Of a DNA stretch of 64,000 bases, positions 1-64,000 are shown one piece after another. Origin of the DNA: Lachnospiraceae bacterium (GTDB lineage Bacteria; Bacillota; Clostridia; Lachnospirales; Lachnospiraceae). Position 1 is the stretch's first letter. Each line of letters opens with the position of its first letter. The position numbers and the translations under genes were made by a program. Below the pieces are notes generated by a model. The model did no database searches. It was not told the origin of the DNA and saw only the letters and a list, made by a program, of their open reading frames with translations. Location of the stretch: NCBI GenBank assembly GCA_016281335.1, contig JAEEIK010000097.1:1-64000 (forward strand). Direction: 5' to 3'.

Positions 1-1556
1 CCTATAATGAGATAGTACCCGGCCATATGAATCTGGATAAGATCACCGAAGCAGTCAAGCTTGGTGTGGCAATGGCAGGCGGTACTCCGGTTGTATTCCC
101 GGCTATCGCTGTCTGCGACGGTATCGCTATGGGACATATAGGAATGAAGTATTCCCTGGTAACCCGTGACCTTATCGCTGATTCAACCGAATGTATGGCT
201 ATGGCTCACGGATTTGACGGTCTCGTGATGATACCTAACTGTGATAAGAACGTACCCGGACTTTTAATGGCAGCTGCGCGTGTTAATATCCCTACCATAT
301 TCGTTTCCGGCGGTCCTATGCTGGCAGGACATGTGAAAGGGCGCAAGCGCAGCCTTTCATCAATGTTCGAGGCAGTAGGCGAGCTGGCTGCAGGCAAGAT
401 CACCGAAGCTGATCTGGAAGAATTTGAGGAAAAGGTATGTCCTACCTGCGGTTCCTGTTCCGGTATGTATACCGCCAACTCCATGAACTGCCTGACCGAG
501 GCTCTGGGCATGGGACTTAAGGGCAACGGTACCATCCCTGCAGTATATTCTGACAGAATAAGACTGGCTAAGCACGCCGGCATGAAGATAATGGAACTGG
601 TTGAAAAGAACATAAGACCCAGAGATATCATGACAGAGAAGGCATTTATGAATGCCCTCACCGTAGATATGGCTCTCGGCTGTTCGACCAACTCCATGCT
701 GCATCTGCCCGCTATAGCTAATGAAGCCGGCGTTGATCTGAACCTTGATATAGCAAATGAGCTTTCTGCAAAGACACCTAATCTCTGTCATCTGGCTCCC
801 GCAGGCCCTACCTATATGGAAGACCTTAACGAAGCCGGCGGTGTATATGCGGTGATGAACGAGCTTTGCAAGAAAGATCTGCTCTATACGGATCTGATTA
901 CCGTAAGCGGCAAGACAGTTGCCGAGAATATCAAAGGCTGTGTAAACCTTGATCCTGAGGTGATCAGACCTATTGACAATCCTTACAGTCCTACAGGCGG
1001 TATTGCTGTACTTAAGGGTAATCTGGCTCCGGACAGCGGTGTAGTAAAACGTTCCGCAGTAGTTCCCGAGATGATGGTACACGAAGGTCCTGCAAGGGTA
1101 TTTGACTGCGAAGAAGATGCGATCGACGCCATCAAGAGCGGAAAGATCGTTGCAGGTGATGTAGTTGTCATCAGATATGAAGGCCCTAAGGGCGGCCCCG
1201 GCATGAGAGAGATGCTGAATCCTACCTCTGCTATAGCAGGTATGGGACTCGGAAGCAGCGTGGCGCTTATCACGGACGGACGTTTCTCAGGCGCAAGCCG
1301 CGGAGCTTCCATAGGACATGTTTCTCCCGAAGCGGCTGTCGGAGGACCTATCGCCCTTGTTAAAGAAGGCGACATCATCTCCATTGATATACCTAACAAC
1401 AAGCTGGATATGAAAGTGTCAGACGAAGAGCTGGCTAAGAGAAAGGCAGAGTGGAAGCCGAAGGAGCAGAAACTGACAGGTTATCTTGCAAGATACCGTG
1501 AGCTGGTGACCAGCGGCAATAGAGGCGCGATCCTCAAAGTACCCGGGGAGGAATAA
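1..1556 (+). CDS. ilvD: dihydroxy-acid dehydratase, 5' end missing
   Basis: Dehydrates 2,3-dihydroxy-isovalerate and -methylvalerate to the 2-keto acids in valine and isoleucine synthesis, in the cytoplasm with an Fe-S cluster. The reading frame is open to the left edge and reads [13 protein letters not shown], so the methionine at 27 is internal and roughly 40 N-terminal residues lie outside the window. Visible family motifs are the cluster cysteine in NCDKNVPG, the cysteine pair in [19 protein letters not shown], and the C-terminal [15 protein letters not shown] segment. The stop lies three bases before ilvB, and the ilvB ribosome binding site (GGGGAGGAA) is inside the ilvD end, so the two are an operon. 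Family identity is very secure. Confidence 0.97.
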
Positions 1557-1559
1557 GAA

Positions 1560-3266
1560 ATGGCAGCAAAAAAGATCGAAGCAATTGAAATGACCGGATC
1601 ACAGATAGTGATCGAATGTCTGAAGGAACAGGGAGTGGATACGGTATTCGGCTATCCCGGAGGAACCATACTGAATATCTATGACGAACTCTATAAACAT
1701 CAGAATGAGATAAACCATGTACTGACAAGCCATGAGCAGGGGGCTGCCCATGCAGCAGACGGTTATGCAAGAGCTACCGGCAAGGTAGGCGTATGCCTGG
1801 CTACTTCAGGTCCCGGCGCAACCAACCTGGTAACAGGCATAGCGACTGCATACATGGATTCTGTTCCTATCGTTGCCATTACCGCAAATGTGGTACTGCC
1901 CTGGCTGGGTAAGGACACCTTCCAGGAAGTTGATATCGCAGGCGTGACAATGCCTATAACCAAGCATGGTTTCATGGTAAAGGATGTTACTACGCTGGCA
2001 GATACCATAAGAAAGGCTTTTGCAATTGCTAAGAGCGGACGTCCCGGACCTGTGCTCGTGGATATCACCAAGGATGTGACTGCGGCAAAATGCATGTATA
2101 CGCCTGCTAAGCCTTATATGCTTCCCCAGGAGACCAAGTATACCCAGGCAGATCTGGAGACAGCCAAGGAACTGATACTTGAGAGCAGACGTCCCTTCAT
2201 CTATGTGGGCGGCGGCGCGATCATGAGCGGCGCTACCAAAGAGGTAGCAGAGTTTGCAAAAAAGATAGATGCTCCTGTTTGCGATTCGCTGATGGGTAAG
2301 GGCGCATATGACGGAACTGCAGATAATTACACCGGCATGATAGGTATGCACGGTACCAAGACCACCAATATCGGAGTCAGCAAGTGCGATCTGCTTATCG
2401 CTCTGGGCGCCAGATTCTCTGACCGTGTGGTAAGTAATCCCAAGACCTTTGCGCCTAAGGCAAAGATACTGCATATCGATATAGACGCAGCCGAGATCAA
2501 TAAGAATATCAAGACTACAGCCTCGGTTGTCGGAGACCTCAAAGAAGTGCTGGGCAAGCTCAACAAGATGCTTCCTGTCCAGCATCACAAGGAATGGCTG
2601 GACAAGATCAAAGAGATGAAAGAGGAGATGCCTTTAAAATATCCTCATTCAAGACTTACCTGCCCCTATATTATCGAGACTCTTTACGAAGTTACTAAAG
2701 GAAAGGCTATCATCACCACAGATGTGGGACAGCATCAGATATGGGCGGCACAGTTCTATAAATATACCGAGCCCCGCACTTTTCTTTCAAGCGGCGGCCT
2801 GGGAACAATGGGTTACGGCCTCGGCGCCTGCATAGGCGCAAAGTACGGCCGTCCCGATAAGCCGGTCATAAATATTGCCGGTGACGGCTGCTTCAGAATG
2901 AATATGAACGAGCTGGCAACAGCTTCACGCTATAAGGTACCTATCATTGAGATCATCGTTAACAACCATGTTCTCGGTATGGTGCGCCAGTGGCAGAACC
3001 TCTTCTACGGCCAGAGATATTCACAGACCGTGCTCGAAGATGCTGTAGATTATGTAAAAGTTGCCGAAGGCCTTGGCTGCGAAGCCTACAGGATCACAAA
3101 GAAAGAGGAGCTGGCTCCTATACTCAAGAAAGCATTGAAGGCTAAAGGTCCTGTGGTCCTTGACTGCGTGATAAAAGAGGACGACAAGGTTTATCCTATG
3201 GTTCCCGGAGGCCAGCCTCTCGAAGCCGTCTTTGATGACGAGGATATGAAAAACAATAAGAAATGA
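1560..3266 (+). CDS. ilvB: acetolactate synthase large (catalytic) subunit
   Basis: ThDP enzyme that condenses pyruvate with pyruvate or 2-oxobutyrate, the first common step to branched-chain amino acids. At 568 residues it has the usual length. The catalytic glutamate is E59 in LTSHEQGAAHAADGY, and the ThDP/Mg motif starts at GDG (about 441-443) and runs to the NN of VNNHVLGMVRQWQ. It follows ilvD by three bases. No small regulatory subunit (ilvN/ilvH) follows; instead the next gene, a secreted protein, overlaps the stop codon as ATGA. The regulatory subunit must be upstream, elsewhere, or absent. Confidence 0.96.
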   Translation: MAAKKIEAIEMTGSQIVIECLKEQGVDTVFGYPGGTILNIYDELYKHQNEINHVLTSHEQGAAHAADGYARATGKVGVCLATSGPGATNLVTGIATAYMDSVPIVAITANVVLPWLGKDTFQEVDIAGVTMPITKHGFMVKDVTTLADTIRKAFAIAKSGRPGPVLVDITKDVTAAKCMYTPAKPYMLPQETKYTQADLETAKELILESRRPFIYVGGGAIMSGATKEVAEFAKKIDAPVCDSLMGKGAYDGTADNYTGMIGMHGTKTTNIGVSKCDLLIALGARFSDRVVSNPKTFAPKAKILHIDIDAAEINKNIKTTASVVGDLKEVLGKLNKMLPVQHHKEWLDKIKEMKEEMPLKYPHSRLTCPYIIETLYEVTKGKAIITTDVGQHQIWAAQFYKYTEPRTFLSSGGLGTMGYGLGACIGAKYGRPDKPVINIAGDGCFRMNMNELATASRYKVPIIEIIVNNHVLGMVRQWQNLFYGQRYSQTVLEDAVDYVKVAEGLGCEAYRITKKEELAPILKKALKAKGPVVLDCVIKEDDKVYPMVPGGQPLEAVFDDEDMKNNKK

Positions 3267-6200
3267 TAAATACCCGTTTTAAAAGATTACTATCAATGCT
3301 GATGTGCGTGGTGATGTGTGTTACATCTCCATGCACGTCAGTTTTTGCGTATACGGATTTTGTTGAAGAAGAAATATTCGAAGACGTTGATGAGGAAATA
3401 TGGGACAGCTTCCCGGAAGAAGAAAGCAGCAACGAAGAACTTCTGGAAGGATATATGCTTCAGGAAGCGGAAGCTATCGTAAATGAGAGCAAAGAAGAAA
3501 TGATCCGGGAAGAAGTCGGCGACGTATATGTTGAGCGCGGGGTATTATTATCAGGATATGAAAGGTTCTTTTATGATGCTCTGAAAGAAAAAATCAAGCT
3601 CGTAGCTAAAGGAAAACTTTCTTATACAAAGTTTTACATTCCTTTGCCTGAAAGTCTTAGAAAAGATTACACTGCCGAAATGCTCGGAGTAAGCAAACTG
3701 TATGAAAACGGTAGTATTACAGCCGAAGCTGAAAATGCAATGAAGGGACAATTGTATTTAGATTTCAAGAAAATTGTTCGCAGCCTGATGATGGATATGC
3801 CCTATGAACTGTATTGGTTTGATAAAGTAAAAGGTTATGGTTTTCTTCGGGATGTGACTTACAAACATAAGATTCAAAATGGTGTTGAATCTCTGAGTTA
3901 TTCTAATCCGAGTGACTATGAAGAACCTTGTTGGCGCATATACTTTTATGTATCAAGGGATTACAGTGTTAGCGGAAAACAGGAGACATGCGATTTTAAT
4001 ACTACACTCGCTCAAAAAGCAGCAAAAGCGGCAGCAAAAGCGGCAGAAGATGTTCTTCATGTTGCAGAAAGTGTTTCCAGCGATTATGCGAAATTATGCG
4101 AATATCGAAAGTTGATAAAAAACTACTCCGGATATAATAGTGAAGCGGCAAATACCAGTAAATATCCGTACGGTGATCCATGGCAAATGATACATGTCTT
4201 TGATGATGATCCAACTACTAAAGTCGTCTGTGAGGGTTTTTCCAAAGCATTTAAATTCATGTGTGATATATCTTCGTTTGCAGGTGATATTGATTGTTCA
4301 CTTGTAAGTGGTTTTATGGGAACAAAACCCTACAATCCGGAAGATTCACGTAGTACTCCTGGTTCACATATGTGGAATAATTTACGCATGGAAGACGGGA
4401 AGATATATTTAATTGACGTGACAAATGCAGGATCCGATTATGCTGCCAATTTTTTAGGAGGTGCAGAATACAGATCAAATATTATATATCCAAAGACATC
4501 AGATGCTGATGGTTCTTATACAACTAACGCATATTCATGTGGGGGATACTATTATTATTTCGATAAGCTAACTATGAATCTATATGATGATAGTGAATTA
4601 ATATACAATACTGTTCACTATAATTCGGATAATATTAAATATACTTGCAATGTAACGCTTTCAATGAACTATGCAGAAGGTGGGAGAAAACTTGTAAGTG
4701 TCTATAAAAATGAAGATGCAAAAGAGAAATTACTTGCTGAGAAGCCCATAAGAAAAGGCTATGCTTTTGAAGGATGGTATACGATAAGCGATAATCGTAT
4801 ATCCCTTGATGATCTCCCTCAAGTTGTAGTCAGCGAAAACAATTGTATTTTCTGCGCGAAGTGGCGAGAACTGGACAAATATCCGGTAACCGCTCATTTG
4901 GAGAAAGGAGCCTTTTCAGATGGTAGCATAATAAAAACTGAACTAATGTATGCAGGCTTACCTTTTTATGAGGCTTTTGAAGTACCGATACTTGATCACT
5001 ATAGTTTTACAGGATGGTATATAGATGAAAGTTGTAGTGCTAATTCTTTAATAAAAGAAAATGAACTGTTTGAGATCGAAAAAAGCAGAGATATTTATGC
5101 AGGGTGGAAAATAAAACGTTATTCGTTAACACTTAAGCTTAATGGCGGCGAATTCTCCAATGGTTCAACAAAAGATCTAAGCATTACCTATAATGCCCTC
5201 ACCAGTTTGTCGAATCCCTCAAAATATATACCGTTGAGGGCCGGCTATGATTTTGAGGGCTGGTATACGGATCAGACAGAAGGAGAACTCTATGATATAT
5301 CACAACCCATAACAAAGAGTATAACTCTATATGCGCATTGGAAAATCAAGCAGGTTATCAATCACGACGATGACGATGTCAGCGAAAATAAAACGACTAC
5401 CCCCAGCGAGAATGAGACAGAACAGCCCGAACAGCCGGTAAAACCTGACATACCCGATATTCCCGATAAACCTGAAACAGTCAGCGTGAATGGATTTTAT
5501 GCCTGCTTTGATGAAGCGGGCATGTATAAGGACGGCATCGGAAATTATCATATAGAATACGCCGGAAGCAAGCTGAGTCCTCATGTCTGTGTTTATGATA
5601 ATAAAAAGCTGCTTACGGAAGGCGTGGATTACAGCGTTAAATATGTCAATAATCTGAATGCATATGAAAAGAGCGGTAAACCGGCATATGCCGAGATAAG
5701 AGGGAAAGCAAATTTAAGCGGTTCATATAAGCTGTACTTTTTGATAGACCGGAAAGATATAAACGAAGTCGTAAGCGGAAATCTTTGTGTAAGGGAAGGA
5801 CAGGTAGCCAAGGCGGATCCTGTGCTGATGCATAACGGAAAGAAACTGAACAAAAAGAAAGACTACTCTCTGGTAATAAAAGGAAATACAGCAGAATTTG
5901 CGGGTAAGGGAAATTACCGCGGCAATATGAGTCTTCCTTTGGAGGTGCTGAGTGCTTCCGAATACAGTGAAAGAGCAATAAAAGTAAAGTTAAACGCGAC
6001 TTCCTTCAGCTATGACGGAAGCGAAAAAACGCTTAAAGATAAAAGCAATATTACAGTCATTGATAAAAACGGCCGCTACGCCGACTATGCAGTCTCTTAT
6101 TCAGCTAATGTAAATGCAGGTACCGTAAAAGTCACTATATGCGGCATAGGCAAAAACCACGGCTTCGCCAAAAAGACTTTCAGGATCAAACCCTGCAAAG

Positions 6201-6985
6201 TAAAAGGCAGTGATTCCTTTAAGATAAGATATCCCGAAAAGCTCAGCTACAGAAACGGCGGAACGAAGCCTGAAGCTATAAGCGTAAATTGCGTAGCTAC
6301 AGGGGAGATCCTTACGGAAGGAAAAGATTATAAGTTAAAGTATTCGAACTATAAAAAATGTGGGACAGCTAAAGTAAAGATCACTTTCAAAGGGAATTAT
6401 AAAGGCTCGGCATACCCTGTACTTAAATATACCATCACAAAATGTGATCTTAAAGACGCAAGAGTATATGCCGGGGATATGACATATACAAAACCCGGAA
6501 TATACTGCCCGCGTGTTGCCCTTGCAGTAGAAGGCAGTTTTGTTAGTCCGAAAGAGTACAGGCTTGAATATATGGACGACTTAAAGACGGAGGAACCTGT
6601 CTTAAATCTGGCGCTCAGCCTTACGGCAAAGGAGAAAAACTACAGCGGCAGCACAGGTAGCATCAGCTACAATATAGTAAGCAATGGGATAGATATCAAC
6701 AAAGCCAGGATAGTCTTTGCAAAAGGAACTGATAAACAGTCTTACGAGGGCAGGGGAGAACGAGTCACACTTGTGCCCGGTAAAGACTTCAAGCTAAAGA
6801 TCAACAAGTATATACAGATAGATGATGCCGCAGAGCTTGAGAATAATTTCAATTTTATCTATACGGATAATATGAAGAAAGGAACAGCATATATAATAGT
6901 TGTGCCTAAGACAGATAAATATACAGGACTTACGATTGGTAAATTCAAAATAAAGGCGGCTGATGTAAAGGATCTTATTGAATAA
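3263..6985 (+). CDS. secreted transglutaminase-like protein with InlB-type repeats
   Basis: A 1240-residue exported protein. Residues 1-30 are a signal peptide (basic MINTRFKRL, hydrophobic core, VFA), followed by an acidic E/D-rich stretch. Residues about 315-395 form a transglutaminase-like core with a plausible Cys-His-Asp triad: C323 (VVCEGF), H369 (GSHMWN) and D385 (IDVTNAG). Three InlB-type beta-grasp repeats follow, marked by GYAFEGWYT, HYSFTGWY and GYDFEGWYT, then an acidic/proline linker with VSENK, then about five Ig-like or MBG-like repeats marked by EGKDY and GKGNYKGS-type motifs. No sortase motif is present. The start overlaps the ilvB stop (ATGA) and lacks a strong ribosome binding site, so translation is probably coupled. 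The part from about 3.6 to 5.3 kb is visibly more AT-rich than the rest. Whether it crosslinks, hydrolyses or only binds is unknown. Confidence 0.85.
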   Translation: MINTRFKRLLSMLMCVVMCVTSPCTSVFAYTDFVEEEIFEDVDEEIWDSFPEEESSNEELLEGYMLQEAEAIVNESKEEMIREEVGDVYVERGVLLSGYERFFYDALKEKIKLVAKGKLSYTKFYIPLPESLRKDYTAEMLGVSKLYENGSITAEAENAMKGQLYLDFKKIVRSLMMDMPYELYWFDKVKGYGFLRDVTYKHKIQNGVESLSYSNPSDYEEPCWRIYFYVSRDYSVSGKQETCDFNTTLAQKAAKAAAKAAEDVLHVAESVSSDYAKLCEYRKLIKNYSGYNSEAANTSKYPYGDPWQMIHVFDDDPTTKVVCEGFSKAFKFMCDISSFAGDIDCSLVSGFMGTKPYNPEDSRSTPGSHMWNNLRMEDGKIYLIDVTNAGSDYAANFLGGAEYRSNIIYPKTSDADGSYTTNAYSCGGYYYYFDKLTMNLYDDSELIYNTVHYNSDNIKYTCNVTLSMNYAEGGRKLVSVYKNEDAKEKLLAEKPIRKGYAFEGWYTISDNRISLDDLPQVVVSENNCIFCAKWRELDKYPVTAHLEKGAFSDGSIIKTELMYAGLPFYEAFEVPILDHYSFTGWYIDESCSANSLIKENELFEIEKSRDIYAGWKIKRYSLTLKLNGGEFSNGSTKDLSITYNALTSLSNPSKYIPLRAGYDFEGWYTDQTEGELYDISQPITKSITLYAHWKIKQVINHDDDDVSENKTTTPSENETEQPEQPVKPDIPDIPDKPETVSVNGFYACFDEAGMYKDGIGNYHIEYAGSKLSPHVCVYDNKKLLTEGVDYSVKYVNNLNAYEKSGKPAYAEIRGKANLSGSYKLYFLIDRKDINEVVSGNLCVREGQVAKADPVLMHNGKKLNKKKDYSLVIKGNTAEFAGKGNYRGNMSLPLEVLSASEYSERAIKVKLNATSFSYDGSEKTLKDKSNITVIDKNGRYADYAVSYSANVNAGTVKVTICGIGKNHGFAKKTFRIKPCKVKGSDSFKIRYPEKLSYRNGGTKPEAISVNCVATGEILTEGKDYKLKYSNYKKCGTAKVKITFKGNYKGSAYPVLKYTITKCDLKDARVYAGDMTYTKPGIYCPRVALAVEGSFVSPKEYRLEYMDDLKTEEPVLNLALSLTAKEKNYSGSTGSISYNIVSNGIDINKARIVFAKGTDKQSYEGRGERVTLVPGKDFKLKINKYIQIDDAAELENNFNFIYTDNMKKGTAYIIVVPKTDKYTGLTIGKFKIKAADVKDLIE

Positions 6986-6994
6986 AGCTCCGGG

Positions 6995-7023
6995 TTGACG
7001 TGAGACTGAATTGTGTATATAAT
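6995..7023 (+). promoter_or_regulatory. sigma-A promoter for serC-serA
   Basis: TTGACG at 6995-7000 and TATAAT at 7018-7023 with a 17-base spacer. It lies just after the stop of the secreted protein and about 60 bases before the serC start. Confidence 0.85.
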
Positions 7024-7086
7024 CAATATCTGTTTTGACAGATAAAAATGGGATGATTCCCGAAATAATAAACGGAGGATAAGGAA

Positions 7087-8169
7087 ATGGGAAGAGTTTA
7101 TAATTTTTCCGCAGGCCCGGCTGTACTGCCGGAGGAAGTATTAAGAGAAGCAGCTGATGAGATGATGGACTACAGAGGCTGTGGCATGTCCGTTATGGAG
7201 ATGAGTCACCGCTCAAAGGTATATGATGACATCATCAAAACTGCAGAGGCTGATTTAAGAAGTCTTCTTAGCATACCCGATGATTATGAGGTAATGTTCC
7301 TGCAGGGCGGCGCAAGCCAGCAGTTTGCCATGATCCCCATGAACCTTATGAAGAATAAAGTGGCTGATTACATCGTAACAGGCCAGTGGGCAAAGAAAGC
7401 ATACCAGGAAGCTCAGATCTACGGTAAAGCCAATAAGATCGCATCCAGCGAGGACAAGACTTTCTCTTATATCCCCGATTGCTCCGATCTGCCCATTTCT
7501 CCCGATGCAGACTATGTCTACATCTGCGAGAACAACACTATCTACGGAACCAAGTTCAAGACTCTGCCCAATACCAAAGGCAAGACTCTGGTATCTGACG
7601 TATCTTCCTGCTTCTTAAGTGAGCCCATGGATGTTACAAAGTACGGTGTAGTATACGGCGGCGTACAGAAGAACATCGGACCTGCAGGTGTGGTCATTGT
7701 TATAATGAAGAAAGAACTGATCACCGAGGATGTACTTCCCGGAACACCGACCATGCTGAAATATAAGACACATGCAGATGCGCAGTCTCTTTACAATACG
7801 CCTCCCGCATACGGCATCTATATCTGCGGTAAGGTATTCAAGTGGATCCAGAAGATGGGCGGACTTGAGGCAATGAAGAAACATAACGAAGAAAAGGCTA
7901 AGATCCTTTATGATTTCCTTGATGAGAGCTCACTTTTCAAGGGAACTGTTGTAAAGGAAGACAGATCACTGATGAACGTTCCTTTTGTTACAGGTAACGA
8001 AGAGCTGGATGCCAAGTTTGTTAAGGAATCTAAGGCTGCAGGCCTTGAGAACCTTAAGGGTCACAGAAGCGTTGGCGGCATGAGAGCAAGTATCTACAAT
8101 GCTATGCCTACCGAAGGTGTAAAGGCTCTGGTTGAGTTCATGAAAAAGTTTGAGATGGAGAATAAATAA
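7087..8169 (+). CDS. serC: phosphoserine aminotransferase
   Basis: PLP enzyme that transaminates 3-phosphohydroxypyruvate to phosphoserine in serine synthesis; homologues also act in PLP synthesis. The 360-residue length is typical. The N-terminus RVYNFSAGPAVLPEEVL is the family signature, and the PLP-binding lysine is K195 in GGVQKNIGPAG. GGAGG at 7074-7078 is a good ribosome binding site for the ATG at 7087. serA follows after 12 bases, so the first two steps of the phosphorylated serine pathway are co-transcribed. The third enzyme, serB, is not in the window. Confidence 0.97.
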   Translation: MGRVYNFSAGPAVLPEEVLREAADEMMDYRGCGMSVMEMSHRSKVYDDIIKTAEADLRSLLSIPDDYEVMFLQGGASQQFAMIPMNLMKNKVADYIVTGQWAKKAYQEAQIYGKANKIASSEDKTFSYIPDCSDLPISPDADYVYICENNTIYGTKFKTLPNTKGKTLVSDVSSCFLSEPMDVTKYGVVYGGVQKNIGPAGVVIVIMKKELITEDVLPGTPTMLKYKTHADAQSLYNTPPAYGIYICGKVFKWIQKMGGLEAMKKHNEEKAKILYDFLDESSLFKGTVVKEDRSLMNVPFVTGNEELDAKFVKESKAAGLENLKGHRSVGGMRASIYNAMPTEGVKALVEFMKKFEMENK

Positions 8170-8181
8170 GGAGATAAGAAA

Positions 8182-9348
8182 ATGGCATTCAAATATAACT
8201 GCCTTAACCCCATTGCAGCGGTAGGGCTTAATAATTTCAGCGATAAGTATGTAAAAACAGAGGATGTTAACGAGGCTGATGCCATCCTGGTCAGAAGCGC
8301 GGTAATGCATGAAATGGAGCTGCCCGCTTCACTTAAGGGTGTAGCCAGAGCAGGCGCAGGCGTAAACAATATCCCTCTTGATAAGTGCGCAGAGAAGGGT
8401 ATCGTAGTATTCAATACCCCCGGCGCCAATGCAAATGCCGTTAAGGAGCTGGTTATCGCTGGTATGCTTTTAGCAGCCAGAGATATAATCGGCGGCGTTG
8501 AATGGGCAAGGAGCGATGCTTCCGATGAGAATATCGCAAAGACTGCCGAGAAAGAAAAGAAGAAATTCGCAGGAACCGAGATAGAAGGCAAGAAGCTCGG
8601 TATCATCGGTCTCGGCGCTATCGGTGTAAAGGTGGCAAATGCAGCAAAGCATCTTGGCATGGAAGTATACGGCTATGATCCTTATATCTCCGTAAATGCC
8701 GCATGGAACTTAAGCCGTGACGTTAAGCATGTGCTTGATGTTAACGAGATATACAAAGAGTGTGATTATATCACGATTCACGTTCCTCTGATGGATGCTA
8801 CTAAGGGCATGATCAACAAGGAAGCCATCGATATGATGAAGGAAGGCGTAGTGATCCTTAACTTTGCAAGGGATCTGCTCTGCGATGAGCCCGCTGTACT
8901 TGAGGGCATCAAGGCAGGCAAGATCAGAAAGTATGTTTCCGACTTTGCAAATCCCACAACCGCAGGACAGGAAGGCGTGATCCTTATGCCTCACCTCGGA
9001 GCTTCCACGGAAGAAGCAGAAGACAACTGCGCGGTAATGGCTGTACAGCAGCTGGTTGATTTCCTTGAGAACGGAAATATCAAGAACAGCGTTAACTATC
9101 CCAATGTGGATATGGGCGTGTGCGCAACAAAGGGCAGGGTTGCAGTCTGCCATAAGAACGAAGCTAACATGATCACACAGTTCACCGCTGTAATGGGTGC
9201 TGCAGGCATCAACATCGACAACATGATGAACAAGTCCAAGGGTGAGTATGCTTATACTCTGATGGATACCGACAGTGAGGTACCTGCTGATATAGTTGAG
9301 AAGCTCGAAAAGGCCGAGGGCGTTATCAAGGTTAGAGTGATCAAGTAA
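8182..9348 (+). CDS. serA: D-3-phosphoglycerate dehydrogenase with ACT domain
   Basis: NAD-dependent oxidation of 3-phosphoglycerate, the committing step to serine. The 388-residue protein has an N-terminal substrate domain, a Rossmann NAD fold with GIIGLGAIG near residue 140, the catalytic region NFARDLL and HLGASTEEAE, and a short C-terminal ACT-like domain (about 318-388), which in this family usually binds serine for feedback control. It is a compact type without the long intervening domain of some bacterial SerA proteins. A strong terminator follows. Confidence 0.96.
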   Translation: MAFKYNCLNPIAAVGLNNFSDKYVKTEDVNEADAILVRSAVMHEMELPASLKGVARAGAGVNNIPLDKCAEKGIVVFNTPGANANAVKELVIAGMLLAARDIIGGVEWARSDASDENIAKTAEKEKKKFAGTEIEGKKLGIIGLGAIGVKVANAAKHLGMEVYGYDPYISVNAAWNLSRDVKHVLDVNEIYKECDYITIHVPLMDATKGMINKEAIDMMKEGVVILNFARDLLCDEPAVLEGIKAGKIRKYVSDFANPTTAGQEGVILMPHLGASTEEAEDNCAVMAVQQLVDFLENGNIKNSVNYPNVDMGVCATKGRVAVCHKNEANMITQFTAVMGAAGINIDNMMNKSKGEYAYTLMDTDSEVPADIVEKLEKAEGVIKVRVIK

Positions 9349-9360
9349 GATGAGAGAAGG

Positions 9361-9387
9361 GCCTCCGCTTAGGCGGAGGCTTTTTTT
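9361..9387 (+). terminator. intrinsic terminator after serA
   Basis: Perfect 8-bp stem GCCTCCGC/GCGGAGGC with a four-base loop, then seven T. Confidence 0.95.
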
Positions 9388-9394
9388 ACGCTTA

Positions 9395-9423
9395 TGGACA
9401 TAGACATAAGAAAGAATTATAAT
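9395..9423 (+). promoter_or_regulatory. sigma-A promoter for the lipoprotein/CAP/cellulase group
   Basis: TGGACA at 9395-9400 and TATAAT at 9418-9423, spacer 17. It follows the serA terminator directly, and no terminator is seen until after the cellulase gene, so it may drive all three genes. Confidence 0.75.
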
Positions 9424-9443
9424 ATCGGGAGGAGGTGACGGAG

Positions 9444-10001
9444 ATGAAAAAGCTGTTGATCATAAGTCTGATGGCATTTACTCTGTGTGCCTGTGAAAAT
9501 CCCGCTGATGATCAGACTAAGGATAAAGAAACCATAATACTTGCAGAAAATACGGCTGAAACTACGGGCGATGAAAACAGCGGATCTGATGACGAAGTCA
9601 TAGCGCCGGATGATGAAAAGCCCGCTGAAGAAGAGTCTGCGGAATCAACGCCGACACCGGTGTCTGCGACAAACGATCAGGATGCTGATAGCGAAGAACC
9701 CGGGCCTAGTCCCACACCGACTCCGACTGTAAGTATATTGCCTGACGGAGGAGATATAGTGATAGATATCGGCACTACTGCCGCAAAAGGAAATTACGCA
9801 AAAGGTAAGGAACTGTTCTGCGCCGCCGCTTCCGAAAAGGAAGGGAAGGATATAGCAGCGCTTTACGGCATCACGTTTGTTGATTACGGTTACGGGATTG
9901 CCACATTTACTACGGCTGAAGATCCTGCCGCAGTTGTAAAAAGAGGAAAAGATAACGGCTGGAAAGAACTGGAGATCAACTATACTTCAAGCATAAAATA
10001 A
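9444..10001 (+). CDS. lipoprotein with a subtilase-propeptide-like domain
   Basis: A 185-residue exported protein of unknown function. The start at ATG 9444 is preferred over a GTG at 9435, which lies inside the strong ribosome binding site GGGAGGAGG. MKKLLIISLMAFTLCAC is a lipoprotein signal; the second cysteine (LCA|C) is the likely lipidated residue. An acidic, then Thr/Pro-rich linker (about 20-100) leads to a roughly 70-residue C-terminal domain. That domain (AASEKEGKDIAALYG, then VDYGYGIATF, ending LEINYTS) matches in order the propeptide of the subtilase at 14.2 kb (ADSLEYAEAVAAAYG, SYSYGVAVMD, VEPNYIT). It looks like a propeptide without a protease, so an anchored inhibitor or folding aid is possible; this is inference. 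Confidence 0.75.
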   Translation: MKKLLIISLMAFTLCACENPADDQTKDKETIILAENTAETTGDENSGSDDEVIAPDDEKPAEEESAESTPTPVSATNDQDADSEEPGPSPTPTPTVSILPDGGDIVIDIGTTAAKGNYAKGKELFCAAASEKEGKDIAALYGITFVDYGYGIATFTTAEDPAAVVKRGKDNGWKELEINYTSSIK

Positions 10002-10011
10002 GGAGAGCAAC

Positions 10012-12030
10012 ATGAGAAAAAGCAGAATTTTTGCCGCATTTATGAGTGTAATACTGGCGTTAAACGGCCTTCCCATAAGGGCGCAGGAAGATAATATCGA
10101 TTGTGTTTCAGACAATGAAGCAGTTATGGAAGACACGCTCATCGATGAAGGTGAGAACGAAAACTATATAAGCGAAGAAGCAGGCGGCGAGGTCATTAAA
10201 TATACGGTAAAATTCGGCCAAACCGAAGCAAGAAAAATGCTTTCGCGGATCAATGATTTCAGAAAATCCGATCAGGCCTGGTATTGGAATAAGACAGATA
10301 CCGAGAAGGTAAAAGTAAGCGGTCTTGCAGACCTTAAATATGATTACGGCCTGGAAAAAGTGGCTATGATCAGGGCCGCCGAGATAGCCAAAAAATTTGC
10401 ACATACAAGACCTAACGGTAAAGACTGCTGGAGTGTATGGAGTGATCTTGGGTATACACTTTCAGGCGGAGGCGAGAATATTGCCTACGGTTTTTCCACC
10501 GAAGAAGCTGTTTTCATTGCCTGGCGTGAAGATAATGACAAATATGCAGGCCAGGGGCACCGCCGTAATATGCTCTCATCCTCAAATCTATACATAGGTA
10601 TAGGACACGCTGTAGTAAACGGTACCCATTACTGGACTCAGGATTTCGGCTCAGCACCTACGAATGTTGCCGAAACTGCCGCAGCTGACAAAGATTACAA
10701 CGTAACTGTCGATACGGATGGAAAAACAATCCTTGAAAGCGCCGATGGCAAAGAAGATCCGCAACCGGAATACAAGGGGCTTAAAAATCCCAAGGAACCC
10801 GATGAACCTTCGGATTTACCTACCGGCGGAAATGTCGGTTCTCTTGAATATACCGTAAAAGATATCAGGAAAAGTATTGATGTGAAACTCGACATGGATG
10901 ACGGAGTACCGAGAGTGATAGTCTTCTGTGATGCTGCAGGAAAATGCGGATACAGTGCTCAGGCTCTTTCAGATCTGGGCAGCCTTATGGACAGCTATAA
11001 ACAGAAACTGAAGGCATATGTATTCGATATAAACTCCAATTCCGCTGATGCCGTAAAGAATTACCTTGAATCGAAAAACTTTAATAAGAGTATATTCGTC
11101 GGTACAAAGGGCATGGATAAACTGAAGCTTTACTTTGCGATCAGGAAAAAATACGCAAAAGAAGAGAGCTATTATATGCCACTTATCGCTTATATAGACG
11201 GAAACGGAAAGATAATAGCAGGCAGCACGGGTACCGTCACAAAGGATGCCATAAAGAATAACCTGGATAAGCTGGTCAAGACAAAGACCGAAAGCGACGA
11301 AGGAATAGTTTCTGTTAACAGCATAGACCTCGTGACTAATGAAAAGTATGATCTGGCGGCTGTTATAAGAAGCAACGCCGGAAGAGAGATAAAGATATCA
11401 AAGTACAAAAGTGCCAATAAGAATATTGCGACAGTCAGTAAAAAAGACAGTGTAAAAGAAACAACGGTCAGCGCCTACAGCGCGGATGAATACGGTTATC
11501 TGAGCAAGGTCGCCCAAATAAAGCTGAAAGTATACAAACCGGTATTCAAATTTGAAAAAACTGATCTTACCCATGCCGGACAGACTGTGAGCGCTAATGC
11601 GTTCCTAAGGAATGTTCCCGAAGGAAAGAGCGTTTATTTCACAACACCTGCATCAAAATATGAGATCATGAGGGTGAGCGAAAATAAATGCACGGTCATT
11701 GCCGGTGATAAAAACGGCAGTGTAAAAGTTACCGCTGTCATCGGCGAGGGCGAAAATGCCGCAAAGTATAAGGCGGCGCTCAAAGTAAAGAAGCCGAAGC
11801 TCAAAGAAAATCTCAGCATTAAAGCCGGGAAGAGCAAAAAACTTACCTTAAAAAATGTCAGCAGCTATAACAAAGAAAAGATACAGTGGCGTATAGAAGG
11901 CAGCGCGGTAAGTCTTAATACCACAAACAAGAACAATATTGTAAAACTGATCGCAAACTCCCCGGGAACAGCGACTGTTATCGCAACACTGGATGGTGTG
12001 GATTACAGTACTACGGTAACCGTGGAATAA
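10012..12030 (+). CDS. secreted CAP-domain protein with thioredoxin-like and Ig-like domains
   Basis: A 672-residue protein. Residues 1-24 are a signal peptide, then an acidic linker with the motif VSDNE. Residues about 65-220 are a CAP/SCP domain (PF00188 type): FAHTRPNGKDCWSV, GENIAYGF, GHRRNMLSS and HYWTQDFG are visible. Residues about 280-425 read as an alpha/beta domain of thioredoxin-like character (VPRVIVFCDAAGKCGYS, later YMPLIAYIDGNGKI) with cysteines at 306 and 312 instead of a CxxC pair. The C-terminus carries Ig-like modules; the last (about 600-672) is close to BIG2. Ten bases separate it from the lipoprotein gene. The function of bacterial CAP proteins is poorly defined, and the thioredoxin-like call is tentative. 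Confidence 0.8.
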   Translation: MRKSRIFAAFMSVILALNGLPIRAQEDNIDCVSDNEAVMEDTLIDEGENENYISEEAGGEVIKYTVKFGQTEARKMLSRINDFRKSDQAWYWNKTDTEKVKVSGLADLKYDYGLEKVAMIRAAEIAKKFAHTRPNGKDCWSVWSDLGYTLSGGGENIAYGFSTEEAVFIAWREDNDKYAGQGHRRNMLSSSNLYIGIGHAVVNGTHYWTQDFGSAPTNVAETAAADKDYNVTVDTDGKTILESADGKEDPQPEYKGLKNPKEPDEPSDLPTGGNVGSLEYTVKDIRKSIDVKLDMDDGVPRVIVFCDAAGKCGYSAQALSDLGSLMDSYKQKLKAYVFDINSNSADAVKNYLESKNFNKSIFVGTKGMDKLKLYFAIRKKYAKEESYYMPLIAYIDGNGKIIAGSTGTVTKDAIKNNLDKLVKTKTESDEGIVSVNSIDLVTNEKYDLAAVIRSNAGREIKISKYKSANKNIATVSKKDSVKETTVSAYSADEYGYLSKVAQIKLKVYKPVFKFEKTDLTHAGQTVSANAFLRNVPEGKSVYFTTPASKYEIMRVSENKCTVIAGDKNGSVKVTAVIGEGENAAKYKAALKVKKPKLKENLSIKAGKSKKLTLKNVSSYNKEKIQWRIEGSAVSLNTTNKNNIVKLIANSPGTATVIATLDGVDYSTTVTVE

Positions 12031-12069
12031 AATTCCCGCGAACTATAGGGATACAAGGCAGGAGTTAAA

Positions 12070-14055
12070 ATGAGAGATAAGATCAAATACATAAGTATAG
12101 GCGCGATCATAGCTTTTTGTGCAATGATAGTAGTAGTTTGCGCCATTAAAGTAATAACAAGCGGTAAAACTAAAAATAACGCAAATGAAAGCAGTGTGGA
12201 AAGCACAACATCCGTAGCTACAAAAGTTGAGCAGGAAAAGGGCAGCGAATCCGAAGAAGCTGCAGAAACCACGGAAGCTTCTGCAGAAGAAACGGAAGAG
12301 ACATCTGCGGCAGGTTTGTCTGTAGGCGGAGATGATGCAACGGCAGATAAAGCTGCTGATGATGAGAAAGAAGCAACACCGACGCCGGAAAAATCAGATA
12401 AAGAAACTCCCAAAGAAGGTTATGTACTCACATACGGGACCAATAACAGCTGGGAGAACGGCGGGCTTAGCATGTACGGAGTTGACTTCAAACTGGACAA
12501 TTACAGTAAAACTCCAATAGACGGCTGGAAGCTGGAACTCACGATAAGCGGGCTGTCACAGGTGGATGGCTGGAACGGCACATTCAAGCCGTCAGGGGAT
12601 ACTCTGACTATTACAAATGCCGAATATAACGGTTCTGTCGCAGCCGGCGGAAGTGTAACCTGCGGATGCAACATGGGAATAAAGGGAGATAAACTCGCAG
12701 TAACATCCGCAAAGTTAAACGGTGAAGCTTGTACCGTAGTAGCAGGCAAAGTGGATCCGAATGCCCAGAATAATGCTCAAAATAATAACAATAACAACAA
12801 CGGCACCCTTTCGGAAGCAGAAGTCAAAGAAATGCTGACCAGATGTGAGGATGCCGTGCAGGGTGATGACTGGCTCCATACTGACGGACATAAGATACTT
12901 GATAAAAACAACAAAGAAGTATGGATCACAGGTGTTAACTGGTTTGGCTACAATACCGGAACAAATACTTTTGACGGACTGTGGAACAGTCAGCTGGTGC
13001 CTACGGTAAAAGCCATAGCAGATCATGGCTTTAATCTGATTCGAGTTCCCATGTCCGCTCAGTTATTAAATGAATGGGCTGCAGGAACATATCCGAAGGC
13101 CAACTATAATAATGCATATAATCCGGAACTCAACTCCATGAACAGCCTGGAGATCTTCGAATATTTCCTTTCTCTTGCCGAGGCAAACGGCATAAAGGTA
13201 ATGATCGATATACACAGCGCTGAGACCGATGCTGCAGGACATAACGCAAATATGTGGTGTACCGACAAAGTATCGGAGGCTGATTACCTGAAAGCTCTGG
13301 CCTGGGCTGCCGACAGATATAAGAATAATGATACAGTTATTGCATTTGACTTAAAGAACGAACCTCACGGCAAGCCGAATGAGGGTAATAAAGCTGCTAT
13401 CTGGAATGACTCCAAGGATGCCAACAACTGGAAATATATCGCAGAGAAAGCAGCGCTGACCGTGCTCGAAAAGAATCCGAACGTGCTGGTTATGGTTGAA
13501 GGAACTGAGATATATCCGAAAGATATTAAGACTAACGGAGATTATCATTCCCAGAACAGCGCGGATTATGAATTCAACTGGTGGGGCGGCAATCTTAGGG
13601 GCGTGGCCGATTATCCCGTGGATCTCGGAAAATATCAGGACAAACTTGTATATTCACCTCACGACTATGGCCCGACTGTTTATGAGCAGCCCTGGTTCCA
13701 GGGAGATTATGACTATGATTCCCTGATGAAAGACTGCTGGCATGACAACTGGTTCTATATATATGAAAACGATACGGCGCCGCTGCTGATAGGCGAGTGG
13801 GGCGGCTTTATGCGTGAGCCAAATCTGACATGGATGACTCATATGAGGACGCTTATCGGAAAGTATAAGCTTAATCATACTTTCTGGTGTCTGAACGCCA
13901 ACTCAGGAGATACAGGAGGACTGCTGCTTGATGACTTTACTACCTGGGATGACGAAAAGTATGAATTCGTTAAAGAAGTATTATGGCAGAAAGACGGTAA
14001 ATTTGTCGGACTGGATCATAAGATCCCCCTTGGAGATAACGGTGTAACTCCTTAA
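12070..14055 (+). CDS. membrane-anchored cellulase, CBM2 plus GH5
   Basis: Endo-beta-1,4-glucanase acting at the outer face of the cell. Residues 7-30 are a hydrophobic segment with no clear cleavage site, so a membrane anchor is likely. A long acidic Ser/Thr/Glu linker follows, then a CBM2-like cellulose-binding module (about 117-225; GWKLELTISG, DGWNGTF, AEYNGSVAAGG), an Asn/Gln-rich linker, and a GH5 domain (about 275-640). The acid/base is E431 in DLKNEPHG and the nucleophile E576 in IGEWGG; WITGVNWFGYNTGTN is typical of GH5 endoglucanases. At 661 residues the two-module enzyme is complete. It is 39 bases downstream of the CAP gene with no terminator between. Confidence 0.92.
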   Translation: MRDKIKYISIGAIIAFCAMIVVVCAIKVITSGKTKNNANESSVESTTSVATKVEQEKGSESEEAAETTEASAEETEETSAAGLSVGGDDATADKAADDEKEATPTPEKSDKETPKEGYVLTYGTNNSWENGGLSMYGVDFKLDNYSKTPIDGWKLELTISGLSQVDGWNGTFKPSGDTLTITNAEYNGSVAAGGSVTCGCNMGIKGDKLAVTSAKLNGEACTVVAGKVDPNAQNNAQNNNNNNNGTLSEAEVKEMLTRCEDAVQGDDWLHTDGHKILDKNNKEVWITGVNWFGYNTGTNTFDGLWNSQLVPTVKAIADHGFNLIRVPMSAQLLNEWAAGTYPKANYNNAYNPELNSMNSLEIFEYFLSLAEANGIKVMIDIHSAETDAAGHNANMWCTDKVSEADYLKALAWAADRYKNNDTVIAFDLKNEPHGKPNEGNKAAIWNDSKDANNWKYIAEKAALTVLEKNPNVLVMVEGTEIYPKDIKTNGDYHSQNSADYEFNWWGGNLRGVADYPVDLGKYQDKLVYSPHDYGPTVYEQPWFQGDYDYDSLMKDCWHDNWFYIYENDTAPLLIGEWGGFMREPNLTWMTHMRTLIGKYKLNHTFWCLNANSGDTGGLLLDDFTTWDDEKYEFVKEVLWQKDGKFVGLDHKIPLGDNGVTP

Positions 14056-14063
14056 ATACTCTA

Positions 14064-14092
14064 TTTACATAAATCTCAAATCATGTTAAAGT
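14064..14092 (+). promoter_or_regulatory. possible promoter for the subtilase gene
   Basis: TTTACA at 14064-14069 and TAAAGT at 14087-14092 with a 17-base spacer and a TG extension before the -10. The match is moderate. A start from here would place the following hairpin inside the leader. Confidence 0.4.
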
Positions 14093-14112
14093 AAATACAA
14101 ATATAAGATGGG

Positions 14113-14139
14113 AAAAGTGTCAGGACCGGACACTTTTTT
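14113..14139 (+). terminator. intrinsic terminator (or leader attenuator) between cellulase and subtilase
   Basis: 9-bp stem AAAAGTGTC/GACACTTTT with a 7-base loop; the stem's closing T tract extends two bases. It ends the cellulase transcript, and if the weak promoter just upstream is used it would also sit in the subtilase leader. Confidence 0.8.
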
Positions 14140-14173
14140 CCTATTGTAGTCGAAAGAAAAGGAGGAACAGAGA

Positions 14174-17100
14174 ATGCGCAACTTGAAAGTTAGGCGCCTG
14201 ATCGCGATGATAATGACCGTCATCACAGTCGGAGCCCAGTCGCCCATTACTGCCATGGCAGGTGAGCTGACTGAAGACAGCACAGCAGCTGAAGTTGTTC
14301 AGGATGAAGAGGAGACATCCGAAACAGCAGAAGCAGAAGAAGTAGCAAAAGAAAACGTTCCGGATGAGACTGTAGTCAGCGGCAACGAAGCCGAAGAAGA
14401 GACTGCTCCGGAAAACGAAGTAACTGTTGACGAAGAAGGAGAAAGTGAAACCACAACTGAAGGATTCGCTCTTACGGCTGCAGATTATGCTGCAAAGCAG
14501 GCTATAAGAGATCACGGTGTACTGGATGATTTCGCCTCTCTTACTGAGGGCGTTGATTATACCAAAAACGAAATGATCTTCATGGCCGACAGCCTTGAGT
14601 ATGCAGAAGCTGTAGCAGCTGCTTACGGTGCAAGCCTCAAGTCATATTCATATGGTGTTGCCGTAATGGATATGAGCGGTTCCGAACTCAGCATAGGTGA
14701 TGCTTATGCTCTCGGCGCAGATGCAAACAGCATGCTTCCTGTAGTTGAACCCAACTATATCACCATACTTGACGACCCTGACGTAGATGCAGAAGCGGAA
14801 GCAAAGAAGAAAAAAGACGGTCCTCTTGTTTCAAAGCAGACACAGTGGGATGATTTCGGAACTTATGATCCCCTGCTTAATCCTGCGGATCCCAACTTCC
14901 AGTGGTGGCATCAGTATATCGACACCTACGGAGCCTGGGGTGTATTTGACAGCTCATACAGACCCAATCTGGGCAGCGATATCAAGGTCGCTGTCATAGA
15001 CAGCGGTGTCACAGGAAACCACGAAGAGCTCAGAGGCCATACGGAACTTAAGGATATAGGCCTCGGTACAACGGATGAAAACGGACACGGAACCCATGTT
15101 GCCGGAATCATAGGCGCAAGCATAGCCAACTACAACGGCGGCGCCGGCGTAGCTCCCGGAATACAGATCCTTGGATACAGAGCATCCGATGCAAGAGGAA
15201 GCTTTGCTGAAGCCGATACCATAAGAGCGATCAATGCCGCAATTACTGACGGTGCAAACATCATTAACATGAGTCTTGGAGGTCCGATCTACACTTCGGC
15301 CGAAGACAGCGCAATACAGGCAGCTTATACCGCTAATGTTACAGTAGTAGCTGCTGCAGGCAACGAATCAAAGAACGGTTACAGCTATCCGGCAGCTTAT
15401 GATCATGTTATCTCTGTAGGCGCTTCCGAAGAGGGCGGCAATAAAACACAGTTTTCAAACTTCGGCAGCTGGGTAGACGTAATGGCTCCCGGTGCCAACA
15501 TGCGTTCATGTTATCCCGGTGACGGCAATGATACCTATTTCAATATGCAGGGTACATCACAGGCCTGCCCTGTTGTTGCCGGAGCCTGCGCACTCTATAT
15601 GTCGGCTTTCGGCAAGGATGTAACTCCCGATGAGATGGAAGCCGTACTGAAGAGAAGCACTACCAAGTGCAATACCCCTGGCGCAAGTGCCAGCGGTATC
15701 ATCAACATAGCCAAGATGTTTGACGGGGATACGACAGCTCCCCAGATCGATATGCTCGGCGAAGACAACGACAGTGTGATCGCTACCGCAGAAAGCGGTT
15801 CTTACGCAAGCTGTGATGCAACCGTAAAGGGAAGCCAGTATATCAAGTTTACGGGCAAGGGATTTAACGGCGATCTTGAAGCAAATAACAATACAACTTA
15901 TTACATTACAGTTGACGGAAGCAATCCTGACCCTCATAACAGCGCAGGCAGTTATTCCACCTACTATCCCGACGACTATAAGGTATACAGGGTAGGTACC
16001 GGCAGCTCATACAGGATCCGTGCGGGATATCTGTTAAGACTTGCCAAGTATAAGGGCATTTCCGCCACTAATGTAACTGTCAAAGTAGTGGCTGTAACAG
16101 GACGCGGAGTTATCAGCGGTGTTACGTCTATGTCTTTGACCATAGATCCTGAGGTCAGATATTACATTTCCGTATACAGCGACGGTTATTACAGTGATCC
16201 CGTGCTTTCACAGGGAGGCACATTACAGTTAAATGCCACGGTTTACGGTGAATCTACATATCTGTTATATACTTTGACGGATTTAGTAGACCAGAGCGTA
16301 AAATGGAGCATCGATTCTCAGAGTGGCTGTGGTGGCTCCTCGATCAGCGATACAGGTCTGCTCACTATAGGAGGCAGTGATTACGGAACATTAAGCGTAA
16401 AAGCAGAATCTACAGCTTATCCCGATACAGCAGGCTACTATAGTTTAACTGTTGCCAACAGAGCTCTTGTATCAAGCGTAGAAGTTACCGAAGAAACCCA
16501 GACTCTGCTCAGTGATGAGATAGTCATCAGGGAATGGGGCGAGGTTCAGCCTGAGATCAAAGTAAAGATGACTCTTGCTGACGGCTCAGTATTAACTGAC
16601 AATCTTCCTTTCATTTCCTGGTCCAGCTCGGATTCATGGGTAGCAGAGGGAAGAATGGATGAAAACGGAAAATATGTAGTATATCCCAAGTCAAAAGGAT
16701 CCTGCACGCTTACCGGTACCGTACAGGACGGTTCAAATGTACAGTTCACCGTTAATGTAAGAGTACGTTCTCTGGTATATGCATTTGTAACCAATAACAA
16801 CCAGACAGAAATAGCCGCAGGCAAGAGCGCAAAGTACAAATTCACACCGTACTCACATACACAGTATAAGATGTATTTCGAGTATTATTACAATAATTAC
16901 AGAAGTATCTTTAATAATTACGGTCCCAGCAATACTTCATTCACCTGGTCGATCAAGGATTATAACGGTAATTCAGATATTGAGATCCCCGGTGTGACCT
17001 TAAAGAACGGCAAACTTAAGGTTGCAAAATACGTAGCTGAAGGCACTACTTTCAGTGTAGCTGCAACCGCAGCTGATGAGGGGCATACAGTTGGCTTTGT

Positions 17101-18115
17101 TCCTGTAAAGGTGACCGGAGGCGGTTCCAACACTATCACCGTTACCACAGATGCTACCGATCCTGCTTATGACATAAAAGTCAATAAGAAAGGGTCCGTA
17201 ACGAGCGTTCAGCTTTATATCCGCAATGTCGCTACAAGCGAAGTAAACGAGAAACAGATCAAACTTAAAGCTGTAGCCAGCAACGGTGCAACGGTCCGCT
17301 GGTCCAAGAACAACAGCAATACACGTTGGGAAAGCAATTACGAGGAAGAACCCGGTGTTATCACAATTACGTCTTATTCATACACGGGCAACACAACTTA
17401 TACGGCTTATGTGAGTGACGGCAGCAAGAAGAAAGCCAAAGTAAAAGTTAATGTCATAATCCCTGTGGCTTCAATGCAGATCACGGCTCCCGACCTCGGA
17501 ACCTATGCAAATACAGCAAAGGGCGCAGATACACTTGTTCCTGAATCCGGAATAACCCAGACTCTTATGTCTTCAGGCTATTCATCTAACTTTAAGGTAG
17601 CTTTCGGCGATGAGTATGGAACCGCCTCAAAGAAAAAGATCAAGTGGGAAGCACAGGCAGGATATATGAACAACGGTGTGTTCACCGAAGATCCTTCGCT
17701 GGCAGGTCTGTATAAGTTTAAGAACGGCAAACTCAAACTTTCCAACGGCTTTACAACGGATACTACTATGAATAAGGGCGTGCTCATAACCGCTACCGCA
17801 ACAGACGGCACGCAGCTTAAAGCCCAGAAATTCGTGATAGCATGCAAGAAGACAACGTTCATAAAGCTTTACGGCACAGATAAGGAGAACGGTCTGATCA
17901 TAGTAGAAACCGACGGAACCGCACTCGAATTCGAGATAACGACCAATAATCCCGAAGTTGCATGCCCTGAATATTATGATGCAGGCTTAAGCCCCGACGG
18001 AAATATACTGGTTGCATTTGCGGTATATTATCCGAAGCAGACACCGGGTAATTGGGTGTTCAATATCAAAGCTAAGGACGGCAGCAAGAAATCAATATCA
18101 TTTAAGAATTACTGA
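14174..18115 (+). CDS. secreted subtilisin-like serine protease (S8) with long Ig-like tail
   Basis: A 1313-residue exported protease. Signal peptide (about 1-29, ending ITAMA), then an acidic linker with VSGNE, then a propeptide (about 130-195, ending VEPNY) that normally folds and inhibits the enzyme until cleaved. The S8 catalytic domain spans about 240-515 with D276 (AVIDSGV), H305 (GHGTHVAG) and S462 (GTSQACP), all present. The remaining 800 residues are beta-rich modules, including BIG2-like segments (VKWSIDSQSG, WSSSDSWVAEG), with Tyr/Asn-rich spacers. No sortase or SLH motif is seen, so the mode of retention is unknown. GGAGG upstream of 14174 supports the start. Confidence 0.93.
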   Translation: MRNLKVRRLIAMIMTVITVGAQSPITAMAGELTEDSTAAEVVQDEEETSETAEAEEVAKENVPDETVVSGNEAEEETAPENEVTVDEEGESETTTEGFALTAADYAAKQAIRDHGVLDDFASLTEGVDYTKNEMIFMADSLEYAEAVAAAYGASLKSYSYGVAVMDMSGSELSIGDAYALGADANSMLPVVEPNYITILDDPDVDAEAEAKKKKDGPLVSKQTQWDDFGTYDPLLNPADPNFQWWHQYIDTYGAWGVFDSSYRPNLGSDIKVAVIDSGVTGNHEELRGHTELKDIGLGTTDENGHGTHVAGIIGASIANYNGGAGVAPGIQILGYRASDARGSFAEADTIRAINAAITDGANIINMSLGGPIYTSAEDSAIQAAYTANVTVVAAAGNESKNGYSYPAAYDHVISVGASEEGGNKTQFSNFGSWVDVMAPGANMRSCYPGDGNDTYFNMQGTSQACPVVAGACALYMSAFGKDVTPDEMEAVLKRSTTKCNTPGASASGIINIAKMFDGDTTAPQIDMLGEDNDSVIATAESGSYASCDATVKGSQYIKFTGKGFNGDLEANNNTTYYITVDGSNPDPHNSAGSYSTYYPDDYKVYRVGTGSSYRIRAGYLLRLAKYKGISATNVTVKVVAVTGRGVISGVTSMSLTIDPEVRYYISVYSDGYYSDPVLSQGGTLQLNATVYGESTYLLYTLTDLVDQSVKWSIDSQSGCGGSSISDTGLLTIGGSDYGTLSVKAESTAYPDTAGYYSLTVANRALVSSVEVTEETQTLLSDEIVIREWGEVQPEIKVKMTLADGSVLTDNLPFISWSSSDSWVAEGRMDENGKYVVYPKSKGSCTLTGTVQDGSNVQFTVNVRVRSLVYAFVTNNNQTEIAAGKSAKYKFTPYSHTQYKMYFEYYYNNYRSIFNNYGPSNTSFTWSIKDYNGNSDIEIPGVTLKNGKLKVAKYVAEGTTFSVAATAADEGHTVGFVPVKVTGGGSNTITVTTDATDPAYDIKVNKKGSVTSVQLYIRNVATSEVNEKQIKLKAVASNGATVRWSKNNSNTRWESNYEEEPGVITITSYSYTGNTTYTAYVSDGSKKKAKVKVNVIIPVASMQITAPDLGTYANTAKGADTLVPESGITQTLMSSGYSSNFKVAFGDEYGTASKKKIKWEAQAGYMNNGVFTEDPSLAGLYKFKNGKLKLSNGFTTDTTMNKGVLITATATDGTQLKAQKFVIACKKTTFIKLYGTDKENGLIIVETDGTALEFEITTNNPEVACPEYYDAGLSPDGNILVAFAVYYPKQTPGNWVFNIKAKDGSKKSISFKNY

Positions 18116-18128
18116 TGAATTCATTTTT

Positions 18129-18158
18129 AACCCCGCCTTCAAAAGAAGGCGGGGTTTT
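18129..18158 (+). terminator. intrinsic terminator after the subtilase gene
   Basis: Perfect 12-bp stem AACCCCGCCTTC/GAAGGCGGGGTT with an AAAA loop and a T run. Confidence 0.95.
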
Positions 18159-18230
18159 ACTGTTAAGAAATCTCCGATTTATGCCGAAATAAAAAGATGA
18201 AGGTTTATTCTATGATAAACGAGGTGTGTT

Positions 18231-19967
18231 ATGAAGAATTCCGGTCTTAAAAGGATCCTTGCTTTTTCAATGATGTTTGTCATGTTCATCGGATGTTTTG
18301 ATATGCCGGTAAAGGCAGAAGAGAGCATATCGGAAAATGAAGTAATAATGAGCGAAGAGGAAGAGGATATCCTTCCTGACGAGAACTTCACAGAAGTAGA
18401 CTTTGATGATACATGCATGGAGGAAGAAACAGAAGAAGAGACTAACGAGGATGTTTTCGAGGAGATCGTTCCCGATGCTGAAGAAGCTATTATTATAGAT
18501 GAAGCAAGTAAAACAGGCTGTGAAATACAGGAGGTCGGAAGCAAAAAGAAAGAAGAACCGGAGCCTACGGTATCTTCGATGTCACTTATATCCATACCCA
18601 GCAAGCTGATATACAGAAAAGGCGATGATCTGGATCTGACAAACGGTAAAATCTATGTAGTATATGATGACGGAACCGAAGCTTATCTTAACATGAAGGC
18701 TGCCATGGTCAGCAATTACGATAAGACAAAAGCAGGGCGACAGATCGTGCACATCAATGCAGGTGATAAGTATGTTCAGTTTGATGTTGATGTTCTCAAT
18801 GTAGATGCGGGTGATGACAGTAAGTTTGTAATAGGCGACCAGGGCTTCAGCACGCTGACAAAGGCGCTTAATTGGATAAAGAATAACAGAGACAAGACTA
18901 CAGATTATGAGATAATAATGTTCTCCAACTGTCTCTTAAGAGCTCTGCCCACAGTGACAAAAGCAAGATCCATAACCATAACAGCCAATACATATTATAT
19001 GGAATTCTATGCGGTGGATAAGGACAAAATAACCTTCGGCTGTGATACCACTTTAAACGATATGACGATCAAGTGTCTCAGCGCTTATGAAGACAAGACT
19101 AAATACCGCACAAGAATGAAAATAAAGGCCAAGAAGAATCTGACTCTTAACAATTGTGATTTCATCTCCTCCGGCCTGACCATAAGCGGCCGAAATAAAA
19201 AAAGCGTAGTCATCAATAAGAGCACGGGTATATATAAGCTGAAAGGCTTCACTAATACCACAGTTAACGGTGATCTGGAGATAAAATACAGTCTGGATAC
19301 GAAGCGCCTGGTAATGAATCCGGGAAGCAGGGTAATACTTTCGTCATTAGCTAGACTTTCCGTCACCAAACAGCTTACCTGCGAACGCGATTCACAGATA
19401 GTTCTCGGAAAGGATTTCAAACCTCTTGAGATCACCGGGAATATGGGAGGGACCGTAAAGCTTGTAAGCGACTGGCCGGCCAAAGAAGGCGACCTTATAC
19501 TTAATCTTAAGTATTCGGATATACTGCCTTATTTTGACATTGACGGCATTGTGCCTCATGACAATTGCACTTATGAACTGGTAAAAGAGAAGGACGAAGC
19601 CCGTCTGTACGGCCATAAGTTCAGCTATGCAGGCAAAAGCTATACCAACTGGAAATCGGTCATAAAAGCCGTTAATAAAGACGGAAACAAGGAAACTCCT
19701 GTCGAGATAAAGCTCCTCGGAGATGTGGATATACGGGATAAGCTGACGATGCCCAAGGGTAAGAAGATGAGCAGCTTTACCCTGAACGGAAACGGGCACG
19801 AGCTGATATTCAGAGAAAATATAAAACTGGTCAAAGATACGACGTTCAGGAATATAAAGCTAAAAGGCCTGGATGATGAAGACTTCGTGACAAGGTATTA
19901 TATATATAAAAGAGACCATGAACTTCAGCTTGATAATGCCGATCTTGGACTCGGAGTAGTGAAATAG
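18231..19967 (+). CDS. secreted protein with Ig-like domain and duplicated beta-rich repeats
   Basis: A 578-residue exported protein of unknown function. Signal peptide about 1-29 (FDMPVKA), then an acidic linker with ISENE. Residues about 120-190 resemble a group 3/4 bacterial Ig-like domain (LIYRKGDDLDLTNGKIYVVY). The rest appears as two related units: GFSTLTKALNWIKNN followed by strand-rich sequence, and SYTNWKSVIKAVNKDG followed by LTMPKGKKMSSFTLNGNGHE. The regular short strands and Asn/Gly turns suggest a right-handed beta-helix like those in surface adhesins or carbohydrate-active proteins; this is inference. The gene is flanked by terminators on both sides, so it is monocistronic. Confidence 0.72.
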   Translation: MKNSGLKRILAFSMMFVMFIGCFDMPVKAEESISENEVIMSEEEEDILPDENFTEVDFDDTCMEEETEEETNEDVFEEIVPDAEEAIIIDEASKTGCEIQEVGSKKKEEPEPTVSSMSLISIPSKLIYRKGDDLDLTNGKIYVVYDDGTEAYLNMKAAMVSNYDKTKAGRQIVHINAGDKYVQFDVDVLNVDAGDDSKFVIGDQGFSTLTKALNWIKNNRDKTTDYEIIMFSNCLLRALPTVTKARSITITANTYYMEFYAVDKDKITFGCDTTLNDMTIKCLSAYEDKTKYRTRMKIKAKKNLTLNNCDFISSGLTISGRNKKSVVINKSTGIYKLKGFTNTTVNGDLEIKYSLDTKRLVMNPGSRVILSSLARLSVTKQLTCERDSQIVLGKDFKPLEITGNMGGTVKLVSDWPAKEGDLILNLKYSDILPYFDIDGIVPHDNCTYELVKEKDEARLYGHKFSYAGKSYTNWKSVIKAVNKDGNKETPVEIKLLGDVDIRDKLTMPKGKKMSSFTLNGNGHELIFRENIKLVKDTTFRNIKLKGLDDEDFVTRYYIYKRDHELQLDNADLGLGVVK

Positions 19968-19990
19968 TTATATTGTATTGGTAAAAATGC

Positions 19991-20022
19991 ACCGCGATCT
20001 GCCGAGATCGCGGTATTTTTTT
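19991..20022 (+). terminator. intrinsic terminator
   Basis: Perfect 10-bp stem ACCGCGATCT/AGATCGCGGT with a GCCG loop, followed by A and seven T. Confidence 0.95.
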
Positions 20023-20050
20023 GGCAGGCGTGAAGCAAAATATGCCTTGT

Positions 20051-20080
20051 TTAGCAAATATTAAAATGTTATGATACAAT
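20051..20080 (+). promoter_or_regulatory. promoter for the small secreted protein gene
   Basis: TTAGCA at 20051-20056 and TACAAT at 20075-20080, spacer 18, with a TGA extension just before the -10 (extended -10 type). A weak 5-bp hairpin GCAGC/GCTGC at 20094-20110 lies in the leader. Confidence 0.6.
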
Positions 20081-20136
20081 AGATTGTATAGGCGCAGCGA
20101 GGAGAGCTGCTTTTAAAAGAAAAGGAGAGAAGGAAA

Positions 20137-21204
20137 ATGAAAAAGAGAGTACTGGCTTTAATGATGTCAGCAGTAATGCTCCTTAGCGAGACATTACCTG
20201 TAATGGCAACAGAAGACACAGTCGTTGTATCGGAAGACGAAGCTGTTATCGAAGAAGTTGCTGATGCGGAAGCTGACGAGGAAATCGAAGATGTTGTATT
20301 TGATTCCGAGATCGTAGTAGAGGATCTTCCTGCTGCAGTTGACGAGACAGCTGACGCAGAGCTGGCTGCAGAAGCAGCAACCGAACTTATCGACGGTCTT
20401 GAAGTAGTTGATAAGCAGGTTGAGATCAACGAAGAAGCAGGTTTGGAAATAGTTACGCTTACTGCAAAGATCTCTCCCGATGCAGCAACAGTTGCAGATG
20501 CCGGAACTTACTGGCAGCTCGGTGGCGAGAGCACACTGAACATTGCAGGCGGCGCATTTATGGCAAATGGCAAGTCATACGATCTGAATACTAACGTTAT
20601 GTATTACAGCATTGTCAATTACCGTGCAAGAAACATCAAACCTGTTGATGACCTGAAGGCAGAAGTTGTAAAGAGCGGAATCTATGATCTGGCTAAGGAT
20701 CTTACTGTTACAGGCGCTTTCAATCCTGAGGTGATCAAATGGAAATTCAGCGCTAAAAAGGCTAAAAATGCAGGTGCTGCAGCTGCTTCCTTTACCGTAA
20801 AGGCATCCGTTGATAAGAATATAGCAAAGTCACTGGGCATTACAGGCAAATCACTTAAGACGCTTAAGAAGGCTGCAAAGCAGCTCAGCAAGGTTGCCAA
20901 GAAGACAAAGGCTTTATTCACTATAAATCCCGCTAACCTGCAGGCACTGAACGCTTTCGGTGATGTATATATCAGCATAACCATGTATTACAATCTTTTC
21001 ACCAGAGCTTTTGTTAAATGGGGCAAATTTGCATTCCGTGTAAGACTTGAAGAAAATGCTCCTACAGACAAGACTAAATGGAAAAAGCTTCCCGCAAAGG
21101 ATTTCAAGAAGAAGATAGTCAAAGCAGGAAACGGCTGCAACATAACCATCACCCCCAAGAATAAGAACCTGGTCGGTGATGCTTATACCTATGAATTGAG
21201 ATAA
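20137..21204 (+). CDS. small secreted protein with the shared C-terminal module
   Basis: A 355-residue exported protein of unknown function. Residues 1-24 are a signal peptide (ETLPVMA), followed by a very acidic linker (about 25-90) with VSEDE. Residues about 142-355 are a lysine-rich module also found at the end of the papain-like protease immediately downstream: NYRARNIKP matches SYRARKINP, ITGKSLKTLKKA matches ISGKNLKALKKA, and FTINPANLQAL matches FNITPVNAWEL. A more distant copy ends the leucine-rich repeat protein at 51.9 kb. Here the module makes up most of the mature protein with no catalytic head, so it may be a binding or anchoring unit. The family was not recognised. Confidence 0.75.
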   Translation: MKKRVLALMMSAVMLLSETLPVMATEDTVVVSEDEAVIEEVADAEADEEIEDVVFDSEIVVEDLPAAVDETADAELAAEAATELIDGLEVVDKQVEINEEAGLEIVTLTAKISPDAATVADAGTYWQLGGESTLNIAGGAFMANGKSYDLNTNVMYYSIVNYRARNIKPVDDLKAEVVKSGIYDLAKDLTVTGAFNPEVIKWKFSAKKAKNAGAAAASFTVKASVDKNIAKSLGITGKSLKTLKKAAKQLSKVAKKTKALFTINPANLQALNAFGDVYISITMYYNLFTRAFVKWGKFAFRVRLEENAPTDKTKWKKLPAKDFKKKIVKAGNGCNITITPKNKNLVGDAYTYELR

Positions 21205-21214
21205 TATGAAACAT

Positions 21215-21248
21215 AAAGTAAGCGGCAATTTAATTGTCGCTTACTTTT
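21215..21248 (+). terminator. hairpin terminator between the module proteins
   Basis: 14-bp stem from AAAGTAAGCGGCAA to TTGTCGCTTACTTT with one G-T pair and a five-base loop; the T tract is short, so termination may be partial and the protease gene may be transcribed by read-through. Confidence 0.75.
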
Positions 21249-21273
21249 AACTTTTTAAAGAAGGAGAACGAAA

Positions 21274-24036
21274 GTGAAAGCGAAACTGATCAGAAACAGA
21301 CTGACAGCCCTCATTATGTCATTTATCATGATGACCGGTCAGGTAATGCCTGTAATGGCTTCCGGTGATAATGATGAAACCGTTGCTGTCGCAACAGAGC
21401 AGGGTGAAAACGAAGAAGAAACTTCTGAAGCAAAAGAAGTCATTGAGATGCCTGCCGAGCTTTTCAATATCGGCGTTGACGGCGAGGAAGAGATCGGGAC
21501 TCTTAATAATGCAGCAGATGATGCTCTCGCTATCTATGATATAGCTGAAGAAGCAGATGCAGATGAGATAGTCGGCGAGGATGAGGAAGATGCCGGAGAT
21601 GTTAACGCAGATCCCAGGCTTGGTGGTCTGCCTGTAGGCAATCCCGACCTGAAACCCAGCACAGTAGACCAGAGCATATCCTATAAGACGATAATGGAAA
21701 AGGTTGTAGACGGCGCAGAGTTTGCTTCCATTGCTACTGAAGTAAAACCCGGCGGAGCAGAAGCAACCGATGCCGCTTTCCCTTTTTCAAGTAACGAGTC
21801 TGCAAAAATCACAGCATATTTTGACGAGAATTTCCCCGTTGCCCGTGACCAGAACCCTTACGGTACCTGCTGGGCTCATTCCACACTTGCAGCAAACGAA
21901 TTCAATATGATAAAGCACAGCAAAGCTGCCAAGACAGTTGATACTTCAGAACTTGCGCTTGCATACTGGACTTCATATCAGGGAACTGCAGGTCCTGCAG
22001 GCGATAACGGCAGTACTGTTAAGCGCAAATATGCAAAGAGCAAGCAGAACAACTTCCTTGATTCAGGCGGAAACTCCATAACTGCAGCCATGACTCTGTT
22101 CCAGCAGAGAGGTATCACGGCCGAAGCCGATGTCCCTTACTCTGACTGCGCAAAGGTTTATGAAAGCGAAAAGATCGACAGCGCTCTTGAAAGAAAAGAT
22201 GCTTATTATGTATTGAATTATCGCGAATATGATCTTGATAACAACCCGAAACTTGTAAAAGAGGGTATAATTGAAAATGGCGGACTTTCTGTGGCATTCT
22301 GCTGGGCTGAAGAAGCCTATAATGCAACTTACAATTCATTCTACATGGATAAGGAAGTCAACATAAATCACTTTGTAACACTGGTTGGCTGGGATGATAA
22401 TTTCTCCAAGAGCAATTTTTCCGGCGCTTATGGCGGCAAGCCCTCCAATAACGGTGCATGGCTCGCAAGAAACAGCTGGAATCAGGACAGCAGTAAGGCT
22501 CAGATGGATTATACAGAGTACTTCTGGATATCTTACGAAGACATGTCTATCTGCAATGTTGCCGGCTTTGATGCAGTACCTGCAAGCGAGTACGAATATG
22601 ATAATGCATATTATTATGATACCCAGGTATACAATCCCCAGTATTATAATTCATCTACTGCCGCTAACGTTTACAAAGTAAGCGTATGCGATGGCGGAGA
22701 GATACTTTCCGCTGTAAGTTTCAACCTTTTTGATGTCAAGTCCACCGGTACCGATTATACTATCGAAGTATACAGAAATATTCCCGATGGCAGCGATCCT
22801 TCCGCCGGAACCAAGGTGGATTCGATGACTACCACCGGCACAATATACATGAGCGGTACCTACACCATACCTCTTAAAGATGAAGTAAGACTTGATGCCG
22901 GTGAAAACTTCGCCGTAGTCGTAACACGTAACGACAACAAGACTGTTTCCGTAGCTACTGACTTCAACTGGAACGGCTGGAATCTTGTTTCCGATATGAA
23001 AGCGCAGGCAGGTCAGTCATTCCTTAAATCCGGTTCAGCATGGAAAGACACAGTAAATGACGGTAACTTTGTAATTCATGCGCTGACAAAGAACGGCGGC
23101 GCTTATGTAAAGATCAGTCCCAGAAGCGCGCAGATCCCCGAAGAAGGAGAGGTTACCTTAAGCGCAGAAGCTTTTGACGAGAGCAATAACAAGGTAGCAG
23201 GAGCTACTTTCACCTGGGCAAGCGACAATACCGCAGTTGCTACGGTTGCAAACGGTGTTGTAAAGGCTGTAAGCATAGGTAAAGCTACTATTACTGCAAC
23301 ATATAATGGTCTGACAGGAAAATGCCAGGTAACCGTAGGCGATGACGGAACCACATCTTCAACCGTCAATTACGGAACCACTAATGTTAACGGCGTGGAA
23401 ATGCCGCTGACAGCAAATATCAGATATAAGAACACCATCAGCTACAGAGCCAGAAAGATCAACCCCAAGAATGATCTTCTTGCAGATGTTACCAGCAGCA
23501 GTCTGATCGATATTGCAAAATCTCTTTCTGCAATGCCCGGAAGCGTGACAAAAGACGTGATCAGCTGGAAATATACCGCCAAGAAGAACAAGAATGCAAA
23601 CAGCGGTTCATATTTCACCGTAAAGGCTGTCGTAGCAGGCAAAGCCATTACAAACAGCCAGGGCATAAGCGGCAAGAACCTTAAGGCCCTCAAGAAAGCT
23701 GTTTCAGCATTCAACAAGAATGCAAAGAAAACAGAAAACAGGATTTATTTCAACATTACTCCCGTGAATGCCTGGGAACTTGCCAACAACGGAAATATGA
23801 TACCTATCGTAACAGTTAACAGATTTACCGGCGCATTCGTTAAAATGTCGCATATACGCGTTTGGCTGGAAGATACGCCTGCGCCTTCGACCTCAAATAA
23901 CGGCTGGAAGAACTGGAAAAAACTGTCAAAGAAGGATATCAAGGTAAAGAAGAGGGCAGGCACCAGAAGGACCTATGATATTATACCCAGTCAGAAGAAT
24001 GTGATCGGTCCTAATTTCTGGTACAGTTGGGAATAA
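21274..24036 (+). CDS. secreted papain-like cysteine protease (C1) with BIG2 and shared C-terminal module
   Basis: A 920-residue exported protease beginning at GTG 21274, which is set by AAGGAG nine bases upstream and the basic signal peptide MKAKLIRNRLTAL. An acidic linker (about 30-110) precedes the peptidase domain (about 165-440). Catalytic residues are visible: Q193 (oxyanion), C199 in GTCWAHST, H366 in NHFVTLVGW and N400 in ARNSWNQ. A beta-rich domain follows, then a BIG2 domain (about 610-690; FTWASDNTAVATVANG), then the unnamed module (about 706-920) shared with the preceding gene. The tandem position of two module-bearing genes suggests duplication of a tail onto different heads. Confidence 0.9.
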   Translation: MKAKLIRNRLTALIMSFIMMTGQVMPVMASGDNDETVAVATEQGENEEETSEAKEVIEMPAELFNIGVDGEEEIGTLNNAADDALAIYDIAEEADADEIVGEDEEDAGDVNADPRLGGLPVGNPDLKPSTVDQSISYKTIMEKVVDGAEFASIATEVKPGGAEATDAAFPFSSNESAKITAYFDENFPVARDQNPYGTCWAHSTLAANEFNMIKHSKAAKTVDTSELALAYWTSYQGTAGPAGDNGSTVKRKYAKSKQNNFLDSGGNSITAAMTLFQQRGITAEADVPYSDCAKVYESEKIDSALERKDAYYVLNYREYDLDNNPKLVKEGIIENGGLSVAFCWAEEAYNATYNSFYMDKEVNINHFVTLVGWDDNFSKSNFSGAYGGKPSNNGAWLARNSWNQDSSKAQMDYTEYFWISYEDMSICNVAGFDAVPASEYEYDNAYYYDTQVYNPQYYNSSTAANVYKVSVCDGGEILSAVSFNLFDVKSTGTDYTIEVYRNIPDGSDPSAGTKVDSMTTTGTIYMSGTYTIPLKDEVRLDAGENFAVVVTRNDNKTVSVATDFNWNGWNLVSDMKAQAGQSFLKSGSAWKDTVNDGNFVIHALTKNGGAYVKISPRSAQIPEEGEVTLSAEAFDESNNKVAGATFTWASDNTAVATVANGVVKAVSIGKATITATYNGLTGKCQVTVGDDGTTSSTVNYGTTNVNGVEMPLTANIRYKNTISYRARKINPKNDLLADVTSSSLIDIAKSLSAMPGSVTKDVISWKYTAKKNKNANSGSYFTVKAVVAGKAITNSQGISGKNLKALKKAVSAFNKNAKKTENRIYFNITPVNAWELANNGNMIPIVTVNRFTGAFVKMSHIRVWLEDTPAPSTSNNGWKNWKKLSKKDIKVKKRAGTRRTYDIIPSQKNVIGPNFWYSWE

Positions 24037-24041
24037 AATGC

Positions 24042-24071
24042 TTGACATAATGCCATAATGAGTGGTAATAT
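24042..24071 (+). promoter_or_regulatory. sigma-A promoter for rplU-prp-rpmA
   Basis: Consensus TTGACA at 24042-24047 and TAATAT at 24066-24071, spacer 18, immediately after the protease stop codon. Confidence 0.85.
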
Positions 24072-24075
24072 ATCA

Positions 24076-24147
24076 CGGTATGCCGCACGGCGAGGTATAA
24101 GTGGCTATAAAGCCCACCACAGGCCGGCGAGAAATGTAATAAGGAGG
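24076..24147 (+). ncRNA. probable L21 leader (ribosomal protein autoregulatory element)
   Basis: The untranslated stretch between the promoter and rplU is rich in short complementary G/C blocks (GCCGCACGGCGAGG, then GGCCGGCGAG) and occupies the place of the L21 leader known from Firmicutes rplU mRNAs, where it is thought to bind L21. The assignment rests on position and structure, not on a covariance match. Confidence 0.5.
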
Positions 24148-24154
24148 TGCTGAT

Positions 24155-24457
24155 ATGTACGCTATTATTGCAACAGGCGGAAAGCAGTATAAGGTTAGCG
24201 AAGGCGATATCATCAAGGTTGAGAAGATCGCAGGCGAAGCCGGAGATACTGTAGAATTTGACAACGTGCTTGCTGTATCCGATAAGGATCTCAAAGTAGG
24301 CGCTGATGTTAAGAACGCAACTGTATCTGCAACAGTAATGCAGCAGGGCAGAGGCAAAAAGGTTACCGTCTATAAGTACAAGCCGAAGAGTGGTTATCAT
24401 AAGAAGAATGGCCACAGACAGGCTTACACACAGGTACGTATAGAGAAGATCAAGTAA
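24155..24457 (+). CDS. rplU: 50S ribosomal protein L21
   Basis: A 100-residue ribosomal protein binding 23S rRNA domain I. The N-terminus [14 protein letters not shown] and the C-terminal [17 protein letters not shown] are family hallmarks. It heads the classic Firmicutes operon rplU-prp-rpmA, with a strong AAGGAGG ribosome binding site. Eight bases separate it from prp. Confidence 0.98.
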
Positions 24458-24465
24458 GACGACTA

Positions 24466-24804
24466 ATGATCAGTATAGAGATATTCCGGGATAAAGAGCA
24501 AAATATCACGGGGCTTTGCAGCAGAGGACATGCAGAGTATAGCAGCAACGGAGACGATGTGGTATGTGCCGCCGTATCCATGCTGGTGATCAACAGCTTG
24601 AACGCCATAGAGAAATTCAGCAGCACCAAAGCAGTACTGCTTGATGAAGATCAGGAAGAAGGCATAATAAACGTTAAGTTTGAAGACATACCTGATGAAA
24701 AGGCTCAGCTGATACTCGATACCATGCTGCTTGGACTGAATGACGTGATTAAGAATTACGGAAAAAAATATCTCAGACTGAGCGATACCATAGGAAGGAG
24801 ATGA
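24466..24804 (+). CDS. prp: ribosomal-processing cysteine protease Prp
   Basis: A 112-residue protease that removes the N-terminal extension of ribosomal protein L27. Its catalytic pair is visible as H22 ([12 protein letters not shown]) and C34 (VVCAAVSM). Position between L21 and L27 and the length match the family. Its substrate, encoded next, carries the expected cleavage motif. Its last bases contain the rpmA ribosome binding site. Confidence 0.95.
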
Positions 24805-24809
24805 AGACC

Positions 24810-25094
24810 ATGATAAGCTTAAATCTTCAGTTCTTTGCGCATAAGAAAGGAGCAGGTTCCACCAAGAACGGACGTGACTCCGAGTCCAAGAGACTTGGCG
24901 CAAAGAGAGCGGACGGACAGTTCGTTAAAGCGGGGAATATCTTATACAGACAGCGCGGCACCAGGATCCATCCCGGTGTTAACGTAGGCAGAGGCAGGGA
25001 TGACACCCTTTTCGCTACGGTAGACGGCGTTTTACGTTTCGAGAGACTCGGCCGTGACAGGAAGCGCGCTTCGGTATATCCTGTAGAGCAGTAA
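24810..25094 (+). CDS. rpmA: 50S ribosomal protein L27 with Prp-cleavable extension
   Basis: A 94-residue precursor. It starts [27 protein letters not shown] is the Prp cleavage site of Firmicutes L27, and the residues after it reach the peptidyl transferase centre. An in-frame ATG at 24801 overlaps the prp stop, but the ribosome binding site AGGAAGGAG (24792-24800) abuts it directly. That site is properly spaced only for ATG 24810, so the later start is preferred. Confidence 0.95.
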
Positions 25095-25112
25095 TTTGTA
25101 GGATCAGATTTA

Positions 25113-25142
25113 TCCCCGGTATATTTACCGGGGATTATTTTT
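25113..25142 (+). terminator. intrinsic terminator after rpmA
   Basis: 9-bp perfect stem TCCCCGGTA/TACCGGGGA with a TATT loop and a T-rich tail. Confidence 0.93.
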
Positions 25143-25143
25143 G

Positions 25144-25194
25144 CCCCTCATCCGTCAGGCTTTGCCTGACACCTTCTCCCCGAAGGGGAGAAGG
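25144..25194 (+). repeat. double-hairpin repeat, copy 1
   Basis: CCCCTCATCC followed by hairpin GTCAGGC/GCCTGAC (25154-25170) and a perfect 10-bp hairpin CCTTCTCCCC/GGGGAGAAGG (25172-25194). A second copy lies at 27841. The layout matches REP-like intergenic repeats seen in many gut Firmicutes. It is wedged between the rpmA terminator and the obgE ribosome binding site, leaving five bases before GGAG. Confidence 0.85.
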
Positions 25195-25211
25195 CTAATG
25201 GAGATACATGT

Positions 25212-26543
25212 ATGTTTGCAGACAGAGCAAGGATAATAATAAAGAGCGGTAAAGGCGGAGACGGACACGTTTCATTCCGCAGGGAGAAATATGTTCCTGA
25301 CGGAGGTCCGAACGGCGGCGACGGAGGAAAGGGCGGCGACGTTATTTTTGTTGTGGACAAAGGAATGAATACTTTGTCGGATTACCGTCATAAACATAAA
25401 TTCGCAGCCGGTGACGGTGAAGAAGGCGGAAAGAATAATTGCCGCGGTAAAGACGGTGAAGACAGGATACTGAAGGTTCCCGAGGGCACCGTTATTAAAG
25501 ATGCAGTAAGCGGAAGAGTCATCGCAGACATGTCGGGTGACACAAAAGAAGTGAAAATACTATCCGGCGGCAGAGGCGGACTCGGCAATCAGCATTTTGC
25601 TACTTCCACAATGCAGGCGCCCAAATATGCGCAGCCCGGTAAGAGCGCAAAAGAACTGGAAGTATTTCTGGAAATGAAACTTATAGCCGATGTGGGCCTT
25701 GTCGGTTTTCCCAGTGTCGGTAAATCTTCGCTGATAAGAAGAGTGAGCAATGCCAAACCCGAAGTGGCTGATTATCATTTTACGACCATAACACCTCATC
25801 TTGGGGTAGTAGATATGGGCGACGGCAATTCATTCGTAATGGCAGACATTCCGGGTCTGATAGAAGGGGCGGCAGAAGGCTCAGGCCTCGGGCATGATTT
25901 CTTAAGACATATAGAAAGAAACAGACTGCTGGTACATATACTGGATGCAGCAGGGACGGAAGGCCGCGATCCTCTTAACGATTACCGGGTGATAAACGAG
26001 GAACTGGCAAAATACGGCGAAAGCGTTGCATCAATACCGCAGATAGTTGTTGCAAATAAATGCGACCTTATACCTGCAGAACCGGAACCTATCGATATCG
26101 ATGAGAACGGCGATTTCATATATCCCGAAGATCCGATAGAGCGGATCAGGATAGCCGCCGAAGCGGATAAGAGGCCTTTTGTTGCCATCAGCGCAGCTAC
26201 CGGCGAAGGCATAGATAAACTTAAAAATACGATCTTCACTATGCTTAATGAACTCCCCGAGAAGAAGACATATTTTGAGCAGGAATATGATCCGGATAAA
26301 GAACTTGAAAAAGTTGAAGAACCCATAAACATATATTATGATGAAGAAGCTGACGAGTTTGTGATCGAAGGTTCGCGTATAGATAAGATGATGGGCTATA
26401 CCAATCTCGAATCCGAAAAAGGCTTCCTCTTCTTCCAGAAATTCATGAGGGAAGAAGGGATACTTGATGAACTGAAAAAACTCGGGATACAGGAAGGCGA
26501 TACTGTAAGGCTTTCCGGTCTCGTATTTGAGTATTATGATTAA
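25212..26543 (+). CDS. obgE: GTPase Obg/CgtA
   Basis: Ribosome-associated GTPase acting in 50S maturation and stress signalling. At 443 residues it has the glycine-rich Obg fold (1-158; SGKGGDGHVSFRREK, GGPNGGDGGKGGDV), a G domain (GFPSVGKSS, DIPGLIEGA, NKCD) and a C-terminal OCT domain typical of Gram-positive Obg. It heads obgE-yhbY-yqeK-rsfS. The ribosome binding site GGAG at 25200 selects ATG 25212 over ATG 25208, which is in another frame. Confidence 0.97.
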   Translation: MFADRARIIIKSGKGGDGHVSFRREKYVPDGGPNGGDGGKGGDVIFVVDKGMNTLSDYRHKHKFAAGDGEEGGKNNCRGKDGEDRILKVPEGTVIKDAVSGRVIADMSGDTKEVKILSGGRGGLGNQHFATSTMQAPKYAQPGKSAKELEVFLEMKLIADVGLVGFPSVGKSSLIRRVSNAKPEVADYHFTTITPHLGVVDMGDGNSFVMADIPGLIEGAAEGSGLGHDFLRHIERNRLLVHILDAAGTEGRDPLNDYRVINEELAKYGESVASIPQIVVANKCDLIPAEPEPIDIDENGDFIYPEDPIERIRIAAEADKRPFVAISAATGEGIDKLKNTIFTMLNELPEKKTYFEQEYDPDKELEKVEEPINIYYDEEADEFVIEGSRIDKMMGYTNLESEKGFLFFQKFMREEGILDELKKLGIQEGDTVRLSGLVFEYYD

Positions 26544-26560
26544 GACAGAAAGGAAGCAGA

Positions 26561-26854
26561 ATGAAACTTACAAGTAAGCAGAGAGCATATCTTAGAAGCC
26601 TTGCCTCTAAGGAAGAAGCTATTTTCCAGATCGGCAAGTATAATCTTAGCCCCGAAATAACTAATGCCGTAGCTGAAGCCTTTAATACACGAGAGATAGT
26701 AAAAGTATCAGTGCTTAAGGGCGCTACTGAAGATCCGCATGAGATGGCCGAAGCGCTTTCCGAGCGCACCAAATCCACACTTGTAACAGTGATAGGGCGT
26801 AAGATAGTGCTTTACAAACCCTTTAAAGAACCGGGAATAAAGCTTCCCAGGTGA
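26561..26854 (+). CDS. yhbY: YhbY family RNA-binding protein
   Basis: A 97-residue CRM-domain protein that associates with pre-50S ribosomes. LTSKQRAYLRSLA, FQIGKYNLSPE and the C-terminal GRKIVLYKP are family features. It lies 17 bases after obgE. In related genomes nadD usually comes next; here yqeK follows after three bases. Confidence 0.93.
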   Translation: MKLTSKQRAYLRSLASKEEAIFQIGKYNLSPEITNAVAEAFNTREIVKVSVLKGATEDPHEMAEALSERTKSTLVTVIGRKIVLYKPFKEPGIKLPR

Positions 26855-26857
26855 CAA

Positions 26858-27475
26858 ATGATGGAAGTATTATGCAGCTATGACGAAGAAGAACTGAAGA
26901 AGAAACTCAAACGCAAATTGGATGACAAGCGTTATGCACACTCCATAGGCGTTGCTTATACAGCGGTCTCGCTGGTGATGAGACACGGAAATATCGATAA
27001 ACTCGAAGACGGAGGAGCAAAACTCATCTCACAGGCTTATACGGCAGGGCTTCTGCACGACTGTGCCAAATGTCTGGAGGATGGTGAAAGAGACAAGCTC
27101 TGCAAGAACTATAAACTCGATATCAGTGATTTTGAAAGAGAATATCCTTATCTGATACACGCAAAACTCGGAGCGGCTCTGTCACAGAAAAAATACGGTG
27201 TTGACGATGATGAAATACTCTCGGCCATACGTTATCATACTACCGGACACAGTGATATGACTCTGCTTGAAGGCATCATCTTTTCTGCAGATTTCATAGA
27301 GCCCACAAGAAAACCCCTTATGATAATGCCTATAGCGAGGCAGGCGCTGTTTGAAGACCTTAATCACGGAATATATGTTATACTTGAACAGACGTTGAAA
27401 CATCTGAAAAATAAAGAACAGCCTGTTGAAGAACATACACTTGAAGCATACGAATGGTATAAGAGATATAAATGA
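26858..27475 (+). CDS. yqeK: HD-domain hydrolase YqeK (diadenosine tetraphosphatase family)
   Basis: A 205-residue metal-dependent HD phosphohydrolase; characterised family members split Ap4A symmetrically. Visible metal-binding motifs are RYAHSIGVAYTA, LLHDCAKCLE (the HD pair) and IRYHTTGHSDM. It is normally encoded directly after or fused to nadD, which is missing here. Two adjacent ATG codons begin the gene and either could be used; AGGTG precedes them. Confidence 0.93.
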   Translation: MMEVLCSYDEEELKKKLKRKLDDKRYAHSIGVAYTAVSLVMRHGNIDKLEDGGAKLISQAYTAGLLHDCAKCLEDGERDKLCKNYKLDISDFEREYPYLIHAKLGAALSQKKYGVDDDEILSAIRYHTTGHSDMTLLEGIIFSADFIEPTRKPLMIMPIARQALFEDLNHGIYVILEQTLKHLKNKEQPVEEHTLEAYEWYKRYK

Positions 27476-27486
27476 GGTGAATATTT

Positions 27487-27837
27487 ATGGACATTAAGGA
27501 AGCTGTAAAGATCGCCATAAACGCGATGGAAGATAAAAAAGCAACAGATATAAGAGTCATTGATATCGCAGGGATCTCAACCCTGGGTGACTATTTTCTT
27601 ATTGCCAGCGGAAGCAATATAAACCAGATACATGCGATCACCGATGAGATCGAAGAGAAGCTGGGCCGGGCAGGCATGAGTCCCAGGCAGATAGAAGGCT
27701 ATACTAATGCCAACTGGGTATTAATGGATTACGGCGATATCATAATTCATGTTTTCGACGAAGAAAACAGGCTGTTCTATAACCTTGAGAAGATATGGAA
27801 AGACGGAAAAAGCGTGGAAATAGAAGAGTTTAAATGA
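27487..27837 (+). CDS. rsfS: ribosome silencing factor
   Basis: A 116-residue RsfS/Iojap protein that binds L14 and blocks subunit joining when nutrients are scarce. Signature regions: DIAGISTLGDYFLIASGSN, QIEGYTNANWVLMDYGDIIIHV. Last gene of the obgE operon; the hairpin repeat that follows ends in five T and likely serves as its terminator. Confidence 0.96.
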   Translation: MDIKEAVKIAINAMEDKKATDIRVIDIAGISTLGDYFLIASGSNINQIHAITDEIEEKLGRAGMSPRQIEGYTNANWVLMDYGDIIIHVFDEENRLFYNLEKIWKDGKSVEIEEFK

Positions 27838-27840
27838 GTA

Positions 27841-27896
27841 CTCCTCATACGTCGCCTTACGGCGACGCCTTCTCCCCAAGGGGAGAAGGCGTTTTT
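27841..27896 (+). repeat. double-hairpin repeat, copy 2, serving as terminator
   Basis: Same plan as the element at 25144: CTCCTCATA, hairpin CGTCGCC/GGCGACG (27850-27867) and a perfect 11-bp hairpin GCCTTCTCCCC/GGGGAGAAGGC (27867-27890), then GTTTTT. It sits between convergent rsfS and lexA; the T run favours termination of rsfS only. Confidence 0.85.
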
Positions 27897-27900
27897 ATTA

Positions 27901-28530
27901 TCAGATTCTGTGTTTATAGGAACGGAATACTCCAAAGACCTTGCCGAGTATTGTGCATTCATCAAGAATGATGGGATCCATGGTGTCATTCTCGGGCTGG
28001 AGACGTATGTGGCCGTTTTCTTTATAAAAGGTCTTGACCGTAGCCGAGTCGTCTATAAGCGCAACAACAATATCACCGTTCAGGGCAGTGTTGCAGGATT
28101 CAACGAAAACTATATCCCCCGAATGTATGCCGGCATTGATCATGCTGTCTCCCTTAACCTTAAGGACAAAGGAATCGGCATTGGGCACATAATCAACAGG
28201 CAGAGGGAAGAAGCCCTCTATATTCTCCTGAGCAAGAATGGGCTCACCTGCCGCAACCCTTCCGACAATAGGGATGCTGGCCATTTCCTGACGCATCATA
28301 GCATTAAAGCTGTCATCTATGATCTCGATGGCCCTGGGCTTGGTCGGGTCTCTTTTTATATATCCGTTATTCTCCAAGGTCGATAAATGGGAATGAACGG
28401 AAGATGTGGACTTAAGATTAACTGCTTCGCATATATCACGCACAGTAGGGGGATAACCTTTCTGCATGGTAAAATCTTTAAGATAATCAAGTATCTCCTG
28501 CTGTTTGGCGGATATCCTGCCGTCTCTCAT
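27901..28530 (-). CDS. lexA: SOS repressor LexA
   Basis: A 209-residue repressor and self-cleaving S24 peptidase. A winged-helix DNA-binding domain (1-70; [24 protein letters not shown]) is followed by the cleavage site A94-G95 (VAAGEP), catalytic S129 (GDSM) and K166 (ATVKTF). An upstream in-frame start would add 19 residues. Start 28530 is chosen because GAAAGGAG lies just before it and because the family begins M-x-D-G-R/K-I-S-x-K-Q. It is divergent from yneA, and the shared region carries SOS boxes. Confidence 0.96.
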
Positions 28531-28577
28531 AGTATTTCTCCTTTCAATGATCATAAGGGAATTAACTGTATATGACC

Positions 28578-28607
28578 ATTCTAGCACAGATGTTCTGTAA
28601 ATGCAAA
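28578..28607 (-). promoter_or_regulatory. lexA promoter with embedded degenerate SOS site
   Basis: Reading the minus strand: TTTGCA (28602-28607), 18-base spacer, TAGAAT (28578-28583). The spacer contains GAACATCTGTGC (28584-28595), a half-conserved LexA box, consistent with weak autoregulation. Confidence 0.65.
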
Positions 28608-28639
28608 CATATTTTCGGAAAATATGTTCGAAAAAAGTG

Positions 28640-28690
28640 TTGACAAAAGAACATTTGTTCGTTATACTACAAATATCGAACAGCTGTTCG
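28640..28690 (+). promoter_or_regulatory. yneA promoter with two LexA boxes
   Basis: TTGACA at 28640-28645 and TATACT at 28663-28668, spacer 17. LexA box 1, AGAACATTTGTTCG (28648-28661), fills the spacer. Box 2, CGAACAGCTGTTCG (28677-28690), a perfect palindrome, covers the start of transcription. A further imperfect box, CGGAAAATATGTTCG, lies at 28616-28630. Repression by LexA would block polymerase binding directly. Confidence 0.92.
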
Positions 28691-28726
28691 GGAACATAAA
28701 ATCAAATTTACTGAGGAGAATAAGCC

Positions 28727-29122
28727 ATGAGTAATATAGAAATCTACAGAATGAAGAGAAGAGCAAGAGAACTCAGAAAAAAGAAGATGCTTGCCAATAT
28801 ATTGAAAGTTTCGTTATTATCGGCTTTTCTTCTTACAGCTGTTTTCTTCTTTATTTTCAAAACGCCGGTACAGGCAAAAGAAGAGGGCGAGACATACTTT
28901 AAGTATTATGATACCATCAGAGTCGAAAAGGGTGACAGTCTCTGGTCTTATGCAAAGCTCTATTCCGAAGGTTCTGGAATGAGCACTGATGCGTTTATAG
29001 ACGAGATCTGCTCCATAAATCACATTTCCAGACATGCCGTGTTGAGAAGCGGGACTACCATAACGGTTCCGTATTACTCAACAGAATATATATGTGAAGG
29101 CATCAGTTACTGCAAGCAGTAA
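28727..29122 (+). CDS. yneA: YneA-like SOS cell-division inhibitor (LysM protein)
   Basis: A 131-residue membrane protein with a basic N-terminus, one transmembrane segment (about 25-44) and an extracellular LysM domain (about 62-115; IRVEKGDSLWSYAKLYS, ITVP). In Bacillus, YneA is induced by DNA damage and delays septation. The pairing with lexA, the two SOS boxes in its promoter and the TM-LysM layout support the same role here; sequence similarity among YneA proteins is low. Confidence 0.88.
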   Translation: MSNIEIYRMKRRARELRKKKMLANILKVSLLSAFLLTAVFFFIFKTPVQAKEEGETYFKYYDTIRVEKGDSLWSYAKLYSEGSGMSTDAFIDEICSINHISRHAVLRSGTTITVPYYSTEYICEGISYCKQ

Positions 29123-29167
29123 CGGTATTTGTAACGCTCCCCCCAACGGGCATATGTCCCGAACATT

Positions 29168-29193
29168 ACCACGCTTTGCCGGCGTGGTTTTTG
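29168..29193 (+). terminator. intrinsic terminator after yneA
   Basis: 7-bp stem ACCACGC/GCGTGGT with a 7-base loop and a T-rich tail. It abuts the stop of the convergent recombinase gene. Confidence 0.85.
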
Positions 29194-29195
29194 TT

Positions 29196-30257
29196 TTATG
29201 AATCTTTCCTGAGTTTTACGAAATCAGCAGCTTTTTTACGCTGTTCCTCGTCCATGGAAGCATAATGTTTTCTTGTGGTATTCACGTCTTTGTGACCAAG
29301 TACTGATGCTACCAGATAGATATCATTGCTTTCCCTGTACAGTTCGGTGCCGTATGTGCTGCGCAATTTATGTGGCGTGATCTTCTTTAGAGTAGTGACC
29401 TGAGATGCATATTTCTTTATCAGTATCTCGACCGCGCGTACAGAAATGCGTTTATTCTGCATTGAAAGAAAAAGAGCTTTTTCACTTCCTGCCGCAGGCA
29501 TAATGCTTTTTCGCTGTTCAAGGTAGGTAAGCAGAGCTTCTCGCACCTCTTCTCCGAAATATACTCGGGCTTCGTTACCGCCTTTTCTGACTATGCGTAT
29601 GGCATTATTCTCGAAATCTATATCATCAAGATTAAGACCAACACATTCGGAAACACGGATACCGGTACCAAGAAGGAGAGTGACCAGGCAGGTATCTCTT
29701 ATGACCGTCTTCTTATGATAACTGGACTGATGCTCAGTAGTCTGTTCAGAACCGTTCTCAACTACATCCAGCAGCCTGGAAACCTCGTTTCCTTCAAGCC
29801 TTATAATATTCTTCTCGTGTATCTTCGGAACATGAACTATGGAAGCCGGATTGGTCTTGATCAGCTCTGATTCATAGAAATAATTGTACATGCTCTTTAC
29901 GGAAGATAGCTTCCTGCCTTTTCCGCGCTCGTTATTGGTACGGGCCAGGCCGTCATTGTTCTCATAATAAGCAAGGTATTCAAGATAGTTCTCCAGATCG
30001 AATTTTTCGACTTTTTCAAGTACCTCAAGCTTCATATCGCAGATATTATCATAAGCCTTATCAAGAATATTCTCGTTTATGTAATTAAAAAAGATCGTAA
30101 GATCATAGGCATAGCTTACCAGTGTCCTTGTACTGACGCGGTCATTGATGCCTCTGAAAAAAATGGTACAGAAAGAAGGGAGCTTTTTTTCCATCTCCCT
30201 TAATTTAACGATGTTTCTGATCTTTACCTGTTCATGATAAGATGACTTGTCGCCCAT
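29196..30257 (-). CDS. XerC/D-type tyrosine recombinase
   Basis: A 353-residue site-specific recombinase. It has an N-terminal core-binding domain (about 25-140) and a catalytic domain with the full set R201 (GTGIRVSE), K225 (RKGG), H296-x-x-R299 (HKLRST), H322 (GHKDVNTT) and nucleophile Y332 (KHYAS). It is slightly longer than XerC/D, with an insertion near residues 168-184. It follows the AI-2E family permease gene by eight bases. No integrase-associated genes, att repeats or phage genes are near, so a chromosomal role (dimer resolution type) is more likely than a mobile one. Confidence 0.88.
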   Translation of the reverse strand: MGDKSSYHEQVKIRNIVKLREMEKKLPSFCTIFFRGINDRVSTRTLVSYAYDLTIFFNYINENILDKAYDNICDMKLEVLEKVEKFDLENYLEYLAYYENNDGLARTNNERGKGRKLSSVKSMYNYFYESELIKTNPASIVHVPKIHEKNIIRLEGNEVSRLLDVVENGSEQTTEHQSSYHKKTVIRDTCLVTLLLGTGIRVSECVGLNLDDIDFENNAIRIVRKGGNEARVYFGEEVREALLTYLEQRKSIMPAAGSEKALFLSMQNKRISVRAVEILIKKYASQVTTLKKITPHKLRSTYGTELYRESNDIYLVASVLGHKDVNTTRKHYASMDEEQRKKAADFVKLRKDS

Positions 30258-30265
30258 GATATGTT

Positions 30266-31603
30266 TTATTCTTCTTCGTCAAGATCCCTTTTTTCTGACT
30301 TATCAAACTTTTTCTTTTCGGCCTTTGCTTTTTTTCTCATTTCGAGATCCAAGGCTACAAAAGATCCGTCATCATCTATCTTTTCCAATTGTATATAATC
30401 TGAAGTCCGCTTAGACAATTCTTTGGTATCAAGTTTCTCGGTTATCTGCTCTTTAATATAAGCATAGAGCAGCGCAAACAGCGGAACGCCTATCAGCATT
30501 CCCCAGAAACTGAACAGTCCACCGAAAAAGGTGATGGCAAAGATTACCCAGAAGCCCGAAAGGCCGGTGCTTTCACCGAGAATTCGCGGTCCGATGATAT
30601 TGCCGTCTATCTGCTGCAGTATAAGTATCATTATTATGAAATACAGACACTGTTTGGGATCGGCCAACAATACTATAAAGGCCGAAGGTATGGCGCCGAT
30701 GAAAGGTCCGAAATAGGGGATGATATTTGTTACACCCACTATAACCGAAACAAGCAGGGCATAAGGTGTTCCCATGATCTTGGTAACGATATAACAGAGT
30801 ATACCGATTATCATGGAATCTACTATCTTTCCCACAAAGAAACCCTGGAAGGTATCATTTGCAGAGCGGACTCTCTTAAGGAAATTGTTGATCGTATTTC
30901 TGTCAAAGAAAGCGTAAAGGCTCTTCTTAAACTGTCCGGCAAAAGACTCCTTGGCATAGAGTATATATATCGAAACAATAAGACCGATTATGATGTTAAG
31001 CAGAGTCTTGACCACTGCCTTAACACCGGTTGTAACACCGGTAACCAGACTGTTAGCGCCGGGAAGGATGAGTCCCTGTAACCAGTTTATAAATTCAGGA
31101 GAAAAACCTTCCCATGCACCGCTGAAACGTTCTTCAATATCGGGAAAACTTTTAAGAACACCGTCAAGCCAGTGAAAAAGATTTTCCTGATACTGAGGCA
31201 GGTTATTTGCCATACGCTGCACGGAAATAACAAGTTCGGGGATGACCAGCGAAAACAGTCCGTAGAGCAGCATAAAGAAGACGAGATAACTCAAAGTAAT
31301 GCACAGAGCGCGGATCCGGCGCCTTATACGGTGTCTCTCCATCTCGTTTTTAGCTTTTTTGAATATAGTGACACTGAATTTCTTATATATGATCTTGTTT
31401 TCCATGGCAGAAATCAGCGGATTTAAAAGCCATGCGATAACGAGACCGATGATTATCGGTGTGATTATCTTGACAACTTTTCCAAGGCCTCCGAGGACTT
31501 CGTCAAGATGGAAAATAAGATAATAAAAGAGTATAAGGGCACCACCTGACAGGAATACTGTCAGGCCCCAGAAGAGGTATTTTTTACCATTTGAAAAATT
31601 CAT
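30266..31603 (-). CDS. AI-2E family transporter
   Basis: A 445-residue polytopic membrane protein (PF01594 type). Paired N-terminal helices (about 10-50), a soluble stretch with a basic region (KKAKNEMERHRIRRR) and a helix bundle with GVTNIIPYFGPFIGAIPSA and GNIIGPRILGESTGLSGFWV are typical. Some members export autoinducer-2, others act in Na+/Li+ antiport, so the substrate is open. The C-terminal 60 residues are charged and cytoplasmic. First gene of a two-gene minus-strand unit with the recombinase. Confidence 0.9.
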   Translation of the reverse strand: MNFSNGKKYLFWGLTVFLSGGALILFYYLIFHLDEVLGGLGKVVKIITPIIIGLVIAWLLNPLISAMENKIIYKKFSVTIFKKAKNEMERHRIRRRIRALCITLSYLVFFMLLYGLFSLVIPELVISVQRMANNLPQYQENLFHWLDGVLKSFPDIEERFSGAWEGFSPEFINWLQGLILPGANSLVTGVTTGVKAVVKTLLNIIIGLIVSIYILYAKESFAGQFKKSLYAFFDRNTINNFLKRVRSANDTFQGFFVGKIVDSMIIGILCYIVTKIMGTPYALLVSVIVGVTNIIPYFGPFIGAIPSAFIVLLADPKQCLYFIIMILILQQIDGNIIGPRILGESTGLSGFWVIFAITFFGGLFSFWGMLIGVPLFALLYAYIKEQITEKLDTKELSKRTSDYIQLEKIDDDGSFVALDLEMRKKAKAEKKKFDKSEKRDLDEEE

Positions 31604-31719
31604 ATCCGCCAGTCTCCCTTGACTGAAATTATTTTATGTCTACAATAATAACACAGCTTCTTAAAGTAATAAAGAGTTTTCTCACAAATATAAAATTCTA
31701 AAAATCACACAAAAAACAC

Positions 31720-31749
31720 ATGACATCCGTAGGCTAAATATGTTATAAT
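31720..31749 (+). promoter_or_regulatory. sigma-A promoter for the chemotaxis operon
   Basis: ATGACA at 31720-31725 and TATAAT at 31744-31749, spacer 18. No sigma-28-type promoter (TAAA ... GCCGATAA) is seen here, so the operon appears to be read by the vegetative polymerase. Confidence 0.75.
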
Positions 31750-31782
31750 TACACAGTAAATGTAGTCAATTTGGAGGCAAAA

Positions 31783-32856
31783 ATGAAAAAACTGCTCATT
31801 ATTGATGATTCTGCACTCACGAGAAGAGTTTTGTGTGATATAATAGCAGCTGATAAACGTTTTGAAGTTGCTGCCAAGGCAAATAACGGCCTTGAAGCCC
31901 TCGAGATACTGAAAAACAACAGTTTTGACGGTATCGTGACGGATATCAACATGCCGAAGATGAACGGGCTGCAGTTTTTAAAAGAATTAAAAACGCTTAA
32001 AAGGCCCGAACCGGTAATGGTTCTTTCGAGTGATACAGCGGAAGGCGCCAAAGTAACCTTGGATGCGCTGGAACTCGGAGCTATCGATTTCATACAGAAG
32101 CCCCAAAGTTCCATTTACTCAAAAGACGAAGACTTTATTAAACGTTTCTTTGATATACTTGAAGCCGTTGTATATTCAAACAGGAAGGCTTCATCAACGA
32201 TATACAGAAATGCTCTTTCCATAAAGCCCGGAGGCAATATCGTAAAGATCGATCCGGGAAGACGTATAGAAGGGAAAGGTAACAAACTGGTTGCTATAGC
32301 CAGTTCTACAGGCGGCCCTAAAGCCTTACAGGCCGTGATACCCAGGCTTCCGAAAGAACTGGATGCACCGGTACTCATAGTCCAGCACATGCCGGTAGGC
32401 TTTACCAAATCCCTGGCAGACAGGCTGAATGCCATGAGCGAACTGACCGTAAGCGAAGCAGCGGATGGAGAATATCTCGAAAAAGGCCATGTTTATATCT
32501 CCAAAGGCGGCGCGCATATGAAATACGAAGACAATCGCGGGCGCGGACGCATCATCTATACCGATGAGCCGTCAAGAGAGGGCGTTAAGCCCTGTGCCAA
32601 TTATATGTACGAATCCCTAGTCAACAGTCCCTATCATTCCATAGTCTGCGTAGTGCTGACCGGAATGGGAAAGGACGGAACCGAGGGGATAAAGGCGCTG
32701 GCCGGCGCCAAGAAGACACATATCATAGCCGAAGATGCCAAGAGCTGCGTAGTAAACGGCATGCCAGGCTCAATAGTAGCCACCGGACTTGTAAATGAGG
32801 TCGCAGACCTTGATTTAATAGCACAATCAATCCTAACAAACGTGGGGGTAAGATGA
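31783..32856 (+). CDS. cheB: chemotaxis methylesterase/deamidase CheB
   Basis: A 357-residue response regulator that demethylates and deamidates chemoreceptors when phosphorylated. Receiver domain (1-120) with D8, D9, phospho-acceptor D54 (TDINMPKMNG) and K106. Esterase domain (about 168-355) with S175 (ASSTGGP), H202 (QHMPVG) and D298 (GMGKDG). A TTG at 31771 would add four residues but lies in the GGAGG ribosome binding site, so ATG 31783 is taken. First gene of the che operon. Confidence 0.96.
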   Translation: MKKLLIIDDSALTRRVLCDIIAADKRFEVAAKANNGLEALEILKNNSFDGIVTDINMPKMNGLQFLKELKTLKRPEPVMVLSSDTAEGAKVTLDALELGAIDFIQKPQSSIYSKDEDFIKRFFDILEAVVYSNRKASSTIYRNALSIKPGGNIVKIDPGRRIEGKGNKLVAIASSTGGPKALQAVIPRLPKELDAPVLIVQHMPVGFTKSLADRLNAMSELTVSEAADGEYLEKGHVYISKGGAHMKYEDNRGRGRIIYTDEPSREGVKPCANYMYESLVNSPYHSIVCVVLTGMGKDGTEGIKALAGAKKTHIIAEDAKSCVVNGMPGSIVATGLVNEVADLDLIAQSILTNVGVR

Positions 32857-32857
32857 G

Positions 32858-34978
32858 ATGGATGTAAGCCAGTATTTGGATATTTTCCTTGACGAAAGTA
32901 AGGAACACCTGCAGAATCTGAACACCAGCGTCCTGAATCTCGAACAGGATGCAGAAAATCCCGAGACCATTGGCGAGATATTCCGTGCCGCTCATACTCT
33001 TAAGGGTATGGCCGGAACCATGGGCTTTAAGCGCATGCAGACGCTGACTCATGATATGGAGAATGTCTTTTCGGAAGTGCGTGACGGCAATCTGAAGATC
33101 AATGCAGGAATGATCGACGTGCTGTTCCACTGTCTCGATGCTTTGGAGGAATATGTTTCCGTTATCCAGGAAACCTCCGATGAAGGCGACAACGACAATG
33201 AGCCTATCATAAAAGAACTTAATGATATACTCGCAAGCAAGGGATCTGCCGAAGAAGCAAAAGAAGAAGTAGCCCCTGAAGTTTCCGATGCGGGAAAACA
33301 GGCCGAAAGCGGATCATACTGGAGCGGCAGGGAACTTACCGAAGAAGAAACAAAAGCCATGGAAGATGCCATGCTTGCCAATAAAAAAATCTATGCGGTC
33401 ACCGTATTTGTCGAAGAAAACTGCCTGCTGAAAGCAGCCAGGGCATTTCTGGTATTTAAGGCAATAGAAGAAACTGCAGAGATCATAGCTGCCGATCCTT
33501 CCACTCAGGATATCGAAGACGAGAAGTTTGAGCTTCAGTTTTCATTGATCATTTCTGCCGAAAGTGAGCTTGAACCAATACTTGACGCCATCAAGGGCGT
33601 ATCCGAGATAGCAGATGCAAAGGGCGGAGTATTTGACGGAGAAGCAGGAAGCGCCGCTTCTGCAGAACCTGTAACGGAAGCAGCTCCCGAAGTTCAGAAA
33701 GAAGAAGTCAAGAACGATGTGCCCGTACCCGTTACTGCTCCGGCAAAGGTGGAAGCGCCAAAAAAAGCGGAAGAAAAGAAAGCTCCCGCCAAAGCTGCCC
33801 AGGACAAGAAGAACGGAAAACCGGCAGTAGGCAGATCCGTACGTGTCGATATAGAAAAACTCGATTCATTAATGAACCTGGTAAGTGAGCTCATTATAGC
33901 AAAGAACTCCCTGGTAAGCAGCGCCACCAACGCAGGCGAGAACAGCGGAGCGCTTCATGACCAGATAGAATATCTCGAAAGCGTTACTACCAACCTTCAC
34001 GAATCCGTCATGAAGGTACGAATGGTGCCTATCGAGAGCGTAGTCAGCAAATTCCCGAGAATGATAAGGGATATCTCCAAACAGCTTAATAAGCCGATGG
34101 AGCTGTTCATGAGCGGTGAGGAAACGGAACTTGACCGTACCGTGGTGGATGAGATAGGCGATCCCCTTATGCATATGTTACGAAACAGCGCCGATCACGG
34201 TCTGGAAATGCCGGATGTCCGTATCGCAAGAGGCAAGCCTGAATCAGGTTCCATTTTCCTTGATGCATATCAGGACGGTAATAACGTTGTGATCGAGGTA
34301 AGGGATGACGGTAACGGTATCGACGTTAACAGAGTTCGTGAAAAAGCCGTTGAACGCGGTATCATGACAGAAGAGCAGGCCAATGCCGCAGAAGATTCCG
34401 ATATCATCAATCTTCTGTTCCTGCCCAGTTTTTCAACTGCAAAGCAGGTATCCGACCTGTCAGGACGCGGTGTAGGGCTTGATGTTGTTAAATCCAAGAT
34501 AGAAGCGCTTTCCGGCGAAGTGGATGTCAAGACCAGACTCGGCGAGGGTACAACCTTTACCATCAGGCTGCCTCTGACACTCGCGATCATACAGGCTCTT
34601 ATGGTTGTTGTCGGCGGAGAAAAGTATGCAATAGCGCTTTCCGGAATAACCACGATCGAGAATATTGAACCTAAGGATGTCAAAACAGTTCAGTCCAAGG
34701 AAGTCATCAACCTCCGAGGAAATGTCATCCCTCTTGTCAGACTGGATGAGGTTCTCGACATACAGTCCACCAGGGATCCGGATTCTTCCATGGTCGTAGT
34801 CATCGCAAAGAAGGGCGATAAGCTTGCAGGCCTTGTAGTAGACGAGCTCATAGGCCAGCAGGAGATAGTTATCAAGTCCCTCGGCAAATATATCAACAAG
34901 TGTAAATTCATCAGCGGCGCAACCATCCTCGGCGACGGTGAGATCGCTCTGATCATTGACACCAACGCTTTGATATAA
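32858..34978 (+). CDS. cheA: chemotaxis histidine kinase CheA
   Basis: A 706-residue kinase. HPt domain with phospho-site H46 (RAAHTLKGMAG); a P2-like region (about 150-255) for CheY/CheB docking; an Ala/Lys/Pro linker; dimerisation helices (about 328-395, VRVDIEKLDSLMNLVSELI); an ATPase domain (HMLRNSADHGLE, DDGNGID, GRGVGLDVV); and a C-terminal CheW-like domain (GGEKYAIALSGI). Its ATG lies one base after the cheB stop. Confidence 0.97.
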   Translation: MDVSQYLDIFLDESKEHLQNLNTSVLNLEQDAENPETIGEIFRAAHTLKGMAGTMGFKRMQTLTHDMENVFSEVRDGNLKINAGMIDVLFHCLDALEEYVSVIQETSDEGDNDNEPIIKELNDILASKGSAEEAKEEVAPEVSDAGKQAESGSYWSGRELTEEETKAMEDAMLANKKIYAVTVFVEENCLLKAARAFLVFKAIEETAEIIAADPSTQDIEDEKFELQFSLIISAESELEPILDAIKGVSEIADAKGGVFDGEAGSAASAEPVTEAAPEVQKEEVKNDVPVPVTAPAKVEAPKKAEEKKAPAKAAQDKKNGKPAVGRSVRVDIEKLDSLMNLVSELIIAKNSLVSSATNAGENSGALHDQIEYLESVTTNLHESVMKVRMVPIESVVSKFPRMIRDISKQLNKPMELFMSGEETELDRTVVDEIGDPLMHMLRNSADHGLEMPDVRIARGKPESGSIFLDAYQDGNNVVIEVRDDGNGIDVNRVREKAVERGIMTEEQANAAEDSDIINLLFLPSFSTAKQVSDLSGRGVGLDVVKSKIEALSGEVDVKTRLGEGTTFTIRLPLTLAIIQALMVVVGGEKYAIALSGITTIENIEPKDVKTVQSKEVINLRGNVIPLVRLDEVLDIQSTRDPDSSMVVVIAKKGDKLAGLVVDELIGQQEIVIKSLGKYINKCKFISGATILGDGEIALIIDTNALI

Positions 34979-34997
34979 AATCAGGGAGGGAAAAGAA

Positions 34998-35459
34998 ATG
35001 GCAAATGAATTAAGCACTAATGTAAATACCAACGAACTCGCGCAGTATATCGTGATCAATATAGGCGAAGAGCAGTACGGCATAGATATCAAATATATCG
35101 ATAACATCGTCCGTCTCCCGCAGATCACCAGGGTTCCCAAAGTCCCCGTTCATTTCCTTGGGGTTATCAATCTGCGTGGTGAAGTAATTCCCGTAATGAG
35201 CCTTCGCAAGAAGATGGATCTCGGGGCAGACACTCCCACTAAGGATACACGTATCATAATCATCAAAATGGCACAGTACGAGGCTATAGGCATGATGGTG
35301 GATTCCGTTAAGGAAGTGGTAAATCTTTCCTCTGACCAGATAGAGAGCACAGGAAGTGACAAAAGAGATGAAGCCGCATATGTCCGCGGCATAGGCAAGC
35401 ATGACGGCGGCCTCATATCTCTTTTGGATCTGGAACTGATACTGCAGGAAATACAGTGA
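34998..35459 (+). CDS. cheW: chemotaxis coupling protein CheW
   Basis: A 153-residue adaptor that joins receptors to CheA. EEQYGIDIKYIDNIVR, FLGVINLRGEVIPVMSLR and DSVKEVVNL are the family core. A strong GGGAGGG ribosome binding site precedes the ATG. Confidence 0.97.
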   Translation: MANELSTNVNTNELAQYIVINIGEEQYGIDIKYIDNIVRLPQITRVPKVPVHFLGVINLRGEVIPVMSLRKKMDLGADTPTKDTRIIIIKMAQYEAIGMMVDSVKEVVNLSSDQIESTGSDKRDEAAYVRGIGKHDGGLISLLDLELILQEIQ

Positions 35460-35477
35460 TACATTTTAGGAGGGGAT

Positions 35478-36098
35478 ATGGCGGATAATAATCAGATGAC
35501 AATTGAAACCATGTCGAGCCAGTATTTTGACGTGCTCAAGGAGATCGGCAACATAGGCGCCGGCAATGCAACCACAGCCCTGTCCACAATGCTCGGTATG
35601 AAGGTGGATATGAAGGTTCCCCAGGTACGCCTTATGGAGTTCAAGGAAGTAGGAACTACCATGGGCGGCGAAGAGCAGATAGTTGCAGGCATTTACCTTG
35701 TTGTTGACGGTGATATACACGGAAGCATCATGTTCGTGCAGAAGAAAGAATCTGCAAGAGCTATGGTGCAGAAGCTGATGGGCATGCCGCCCGAGGGAGA
35801 TGATTTCAGCGAGATGGAGCTGTCAGCCCTTATGGAGATAGGCAATGTTATAACCGCAGCCTATCTGAATTCGCTTTCGACACTTACCAATCTCACAATC
35901 TACCCTTCGGTGCCGACGATCTGTATAGACATGGCAGGCGCAATACTTTCGGTACCGGCAATAGAATTCGGAGCCATCGCGGATAAGATGCTCCTTATAC
36001 AGACAGATTTTTCAGATGACGAAACACTTTCGGGATATTTTATCCTCGTACCGGATGAGGAGTCTGATGCGAAGATATTACACGCCTTAGGTTTTTAA
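35478..36098 (+). CDS. cheC: CheY-P phosphatase CheC
   Basis: A 206-residue CheC/CheX/FliY-family phosphatase. Two active-site helices are visible, LKEIGNIGAGNATTAL and LMEIGNVITAAYLNSL, each with the ExxN pair. In Bacillus and Thermotoga CheC partners with CheD, which is encoded next. This adaptation system is typical of Firmicutes. Confidence 0.95.
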   Translation: MADNNQMTIETMSSQYFDVLKEIGNIGAGNATTALSTMLGMKVDMKVPQVRLMEFKEVGTTMGGEEQIVAGIYLVVDGDIHGSIMFVQKKESARAMVQKLMGMPPEGDDFSEMELSALMEIGNVITAAYLNSLSTLTNLTIYPSVPTICIDMAGAILSVPAIEFGAIADKMLLIQTDFSDDETLSGYFILVPDEESDAKILHALGF

Positions 36099-36115
36099 TT
36101 AGCAGGAGCCAGATT

Positions 36116-36601
36116 ATGCCTCAAACGGTTAAAGTAGGAATTGCAGATCTTAACGTGGTTAAAAGCCCTGACCTGATCACAACCATAGGTTTAGGATCAT
36201 GCGTTGGAATAGCCATACGCGACGAGCAGCTCGGTATAGGCGGTCTTGTTCATGTAATGCTTCCCAACAGCAAAGAGGTCAAATCAAACGAAAACAAGGC
36301 GAAATTTGCAGATACAGGCATACCTGAACTGGTCAGCCGCCTTGAGAAAATGGGCTGTGTAAAAAGAAGGATGGTAGCCAAGATCGCCGGCGGCGCGACG
36401 ATGTTTGCTTTCCAATCCAAATCCGAACTGTCCGGCATAGGTGACCGGAACGTAGCTGCCACAAAAACAGCTCTTAAAGCCCTGGGCATACCGATAAAAG
36501 CAGAAGATACCGGTGCAAATTACGGACGGACCGTGGTGTTCAATCCCGAAAACGGAGATTATGAGATCAAGGCCGTAGGTAAGCCGGCAAAGGTGATCTG
36601 A
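36116..36601 (+). CDS. cheD: chemoreceptor glutamine deamidase CheD
   Basis: A 161-residue deamidase with the catalytic C29 (GLGSCVGIAI) and H46 (GGLVHVMLP) and the conserved KIAGGATMF. It converts receptor glutamines to glutamate and stimulates CheC. Its stop overlaps the next start by one base. Confidence 0.96.
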   Translation: MPQTVKVGIADLNVVKSPDLITTIGLGSCVGIAIRDEQLGIGGLVHVMLPNSKEVKSNENKAKFADTGIPELVSRLEKMGCVKRRMVAKIAGGATMFAFQSKSELSGIGDRNVAATKTALKALGIPIKAEDTGANYGRTVVFNPENGDYEIKAVGKPAKVI

Positions 36602-36882
36602 TGGCAGACGCACATGGCAAGATCAACAATCTTAAGACTAAGATGCTGCCGCCGCTTCTGATGATGTTGGGAGGGGCGGTTGCGCTTGTTATGTGCCTTA
36701 TAAGGCATGTCAGCTTCTTAAAAATGCTTGTAGTATTACTGATAAGTTTTTTCTGTTTTGCTATCATAGGAACGATCATCAAAGTCGTCGTGGACAGATT
36801 CAATATGCAGAACAGCTATGAAGATTATCTTCAGGAAGCCGGAAACTTTTCGGATGACGGCGATCTGATGGAAAAGAATTAA
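36601..36882 (+). CDS. small two-helix membrane protein in the che operon
   Basis: A 93-residue protein with two hydrophobic segments (about 16-34 and 41-62) and an acidic C-terminal tail. The start overlaps the cheD stop (TGATG), indicating coupling. A protein of this type sits at this spot in other Lachnospiraceae motility operons, as far as I recall; its function is not known. Confidence 0.75.
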   Translation: MADAHGKINNLKTKMLPPLLMMLGGAVALVMCLIRHVSFLKMLVVLLISFFCFAIIGTIIKVVVDRFNMQNSYEDYLQEAGNFSDDGDLMEKN

Positions 36883-36907
36883 CTGATGACGGGGGTTAGT
36901 AACACTG

Positions 36908-37678
36908 ATGGACGAAGCCGGAAAAAAACGATTATGGGATGATTATATGCGTCAGGGAACGTCCCAGCTCAGAGAGAAGCTTATCATGGAATATGCTCCT
37001 CTTGTTAAGCTCGTGGCCGGACGTCTGGTCATGTATCTCGGCTATAACGTTGAATACGAAGAGCTGTGCAGTTACGGCATCTTCGGGCTTATTGATGCTA
37101 TCGATAAATTCGATCCCCGTAAAGGCATCAAATTCGAGACTTATGCATCGCTGAGGATAAGAGGCGCCATACTGGACCAGATAAGAAAGAACGACTGGAT
37201 ACCCAGAACTATCAGACAGCGTCAGAAACAGCTCGATACAGCGATAAAAGAAATCGAAGCCAAGACAGGAAGACCGGCAACAGACGAGGAAATAGCAGCC
37301 GCTCTCGGTATAAGTGATGACGAGCTTACAGACTGGCAGTCCCAGATGAAGCTCACGAATGTTGTCTCGCTCAATGAGTTTATGGAATCCGGCGCAGAGG
37401 TGGCCGGAGATTCCAGCATGGGCGGACATTTTGCTTCTCCCGAGGAAGTCATGGAAGATTCGGAACTTAAAGAAATGCTCGCCGAATCTCTTGAAATGCT
37501 TACAGAAAAAGAGAAGAGCGTTATACTTTTTTATTACTACGAAGAACTCACACTGAAAGAAATAGCATCAATACTTGAAGTCAGCGAATCCAGAATATCG
37601 CAGCTGCACACCAAGGCTCTGCAGAAAATGAGAAGCAGATTAGGCGATTATATCGGAATACTAACCAAGGCTGTATAG
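36908..37678 (+). CDS. fliA: flagellar sigma factor sigma-28 (FliA/WhiG/SigD)
   Basis: A 256-residue sigma-70-family factor that directs late flagellar and chemotaxis promoters. Region 2 (YAPLVKLVAGRL, YEELCSYGIFGLIDAIDKFD, FETYASLRIRGAILDQIR) and region 4 (LTEKEKSVILFYYYEELTLKEIA, VSESRISQLHTKALQKMR) are intact. Its placement after cheD follows the Bacillus arrangement. No anti-sigma flgM is in the window. Confidence 0.95.
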   Translation: MDEAGKKRLWDDYMRQGTSQLREKLIMEYAPLVKLVAGRLVMYLGYNVEYEELCSYGIFGLIDAIDKFDPRKGIKFETYASLRIRGAILDQIRKNDWIPRTIRQRQKQLDTAIKEIEAKTGRPATDEEIAAALGISDDELTDWQSQMKLTNVVSLNEFMESGAEVAGDSSMGGHFASPEEVMEDSELKEMLAESLEMLTEKEKSVILFYYYEELTLKEIASILEVSESRISQLHTKALQKMRSRLGDYIGILTKAV

Positions 37679-37704
37679 TCTTACATATTGGGGGGAGAAG
37701 ATAT

Positions 37705-39291
37705 ATGAACGGTTATTTCCAGGTGCTTACAAATGAAAAAGCGACTTTTCTGAGAGTCACTCCGCCTACTCAGGGCGGCGAAGCGGTATCTATACAGGAA
37801 GTGATGAACTACCTTACTCTTAAAAAGGTTGCATTTGACGTAAAAACTCTCGGCTTATATTTTAATACCGGTGATTTTTCGAAGCCTGCCATACTTAATC
37901 GTGATTCTATTCTTCCTATATCGGAATGTTGTATAATAAACTGCGATCCCGATTTTATGGGAGCCACAGCCAGATTCTATCCGCCTTCCAACGGTGGTAA
38001 GATGCTGGATAAGGAAGGCGTATACAGCGAATGCCGTCTTTCAAAGATCACACACGGAATAGACGATGCTGTAATAGACAGCTTTCTTGCAGCAAAGAAA
38101 TACTGCACGGATTACAGGATAGCAAAGGGTACGCCGGTGAAGGAAGGCACCGATGCTCATATAACCTATTTCTTCAATACGGATAACAGGATCAGGCCCA
38201 CCCTTAATGAAGACGGCACCGTAGATTTCCACAATCTTAATCTTGTGAACCAGTGTAAAGAGGGAGAATTGCTTGCCGAGTTGACTCCCGAAGTCAAAGG
38301 AACCCCCGGAACAGACATCCGAGGAGTAGAGATAAAGCCAAGAGATGTCAAGCGCGCGCAGCTATCTTACGGGCTTAACATACAGTTATCCGAAGACAAA
38401 TTAAGGCTGACTTCCAAAGTCAACGGTCATGTCAATCTGACCGGCGGAAGAGTGTTCGTTTCCGACGTTATGCAGGTCGTTAATGTTGATAATTCAACCG
38501 GTGACATAGAGTACGAGAACACGGTAGTTATACAGGGCAATGTGAATTCAGGCTTCAGTGTAAAGACAAAAGGAGATATCGAAGTAAGAGGCACAGTTGA
38601 GGGTGCTACTCTTGAAGCCGGCGGTAATATAATCCTCCAGCGTGGGATCAACGGCATGGGAAAAGGCTCTCTTAAAGCCGGCGGCAACATAATCTCGAAA
38701 TTCATAGAAAACTGCAGCGCTGAAGCCGGCGGATATGTAGAGACCAACTCCATACTGCATTCCAAAGTAACTGCAGGAACCGATATCAACGTAATGAGTA
38801 AAAAAGGCTTCATTACGGGCGGTTCGGTAACAGCGCTTTCAACCATAAGAGTTAAAACCCTCGGATCCACCATGGGGGCTGATACCAGCGTAACGGTCGG
38901 CGTCGATCCCCGTGTTATCACACGTATAGGCGAACTTAACAAGGAAACAGCCGAAGCCGAAAAGAATCTGAAGACCATGCTGCCCGTACTCGAAGCAGCA
39001 AAGAAGAGGATCGCCGCAGGCGAAAAACTTAATCCCGAAAAAGCAAAGCAGATACAGACATTAGCCGCCACAATAAAACACTCCCAGGAAGTGCTGAGCT
39101 CTTCTGGCGAGGAGCTGCAGTCTTTAAAGAGCATGATGGATGAAGGGCAGGGGGCCGCAGTTGAGGTTCAGGGTGAAGTATTCCCCGGTGTTGTTATCAA
39201 TATTTCCGACGTTTCGATGATAATAAAGGATTCTTATAAATACTGCCGTTTTATCAAGGACAAAGGAGATGTAAGAATGGCAGCTCTGTAA
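37705..39291 (+). CDS. FapA family protein (DUF342)
   Basis: A 528-residue protein. A short N-terminal domain precedes a glycine-rich beta-helix of parallel coils (about 170-400; repeats such as VEGATLEAGGNIILQRGINGMG and SLKAGGNIISKF), then a long coiled coil (about 405-475) and a small C-terminal domain. DUF342 proteins are common beside sigD in Firmicutes flagellar operons; they are cytoplasmic or membrane-associated and their role is not settled. GGGGGGA precedes the start. Confidence 0.9.
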   Translation: MNGYFQVLTNEKATFLRVTPPTQGGEAVSIQEVMNYLTLKKVAFDVKTLGLYFNTGDFSKPAILNRDSILPISECCIINCDPDFMGATARFYPPSNGGKMLDKEGVYSECRLSKITHGIDDAVIDSFLAAKKYCTDYRIAKGTPVKEGTDAHITYFFNTDNRIRPTLNEDGTVDFHNLNLVNQCKEGELLAELTPEVKGTPGTDIRGVEIKPRDVKRAQLSYGLNIQLSEDKLRLTSKVNGHVNLTGGRVFVSDVMQVVNVDNSTGDIEYENTVVIQGNVNSGFSVKTKGDIEVRGTVEGATLEAGGNIILQRGINGMGKGSLKAGGNIISKFIENCSAEAGGYVETNSILHSKVTAGTDINVMSKKGFITGGSVTALSTIRVKTLGSTMGADTSVTVGVDPRVITRIGELNKETAEAEKNLKTMLPVLEAAKKRIAAGEKLNPEKAKQIQTLAATIKHSQEVLSSSGEELQSLKSMMDEGQGAAVEVQGEVFPGVVINISDVSMIIKDSYKYCRFIKDKGDVRMAAL

Positions 39292-39303
39292 GGAGGAACG
39301 TGT

Positions 39304-39609
39304 ATGGCCATAGGTATGGTGGAATTACAGGGAAGCATTCCCAGAGTACAGGATTTTCAGCAGTTTCAGCATAACGAGAATGAAAATGTCCTGATATATC
39401 ATGATAACCAGACACGCAGTATGGAGCAAAAGGTTGATACCGATAATCATTCCGTACACGAGAAGGAAGATGCCAACACAGGTTCCGATTCCGAGGAACG
39501 AAATAAAGAATACGGCGGAGACGGCGGCCGCAACAGAAGAAACAAACAAGCCAAACCTTCGGACCGTATAATAGAGAAAAACAAACTGTCTTTTGACGTA
39601 AAAATCTGA
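39304..39609 (+). CDS. small polar protein of the motility operon
   Basis: A 101-residue hydrophilic protein, rich in Asn, Asp, Gln and Arg, probably disordered, ending in KLSFDVKI. It has no signal peptide or membrane segment. Proteins of this length with an N-terminal Q/N-rich start and an F-D-V/I-K-I end appear at this point in related che/fliA operons from memory; the function is unknown. Good AGGAGG ribosome binding site. Confidence 0.75.
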   Translation: MAIGMVELQGSIPRVQDFQQFQHNENENVLIYHDNQTRSMEQKVDTDNHSVHEKEDANTGSDSEERNKEYGGDGGRNRRNKQAKPSDRIIEKNKLSFDVKI

Positions 39610-39616
39610 GGAAGAA

Positions 39617-40510
39617 ATGACAATATTCGAGATCGTTCTGCTGGCAGCCGGACTGTTGATCTTTATCATCAGTTTTTTTCTGCCGGAAGGAAAAAAAGAT
39701 AACAGCGATGGCTTATCCGAACAGCTGGGTTCCGAAGAGATAAGATCACTTATTGACGAAGAACTGGCCAATTCCAGAAGCAGGCTCGACGAGATGACCG
39801 ATGAGACCATAGAGTATTCGATGGAAAAAGCCGAACGCACGCTGGAGCGCATAACCAATGAAAAGATAATGGCTATCGGCGACTATTCCGATGCCGTAAT
39901 GTCAGGCATAAGCAATTCCCACCAGGAAAACATGTTTCTTCATGAAATGCTCGGCCGTAACAAAGATGAACTTACCGAGCTGTTAAATCATGCTGATCAG
40001 ACCGCGCGTGATGCGCAGGTATTATCAAATAATGCCTATGATCTGGCTTCTGCCGCAAAGCAGATGGCCGAGGACGCATATGAGCAGGCCCACGCAGCCG
40101 GTGACCGCGCTGTCTTTGCTGAAGAAAAAATGATTGATGCAAAGAAGGCAATAAATGATGATATAGAGCCTGTCGCTTTCGAGAATGATTCGATAGACGG
40201 CTTTTATGCCGAAGATACGGAAGAAGAGCCCGTTCCTCTTCCTGTAAAGAAACCGGCCGCAAGAAGAGGAAGGAAGACTGCTGCTTCCCGAAGCAAATTA
40301 AGCGGCCAGATGAGCATTCCCGAGGAATTCTTTCCGAAGGAAGACGGTGTAAATCTTAATTTTTCAGGCAGTGACAGCGCTGAAGAAAATAATAACGAAA
40401 AGATACTCAGCATGCATCGCATGGGACGTTCCAACATGGCGATAGCAAAGGAGCTGGGACTGGGACTGGGAGAAGTCAAACTGGTCATAGATCTTTTTGA
40501 AAACTCTTAA
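39617..40510 (+). CDS. membrane-anchored coiled-coil protein with C-terminal HTH-like segment
   Basis: A 297-residue protein. One N-terminal transmembrane segment (about 3-22), a long helical coiled coil (about 30-180), a basic linker (PAARRGRKTAASR) and a C-terminal 30-residue segment, MHRMGRSNMAIAKELGLGLG, reading like a helix-turn-helix (compare DUF6115-type proteins of motility operons). Eight bases after the preceding gene. Function unknown; the operon suggests a motility link. Confidence 0.7.
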   Translation: MTIFEIVLLAAGLLIFIISFFLPEGKKDNSDGLSEQLGSEEIRSLIDEELANSRSRLDEMTDETIEYSMEKAERTLERITNEKIMAIGDYSDAVMSGISNSHQENMFLHEMLGRNKDELTELLNHADQTARDAQVLSNNAYDLASAAKQMAEDAYEQAHAAGDRAVFAEEKMIDAKKAINDDIEPVAFENDSIDGFYAEDTEEEPVPLPVKKPAARRGRKTAASRSKLSGQMSIPEEFFPKEDGVNLNFSGSDSAEENNNEKILSMHRMGRSNMAIAKELGLGLGEVKLVIDLFENS

Positions 40511-40535
40511 GTAAGGACGAGATCAGGAAATTGAT

Positions 40536-41420
40536 ATGAATCTAAAATTTTATCTCAGGGGACTCGGAATAGGGATGACGGTAACAGCTCTTATGCTGCA
40601 TTTTGCTCCCGCCAAGACTCCCGAAATGAGCGACAAGGAAATAATCGCCAAAGCCAAAGAGCTCGGCATGACCGAGAAGGTCACACTTAAGGATATGTCT
40701 GACAAGGGCGGAGATCCCGAGATCATCGTGATCACGACACCTACTCCGAAACCGACCGCTACACCAACTGCAAAACCCACCGAAGCTCCTGAACCGACCG
40801 AGTCGGTTACGGCTACGCCTGTTCCAAAGTCCGAGGCAACATCAACGCCCACACCTGAAGTAACAGCAACTCCGACGCCGGAACCCACCAACACACCTAC
40901 TCCAAAGGCAACCGCAACGCCTACAGATAAACCTACGGCTACACCGACACAGAAGCCGACGCCTACACCGGAGCCGACCTCCACGCCGACTCCCAAGCCC
41001 ACGGCTACGTCTACACCAACACCGAAGCCCACGGCAACACCAACACCCAAGCCTACTGCAACACCGACGCCGGCGCCTACAGCTACGCCTACGCCCAAAC
41101 CCACCGCGACACCGACTCCGGAACCTACAGCCACGCCTACGCCGAAGCCTACGGCAACACCGGCTCCGGATAACACTCCGGATGACGGCACTCCTAAATC
41201 CATTAATTCTTCAAGCGTAGAGATATCGGTAACTCCGGGCGACAGTTCATATACAGTAGCCAAAAGACTGGCCGAAGCAGGAGTAGTCCCTTCAGCAGCG
41301 GAGTTTGACGAATACCTGTGCAAAAACGGCTATGACAGAAAGATAGTAACGGGCATGCATACCATTCCCGCAGCATGTTCTTACAAAAAAATAGGTGAAA
41401 TACTTTCAGGAAAAAAATAG
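40536..41420 (+). CDS. TPTP-linker protein with MltG-like LysM-like domain
   Basis: A 294-residue protein with one N-terminal membrane segment (about 8-24), a 145-residue Thr/Pro linker of TPTPKPTATPTP type (about 68-213), and a C-terminal domain (about 227-294) resembling the small LysM-like domain of MltG/YceG (VTPGDSSYTVAKRLAEAGVV, TGMHTIPAACSYKKIGEILSG). The lytic transglycosylase domain is absent. The long extended linker would reach through the peptidoglycan. It is the last gene before a fresh promoter, so probably the end of the che operon. A wall-sensing or wall-binding role is inference. Confidence 0.75.
   Translation: MNLKFYLRGLGIGMTVTALMLHFAPAKTPEMSDKEIIAKAKELGMTEKVTLKDMSDKGGDPEIIVITTPTPKPTATPTAKPTEAPEPTESVTATPVPKSEATSTPTPEVTATPTPEPTNTPTPKATATPTDKPTATPTQKPTPTPEPTSTPTPKPTATSTPTPKPTATPTPKPTATPTPAPTATPTPKPTATPTPEPTATPTPKPTATPAPDNTPDDGTPKSINSSSVEISVTPGDSSYTVAKRLAEAGVVPSAAEFDEYLCKNGYDRKIVTGMHTIPAACSYKKIGEILSGKK
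40737..41172 (+). repeat. Thr/Pro-coding low-complexity repeat
   Basis: About 435 bases of imperfect ACxCCxACxCC-type units encoding the Thr/Pro linker. Such tracts change length easily by slippage or recombination. The opposite strand stays open as Val/Gly repeats, which is a by-product. Confidence 0.85.
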
Positions 41421-41454
41421 CGAAATATACAGCTTTTGTAGCTAAATTTATGCT

Positions 41455-41483
41455 TGTAAATAACAGGTGTTTAGTTTATAATT
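41455..41483 (+). promoter_or_regulatory. sigma-A promoter after the che operon
   Basis: TTGTAA at 41455-41460 and TATAAT at 41478-41483, spacer 17, for the 139-residue protein gene at 41521. Confidence 0.7.
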
Positions 41484-41520
41484 TAAACATCTGAAATAAA
41501 TATACAAACGGAGGTAAGCC

Positions 41521-41940
41521 ATGATTCAATTGATCGTCGGAAAAGAAGGAAAGGGCAAGACAAAGGAAATGCTCGACAAGGTCAATAAGGAGATCACGCA
41601 GGCCAGCGGAAATATCGTTTATCTCGATAAAAATGCCAAGCATATGTATGAACTGAACAACAAAATCAGGCTCGTGGATGTTTCGGATTTTGATTTCAAT
41701 TCAAGTGAAGAATTCTACGGTTTCATCTGCGGTATCATCTCACAGGATCACGATCTGGAGCAGCTTTATTTCGACAATTTCAAAAGAATAGGCTGTGTAG
41801 CCGATGACAAGATCGAAGAAGTTCTTACTAAATTTGAAAAACTCAGTGAGAAAACGGGCGTAGACTTCTGCTTCAGCATGGCTGTAACGGAAGCTGAAGT
41901 ACCCGCATCCTTCAAGGAGAAGATCATCGTTTCCCTTTGA
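41521..41940 (+). CDS. small protein with a P-loop-like N-terminus
   Basis: A 139-residue cytoplasmic protein beginning with MIQLIVGKEGKGKTKEML; residues 7-14 fit a Walker A motif (GxxxxGKT). The rest is short for a full NTPase (a beta strand follows at IVYLDKN; no clear Walker B). It may be a reduced P-loop fold that binds nucleotide. The family was not recognised. A 21-base gap leads to the HlyD-like gene. Confidence 0.7.
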   Translation: MIQLIVGKEGKGKTKEMLDKVNKEITQASGNIVYLDKNAKHMYELNNKIRLVDVSDFDFNSSEEFYGFICGIISQDHDLEQLYFDNFKRIGCVADDKIEEVLTKFEKLSEKTGVDFCFSMAVTEAEVPASFKEKIIVSL

Positions 41941-41961
41941 TACGGGACGGCAGCTTAAGCA

Positions 41962-43350
41962 ATGAAAAGTGAAGGTAGCACAACAGGAACAATAAGTTCA
42001 AAATGGCGTAATGTATTTGTCATTCTTTTGCTCATCATGTTGTGCTATCTTATTTTTTTGCTCTACAGAGTAGTTACAAGAAGAGATGTTTCTTCATATC
42101 AGGTAATATCAGGCTCCCTGGCACTCAACAATTCCTACAGAGGCATAGTGCTCAGGCATGAGGATGTTTATACTTCAGCCAGCAGCGGTTATATCACATA
42201 TTTTGCAAGAGAAGGCGAGCATGTCGGGGTCGGTGATCTGGTATTTGCGGTAGATCAGACCGGCGACAGCCTTAAAAGCCGTGAGGAAAAAGCCGGCGAA
42301 AATATGCTCAGCGATTCGGAATTATCCGGACTCAGAACTCAGATAGCAAATTTTGCCACAGGCTTTAAGCCTTCTGTATTCTATGACAGCTACGATTTTT
42401 CTTATGATATCAACGGCTCGCTTTTAAAACTTGCCAACCAGAATGTCTTAAATGTACTCTCGGGTATCAACGGTGCTTACGCATCGGATCTGGTAGGTCT
42501 GATATATGCCAACCGCCCCGGTTATATCGTATATTCCACCGACGGATACGAGACACTGACTGATGAAGCCTTAAGTGATGAAAGTTTTGTTGAAGATACA
42601 TATGAAAAGACACAGTTAAGCGCAGATGCACTGCTGGATGCAGGTTCACCGGTGTTTAAGCTTATCACCGACGAAGACTGGGAGATAGTGGTACCGATGG
42701 AGTGCAAAAGAGCAGAGGAACTGATCGGCGGCGGCAATATAAAAATACGCATACTTAAGACCCAGCAGGATATTTTTGCAACGCCGGAAGTGATCAGTCA
42801 CGACAATGAAACAAGCTACGTAGCGCTGCATTTCAATAATTCGGTAGTTAATTATTATTCGGATCGCTTTCTGGATATAGAGTTTTCGGATTCGAACGAA
42901 AAAGGCCTGAAAATACCGCTGTCATCCATCGTACATAAGCAGTTCTACCTGGTACCAAAGGAATATGCAGTGGACAAGGGCGAGGACAATACTTATATAT
43001 TCTTAAGAAAGACTTTTCTCGAAGACGGCACCGTATCTTCGGAAAGGATGAATATTGAAGTATATTCCGAGGATGATGAAGATTATTATGTTGATGATAC
43101 ACAGTTAAGGATAGGCGATTATCTGCTGAGAAACGGAGATCTGCAGGAGTATCCGGTAAGCCGCAAAGGCGAACTGACAGGGGTTTACAATATTAATAAA
43201 GGTTATGCTGATTTCAGGCAGATAGCCATATTGTATCAGAACGACGAATATGCCATAGTTAAGTCAAATACTGTATATGGTTTGAACGAATATGACTTTA
43301 TAGCACTGGATGCTTCAACGCTCACGGATGATGCATTTGTGTTTGAATGA
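41962..43350 (+). CDS. HlyD-like membrane protein
   Basis: A 462-residue protein with one N-terminal transmembrane segment (about 17-37) followed by an extracytoplasmic beta-rich domain with a biotinyl-lipoyl-like start (RGIVLRHEDVYTSASSGYITYFAREGEHVGVGDLVFAV), as in adaptor proteins of HlyD type. No ABC or RND partner is adjacent. Genes of this type accompany yggS and sepF in many clostridia, which points to an envelope or division role rather than export. The ribosome binding site is weak. Confidence 0.75.
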   Translation: MKSEGSTTGTISSKWRNVFVILLLIMLCYLIFLLYRVVTRRDVSSYQVISGSLALNNSYRGIVLRHEDVYTSASSGYITYFAREGEHVGVGDLVFAVDQTGDSLKSREEKAGENMLSDSELSGLRTQIANFATGFKPSVFYDSYDFSYDINGSLLKLANQNVLNVLSGINGAYASDLVGLIYANRPGYIVYSTDGYETLTDEALSDESFVEDTYEKTQLSADALLDAGSPVFKLITDEDWEIVVPMECKRAEELIGGGNIKIRILKTQQDIFATPEVISHDNETSYVALHFNNSVVNYYSDRFLDIEFSDSNEKGLKIPLSSIVHKQFYLVPKEYAVDKGEDNTYIFLRKTFLEDGTVSSERMNIEVYSEDDEDYYVDDTQLRIGDYLLRNGDLQEYPVSRKGELTGVYNINKGYADFRQIAILYQNDEYAIVKSNTVYGLNEYDFIALDASTLTDDAFVFE

Positions 43351-43424
43351 GTATGATGCACGTTCTAAATGCTATGTACGAACTTTGATTGAAAGACATG
43401 ATTTGAGGCGTATAGTGTCCACAA

Positions 43425-43480
43425 GGTCAAATGGGCATACGATCGAAGATCGTATGTCTATGTTGCTTGCCCATTTGACC
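43425..43480. repeat. nested palindrome in the HlyD-like/YcxB-like gap
   Basis: Outer 13-bp arms GGTCAAATGGGCA (43425-43437) and TGCCCATTTGACC (43468-43480) enclose an inner 9-bp hairpin CATACGATC/GATCGTATG (43436-43456). A third copy of the arm (ACCCATTTGACCC) lies at 43508-43520, followed by a GGCAAAA/TTTTGCC hairpin at 43521-43537. The 211-base gap (43351-43561) holds no convincing gene. Confidence 0.85.
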
Positions 43481-43561
43481 GTTCATAGTTACATCAAAGC
43501 CGCTTGAACCCATTTGACCCGGCAAAACTATTTTGCCAACTTCTTCAATAGGAGGTAAATA

Positions 43562-44104
43562 ATGGAATTACAATTACCCGGTGCCACCGAACAGCAGCTT
43601 CGTGAATTTGTCAGCATACAGCAGCAGGCAAGACTGCTTATTAAGGATCCTGAGCGGAAATATACCGATCAGTTTAAATCTTTCATAAGGGTCGTCATTT
43701 ACGGCGCAATTCTTTTGTTAATCCAGTTTGTGCTTATACAATCCGATAAATATACGGGATTTATGTATGTACTTATAGGATGTACGCTGTTGATGACTAT
43801 TCTTGGAGTTCTGAGCATATTTGCAATGAAAAAACGTCTGAAATATATGCTGGAGCATTCGGGACCGTGCACCGTGCGTTTTTCGCCTGAAGAAATGGAA
43901 GATGTATTGTTTTCAGGCGATAAGGTCACCGTACAGTGGTCAAATTTCGGTTTTGTCAGGATTTTTAAGGAAATGATCGTATTTTTTCCTAAATCCATTG
44001 AAGGCGTCATCATAGGTATAGATGCTCAATATGCACCGATGATACTTGATTATCTGCGCGAAAACAATATCAACATACGCATTGTAGCCGGAGAAAAGAA
44101 ATGA
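43562..44104 (+). CDS. YcxB-like membrane protein
   Basis: A 180-residue protein with two central transmembrane segments (about 43-61 and 67-90) and a C-terminal cytoplasmic domain (FSGDKVTVQWSNFGFVRIFKE, VFFPKS) of the kind seen in YcxB-like proteins (PF14317 type). Function unknown. Good AGGAGG ribosome binding site; its stop overlaps the yggS start as ATGA. Confidence 0.65.
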   Translation: MELQLPGATEQQLREFVSIQQQARLLIKDPERKYTDQFKSFIRVVIYGAILLLIQFVLIQSDKYTGFMYVLIGCTLLMTILGVLSIFAMKKRLKYMLEHSGPCTVRFSPEEMEDVLFSGDKVTVQWSNFGFVRIFKEMIVFFPKSIEGVIIGIDAQYAPMILDYLRENNINIRIVAGEKK

Positions 44105-44787
44105 TAAGCGAAAACCTTAAGGAAATCAACAAAAATATCGAAAAAGCCTGCAAAAACAGCGGTCGTAGCACAGATTCCGTGCATCTGATAGCCGTCAGCA
44201 AGACCAAACCCGTAGAAATGCTCAAAGAAGCCTATGATCTGGGCTGCCGCATATTCGGTGAAAACCGTGTCCAGGAACTTACCGAAAAAATGCCTGTATT
44301 GCCGGCAGATATCAAATGGCATATGATCGGCCATCTCCAGACCAATAAGATAAAATATATCATAGGTAAAGTCGATCTGATCCACAGCGTTGATACCTTG
44401 CATCTCGCTGAGGCTATTGACAAAGAAGCCGGAAAAAATAATTGTATACAGGATGTTCTTATAGAGATCAATGTTGCCGGTGAAGATTCCAAATTCGGTA
44501 CGGCTGACATGGATATCAACAAACAGCTCATCAAGGATGTCTCAGCTCTTAAAAATCTTAATCTCAAAGGCCTGATGACCGTGGCTCCGTATACGGACGA
44601 TCCCGAGGATAACAGACAGTATTTTAAAGCATTAAAAAAGCTCGCTGATGACATGCGTGAATATTTTGTCTCGGATCCGGTGTTATCCATGGGCATGACC
44701 GGCGATTACATGGTTGCCATTGAGGAAGGCGCAACTTATGTACGTGTCGGCACGGGATTATTCGGAGAAAGAAATTATAATGTATAA
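44101..44787 (+). CDS. yggS: PLP homeostasis protein YggS/YlmE
   Basis: A 228-residue single-domain TIM-barrel protein binding PLP without catalysis (COG0325). The PLP lysine is in AVSKTKPVEM (about residue 36). FGENRVQEL, WHMIGHLQTNKI and SMGMTGDYMVAIEEGATYVRVG are the family motifs. It is translationally coupled to the gene before it. In many Gram-positives it lies next to sepF; here sepF is about 6 kb away on the other strand. Confidence 0.95.
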   Translation: MISENLKEINKNIEKACKNSGRSTDSVHLIAVSKTKPVEMLKEAYDLGCRIFGENRVQELTEKMPVLPADIKWHMIGHLQTNKIKYIIGKVDLIHSVDTLHLAEAIDKEAGKNNCIQDVLIEINVAGEDSKFGTADMDINKQLIKDVSALKNLNLKGLMTVAPYTDDPEDNRQYFKALKKLADDMREYFVSDPVLSMGMTGDYMVAIEEGATYVRVGTGLFGERNYNV

Positions 44788-44792
44788 TCCCC

Positions 44793-44852
44793 GCATCTTT
44801 TACGAATCAGTTGGGGGCTGTAAAACAGCCCCTAACTATTCGTAAAAGATGC
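44793..44852. repeat. long near-perfect hairpin after yggS
   Basis: A 28-bp stem with one bulge and one mismatch: left arm begins GCATCTTTTACGAAT, right arm ends ATTCGTAAAAGATGC, three-base AAA loop. A partial copy (GCGAATAGTTGG) and a GGGG-TGAG-CCCC hairpin follow to about 44888, then a T run at 44898-44903. It can act as the yggS terminator but is longer than one needs to be. Confidence 0.85.
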
Positions 44853-44933
44853 CTTTTGCGAATAGTTGGATATAGGGGTGAGCCCCCTCTTTAATCCTTT
44901 TTTATCTACATTTGACCGCTTTTTGCAATTGCA

Positions 44934-44962
44934 TTGACATAGTTTTCAAATAAAAGTAAAAT
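44934..44962 (+). promoter_or_regulatory. sigma-A promoter for the lar group
   Basis: TTGACA at 44934-44939 and TAAAAT at 44957-44962, spacer 17, about 30 bases before the first membrane protein gene. Confidence 0.85.
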
Positions 44963-44991
44963 CAAATTATCAAATCTAGGAGGTATTTATC

Positions 44992-45381
44992 ATGGCATGT
45001 TTTTTGGTACCTACAACTGAAGCAGTCATTACTACAGCAATTCGTAAAGGAATAGAGATCAAGACCGGCAACAAAGTTGAAAAAACCGTAGAAAGCGGCA
45101 AATTACCTTTCACAAAGAAAATTAAATGGCTCGAGAATATGCTCTGGGGCGGCTCTGCATTGCTCGCATTTGAGCATGTATGGCACGGCGAGGTAGTTCC
45201 TTTCTTCCCGTTCTTAACGGCTGCAGGTGATCCTGAATCTTTCGCCGAAATGCTTGGTGAAATGTCCACTGTCGGCGTATCCATGGCCGTACTCGTAACT
45301 CTTGTCTGGGGCGGTATGGTAGGCATTTCTTCCGTACTTGAGAATTCCAAAAAAATCGACAAGGAGGCTACAAAGGCATGA
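44992..45381 (+). CDS. small membrane protein A upstream of larE
   Basis: A 129-residue protein with two hydrophobic segments (about 51-72, 91-114) and the conserved-looking histidine motif AFEHVWHGEVVPFFPFL between them. Its stop overlaps the next start (ATGA), which in turn overlaps larE. Function unknown; the operon and histidines make a metal-related role conceivable, but this is inference. Confidence 0.7.
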   Translation: MACFLVPTTEAVITTAIRKGIEIKTGNKVEKTVESGKLPFTKKIKWLENMLWGGSALLAFEHVWHGEVVPFFPFLTAAGDPESFAEMLGEMSTVGVSMAVLVTLVWGGMVGISSVLENSKKIDKEATKA

Positions 45382-45677
45382 CACTTCTTATAACCGTATT
45401 CGCTGCTATACTCGTAAGCATTAAATGGTATAAAGATGATATGGCAAGAAAACTTGAATTCGGTTTCCTTGCGCTTATGCTCTGGGGCGCATCTCTTATG
45501 TGGCTCTGTGACGCTGTTACCGAGTATCTTGAGCTGGGCGCCGAGTACTTCACCCCTGCTTTTGAGGATATGATAAATGACAGCTTCCTCGGACTCTCGG
45601 TTGTTGCACTCGCATTTATCATCTGGTTTGTGCGTCTCCTTATCAAAGATCCGATGAAAAGGATCCGTAAAGCATGA
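45378..45677 (+). CDS. small membrane protein B upstream of larE
   Basis: A 99-residue protein with hydrophobic segments at about 2-16, 28-47 and 71-89 and a charged C-terminus (KDPMKRIRKA). Start and stop both overlap neighbours by four bases, so membrane proteins A and B and LarE are made in a coupled series. No family recognised. Confidence 0.7.
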   Translation: MTLLITVFAAILVSIKWYKDDMARKLEFGFLALMLWGASLMWLCDAVTEYLELGAEYFTPAFEDMINDSFLGLSVVALAFIIWFVRLLIKDPMKRIRKA

Positions 45678-46483
45678 TGCAGGATTCTGATATAAAAAAT
45701 ATAGAAAAAGCGCTCACCGAGCTTATCAGGACCGCCGGGAAACTGGCGGTCGCTTTTTCAGGCGGTGTCGATTCCTCCTATCTTCTGTATAAAGCTCATG
45801 AAGTCCTCGGTGATGATTCCATTGCCGTAACCGTTAAGTCTCAGGTACTGACCGATGAGGAATTCAGCGAAACCGTGGAATTTTGCCGTAAACTCGGAGC
45901 CAAACAGATAATTATAGATTTCGACGTCTTTACTACTCCCCTCTTCGCTTCCAATCCGCCGGACCGTTGCTATCACTGCAAAAGAAATATCTTTGAGAAC
46001 ATTATTAAAGCGGCACCGGGATATGTTATCGCAGATGGAAGCAACACAGATGATACCGGTGATTACAGACCCGGCATGAGAGCCATAAAGGAACTGAATA
46101 TAATGAGTCCTCTTATGGAAGCCGGTCTTTCCAAAAATGATATACGCCTGCTGTCCAAAGAAGCCGGCCTTTCAAGCTGGGATCACCCCTCTGCAGCCTG
46201 CCTTGCTTCTCGCTTTGCTTACGGCGAAAAGATCACGGCAGACGGCTTATCACAGGTAGCAGCTGCCGAGAAGTATATTAAGTCACTCGGCTTTAAGGGC
46301 ATACGTGTCCGTGTACACGGTAATATAGCCCGCATTGAAGCTTTATCCGAAGACATCACCCTGCTTTCCGCCGAAAATACAAGAAAAGCTATCTCAGCCG
46401 AATTTAAGAAACTCGGTTTTAAATATGTTACACTGGATCTGGACGGTTATCGCACAGGCAGTATGAATGAGGTTTTGAAATGA
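45674..46483 (+). CDS. larE: ATP-dependent sacrificial sulfur transferase LarE
   Basis: A 269-residue PP-loop enzyme that donates sulfur from its own cysteine to the pyridinium precursor of the nickel-pincer cofactor. SGGVDSS (29-35) is the PP-loop. C176 in ACLASR corresponds in motif and number to the sacrificial cysteine of the Lactobacillus enzyme. CYHCK (99-103) is also present. The gene starts ATGATG overlapping the preceding stop. Confidence 0.94.
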   Translation: MMQDSDIKNIEKALTELIRTAGKLAVAFSGGVDSSYLLYKAHEVLGDDSIAVTVKSQVLTDEEFSETVEFCRKLGAKQIIIDFDVFTTPLFASNPPDRCYHCKRNIFENIIKAAPGYVIADGSNTDDTGDYRPGMRAIKELNIMSPLMEAGLSKNDIRLLSKEAGLSSWDHPSAACLASRFAYGEKITADGLSQVAAAEKYIKSLGFKGIRVRVHGNIARIEALSEDITLLSAENTRKAISAEFKKLGFKYVTLDLDGYRTGSMNEVLK

Positions 46484-47220
46484 ATGATACCGGAAATATA
46501 TTAGAGAAATTATCACAGGGGCTCATAAGCGTGGATGAAGCCGAAAAAGCCTTAAGAATGAAACCCTTTGTGGATCTGGGTTTTGCCAAGCCCGATCTTC
46601 ATCGCGGCTTACGTCAGGGCATACCCGAAGTCATCTTCGGTCAGGGCAAAACAGCCGAACAGATCGATGCCATCACAAAAAGCCTTCTTGATGCCGGTCA
46701 GAAGACCGTTATCATCACCAGACTTGACAGTGACAAAGCCGCCCTGCTTAATACTCCGGTAAAATATTATAAGGATGCCCGCATCGCTGCAGCCGGCCTC
46801 ATTCCCGAAGCAGATTGCAGCGGCACTATAGTTGTGGCAACCGGCGGCACCTCCGATCTACCCGTTGCCGAAGAAGCCGCTGTTACCGCAGAACTTCTCG
46901 GAAATAAAGTCACCCGTCTGTATGATGTGGGAGTTGCCGGTATCCACCGTCTTTTAGCCCATACCGAAGAACTCATGAATGCAGGCGTTGTTATCGCCAT
47001 TGCCGGCATGGAAGGCGCTCTTGCCAGCGTTATCGGAGGTCTTGTGGACTGTCCGGTGATCGCTGTCCCTACAAGCGTAGGCTACGGCGCTTCTTTTGAA
47101 GGCTTATCCGCACTTTTAAGCATGCTTAATTCCTGCGCCAGCGGCGTGACAGTGGTAAATATTGACAATGGTTTCGGTGCCGGCTATTCTGCCAGCATGA
47201 TCAATCACAAAGGAGAATAA
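46480..47220 (+). CDS. larB: pyridinium-3,5-biscarboxylic acid mononucleotide synthase LarB
   Basis: A 246-residue PurE-like enzyme that carboxylates and hydrolyses nicotinic acid adenine dinucleotide at the start of nickel-pincer cofactor synthesis. FVDLGFAKPDLHRGLRQGIPE, VVATGGTSDLPVAEEA, GVAGIHRLL, AGMEGALASVIGGL and VPTSVGYGASFEG are typical. ATGA overlap with larE. Confidence 0.94.
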   Translation: MNDTGNILEKLSQGLISVDEAEKALRMKPFVDLGFAKPDLHRGLRQGIPEVIFGQGKTAEQIDAITKSLLDAGQKTVIITRLDSDKAALLNTPVKYYKDARIAAAGLIPEADCSGTIVVATGGTSDLPVAEEAAVTAELLGNKVTRLYDVGVAGIHRLLAHTEELMNAGVVIAIAGMEGALASVIGGLVDCPVIAVPTSVGYGASFEGLSALLSMLNSCASGVTVVNIDNGFGAGYSASMINHKGE

Positions 47221-47225
47221 CGCTT

Positions 47226-48497
47226 ATGAAAACACTCTACTTTGAATGCAATATGGGGGCTGCCGGAGATATGCTGACCGCAGCTCTTTTGGAATTGCTG
47301 CCTGATCCCGATGATTTTGTCAGCCGCTTCAATGCCCTGGGTATCAAAAGTGTCAATATGAAGCGTGAGAAAGCCGTAAAATGCGGTATCACAGGCACTC
47401 ATGTCTCAATGCTTATCGACGGCGTTGAAGAAACATCCCATGACCATCATGAACACGAACATGAAGGCGATCGCGAACATGACCATGATCATGATCACGA
47501 ACATCACCATGACCATCACCATGCCCACGAACACGACCACCATGATCATGACCACGTTCACGAACATCACCACCACTCTTCCCTCCACGATATTGAACAT
47601 ATCGTAGACAGACTGAAACTCTCATCCAAGGTAAAAGACGATATCCTGGCTGTTTACGAGCTGATTGCTCAGGCGGAATCCCATGTTCACGGCATGCCCG
47701 TTACGGATATACATTTTCATGAAGTCGGAACCATGGATGCCATAGCCGATGTGACTGCTTTCTGTATGCTTATAAACGAGCTGGCTCCCGACCGGATAAT
47801 AGCATCTCCGATACATACAGGCTCAGGCCACGTGCACTGTGCTCACGGCATATTGCCTGTTCCCGCTCCTGCTACCGAATATCTGCTTCAGGGCATCCCC
47901 TCCTATTCCACGGCGACCAAAGGAGAACTCTGCACGCCTACAGGCGCAGCCCTGCTTAAACACTTTGCCTCCTCTTTCGGCCCCAGACCTGTAATGAACA
48001 TCGATAAGACCGGCTACGGCTGCGGTAAGAAAGACTTTGAGAAAGCCAATATCGTTCGCGCCTTTCTCGGAAGCGAAGATGACCGCACAGATATGATAGT
48101 CGAACTTGAATGCAATATAGATGACATGACCGGCGAAGAAATAGGCTTTGCCTGTGAAGAACTCTTAAATGCAGGTGCCAGGGATGTATTCACCATTCCG
48201 GTACAGATGAAGAAAAACCGCCCGGGCATACTCTTATGCGTTATAACTACCGAAGCAGAAAAAGAGACTTTACGCGATCTGATCTTCAAACACACTACTA
48301 CCATAGGAATACGTGAAAGTATCAAGAGCCGCTATGTTCTTGAACGTGAAAGTCTTACAATGCACGGCTCTCTCGGCGATTACGAAGTAAAGAAATGCCA
48401 CGGCTACAACGTGCGCCGCAGCAAAGCGGAATATGAGTCAAAAGCTGCCATAGCAAGGGAAAACGGTATTTCTATCCTCGATCTGCGGAAGCTATGA
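47226..48497 (+). CDS. larC: nickel insertase LarC, single-frame form with His-rich insert
   Basis: A 423-residue CTP-dependent nickel insertase that completes the nickel-pincer cofactor. N-terminal ECNMGAAGDMLTAALLEL and the C-terminal half (GYGCGKKDF, LECNIDDMTGEEIG, MKKNRPG) are contiguous, whereas some lactobacilli split the gene by a frameshift into larC1 and larC2. Residues about 70-118 are a His/Asp/Glu-rich insert, likely for nickel storage. The gene ends 26 bases inside the 3' end of the convergent pseudouridine synthase gene. The usual client, lactate racemase larA, is not in the window. Confidence 0.94.
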   Translation: MKTLYFECNMGAAGDMLTAALLELLPDPDDFVSRFNALGIKSVNMKREKAVKCGITGTHVSMLIDGVEETSHDHHEHEHEGDREHDHDHDHEHHHDHHHAHEHDHHDHDHVHEHHHHSSLHDIEHIVDRLKLSSKVKDDILAVYELIAQAESHVHGMPVTDIHFHEVGTMDAIADVTAFCMLINELAPDRIIASPIHTGSGHVHCAHGILPVPAPATEYLLQGIPSYSTATKGELCTPTGAALLKHFASSFGPRPVMNIDKTGYGCGKKDFEKANIVRAFLGSEDDRTDMIVELECNIDDMTGEEIGFACEELLNAGARDVFTIPVQMKKNRPGILLCVITTEAEKETLRDLIFKHTTTIGIRESIKSRYVLERESLTMHGSLGDYEVKKCHGYNVRRSKAEYESKAAIARENGISILDLRKL

Positions 48498-49377
48498 GGT
48501 CTTTAAGATATGAGGGAAGTTCCGAATCAAAGAACATTTCCTCCTGGGTGGAAGGATGAATAAAACCTATAGTCTTGGCGTGCAGGCACTGTCCCTGTAC
48601 GCCTTTTATTTTGGGGCCTCCATATATCTCATCACCCATAAGCGGATGCCCTATATGCTTCATATGCACTCTTATCTGGTGAGTGCGCCCTGTCTCAAGC
48701 TCGCAGGAAATATAGGCAAAATTCTTAAACTGCTCTATCACTTTGTAATGAGTGACCGCTTCTTTCCCTCCCGTAACCACGCTCATCAGTTTACGGTCGT
48801 TTTTATCGCGTCCTATCGGTGCATCAATCACGCCGGAAGCTTCTTTGAAAACGCCTTTTGCCAGCGCATGGTAAATACGCCTGCAGCTGTGTTCCCGCAG
48901 TTGCTCAGCTATTGAAGCATGGCTCTTATCATTTTTACACACTATGAGAAGTCCCGTGGTATCACGGTCGATACGATGTACGATCCCGGGTCTTAATACT
49001 CCGTTTATCCCGGACAGATCATGACAGTGATACATCAGCGCATTTACAAGGGTGCCGCTGTAATGGCCGGGTGCCGGATGCACCACCATTCCCTTAGGCT
49101 TGTTCACTACCAGAAGATCAGCGTCTTCATAAACTATATCAAGCGGTATGTCTTCAGGCTCTATAGCCGGCAATTCTGATTCCGGCACATCTATGACCAG
49201 CTCATCACCGCTTTCAACAAGGCTTGAGGGCTTGAGGGCAGCAGCATTTAAGAGAGCCCTTCCCTCTTTTATCAGTTTCTGCAGATAGCTCCGCGACTTG
49301 CCTTCTATCAGAAGACTGAGATATTTATCGGCTCTTAAGCCTTCATATTCTTCGGAAACAACAAATCTTTCAGTCAT
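48472..49377 (-). CDS. RluD-family pseudouridine synthase
   Basis: A 301-residue RluA/RluD-family enzyme that isomerises uridines in 23S rRNA or related RNA. N-terminal S4-like domain (1-75), then catalytic domain with HRIDRDTTG (catalytic Asp), ALAKG and ETGRTHQIRVHMKHIGHPL. The start overlaps the lspA stop (ATGA); lspA-rluD pairing is widespread. The exact target cannot be read from sequence. Confidence 0.94.
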   Translation of the reverse strand: MTERFVVSEEYEGLRADKYLSLLIEGKSRSYLQKLIKEGRALLNAAALKPSSLVESGDELVIDVPESELPAIEPEDIPLDIVYEDADLLVVNKPKGMVVHPAPGHYSGTLVNALMYHCHDLSGINGVLRPGIVHRIDRDTTGLLIVCKNDKSHASIAEQLREHSCRRIYHALAKGVFKEASGVIDAPIGRDKNDRKLMSVVTGGKEAVTHYKVIEQFKNFAYISCELETGRTHQIRVHMKHIGHPLMGDEIYGGPKIKGVQGQCLHAKTIGFIHPSTQEEMFFDSELPSYLKDLIASADRG

Positions 49378-49904
49378 GCCTCTTCGGACTCGTCAGTTTT
49401 CTTCTTTTTCAGACTGAGGAAATCCAATTCCTCATCCTTATAGATGAACAGTATCATTATCACCAGCCAGAACGTTGCTATCACGATATACATATCTGCA
49501 ACATTGAATATGGGGAAATTGATCAGCACCACATAGATAAAATCCGTTACGCTTCCGTTCATGGCTCTGTCTATTGTATTGCCGATCGCCCCTGCCGCTA
49601 TCATCATAAGCGCTGTATTAAGTCTTATATATTTCTTCTCCGGAGGGATCCTGATAATGACAAAGGCAAGAATGCAGGCCACTACGACAGCCATGATTAT
49701 AAAGAGCACTCTCTGGCCCTGCAGAATGCCCCATGCTGCCCCTCTGTTCTCATAATGGTATATCTGCAGCACCTTATCTATTACATTGAAATACGAGTGC
49801 AATTCAAGCTTTATACGTATCACATGCTTAGTGAGCTGATCCGCTGCAAGAAGGACAACAAACAGGAGCAGATCAACAGCCAGCATTTTCCTGCTGTTCT
49901 TCAT
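49374..49904 (-). CDS. lspA: lipoprotein signal peptidase
   Basis: A 176-residue, four-helix aspartic peptidase that removes signal peptides from prolipoproteins. Catalytic aspartates are D112 (GNTIDRAMNG) and D137 (FNVADMYI); YENRGAAWG is also conserved. An adjacent in-frame GTG at 49907 could start one residue earlier; ATG 49904 shares one base with the aroB stop, and GGAGG lies ten bases upstream. C-terminal KKKKTDE tail is cytoplasmic. It would process the lipoprotein encoded at 9.4 kb. Confidence 0.95.
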   Translation of the reverse strand: MKNSRKMLAVDLLLFVVLLAADQLTKHVIRIKLELHSYFNVIDKVLQIYHYENRGAAWGILQGQRVLFIIMAVVVACILAFVIIRIPPEKKYIRLNTALMMIAAGAIGNTIDRAMNGSVTDFIYVVLINFPIFNVADMYIVIATFWLVIMILFIYKDEELDFLSLKKKKTDESEEA

Positions 49905-51007
49905 CACTCGCCGTCCTCCGTATACAGTATCTCATTAAGCCCTGCCTTCAGTTCCTCATCACTGACGCTCTTGTCCAGGACTGCCTTACCCACTTTCTTA
50001 AGGAGCACGAACTTTATGCCATCGCTCTCAGCCTTTTTATCAGACTTTGTCAGCTTTATCACTTCATCAACATCAATATCTTCTACCGATATGGGAAGAT
50101 TGAAAGGAACGAACATATCCCTTATCTCATAATACTCATCCATGGACAGCTTATCACGTTTCCATGAGATAAATGCAGCCGCCACACTGCCGAGGGCCAC
50201 ACATTCGCCGTGCAGCAGTGTAAAACCTTTATACTTCTCTATAGCATGTCCGAGAGTATGTCCGAAATTGAGCAATGCCCTGTCGCCCTGCTCCAGGGGA
50301 TCACGTTCCACTATGCGCTGTTTGCAGGCGCAGCAGTGTTCCACCATTTCCTCAAGCGTATCCGCATCCTTGTCATGGATCTCATACATTTTGCCAAGCA
50401 GCCATTCATAGAAAGAGCCGTCCATTATCAGACCGTATTTCATGACTTCTGCCATCCCTGCATAATACTGCCTCTGGTCAAGGGTATTAAGTACAGAAAT
50501 ATTGATATACACAAGGGCCGGCATTTTGAAGGCCCCTACCATGTTTTTATATCCGTTAAGGTCTACGCCTGTTTTGCCGCCAACCGATGAATCCACCTGC
50601 GCCAAGAGGCTCGTGGGTATCTGTACAACAGCTATGCCTCTCATATATATAGCCGCCGCAAAACCGGCCACATCGCCGACTACACCGCCGCCAAGAGCGA
50701 TCACCACATCTTTGCGGTTAAAACGCTTTTCTATCATATCCGTGATTATTGCGGTCACGGTGTCCATGTTCTTGCTGTTTTCGCCGGCCTTGAAAGCATG
50801 TACATATACTTCGGCAGAAAGGCCGCTTACAGCCTCCTTTATCTTATCCGCATATATAGGCGACACGATATCGTCTGTAACGATCATGAACTTCCTGTCT
50901 TTAAATCCCAGCTTCTCCAGTTCTTCGGAAAGCTTATCAAAATCCCTCTCTATGACTATGTCATATGCCGGCTTCTTATTCACACTCACATTCAAAACAC
51001 TGCTCAT
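49904..51007 (-). CDS. aroB: 3-dehydroquinate synthase
   Basis: A 367-residue NAD- and metal-dependent enzyme of the shikimate pathway. ALGGGVVGDVAGFAAA, QIPTSLLAQVDSSVGGKTGV, KYGLIMD and NFGHTLGHAIE contain the NAD- and metal-binding residues. First gene of the aroB-lspA-rluD-type unit, tightly overlapped with lspA. GGAGG precedes the start. Confidence 0.96.
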   Translation of the reverse strand: MSSVLNVSVNKKPAYDIVIERDFDKLSEELEKLGFKDRKFMIVTDDIVSPIYADKIKEAVSGLSAEVYVHAFKAGENSKNMDTVTAIITDMIEKRFNRKDVVIALGGGVVGDVAGFAAAIYMRGIAVVQIPTSLLAQVDSSVGGKTGVDLNGYKNMVGAFKMPALVYINISVLNTLDQRQYYAGMAEVMKYGLIMDGSFYEWLLGKMYEIHDKDADTLEEMVEHCCACKQRIVERDPLEQGDRALLNFGHTLGHAIEKYKGFTLLHGECVALGSVAAAFISWKRDKLSMDEYYEIRDMFVPFNLPISVEDIDVDEVIKLTKSDKKAESDGIKFVLLKKVGKAVLDKSVSDEELKAGLNEILYTEDGE

Positions 51008-51049
51008 TCTTCATTCCTCCAACCCATATATCCTAACATAATATTCATA

Positions 51050-51091
51050 TAAAAACAACTAAAGAGGCCGACAGCAGGATCTGTCGACCTC
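51050..51091 (-). terminator. intrinsic terminator after sepF
   Basis: 11-bp stem (51064-51074 with 51081-51091, one G-T pair) between sepF and aroB; read on the minus strand it is followed by TTTAGTTGTTTTT. Confidence 0.8.
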
Positions 51092-51121
51092 CCCAGCATA
51101 AAAGGAGCAAAATGAAGCTGA

Positions 51122-51586
51122 TTAACCCATAAAATTCTCCATAAACGCACCGGAAATATTAACATTTTCCGGAGTGATAATATATATACCCATTGCAGTA
51201 TTCTGCTGTGAGCTGAACATCTTTCCGAAAGAACCGTTCAGCGCATATACGGTACCACATGCAAAGTCGAATACTCTTCTTGCAAGATCTTCGCTGCACT
51301 TTGTGGTATTAAGTATAACGGAATGACCGTCCAGTAACAGATCGGTGATCTGCCTTGCTTCATCAATAGACTGAGGCTGAAGAGCAACCATCTCATGATC
51401 GGGAGTATGCTCATCACTAGCCTGATTCTTCTTAGTAAATGCTGCGATCTTGGGCAGGCCTTTCTTCTTGGCAGGCTTCTCCTCTACATATTCATCTTCC
51501 TCATCATAGTAATCTTCGTCGTCATAATAGTCCTGACCGCCTCCGAATTTGCTGCTGATAGCCGCTGCCAGATTATTCCATGCCAT
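51122..51586 (-). CDS. sepF: cell division protein SepF
   Basis: A 154-residue FtsZ-bundling and membrane-anchoring protein. N-terminal amphipathic helix (MAWNNLAAAISSKFGG), an acidic Tyr-rich stretch (DYYDDEDYYDEEDEY) and a C-terminal SepF core (ARQITDLLLDGHSVILNTTK, DFACGTVYALNGSF, ITPENVNISG). It is monocistronic, away from the usual yggS neighbourhood. Confidence 0.95.
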   Translation of the reverse strand: MAWNNLAAAISSKFGGGQDYYDDEDYYDEEDEYVEEKPAKKKGLPKIAAFTKKNQASDEHTPDHEMVALQPQSIDEARQITDLLLDGHSVILNTTKCSEDLARRVFDFACGTVYALNGSFGKMFSSQQNTAMGIYIITPENVNISGAFMENFMG

Positions 51587-51663
51587 TTTTCATTTCCCTC
51601 CTCGTAATTGTTATAAAAATGAGTTTTGTCTAAAGAAGACTTAACACTAACTCGTTGTTTACC

Positions 51664-51692
51664 ATTATGTAACAACTTTACGATTATGTCAA
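51664..51692 (-). promoter_or_regulatory. sepF promoter
   Basis: On the minus strand: TTGACA (51687-51692), 17-base spacer, CATAAT (51664-51669). Confidence 0.8.
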
Positions 51693-51803
51693 CAACTTTT
51701 TCAAAAAAAATTCAAAAAATCCATATTTTATCTGCATTTGAGCCTCGTTTACATAAAATCCCGCACAAATCTTATGTCAAATACTTATGTAAAACAGTTA
51801 TGT
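51665..51803. repeat. TTATGT(A/C)AA motif cluster upstream of sepF
   Basis: TTATGT occurs at 51665, 51684, 51772, 51785 and 51798, the last three exactly 13 bases apart, with one inverted copy (ACATAA) at 51751. The first two overlap the sepF promoter elements. The spacing suggests a regulator-binding array. Nothing else is seen in the gap 51587-51848. Confidence 0.6.
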
Positions 51804-51839
51804 AAACCTTTACCCTTTTCTTCGTTTTTCATCCGGATT

Positions 51840-51889
51840 TAAGACAAAATGATCCCCCGGATCACTTATTCCTATGATCCGGGGGTCAT
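51840..51889 (-). terminator. terminator after the leucine-rich repeat protein gene
   Basis: 15-bp stem with one bulged base (51849-51864 with 51875-51889; TGATCCGGGGGTC side), and ATTTTGTCTT following on the minus strand. Confidence 0.9.
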
Positions 51890-51925
51890 GATAATGATTA
51901 TTCTGTTACAAACTTTATGCGACTA

Positions 51926-54900
51926 TTACTTGGTGATATCAACAGCCTTCCTGCTACCCTTGAAGTTCTGTCCCGCAAGAGCCGTTACCTCGGCTTTCTT
52001 TCCTGCCGCATTCGTAACCTTAATGGTAAAGCTCTTGGCTGCCTTCTTAGCGCTGAAGGTATAAGTCTTGGCCTTCTTGAGCCCGGGTACCTTTACCTTT
52101 ATCTTAAGGCTCTTAAGCTTCTTAATGCTTCCGTCCTCTTTAAGCTGGAGTTCTCCGTTCTTAAATGCCGCTTTCAGCACCACGCTTTCCACTGTCTTGC
52201 TGTCGCTGAGGTTCACGGGAACTATGTCAAACTTATAAGGATTATCCTTAAACTTCTGGTTGAGCTCTTTGATCATGCTCTGCAGAGCTTTCTTGTTATC
52301 GCCCTTTATTTTAGCTTTCTTGGCCACCTTAGCATTTAGCTTAAGTTTTACATAGAAGCTTCCCTTGGTGTTGACATTCTTATCCTTGCTTATCACATAA
52401 GTGGTGCTTATAAGTTTTTTGAAGTCCACATCTTTGTTTAAATCCTTGATCGCTTTATCCAGTCCCGAAATATTGACTTTAGCGATCTCGCCATCACTTA
52501 CAAGCACTGCCAGCTGTGCCTTGGTTATCTTTTTGCCTGTCCAGTTCACTGCCGCAGGATAAGTAATATCGACCTTTACGGTGACATCAGCATCATTGAT
52601 CTTAGTGGTCTTGTTTTCCGAAACTTTTATCGGCTTAGCTGTGTCAGGCTGTACATCATCCTGATTATTCAGTTCCTCATCTTCAGGCGTAATGTCTTGC
52701 GGCTTCTTAACGGTCACTTCACAGCTTGCCTCATGTTTACCGTCCTGTGAAACAGCCTTGATCACAGCCTTTCCTTCTTTGAGGCCGGTTACTTTACCGT
52801 TTGCTACTCTTGCTATCGTATCATCCGATGAAGACCAGCTGACTGTCTTATTCGATGCATTTTCAGGCGCGTATGTAACTTTAAGGGTAATATTTCCACC
52901 TATGGCTACTACCGCAGAAGTTCTGTCTAACTTTATGCCTGTTAATGATACACCTCCGACTATGACATGGCAGCTTGCTTTCAGACCGCCATCCACGGCC
53001 GTCGCTGTAATGTCCGCTTCGCCCACTCCGACAGCAGTCACATTTCCATATTCGCTGACTGTGGCCACGTTCTCATTACTGCTTGACCAGGTAACATCCT
53101 GATTGCTGGCATATCTCGGTTCTATAGTGTAATATAACCATTTCTTTTGACCGGCCTGAAGGTTAATGCTCTCGTATTCCAGACTGATGCTCTTTATCGG
53201 ATTGTATATCTTCGTGTTAAAGTGGAATACAAAAACATCCATCCCATTATCATCAGGCGAATTAAGTACTCCGCTAAATTCAATGTAATCCCAGTCCTCT
53301 CTGTCCCCGACATAATATATATCTTTAAGACAAAGAGGAAACGCTGTCCAATCTAATTTTCTCATATAGCCGGGAATTGTAATGCTCGTCATAGCAGTTC
53401 CGCTAAACACACAATATTTTAATTCTTCCAATTCGTAAGGAAGACGTACATCGGCAAGTTTACTGCAGTATTCAAACGCGCTTTCACCAATATTTTTTAA
53501 TTCGTTTGGCAGGACAATGCTTTCTATACCTGTGCAATATCTAAAAGCGGATTTTTCTATCTTATACAGGCCCTCAGGCAGTATGATTTCAGTCAGGCCT
53601 TCACAGCGGCCAAATGCTAAATATTCAATAGTGTTAACACTTTCCGGTACTGTAAAGCTTCCTTTTTTGCCGCCCGGGCAGGCAAGCAGTTTAGTTTTGT
53701 CCTTATTATATAGTACGCCATCTACTGTCAGATAAGTGGCATTTTCATCAGCCACAATAATATCTGTCAGGCTTTCACAGTAATAAAAAGCAGCTTCACC
53801 GATAGTTTTAACCCCTGCCGGTATAGTTATCTTTGTCAGCAGCTTGCATGCATGAAAAGCCTCCTTATCAATATCCGTTACACTATCGGGAACCACATAG
53901 TTTCCGGATATAGTTGCCGGAACCTTTATAAGCTTTGTTTTACTTCTGTTATATAATACACCGTCTATTGAAGTAAAATACTGATTTGCAGGATCAACAT
54001 TAATAGCTGTCAGGCTGTCACACCATTGAAAAGCAGACGAGCCGATTGTTTTTACCTTGCTTGGTATATCAATGCTTTTTAATTTGCTGCAACTCTGGAA
54101 AGCCTGGCTTCCTATACCTGTCAGGCTGAGGGGCAGCTCTATTTCTTCCATATTTACACATTCACTGAATAATAAAAGTGATATACTGGTTACTCCCTCT
54201 TCTATCACTGCCTTCTTAACATCTTCAGCTTTCCAGCGATGTTCCATGGAAGTTTTGAAATAACTCACATTGCCCTTGCCACTGATCACCAAAAGACCAT
54301 CATCATAAAGAACCCATTCTCCGTCACTTCCTCTGTCATCCATTCCCCATATGCTCATATCTTTCATGCAATGAAGCACAACGCCTTCGGGCAAGTTATA
54401 TCCCATAGCATCCCATTGTTCTCTGGTTCCCTTGTAAAAGATTTCCTTCAAGTTTTCAGGGAATACATACGATCCCAAAGCTGTCACTGATGCAGGAATA
54501 ATAATACTCTCTAAGAAGTCGCAGCTGGTAAACGCATTATCCCCTATGCTTTTTACACTTTCAGGAATAATTACATCAGTCAGACTGATGCATCCTTCAA
54601 ACGCTGAAACGCCAATCCCTGTTATACAGTTTCCTATAACAATCTTTTTTATTTTAGGTAATTGGGTCCACCATGGCCTATTACTGATTATCCCGTTTCC
54701 GCTTACATTCAGCAGGCCGTTACTGTATAAGGTCCAATCCCCGCTATAATTCCAGGTTCCTTCTTTTAAAATATAATGGATGACATCCTCGGGCAGATCA
54801 TATCCCAGGCTCTCCCATTGTTCTTTAGTTCCGTCAAAGAATACATCAGTCAGTTTATCGCAATACTTGAACGCATCCTTTCCGATACTTGTTACAGTAG

Positions 54901-55549
54901 AAGGGATCGTGATACTTTCAAGATTTGAGCAACCGTAAAATGCATTTTCCCCAATGCTTGTTATATTTTCTGAGATCGTAACATTGATCAGATTATCACA
55001 ATCATAATATGTATAATCTTCTATGCTTGTTACCTTGGGAAGTACAGGAACTTCCCAGATTTTGCATTTATAAAAAGCATATTTCCCGATACTTTCTACA
55101 CTGTCAGGTATAGAAATTTCTTCTAATCTGATACAATCACTAAAAGCATAATCACCTATACTGGTAACTTTACTTGGTATTATTATACTTTTTAATTTAC
55201 TGTCACCACTGAAAGCGCCATAATCTATGATGGTCACGCTTTCGGGTATAGTAATGCTGGTCACATTATTAAGATTATCGAGAGAATCCTTACCAATCTT
55301 CGTAATTCCGTCTTCTATTACTATTTTATTAACATTGTTAAAAAAATTCGTTGTGTTGAATGCATCTGTGATTTCCCCTGTACCGCTTATGGTGAGCGTA
55401 CCGTCAGCCAGCGTCCAGGTCGCATTATCCCCGCAGCTTCCGCTTGTCTCGGCCCGTACCTCCATAGTCATGTCAGGAACCGGGAATGCTCCCAGCACCA
55501 TAGATAGCGTCAATACTAATGACAATACCATCTTTCTTAATCTTTCCAT
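51926..55549 (-). CDS. secreted BspA-type leucine-rich repeat protein with BIG2 domains and shared C-terminal module
   Basis: A 1207-residue surface protein. Start 55549 is chosen for GAGGAGG upstream and the signal peptide MERLRKMVLSLVLTLSM; a TTG eight codons upstream is rejected. Two LRR_5/BspA arrays (about 50-270 and 300-780) show units such as ITSIGENAFYGCSNLESITIP. Two BIG2 domains follow (about 790-960; WSSSNENVATVSEYGNV, WSSSDDTIARVANGKV), then a linker with VSENK. The C-terminal region (from about 990) has a distant copy of the 20.1/21.3 kb module: FYVKLKLN, KKALQSMIKELNQKF, FDIVPVNLSD. BspA-like proteins often bind host or plant surfaces, but the ligand is unknown. The repeat half is more AT-rich than the tail. 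Confidence 0.9.
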   Translation of the reverse strand: MERLRKMVLSLVLTLSMVLGAFPVPDMTMEVRAETSGSCGDNATWTLADGTLTISGTGEITDAFNTTNFFNNVNKIVIEDGITKIGKDSLDNLNNVTSITIPESVTIIDYGAFSGDSKLKSIIIPSKVTSIGDYAFSDCIRLEEISIPDSVESIGKYAFYKCKIWEVPVLPKVTSIEDYTYYDCDNLINVTISENITSIGENAFYGCSNLESITIPSTVTSIGKDAFKYCDKLTDVFFDGTKEQWESLGYDLPEDVIHYILKEGTWNYSGDWTLYSNGLLNVSGNGIISNRPWWTQLPKIKKIVIGNCITGIGVSAFEGCISLTDVIIPESVKSIGDNAFTSCDFLESIIIPASVTALGSYVFPENLKEIFYKGTREQWDAMGYNLPEGVVLHCMKDMSIWGMDDRGSDGEWVLYDDGLLVISGKGNVSYFKTSMEHRWKAEDVKKAVIEEGVTSISLLLFSECVNMEEIELPLSLTGIGSQAFQSCSKLKSIDIPSKVKTIGSSAFQWCDSLTAINVDPANQYFTSIDGVLYNRSKTKLIKVPATISGNYVVPDSVTDIDKEAFHACKLLTKITIPAGVKTIGEAAFYYCESLTDIIVADENATYLTVDGVLYNKDKTKLLACPGGKKGSFTVPESVNTIEYLAFGRCEGLTEIILPEGLYKIEKSAFRYCTGIESIVLPNELKNIGESAFEYCSKLADVRLPYELEELKYCVFSGTAMTSITIPGYMRKLDWTAFPLCLKDIYYVGDREDWDYIEFSGVLNSPDDNGMDVFVFHFNTKIYNPIKSISLEYESINLQAGQKKWLYYTIEPRYASNQDVTWSSSNENVATVSEYGNVTAVGVGEADITATAVDGGLKASCHVIVGGVSLTGIKLDRTSAVVAIGGNITLKVTYAPENASNKTVSWSSSDDTIARVANGKVTGLKEGKAVIKAVSQDGKHEASCEVTVKKPQDITPEDEELNNQDDVQPDTAKPIKVSENKTTKINDADVTVKVDITYPAAVNWTGKKITKAQLAVLVSDGEIAKVNISGLDKAIKDLNKDVDFKKLISTTYVISKDKNVNTKGSFYVKLKLNAKVAKKAKIKGDNKKALQSMIKELNQKFKDNPYKFDIVPVNLSDSKTVESVVLKAAFKNGELQLKEDGSIKKLKSLKIKVKVPGLKKAKTYTFSAKKAAKSFTIKVTNAAGKKAEVTALAGQNFKGSRKAVDITK

Positions 55550-55590
55550 CTTGATCGCCTCCTCAGGAATCAATAAAAATTTTCAGCTAT

Positions 55591-55619
55591 ATATTAGCAC
55601 AGACAGTGATACTTTTCCA
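55591..55619 (-). promoter_or_regulatory. promoter of the leucine-rich repeat protein gene
   Basis: Minus strand: TGGAAA (55614-55619), 17-base spacer, TAATAT (55591-55596) with TGC extension before the -10. Confidence 0.65.
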
Positions 55620-55630
55620 CTTATTAGTAT

Positions 55631-55663
55631 ATAAAAAACCGCCCCGGTCAAAACCCGGGGCGG
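55631..55663 (-). terminator. terminator after the vWFA protein gene
   Basis: 9-bp GC-rich stem CCGCCCCGG/CCGGGGCGG (55639-55647 with 55655-55663), followed on the minus strand by TTTTTTATATAC. Confidence 0.93.
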
Positions 55664-55682
55664 CCGCCTTTAACAGCTCTTA

Positions 55683-58600
55683 TTACTTAACTTTTACCTT
55701 GATCTTACTGTATTCTTTTCCTGCTACATAGAGATGAGCGACGGTTGAGCCCTTAGCCGTACCCTTGAACACTATCTCACCCTTAACAGGATCGATCTCT
55801 GCCTCGGCAAAGTCTGCATTCTCAAGTATTACGCTGTATTCACCGAGCGCTGCATTGAAATTCTTGATCTTAACATTTGCAGTGCTGCCTGCCTTTACCT
55901 TAACTGACTTCTTGGCTGCCTCAGGCATTGTTACCGTGTAGGTCTTCTTTACGGTTGTCTTGCCGAAGGTAGCTGAGATCTTGACTTTACCGTTCTTAAG
56001 TACAGTCATTTCTCCGGTCTTGGGATCCACGCTGATGATCTTCTTATTGGAGCTCTTAAACTTCGTGCTCTCAGCCATTCTGGATCCGGTGATCAGTTCT
56101 TTGACATTAAGCTTCTCGCCTATGGTATCAAAGCTTCTGTCTGCCAGGCCTACGTTCTCTACACGTACTACATAGGCTTTCTCTGTGCCATCCTTTAATA
56201 CAGCCTTTACTGTAACGGTACCCTTTGCCTTACCCTTTACTGTACAGGACTTTGCTGATTTCTTGGCGCTGATGATATCCTTATAACCATCCTGGAACTC
56301 CCAGCTCTTAACCTTTGCTCCGGGCTTAAGGACTACAGAGCCCTTAACGATAATGGTATCCGTAGGATAAGCGCTGACTGCAAGTTCTATGGAAGCGGCA
56401 GCCTTTTCATTGGAAGCGCTCTTAACCGTGATTGTTGCCTTTCCCTGACCTACTGCCACTACGGTACCTGCAGTAACCGTAGCTACCTTTTCATTGCTGC
56501 TGGTCCATACCAGGCTCTTATCTGTAGCGGTTGCAGGCGCTACCGTAGCGCTGAGTGTTATTGTATCGCCTGCGATCAGTTCGCCTATTTCCGCCTTATC
56601 CAGTGTTACTGCGGTAACAGGAACATCCCACTTAGCGTAAAGTATGGTCTTTCCTCTTACTATATCCGCATCGAAATCCCATGCTTCTGTGCAAGCAGCA
56701 TCCTTATACCAGCCTGCAAATGAGAAGCCTTCCTTTGTAGGATCTGCAGGTTTCACGAGCTTCTGTCCCAGAAGTCGCTTCTGTACTGCTACAGCGGATC
56801 CGCCGTTAGTCTCGAAGGTTACGCTGATCTCATTTGAAAGAGCCGCATCCTTGGAACCTATTACATAGGTTGAGCAGTGGGTGATATTGTAAGTAGCAAC
56901 ACCACCGGCAACATTTACCTTTCCGCCTGTAGGTTCAAGCTTGTTGCTTGCTTCATTAAAGTAGTACAGATCATATACGCCGTCTTTGATAAGGTCGCTG
57001 ACGAAGCCTATCTCTGCAGTTCCCGGAAGCACACCGCTGTTTGTGAAAGTCATGGGCAGATAAGCTTTGAAGCCATCAGCTGCTGCGAGCGCTCCGGCTC
57101 CCGATTCGGGATTCAGAGCTATCGCATAATCTGAAATAGTCTTGGTCGGATCGTTGATCGCTGTTCCCACAAATCTCCAGGAATATGAAAGATCACCTAT
57201 AAGATCCATGAATTCAAAGCCTATGACCTTATCCTTATCCTTTATAGTTTCATAAATAGTCTTCTGGTCATCAGCATCAACTTTTGTAGTCTCAGTGGCA
57301 TCCGTTACCAGTCTGAATTCCTTAAGGGCATCATTGTCGAGATAAGTGATCAGGTCTTTACTGTCGCAGCTCTCCAGACTGTTACCGCTGATAACGCTCT
57401 TGCTTACAGTGAATTCAAAGGAAGCAGTATAACCACCATCCTTGGAGATAGCGATTACCTTGGTCTTGCCAACCTTTATACCTTTGATCGCCAGCTTATT
57501 CGCATCAGTGCTTACTACTCTGGCAATTTCAGGATTAACTACACGCCATACCACATCCTTATTGCTTGCGTTTGCAGGCTCTATCGAAGGCACGAAATTC
57601 CTTGTTCTGCCCAGAGGCACCGTAAGGTCTCCGCCCAGATCAATGCTTGTTACCGGCACGAAGTTGGGATCGATATAATGTCTTTCTGCCGCTTCTACTA
57701 TTTCATAGGAGAACCTGTCCATTCCTCTGGCAAAGTCATCATTCAGATTAAGAAGCGTTCCGCCGGTCCTGCTTGCCAAATCTGCGTAAGTCTTATATTC
57801 ATTTTTGCCAGTTATTGCAGTTACGGCAATACCCTTCTTTTCCAGCATATCAATAAGCTCAGCCATATCCGTAAGGCCGTGTATGTTGTCATTCTTATAA
57901 TCTGCATCGGTTATAAGGAAAGCAAACTTAGCTGCTGCTGAGTTGAAGTTATAAATATCATCAAATACAAGATTTCCCAGAGCATCTACAGCACATTCGG
58001 GAGTATCTCCGCCGTCATCTGCTTTAAGGTTTTTCTGAATAACTTCTTTCAGATCTTCGGCTTCGCTGTTATCAAACCATACACTGTCATCTTTATTCCT
58101 GAATACTATGGTCGGATCCGCGCCATTTGTCTCTGTAATATCCTCGTATGCGATCAGCGACATACGGAGATTTGCATGTGTTGCAGTTATCCTGTCAACA
58201 AACTTCAAAAGATTATCACGGACGCCGTCGATAGCATCCTGCATTGACCCTGTTACATCAACTACAAATACCAGGTTGATAGTCTTGCCTGTTAAATCAA
58301 ATTTATCAAGAGATAAAGTTGCCAGCTCGGGAATCTTTCTTGTGACAGTAACCTTGTATCTGCCGCCTTTTCCGACACATGTACAATTCAGAGCCACCTT
58401 TTCCCCTGATTTCATGTAATAAGCCTTAAAAAAGTTCTTTCCGTCATAACTGTCATCATCAGCTTTGGAAGTATTATGATATCTTAAAGTTAATTTCGGA
58501 TCTATATCTCCACAGTCAGATGAATAGAAATAATATAAACCTGCATCGATTGCTGTAAAGGTAAAGTTTTCACTTGAATATACCTCCACAGGCACATCTT

Positions 58601-59960
58601 CCGTCAGAGCATCGGCATAAGTATAATAATCATCAAGATAGTTACCCATCGTTACAGTTGCCATACACTCCATGCCCTTATAACTGAAAGTCGCATTATA
58701 TTCTTGCCCGATGATATTCCACTCGGAAAAATCAGTTTTATCAAGGGATACTTCTTCCAATACACTGGAGCTCATAGCGACACCGGTGGCACCGCCCTGA
58801 TATACATAACGGAAATCTAAAGTATCATTAAAATCTTCTGCAGTGAATACATAATACTCATCTGCTGTTCCTTTATTTACAAATTTGCCATAATGGTAGC
58901 CGTAGTTAACGGTCGCTTTAGTCTCGCCTTCCTTCAGGGTTGTCGTTATACCTGTTACCTTTCCGACCGACACATTAAGTAACAGTTCTTCTCCATATGC
59001 ATCATAAGCATAAGACAGACCTGCTTCACCATAATTATATGCAAAATAATAGGTGCCCGGGTCTAATTCAAGAACACTTCCGTTGTATACTTCATCGAGA
59101 TGCTTACCATTTACATCGAGCAGATTTGCATATACCGTATTGTAGTCGTTTTCTCCCTTGTATGCGCTGACAGCATACAAGCCCTTTGCGGGAACATCAA
59201 GTTTTATCAGTTTGTCATAGTAGAACGCATTTACATCAGTGACCGGATATGTCTGTACCTCACCTGTCACAACAGCATTTACTGCATTCTCAGATACTTT
59301 ACTAAAAAGATCGACTTTGATTACTTTGATCTTTGTTCCCCTATATTCTTCTGTAGAATAATGCTGAACTTTGATAAAAATATCATCTTCTTCAGACAGT
59401 GATACAAGTTCGTATTTTTTTATCTTCAATTCAGACCTTTTGTTATTATCAGGTGTCTTGTATTTCGCACTTTCAGCAGCCTTTGCGCTATTACTGCTTA
59501 TATCAACGGAATTATAGACATATGTAGTTTCCTCAACGTCATTACTTAGCAATACTGCATAATTACCGCTGATACCATTTACCCTGAAATACTTATTTGA
59601 TGTTTCCGTCCAATCAATTTCGGTCCATTCCGCTCCTACTGTCAGTTCGGTTATTTCTACATCCTTGGGCAGAGTTATCTTTGTAACAGACCGCATTTCC
59701 TCTTCCTGAACACTGATATCTTCAGGTTCAGTTTCTTCTTCCTCACAGAATGCTTCTTCAGCATTAGCATTTTCCCGGACATTCTGCATCTGATCCTGCC
59801 CAGAATACTCATCCTGCTGTTGGTTCTGCTGCTGTTGCTGCCCCTGATCGATTACATCATCAGGCGCTGCCCATGCCACAGCAGGCATTGACTGGAAGAC
59901 CATTGTAATGCTTAACAGCACCGTCAAAAGTCTTCTTCTCAGCTTGTTTGATAAGCTCAT
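55683..59960 (-). CDS. giant secreted von Willebrand A domain protein with InlB-like and BIG2 domains
   Basis: A 1425-residue surface protein. Signal peptide about 1-32 (MPAVAWA), then a Gln-rich run and an acidic linker. Residues about 90-550 are beta-rich and of no family I recognise. The vWFA domain (about 560-765) has the metal site D568-x-T570-x-S572 (VVDVTGSM), with T in place of the usual first Ser, and DGGDTPECAVDAL. A BIG2 domain follows, then a sandwich-like region, an InlB repeat (EGFSFAGWYKDAACTEAW), another BIG2 (WTSSNEKVATVTAG) and lysine-rich Ig-like strands to the end. Probable adhesin or matrix-binding protein; the ligand is unknown. Confidence 0.88.
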   Translation of the reverse strand: MSLSNKLRRRLLTVLLSITMVFQSMPAVAWAAPDDVIDQGQQQQQNQQQDEYSGQDQMQNVRENANAEEAFCEEEETEPEDISVQEEEMRSVTKITLPKDVEITELTVGAEWTEIDWTETSNKYFRVNGISGNYAVLLSNDVEETTYVYNSVDISSNSAKAAESAKYKTPDNNKRSELKIKKYELVSLSEEDDIFIKVQHYSTEEYRGTKIKVIKVDLFSKVSENAVNAVVTGEVQTYPVTDVNAFYYDKLIKLDVPAKGLYAVSAYKGENDYNTVYANLLDVNGKHLDEVYNGSVLELDPGTYYFAYNYGEAGLSYAYDAYGEELLLNVSVGKVTGITTTLKEGETKATVNYGYHYGKFVNKGTADEYYVFTAEDFNDTLDFRYVYQGGATGVAMSSSVLEEVSLDKTDFSEWNIIGQEYNATFSYKGMECMATVTMGNYLDDYYTYADALTEDVPVEVYSSENFTFTAIDAGLYYFYSSDCGDIDPKLTLRYHNTSKADDDSYDGKNFFKAYYMKSGEKVALNCTCVGKGGRYKVTVTRKIPELATLSLDKFDLTGKTINLVFVVDVTGSMQDAIDGVRDNLLKFVDRITATHANLRMSLIAYEDITETNGADPTIVFRNKDDSVWFDNSEAEDLKEVIQKNLKADDGGDTPECAVDALGNLVFDDIYNFNSAAAKFAFLITDADYKNDNIHGLTDMAELIDMLEKKGIAVTAITGKNEYKTYADLASRTGGTLLNLNDDFARGMDRFSYEIVEAAERHYIDPNFVPVTSIDLGGDLTVPLGRTRNFVPSIEPANASNKDVVWRVVNPEIARVVSTDANKLAIKGIKVGKTKVIAISKDGGYTASFEFTVSKSVISGNSLESCDSKDLITYLDNDALKEFRLVTDATETTKVDADDQKTIYETIKDKDKVIGFEFMDLIGDLSYSWRFVGTAINDPTKTISDYAIALNPESGAGALAAADGFKAYLPMTFTNSGVLPGTAEIGFVSDLIKDGVYDLYYFNEASNKLEPTGGKVNVAGGVATYNITHCSTYVIGSKDAALSNEISVTFETNGGSAVAVQKRLLGQKLVKPADPTKEGFSFAGWYKDAACTEAWDFDADIVRGKTILYAKWDVPVTAVTLDKAEIGELIAGDTITLSATVAPATATDKSLVWTSSNEKVATVTAGTVVAVGQGKATITVKSASNEKAAASIELAVSAYPTDTIIVKGSVVLKPGAKVKSWEFQDGYKDIISAKKSAKSCTVKGKAKGTVTVKAVLKDGTEKAYVVRVENVGLADRSFDTIGEKLNVKELITGSRMAESTKFKSSNKKIISVDPKTGEMTVLKNGKVKISATFGKTTVKKTYTVTMPEAAKKSVKVKAGSTANVKIKNFNAALGEYSVILENADFAEAEIDPVKGEIVFKGTAKGSTVAHLYVAGKEYSKIKVKVK

Positions 59961-60030
59961 GACATTTCCCTCCTCTTATTGTTGTTTAGCCTTTGTGTAG
60001 TGCTTATTTCACACTCCACACACCATTAAT

Positions 60031-60059
60031 ATTGTACCTCAATTTGTACAGTTTTACAA
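60031..60059 (-). promoter_or_regulatory. promoter of the vWFA protein gene
   Basis: Minus strand: TTGTAA (60054-60059), 17-base spacer, TACAAT (60031-60036). Confidence 0.8.
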
Positions 60060-60095
60060 TATGCTTTTATAGTCAAAACGGTTCGTGATATCTCC

Positions 60096-60282
60096 GCACC
60101 GTTCGTGAAGCATTAAGCCCCTGCTAAATCGCTCCGCTGCTAAGCTCAATCTTCGCAGCAAAAGCATCAGCCTGTTCGAAACCGTTTTTGCTTCGCAAAA
60201 AGTTTCTCTCATGCTGATTTCTGCTCGATCTTGCTAAGCGCTACGCTAAGTCGCAGTGGCTTTAATGCTTCCCGCCCGGTGC
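60096..60282. repeat. 187-bp foldback (MITE-like) element
   Basis: A long imperfect palindrome. Ends pair as GCACCG (60096) with CGGTGC (60277-60282); further in, GAAGCATTAAGCCC pairs with GGCTTTAATGCTTC, and the centre is a perfect TTTTTGC/GCAAAAA hairpin near 60190-60206. No ORF is inside. The rest of the gap (60283-60460) holds nothing recognisable. It sits just upstream of the vWFA promoter. Confidence 0.75.
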
Positions 60283-60460
60283 TGTTCATCAATTGATTCT
60301 GGTAATAAAAAAATTATAGTGAATTATGAAAAATGACTGTAATTCGGCATAAGATCATGGAAATTACAGGTACAGCTTTCTTCTGATCAATTATGCGGAG
60401 CTGCAAGTATAGACATAAAAGAGTTTTTATAAATGAGATAACAGCTGGCCAATACTGCAA

Positions 60461-60495
60461 ATAAACAAAAAAACAGCCGGTCCGAAGACCGGCTG
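60461..60495 (-). terminator. terminator after the pilin gene
   Basis: Perfect 9-bp stem CAGCCGGTC/GACCGGCTG with a CGAA loop (60474-60495), followed on the minus strand by seven T. Confidence 0.95.
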
Positions 60496-60515
60496 AATAC
60501 TAATCTTAAATTGTA

Positions 60516-60989
60516 TTAGGTTGTAGGAACCTGAATTGTATATACCTTCAATCCGGTTGTAGCCGGTGCAGTATCAATCCAATCAGTACCGTCAAAATAT
60601 ACTGTTCCTGTTGCATCAGTATACTCTACATATGTAATTGTATAAGCATCGTGCTGTTCTTTTTTGGTCTTAGAATCATCATATTCTTTTGCACCAACCT
60701 TAAGGGTTGTCCATTTAAGAGAAGGCTTATCTGCTGTACTCTCAATATTTTCACAATGCTTCTTGTCCTCTATTGCAGTAGGCTTTGCTTCTTTGGAGCC
60801 ATATATACTTGACATCTCAGCCTGAGCAGCTATCATAGCACTTCTTGCATTAAGTACGATCTGCTTATTTCTAGCATTGTCGATATATCCGAGCAGTGCC
60901 GGTACAAGGATAGCAGCCAGGATAGCAAGGATAACCAGTACCACGATGAGTTCTACGAGTGTGAAACCTTTGTTCTTCTTATTTTTCAT
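60516..60989 (-). CDS. type IV pilin-like/pseudopilin protein
   Basis: A 157-residue protein with a class III signal: basic MKNKKNKG cleaved before FTLVELIVVLVILAILAA, with the E at +5 typical of type IV pilins and pseudopilins. The 120-residue globular part is Lys/Asp/Thr-rich. No prepilin peptidase, ATPase or other pilus genes are in the window, so it is an orphan here. It has its own promoter and terminator and would be highly expressed if the strong GGAGGAAATG context is used. Confidence 0.9.
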   Translation of the reverse strand: MKNKKNKGFTLVELIVVLVILAILAAILVPALLGYIDNARNKQIVLNARSAMIAAQAEMSSIYGSKEAKPTAIEDKKHCENIESTADKPSLKWTTLKVGAKEYDDSKTKKEQHDAYTITYVEYTDATGTVYFDGTDWIDTAPATTGLKVYTIQVPTT

Positions 60990-61076
60990 TGATCATTTCC
61001 TCCTTGATTTTTGATCCCGGGCCCGCATTTGCTCCCCGGTTCTTTTCGTATCTGATAAATATATCGACACAATCTG

Positions 61077-61105
61077 ATTATACTTTAGTACTAAATTAAA
61101 TGCAA
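61077..61105 (-). promoter_or_regulatory. pilin gene promoter
   Basis: Minus strand: TTGCAT (61100-61105), 17-base spacer, TATAAT (61077-61082). A GC-rich palindromic stretch (about 61017-61042) lies in the roughly 80-base leader. Confidence 0.8.
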
Positions 61106-61140
61106 TCCCCTATATTTTTTTATACACCCTGCACAAAACA

Positions 61141-63084
61141 TCATTTTTTCTTCTTAACCATAGTCCTGTCGTCGACCAGGATATCGTTCTTACCACGCTT
61201 AGGTGCCTCTTCTTCCTTGTTGGTTATTGTCTTTTTCTTCCCCTTCTTCTCCTGCTTCGGATTTTCGGCATTCTCCTCAAGGATAAGGTTGTTGATATTG
61301 CTCTTATTCTTGGTGGCTGCCCTCTTGCCTACGCCGGGAAGATTTTCAAGGCGTTCCCTGCTTATCTTGTCGTCCTTGCCGCGCTCTCTATTGCCCCTTG
61401 CGGCGAAATCTTCAAATACTTCATTATTAGTCTTTGCCAGTATATCGTAGGCGCAGAGTCTTCTGATCTCGGCATTGGGATGCAGGGATGAGGCTGCATC
61501 GAGACCGGTGTGTTCCAGATAGGTCTTGGTGCTTTCCATCAGTTTGTTCTTTGCTTCTGCCAGTTCAGCCTCTGAGGTAGCTTTACACACGTCATCCAGT
61601 TTCTGTATCATATCATTGTACTGGGGTGAGTTCTTATGTCTGAAATAAGCTTTCTCAACCTTTGCCAGGTTTTCTTTCAGTATATTAAAGCCCTCCATTT
61701 CCTTGTCAAAGGCATCCATGCGCTCTTTAAGCTGCTCGCCCTGACGTACATATTCCACATCCGCGCGCAGATTTTTTGCTTTTTCGGGAGCAACTATCTC
61801 CAGAACGGAAAGGGACTTTTCATAAGCAGGATGATTCATGCCTATCCTTTCCATATACTGAGGCAGCATTTCAGGCAGCTTGGCCAGGGTATCCAGAGCA
61901 GTCCCCTCTTCTATACCAAAGCAATTATTTATGCCCTTTGCAATAGTTCCGAGACCATATACCCTGAAATCAGGCTGGTTCTGCTTATCTGCGTTAAGCG
62001 CATCCTCAAGTTCCTCAAACTTCCTGAGCTGATCTGCTCCCCAGCTGTTCCATGCAACGATCAGAGGGAGCTGCTCACGCTCTCTTTCAGCAGCTGTCCG
62101 GATATTGGTAAGCCTCTGATCTATATTATCTATAGCTTCTTTTACTGCCGGCGTTTCAAGCTTTGTTTCGGCCAGCAGGTCCCTGGCTTTTTTGAACTCC
62201 TCATAAGTCTGCAGAGCATAAATTTCACCGGCCAGATCCTTCTTTAAGGGAAATTCAGGATGAAAGCCTGTGATTCCCTGTCTGATATTTTCAATCTGCT
62301 GTACATAAGGATGATCTTTAGGCAATCCCTCCGTTGCAAGATACATATTTCTAAGCGTACGTTCGGAGCCGTAAAACCATTTCTGGTCTTTGACCACGTC
62401 GCTGACAAATTTTCCAGCTTCTTCAATTATGGCTTTACGCTCAGCCTGCTTATCGATACCCTCAAGAGCTTTTTTATCCGCTTCTGTATTATCTCCGCGC
62501 TTTGTAAGCTTTTCTTTAGCCCGGCCTAAAAGCTTATCTCTGTCTTCCATATTAAGGGCATAAGTACTGACATCACAGACAGGATCATATTTTCCGTCTT
62601 TATTATATCTTGCTTCAAAGATATTCCCAAACAGTTCATCATCTCCGGGAAGATACCATTTCTGCCATTTGATCTTCTTGATAAAAGCTGCTTTGTCTTC
62701 TGCATGGTTTTCTTTTATCTTTTTATGATAAAGACCATCGCGGTAATCGATTATGATCTCACTTTCATCACCACCCATTGATCTCCATTCAGTGAAGCCT
62801 TTGATCACATCATATTTAAAGCTGTTGGATTTATCCGGGGTAACAGGTATCGAAAGAAGACTTGTCATCAGTTTCTCGCCTTCCCTGTATTTGCTTTTTC
62901 TGTTCTTAGCATTCCTCTCCTGAGCCTTCTGATAACCGGAAAAGAGCGCATCCAGCATCGCATCGTCGCTCTCCTTTGACCAGTGGTTCTCATACATCTT
63001 ATTCTTAAATTCGGCCAGGTTATACTCCACACCACCTACTTTGATCTTTTTCTCAACTTCATTTTCATTTACTTTCTTAGGCAT
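61141..63084 (-). CDS. large charged helical protein, unrecognised
   Basis: A 647-residue protein with no signal peptide or membrane segment. Start 63084 (MPKKVNENEVEKK) is preceded by AGGAGG; an upstream in-frame start adding 22 residues lacks one and is rejected. It is dominated by Lys/Glu/Asp/Ala helices with coiled-coil stretches (about 430-560) and ends in a basic tail (about 610-647) rich in KKGKKK and VKKKK. Near residue 605 is NLPGVGKRAATK, reminiscent of a helix-hairpin-helix turn, which could be chance. No family recognised. No terminator separates it from the pilin gene downstream. Confidence 0.75.
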   Translation of the reverse strand: MPKKVNENEVEKKIKVGGVEYNLAEFKNKMYENHWSKESDDAMLDALFSGYQKAQERNAKNRKSKYREGEKLMTSLLSIPVTPDKSNSFKYDVIKGFTEWRSMGGDESEIIIDYRDGLYHKKIKENHAEDKAAFIKKIKWQKWYLPGDDELFGNIFEARYNKDGKYDPVCDVSTYALNMEDRDKLLGRAKEKLTKRGDNTEADKKALEGIDKQAERKAIIEEAGKFVSDVVKDQKWFYGSERTLRNMYLATEGLPKDHPYVQQIENIRQGITGFHPEFPLKKDLAGEIYALQTYEEFKKARDLLAETKLETPAVKEAIDNIDQRLTNIRTAAEREREQLPLIVAWNSWGADQLRKFEELEDALNADKQNQPDFRVYGLGTIAKGINNCFGIEEGTALDTLAKLPEMLPQYMERIGMNHPAYEKSLSVLEIVAPEKAKNLRADVEYVRQGEQLKERMDAFDKEMEGFNILKENLAKVEKAYFRHKNSPQYNDMIQKLDDVCKATSEAELAEAKNKLMESTKTYLEHTGLDAASSLHPNAEIRRLCAYDILAKTNNEVFEDFAARGNRERGKDDKISRERLENLPGVGKRAATKNKSNINNLILEENAENPKQEKKGKKKTITNKEEEAPKRGKNDILVDDRTMVKKKK

Positions 63085-63176
63085 TTTCTTATCCTCCTGT
63101 GTTTGTTTTTTATTTATGCTAGCAAACAGAGTGTAGCAAATGTGAAGCATTTATTTAAATCATAATAGCACGCTCA

Positions 63177-63205
63177 TGGAAAAAAAGATATTTAAATGTT
63201 ATAAT
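63177..63205 (+). promoter_or_regulatory. promoter of the small membrane protein gene, possibly leaderless
   Basis: TGGAAA at 63177-63182 and TATAAT at 63200-63205, spacer 17. The -10 ends seven bases before the ATG at 63213, which would put the transcript start at or next to the start codon; no ribosome binding site is present. Confidence 0.55.
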
Positions 63206-63212
63206 AAACTGC

Positions 63213-63710
63213 ATGAGCAAAGTATCCAAGATAAGACTTATAGTATTTACCCTTCTGCTGCTTCTGTATTCATATTTCGCAGTAGCCTATTCCTGTGAGC
63301 TCTGTGAAATGCAGTACGGCTTTAAATTCATTGATTTTGCCAAAAACGGCAGCATCTTAGTCGACGGCTCGGACGTTACCCTGTTTATGAATATAGGCAT
63401 ACTGTTTGCCAACGGCGCTATGGGCTTCTTAGTGCTTATATCCTGTGTGATCTTCATGGCTGTCACTGCCGCTGTCGTTATGGTCAGCATATTGCTCTTC
63501 CATCATTTTGCCCTTAAGGATACTCTTCCCTATTCCGAAGAAGAGTACCGCCTTACCAAACGTCTCTATCTGGCCGCCCTGATCATATCCATGATCGCCG
63601 GCCTTATCCTGACTCTCTGCCTGGGAATAATCTATCTTATAATATTTACAGCCATCTGGGCTCTGCCCACATGGCTGTTTTATCTTCGTCCGCTCTATGA
63701 ACGCTCCTGA
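63213..63710 (+). CDS. small polytopic membrane protein
   Basis: A 165-residue protein with about four transmembrane segments (about 8-27, 57-75, 77-95, 113-155 as two). Between the first two is CELCEMQYGF, a CxxC pair outside or at the membrane face. Function unknown. It stands alone between a divergent and a convergent gene and lacks a ribosome binding site. Confidence 0.7.
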   Translation: MSKVSKIRLIVFTLLLLLYSYFAVAYSCELCEMQYGFKFIDFAKNGSILVDGSDVTLFMNIGILFANGAMGFLVLISCVIFMAVTAAVVMVSILLFHHFALKDTLPYSEEEYRLTKRLYLAALIISMIAGLILTLCLGIIYLIIFTAIWALPTWLFYLRPLYERS

Positions 63711-63713
63711 GCT

Positions 63714-63848
63714 TTAACATATCAGAAGCTGTTTCTTCCGGGCTGCATCGGTCTTTGGAAGAAGATCTTCCCGTTCCATGAAATCTTGCATTGCATTCTT
63801 GTCAGCTTCAGCCTTATCGAAAAGTGTAGCAGTAAACAGCAGCTTCAT
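63714..63848 (-). CDS. possible 44-residue protein coupled to the methyltransferase gene
   Basis: A short frame starting MKLLFTATLFDKAEADKNAM and ending ARKKQLLIC. Its ATG overlaps the stop of the upstream methyltransferase gene as ATGA, the usual coupling arrangement, and it ends three bases from the convergent membrane protein gene. Codon use looks like coding sequence. It could instead be a remnant of a longer C-terminus separated by a frameshift. Confidence 0.4.
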   Translation of the reverse strand: MKLLFTATLFDKAEADKNAMQDFMEREDLLPKTDAARKKQLLIC

Positions 63849-64000
63849 CCGCAGATAATGTAGATGCGCTCACAGTTTTTATGAGGCTTACGGAAGGTAA
63901 ATGCCTCATAGGCTACAGCATGGTCAAAGCCTGCAGCAACTGCGGCAGCTTTTATCTCCGAAGCGGTGAATACATGCTGGCAGTGTTCTTCCTGACCTAT
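63845..64000 (-). CDS. SAM-dependent methyltransferase, C-terminal fragment at the window edge
   Basis: The last 51 codons of a gene that runs off the right edge. HVFTASEIKAAAVAAGF and the end, ERIYIICG, are the final helix and strand of a class I methyltransferase, where such a helix-x-GF-strand pattern closes the Rossmann fold. The substrate cannot be judged. Confidence 0.65.
   Translation of the reverse strand: MGQEEHCQHVFTASEIKAAAVAAGFDHAVAYEAFTFRKPHKNCERIYIICG

Follow-up and report, generated by a model that had tools for sequence, protein, structure and literature searches.

Three genes in the window, the whole 64,000-nucleotide stretch of Lachnospiraceae DNA analysed here, encode secreted proteins that end in a similar single domain of about 215 residues, hereafter the module. 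We label the carriers W1 (a 355-residue protein), W2 (a papain-like protease) and W3 (a leucine-rich repeat, LRR, protein). Their reading frames, 20137–21204 and 21274–24036 on the forward strand and 51926–55573 on the reverse strand, were confirmed as given in the initial annotation. W1 begins with a signal peptide and an acidic stretch of about 100 residues with a net charge of −30 (20137–20559, forward), followed by module copy 1, which runs to the stop codon (20560–21204, forward); the module makes up about two-thirds of the mature chain, and not nearly all of it as first described. In W2, a head with a signal peptide and Peptidase_C1, Lectin_like and Big_2 domains (21274–23388, forward) precedes copy 2, which also extends to the stop codon (23389–24036, forward). 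Copy 3 forms the C-terminus of W3 (51926–52597, reverse), whose head carries a signal peptide, LRR_5 repeats and two Big_2 domains (52598–55573, reverse).

The W1 and W2 genes adjoin in tandem in the window, as they do in a relative. They are the last two genes of a conserved neighbourhood that begins with a subtilase (14174–18115, forward) and a secreted Big_3/pectate-lyase-like protein (18231–19967, forward), neither of which carries the module.

A homologous family of terminal modules

The proposed likeness of the W1 and W2 tails is real, with 42% identity over 219 columns and 117 bits. The W2 and W3 tails share 28% identity over 137 residues (pairwise E 3e-6), and the W1 and W3 tails compared pairwise alone fall below significance (E 0.14). 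The weaker version in W3 nevertheless proved to be a true member: profile A7, which is of W1 type and was built without W3, scored its tail at 54.6 bits, whereas none of 2000 composition-preserving shuffles exceeded 4.0 bits. In the opposite direction, the W3-type profile A3 scored 36.4 bits on W2 (shuffle maximum 12.7, with 1935 of 2000 shuffles scored) and 24.1 bits on W1 (maximum 8.3, 1986 of 2000 scored). Because these profile scores lie far above those of the shuffles, the membership of W3 is settled despite the non-significant W1/W3 pair, and the full modules are one homologous family.

Three copies, the number first reported, are too few: a search of the genome matched 18 places at E ≤ 0.1. 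Of these, 15 are full copies and one is a half copy, and the remaining two are pieces of a single broken copy. We read 43 full-length copies from 12 genomes; in all but one, no more than 5 residues separate the end of the module from the stop codon. The heads are indeed unrelated, and include papain protease, LRR_5, Beta_helix_3, Flg_new, YDG, DUF6273, DUF3472, Big_2, InlB-type and purple-acid-phosphatase N domains. Some copies are nearly stand-alone, as in the W1-type proteins, which at about 330–410 residues hold little beyond an acidic stretch and the module; W1-type genes also occur in tandem, and one genome has three of them side by side. The module is mostly limited to one Lachnospiraceae genus. 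Mobile spread found no support in searches of plasmids with the W3 tail, of phages with the W1 module, or of viral contigs with profile A3, none of which gave a match.

Relation to named domains, fold and charge

The module was correctly described as unnamed: it has no significant match in Pfam or NCBIfam, only scattered weak matches were seen across Pfam, NCBIfam, PHROGs, PADLOC and PDB sequences, and a literature search of open-licence PMC papers found nothing on it. Its reported lack of LPxTG, SLH and choline-binding features holds by motif and Pfam tests in the modules examined. Choline- and CW-binding Pfam profiles gave no match in W1, W2 and W3 (families at E ≤ 1) or in 10 modules (E ≤ 10), nor did any appear among the best 25 of 61 weak families in a scan of 42 modules. 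GW/SH3-8 and SLAP (PF03217) were likewise absent from W1, W2, W3, the 10 modules and the best 25 of those 61 families, and no SLH match lies inside the module in W1, W2, W3 or the 10 modules. The WxL motif [LIV]TWxL occurs in 0 of 42 modules, and any WxL in 3. An LP.TG string is present in 3 of 42, starting 17 residues before the end, and no hydrophobic segment follows it in the L014 and L017 tails, as read by eye.

The best of five AlphaFold2 models of the W1 module reached a pLDDT of 82.9 (range 82.9 to 55.4) and contains a long helix; the W3 model is weaker, at 72.1, with its last 20 residues below 50. The two models, compared by the order of helices and strands alone, are not independent, because both alignments hold the identical nine rows. 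Foldseek found no relative of the W1 model in the PDB at E ≤ 0.001, and a viral fold library gave no fold match at the same threshold. With no recognised PDB relative, the structure of the module is worth solving.

These results bear on the idea that the module is the business end of its proteins, a domain binding an outside target such as plant fibre, mucin or another microbe. Adhesin-like heads (LRR, InlB-type, Big_2) and the almost stand-alone copies would suit such a role. We think it quite unlikely, given that the full module is terminal, that no carbohydrate-binding family was significant among the best 25 of 61 families for 42 modules, that no fold match was found, and that wall-type repeats replace the module on one head family, as described below.

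The module may instead be a more elaborate version of an Ig-like repeat (YTGKxIxP...NNKNAG...GNYTG) found in secreted proteins of the genus, serving as a mere chain cap. YDG/Big-type Ig-like repeats co-occur with the module in some proteins, the start and end motifs (YTG, GNYTG) look alike by eye, and the module profile matches a repeat in genome G620 over its last 50 or so positions (E 2e-4; 2.4e-6 in a small set). However, the profile-profile probability against the YTG/GNYTG repeats is just 9.8% (hhalign; E 0.0033 in one comparison), and the module is roughly 2.5 times the length of such a repeat, has a long helix in its model and is basic in every aligned copy, so that we consider this origin very unlikely.

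All 42 aligned modules have a pI of 9.4–10.2 and a net charge of +13 to +30, whereas the heads are acidic, with a pI of 5.8 or less in all 41 long enough for computation. In 65 other secreted proteins, picked as a control by a simple in-house rule, the last 220 residues have a median charge of −3, and 3 of the 65 reach +13 or more. A basic helix in the conserved N part of the module is net positive in 41 of 42 copies. An unrelated protein in the window (55683–59960) also has a basic tail (+21), so basic charge by itself is not specific to the module.

In W1-type proteins a module of +17 to +28 follows an N-terminal acidic stretch with a net charge of −25 to −43. This arrangement might suggest a device for export, folding or processing, with the module pairing with the acidic part of the same protein and being cleaved off or released once the protein has been secreted. 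In other members, however, heads of up to about 1770 residues part the two ends, and we know of no system that works in this way; we regard the idea as highly improbable.

Proposed surface retention and the assembly alternative

The closest comparison comes from proteases with the W2-type head, of which 35 were found, 6 in module-free and 29 in module-bearing genomes. Choline-binding-type repeats end 5 of the 6 in the module-free sister species and none of the 29, of which 2 end in the module. The repeats of the G013 protease match Choline_bind_4 (E 2.1e-8) and are the sole ones named by Pfam; those of G019 were grouped with them through an iterated profile, and a scan of two G019 proteins found no choline-binding match at E ≤ 0.01. 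The other 27 of the 29 (one a cut reading frame) have neither module nor repeats, so in the genomes that bear it the module does not serve as a general anchor.

Given its basic charge, and the wall-type repeats that this protease head bears in module-free relatives, the module is best read as serving surface attachment. We suggest, with a probability of about one half, that it is a putative lineage-specific, non-covalent surface-retention module on otherwise different secreted proteins, which it would tether to the cell surface as GW, WxL and choline-binding tails do. We infer both the surface binding and its ligand, and the small W1-type proteins may coat or cross-link the wall. Of the initial proposal of a surface attachment or sorting domain, it is attachment that is favoured. 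Sorting is less likely, because no tripartite sorting signal was seen in the module and, among 35 genomes of the genus, 34 have sortase matches irrespective of whether they carry the module. The secreted subtilase and Big_3 protein share the W1/W2 neighbourhood yet lack the module, and we count this against the tether.

Known tethers offer analogies. The SLAP domain of bacterial S-layer proteins is a basic, wall-binding domain common to several surface proteins of lactobacilli; it comes from a different lineage, and the module, likewise basic, has no Pfam match to it. Its Pfam entry, PF03217, is mentioned in PMC3836491. GW modules, described as C-terminal and retained non-covalently via teichoic acid (PMC10335673), are multiple repeats, whereas our module is single and has no Pfam match to GW. 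The WxL domain, described as a C-terminal domain of about 120–190 residues that is borne by many extracellular proteins and binds peptidoglycan non-covalently (PMC5817068), is similar in placement, but the module lacks its motif and any Pfam match to it. Choline-binding/CWB1 repeats (Choline_bind_4, CW_binding), which the same source describes as attaching to the wall via wall polysaccharide (PMC5817068), occupy the same C-terminal place after the papain/Lectin_like head in some sister species; they are short, about 20 residues, and do not match the module, one basic domain of about 215. Judged by sequence, the module is a family unrelated to GW, WxL and choline-binding tails.

The N half of the module also occurs alone, at the N-terminus of LRR proteins whose C-terminus looks SLH-like. 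This half can therefore be used without being a terminal tether, and its placement is at odds with a pure anchor role. It raises the alternative that module proteins polymerise or dock together, the W1-type proteins forming a matrix and the LRR/SLH-like half-module protein a wall-bound receptor. The half-module protein of genome G016 passes the SLH cut-off (24.7 bits against 20.8), but in the scan of half-module proteins three of nine lie at or below threshold (20.5, 19.7 and 15.8 bits) and the other six, one of them cut, show nothing at E ≤ 0.1; beyond G016 an SLH-like C-terminus is tentative. SLH as an explanation was set aside, the cut-off being passed in just 4 of 35 genomes of the genus, once by this G016 protein.

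The tandem genes noted above would also suit assembly, as would co-occurrence: W1-type and half-module proteins are found together in 9 of 35 genomes, W1-type alone in 1, the half alone in none and neither in 25. On a 34-genome tree, however, the traits need 2 and 3 changes, leaving 2 independent pairs (sign-test median p 0.5), so that shared ancestry can explain the pattern. A functional linkage between the two is accordingly not claimed from their co-occurrence, which does not count as a statistical result once the tree is considered. As G001 and G017 also carry module proteins with neither partner, we hold assembly to be unlikely. More speculatively, the module may have a new fold and underlie a lineage-specific, S-layer-like surface matrix with its own attachment code, expanded in one genus, in which a W1-type coat lies on the wall, the LRR/SLH-like half-module protein acts as pin and enzymes and adhesins dock by their C-terminal modules, choline-binding-type tails serving instead in relatives; we give this picture little credence.

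As long as this terminal domain has no name, whether secreted proteins of this group stay at the cell surface or enter the medium cannot be predicted. If the surface-tether reading is true, this module, found 15 times in full in a single genome, would make it possible to assign proteases, adhesins and repeat proteins of the genus to the surface. It would then also be a genus-level attachment tag, and would suggest that the wall tether on a given enzyme differs between related species.

A C-terminal module in secreted proteins

Three secreted proteins of the window, namely W1 (355 residues; 20137-21204, + strand), the papain-like protease W2 (21274-24036, + strand) and the LRR_5/Big_2 leucine-rich repeat protein W3 (51926-55573, - strand), have in common a module, about 215 residues long, at their C-termini. 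The initial annotation had proposed that the tails of W1 and W2 are homologous and that W3 carries a weaker version, and both proposals hold. The first two tails are 42% identical over 219 columns of a pairwise alignment. The alignment between W2 and W3 is weak (28%, E 3e-6) and W1 and W3 fall below significance when only the pair is compared, but a W1-type profile built without W3 gives the W3 tail 54.6 bits against 4.0 for the best of 2000 same-composition shuffles, and because the score is so far above the shuffles, the kinship of W3 to W1 and W2 is beyond doubt.

The module was also correctly described as C-terminal on unrelated heads (the protein parts before it). Among loci fetched from 12 genomes, 42 of 43 full-length copies leave 0-5 residues to the stop codon and the remaining one leaves 20, as counted with a profile whose own rows had been extended as far as their reading frames run. 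Pfam domains on the scanned heads include Peptidase_C1 with Lectin_like, LRR_5, LRR_4, Beta_helix_3, Flg_new, Big_2, YDG, DUF6273, DUF3472 and the purple-acid-phosphatase N domain. Proteins of the W1 type, roughly 330-410 residues long, consist only of signal peptide, acidic stretch and module; they occur in 10 of 35 genomes of the genus, one of which has three such genes in a row, and the gene order subtilase, Big_3 protein, W1, W2 is conserved between the window and genome G022. By eye, a V/I-S-E-N/D motif recurs in the acidic start just past the signal peptide of many W1-type proteins, neighbouring secreted proteins and leucine-rich repeat proteins that carry the N part of the module alone (the half-module).

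A 10-row profile run over the genome of the window (3.23 Mb in 159 contigs) gives 18 matching places at E <= 0.1, which on reading against the fetched loci resolve into 15 complete C-terminal copies, a single half-length copy and a broken one that lies in two pieces. The broken copy (L015:6511-7183, G000:C136:62531-63041) is interrupted by stop codons and is either decayed or misassembled. Within the genus the module is present in 12 of 35 genomes; the search returned 67 places (22 in G022, many of them partial). Ten of the 67, mostly weak or fragmentary, lie outside the locus census; G022 accounts for six of these, G016 for two, and G018 and G017 for one each. Samples of the family place it in the window's genus and two others, in at least 4 of 299 genomes (G000, G001, G085, G266) and at least 3 of 397, and an order sample in at least 3 of 392, one solely by a 52-position fragment; these counts are lower bounds because the samples scored only some candidates per genome. 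The matches in the two outside genera, weak in the family samples, become clear when the fetched loci are scored with a 42-row profile (E 7e-30 and 4e-16, from a small set). Named relatives with the module are Lachnospiraceae bacterium NK4A179 and the MAGs RUI469 and RUI086. On a contig binned to another Lachnospiraceae genus (G085:C25, loci L049 and L051), module-like C-terminal tails stand on proteins that have long Asn-x-Thr/Ser-rich linkers and presumably resemble methanogen adhesins; archaeal exchange or a mis-binned contig may lie behind this.

Known families and predicted fold

The view that the module has no name in Pfam stands. W1 had no match at E <= 1 in Pfam, NCBIfam or PADLOC, and ten modules gave only scattered weak matches in Pfam and PHROGs. 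With 42 modules, the Pfam matches were weak (at most 6 of 42 members per family, best E 0.0031, among the best 25 of 61 families), as were those in NCBIfam (no more than 2 of 42 members, among the best 25 of 41 families), where the best, DNA polymerase III tau at E 2.6e-4, is taken as a matter of composition. Against PDB sequences, the best match of the 10-row profile had E 0.23. A single fold for the tails had been anticipated, and the AlphaFold2 models of W1 (pLDDT 82.9, pTM 0.73) and W3 (72.1, 0.59) do agree over the first ~155 residues, in the order of two strands, one strand accompanied by short helices, two more strands, a long helix and one further strand; the remainder of both is mainly strands of lower certainty, above all in W3. 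It does not independently prove that the tails share a fold, since the five W1 models span pLDDT 82.9 to 55.4 and the same nine rows, from the window and related loci only, were the input for both. A Foldseek search of the PDB gave neither model a counterpart at E <= 0.001 (best 0.31 for W1 and 0.11 for W3).

Some members start YTGKxIxP and finish GNYTG, as in Ig-like repeats of the same group; profile-profile comparison of module and repeats gave 9.8% probability. A large secreted protein of the window (3260-6982) carries generic repeats of this YTG...GNYTG type.

Every one of the 42 aligned modules is basic (pI 9.4-10.2, net +13 to +30), and heads long enough to compute (n=41) have pI <= 5.8. 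The last 220 residues of 48 module proteins have a median charge of +21.5 (from -24 to +31, the lowest values probably reflecting half-module proteins, whose tail is not module), compared with -3 in 65 further proteins from these loci, judged secreted by a simple ad hoc rule and including some overlapping copies. As three of these 65 reach +13, a basic tail goes with the module as a rule but is not exclusive to it. Two of the three look like one G022 protein; the third, a VWA/Big_2/Flg_new secreted protein of the window without the module (55683-59960), has an equally basic tail (+21, pI 9.9).

A putative surface tether

We suggest, at roughly even odds and from sequence comparison, that the module may be a non-covalent tether holding secreted proteins on the cell surface. 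The attachment role first proposed for it is best supported by the C-termini of proteins with the protease head. Across the 35 genomes of the genus, the places that match the head of W2 at E <= 1e-20 (37 rows, 14 genomes) merge into 35 distinct proteins. In the four module-free genomes, five of six proteases end in choline-binding-type repeats (G013, G015, G019; the G005 protein does not), the type being named by Pfam from G013 alone (Choline_bind_4, E 2.1e-8) and extended to G015 and G019 by iterated profile; two G019 proteins scanned had no choline-binding match at E <= 0.01. In the ten module-bearing genomes, two of the 29 proteins have the module as their tail (window, G022) and none has such repeats there. 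The three repeat-bearing genomes sit in a five-genome group beside the eight main W1-bearing genomes (support 96/96 for the joint group, 84/86 for the eight). This comparison, small and confined to one head family, is the best evidence for the putative tether. Counting against it, most protease homologues in module genomes have neither ending (27 of 29 have other tails, one of them cut). At L171 (G019:C11), adjacent secreted proteins form an array with those choline-binding-type repeats at their ends, ten such proteins being present in the G019 loci read.

The half-module also weighs against a simple tether. The N part (profile positions ~10-150) lies in a leucine-rich repeat protein of nine genomes, one fetched from each, which is laid out as signal peptide, acidic stretch, N part, LRR_4 repeats and SLH-like C-terminus, and this N-terminal placement fits poorly with an anchor that acts purely at the C-terminus. 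A scan of the nine proteins gave SLH scores of 20.5, 19.7 and 15.8 bits in three (cut-off 20.8) and reported no SLH in the other six, one of which is cut; the G016 protein clears the cut-off in a genome search, with 24.7 bits. Across 35 genomes, nine have both W1-type and half-module proteins, one W1 only, none the half only and 25 neither. Descent can explain this co-occurrence, since on a tree of 34 of the genomes (Obg and RpoB; G000, G022 and four others by Obg alone) the traits need only 2 and 3 changes.

In three modules (L014, L017, L073), LPGTG begins 17 residues before the C-terminus and no hydrophobic segment follows, a pattern that could mislead searches for sortase motifs. A review catalogues wall-attachment domains and anticipates new ones, and none of the families named in the accessible part of its text matched the module (PMC5817068). 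Two further papers cover GW-mediated retention through teichoic acid (PMC10335673) and S-layer-associated proteins (PMC3836491). A search of open-licence PMC papers aimed at the module found no description of it. The module family is real, unnamed and lineage-restricted, and its most likely role, as a putative non-covalent surface tether, would be of a kind already known.
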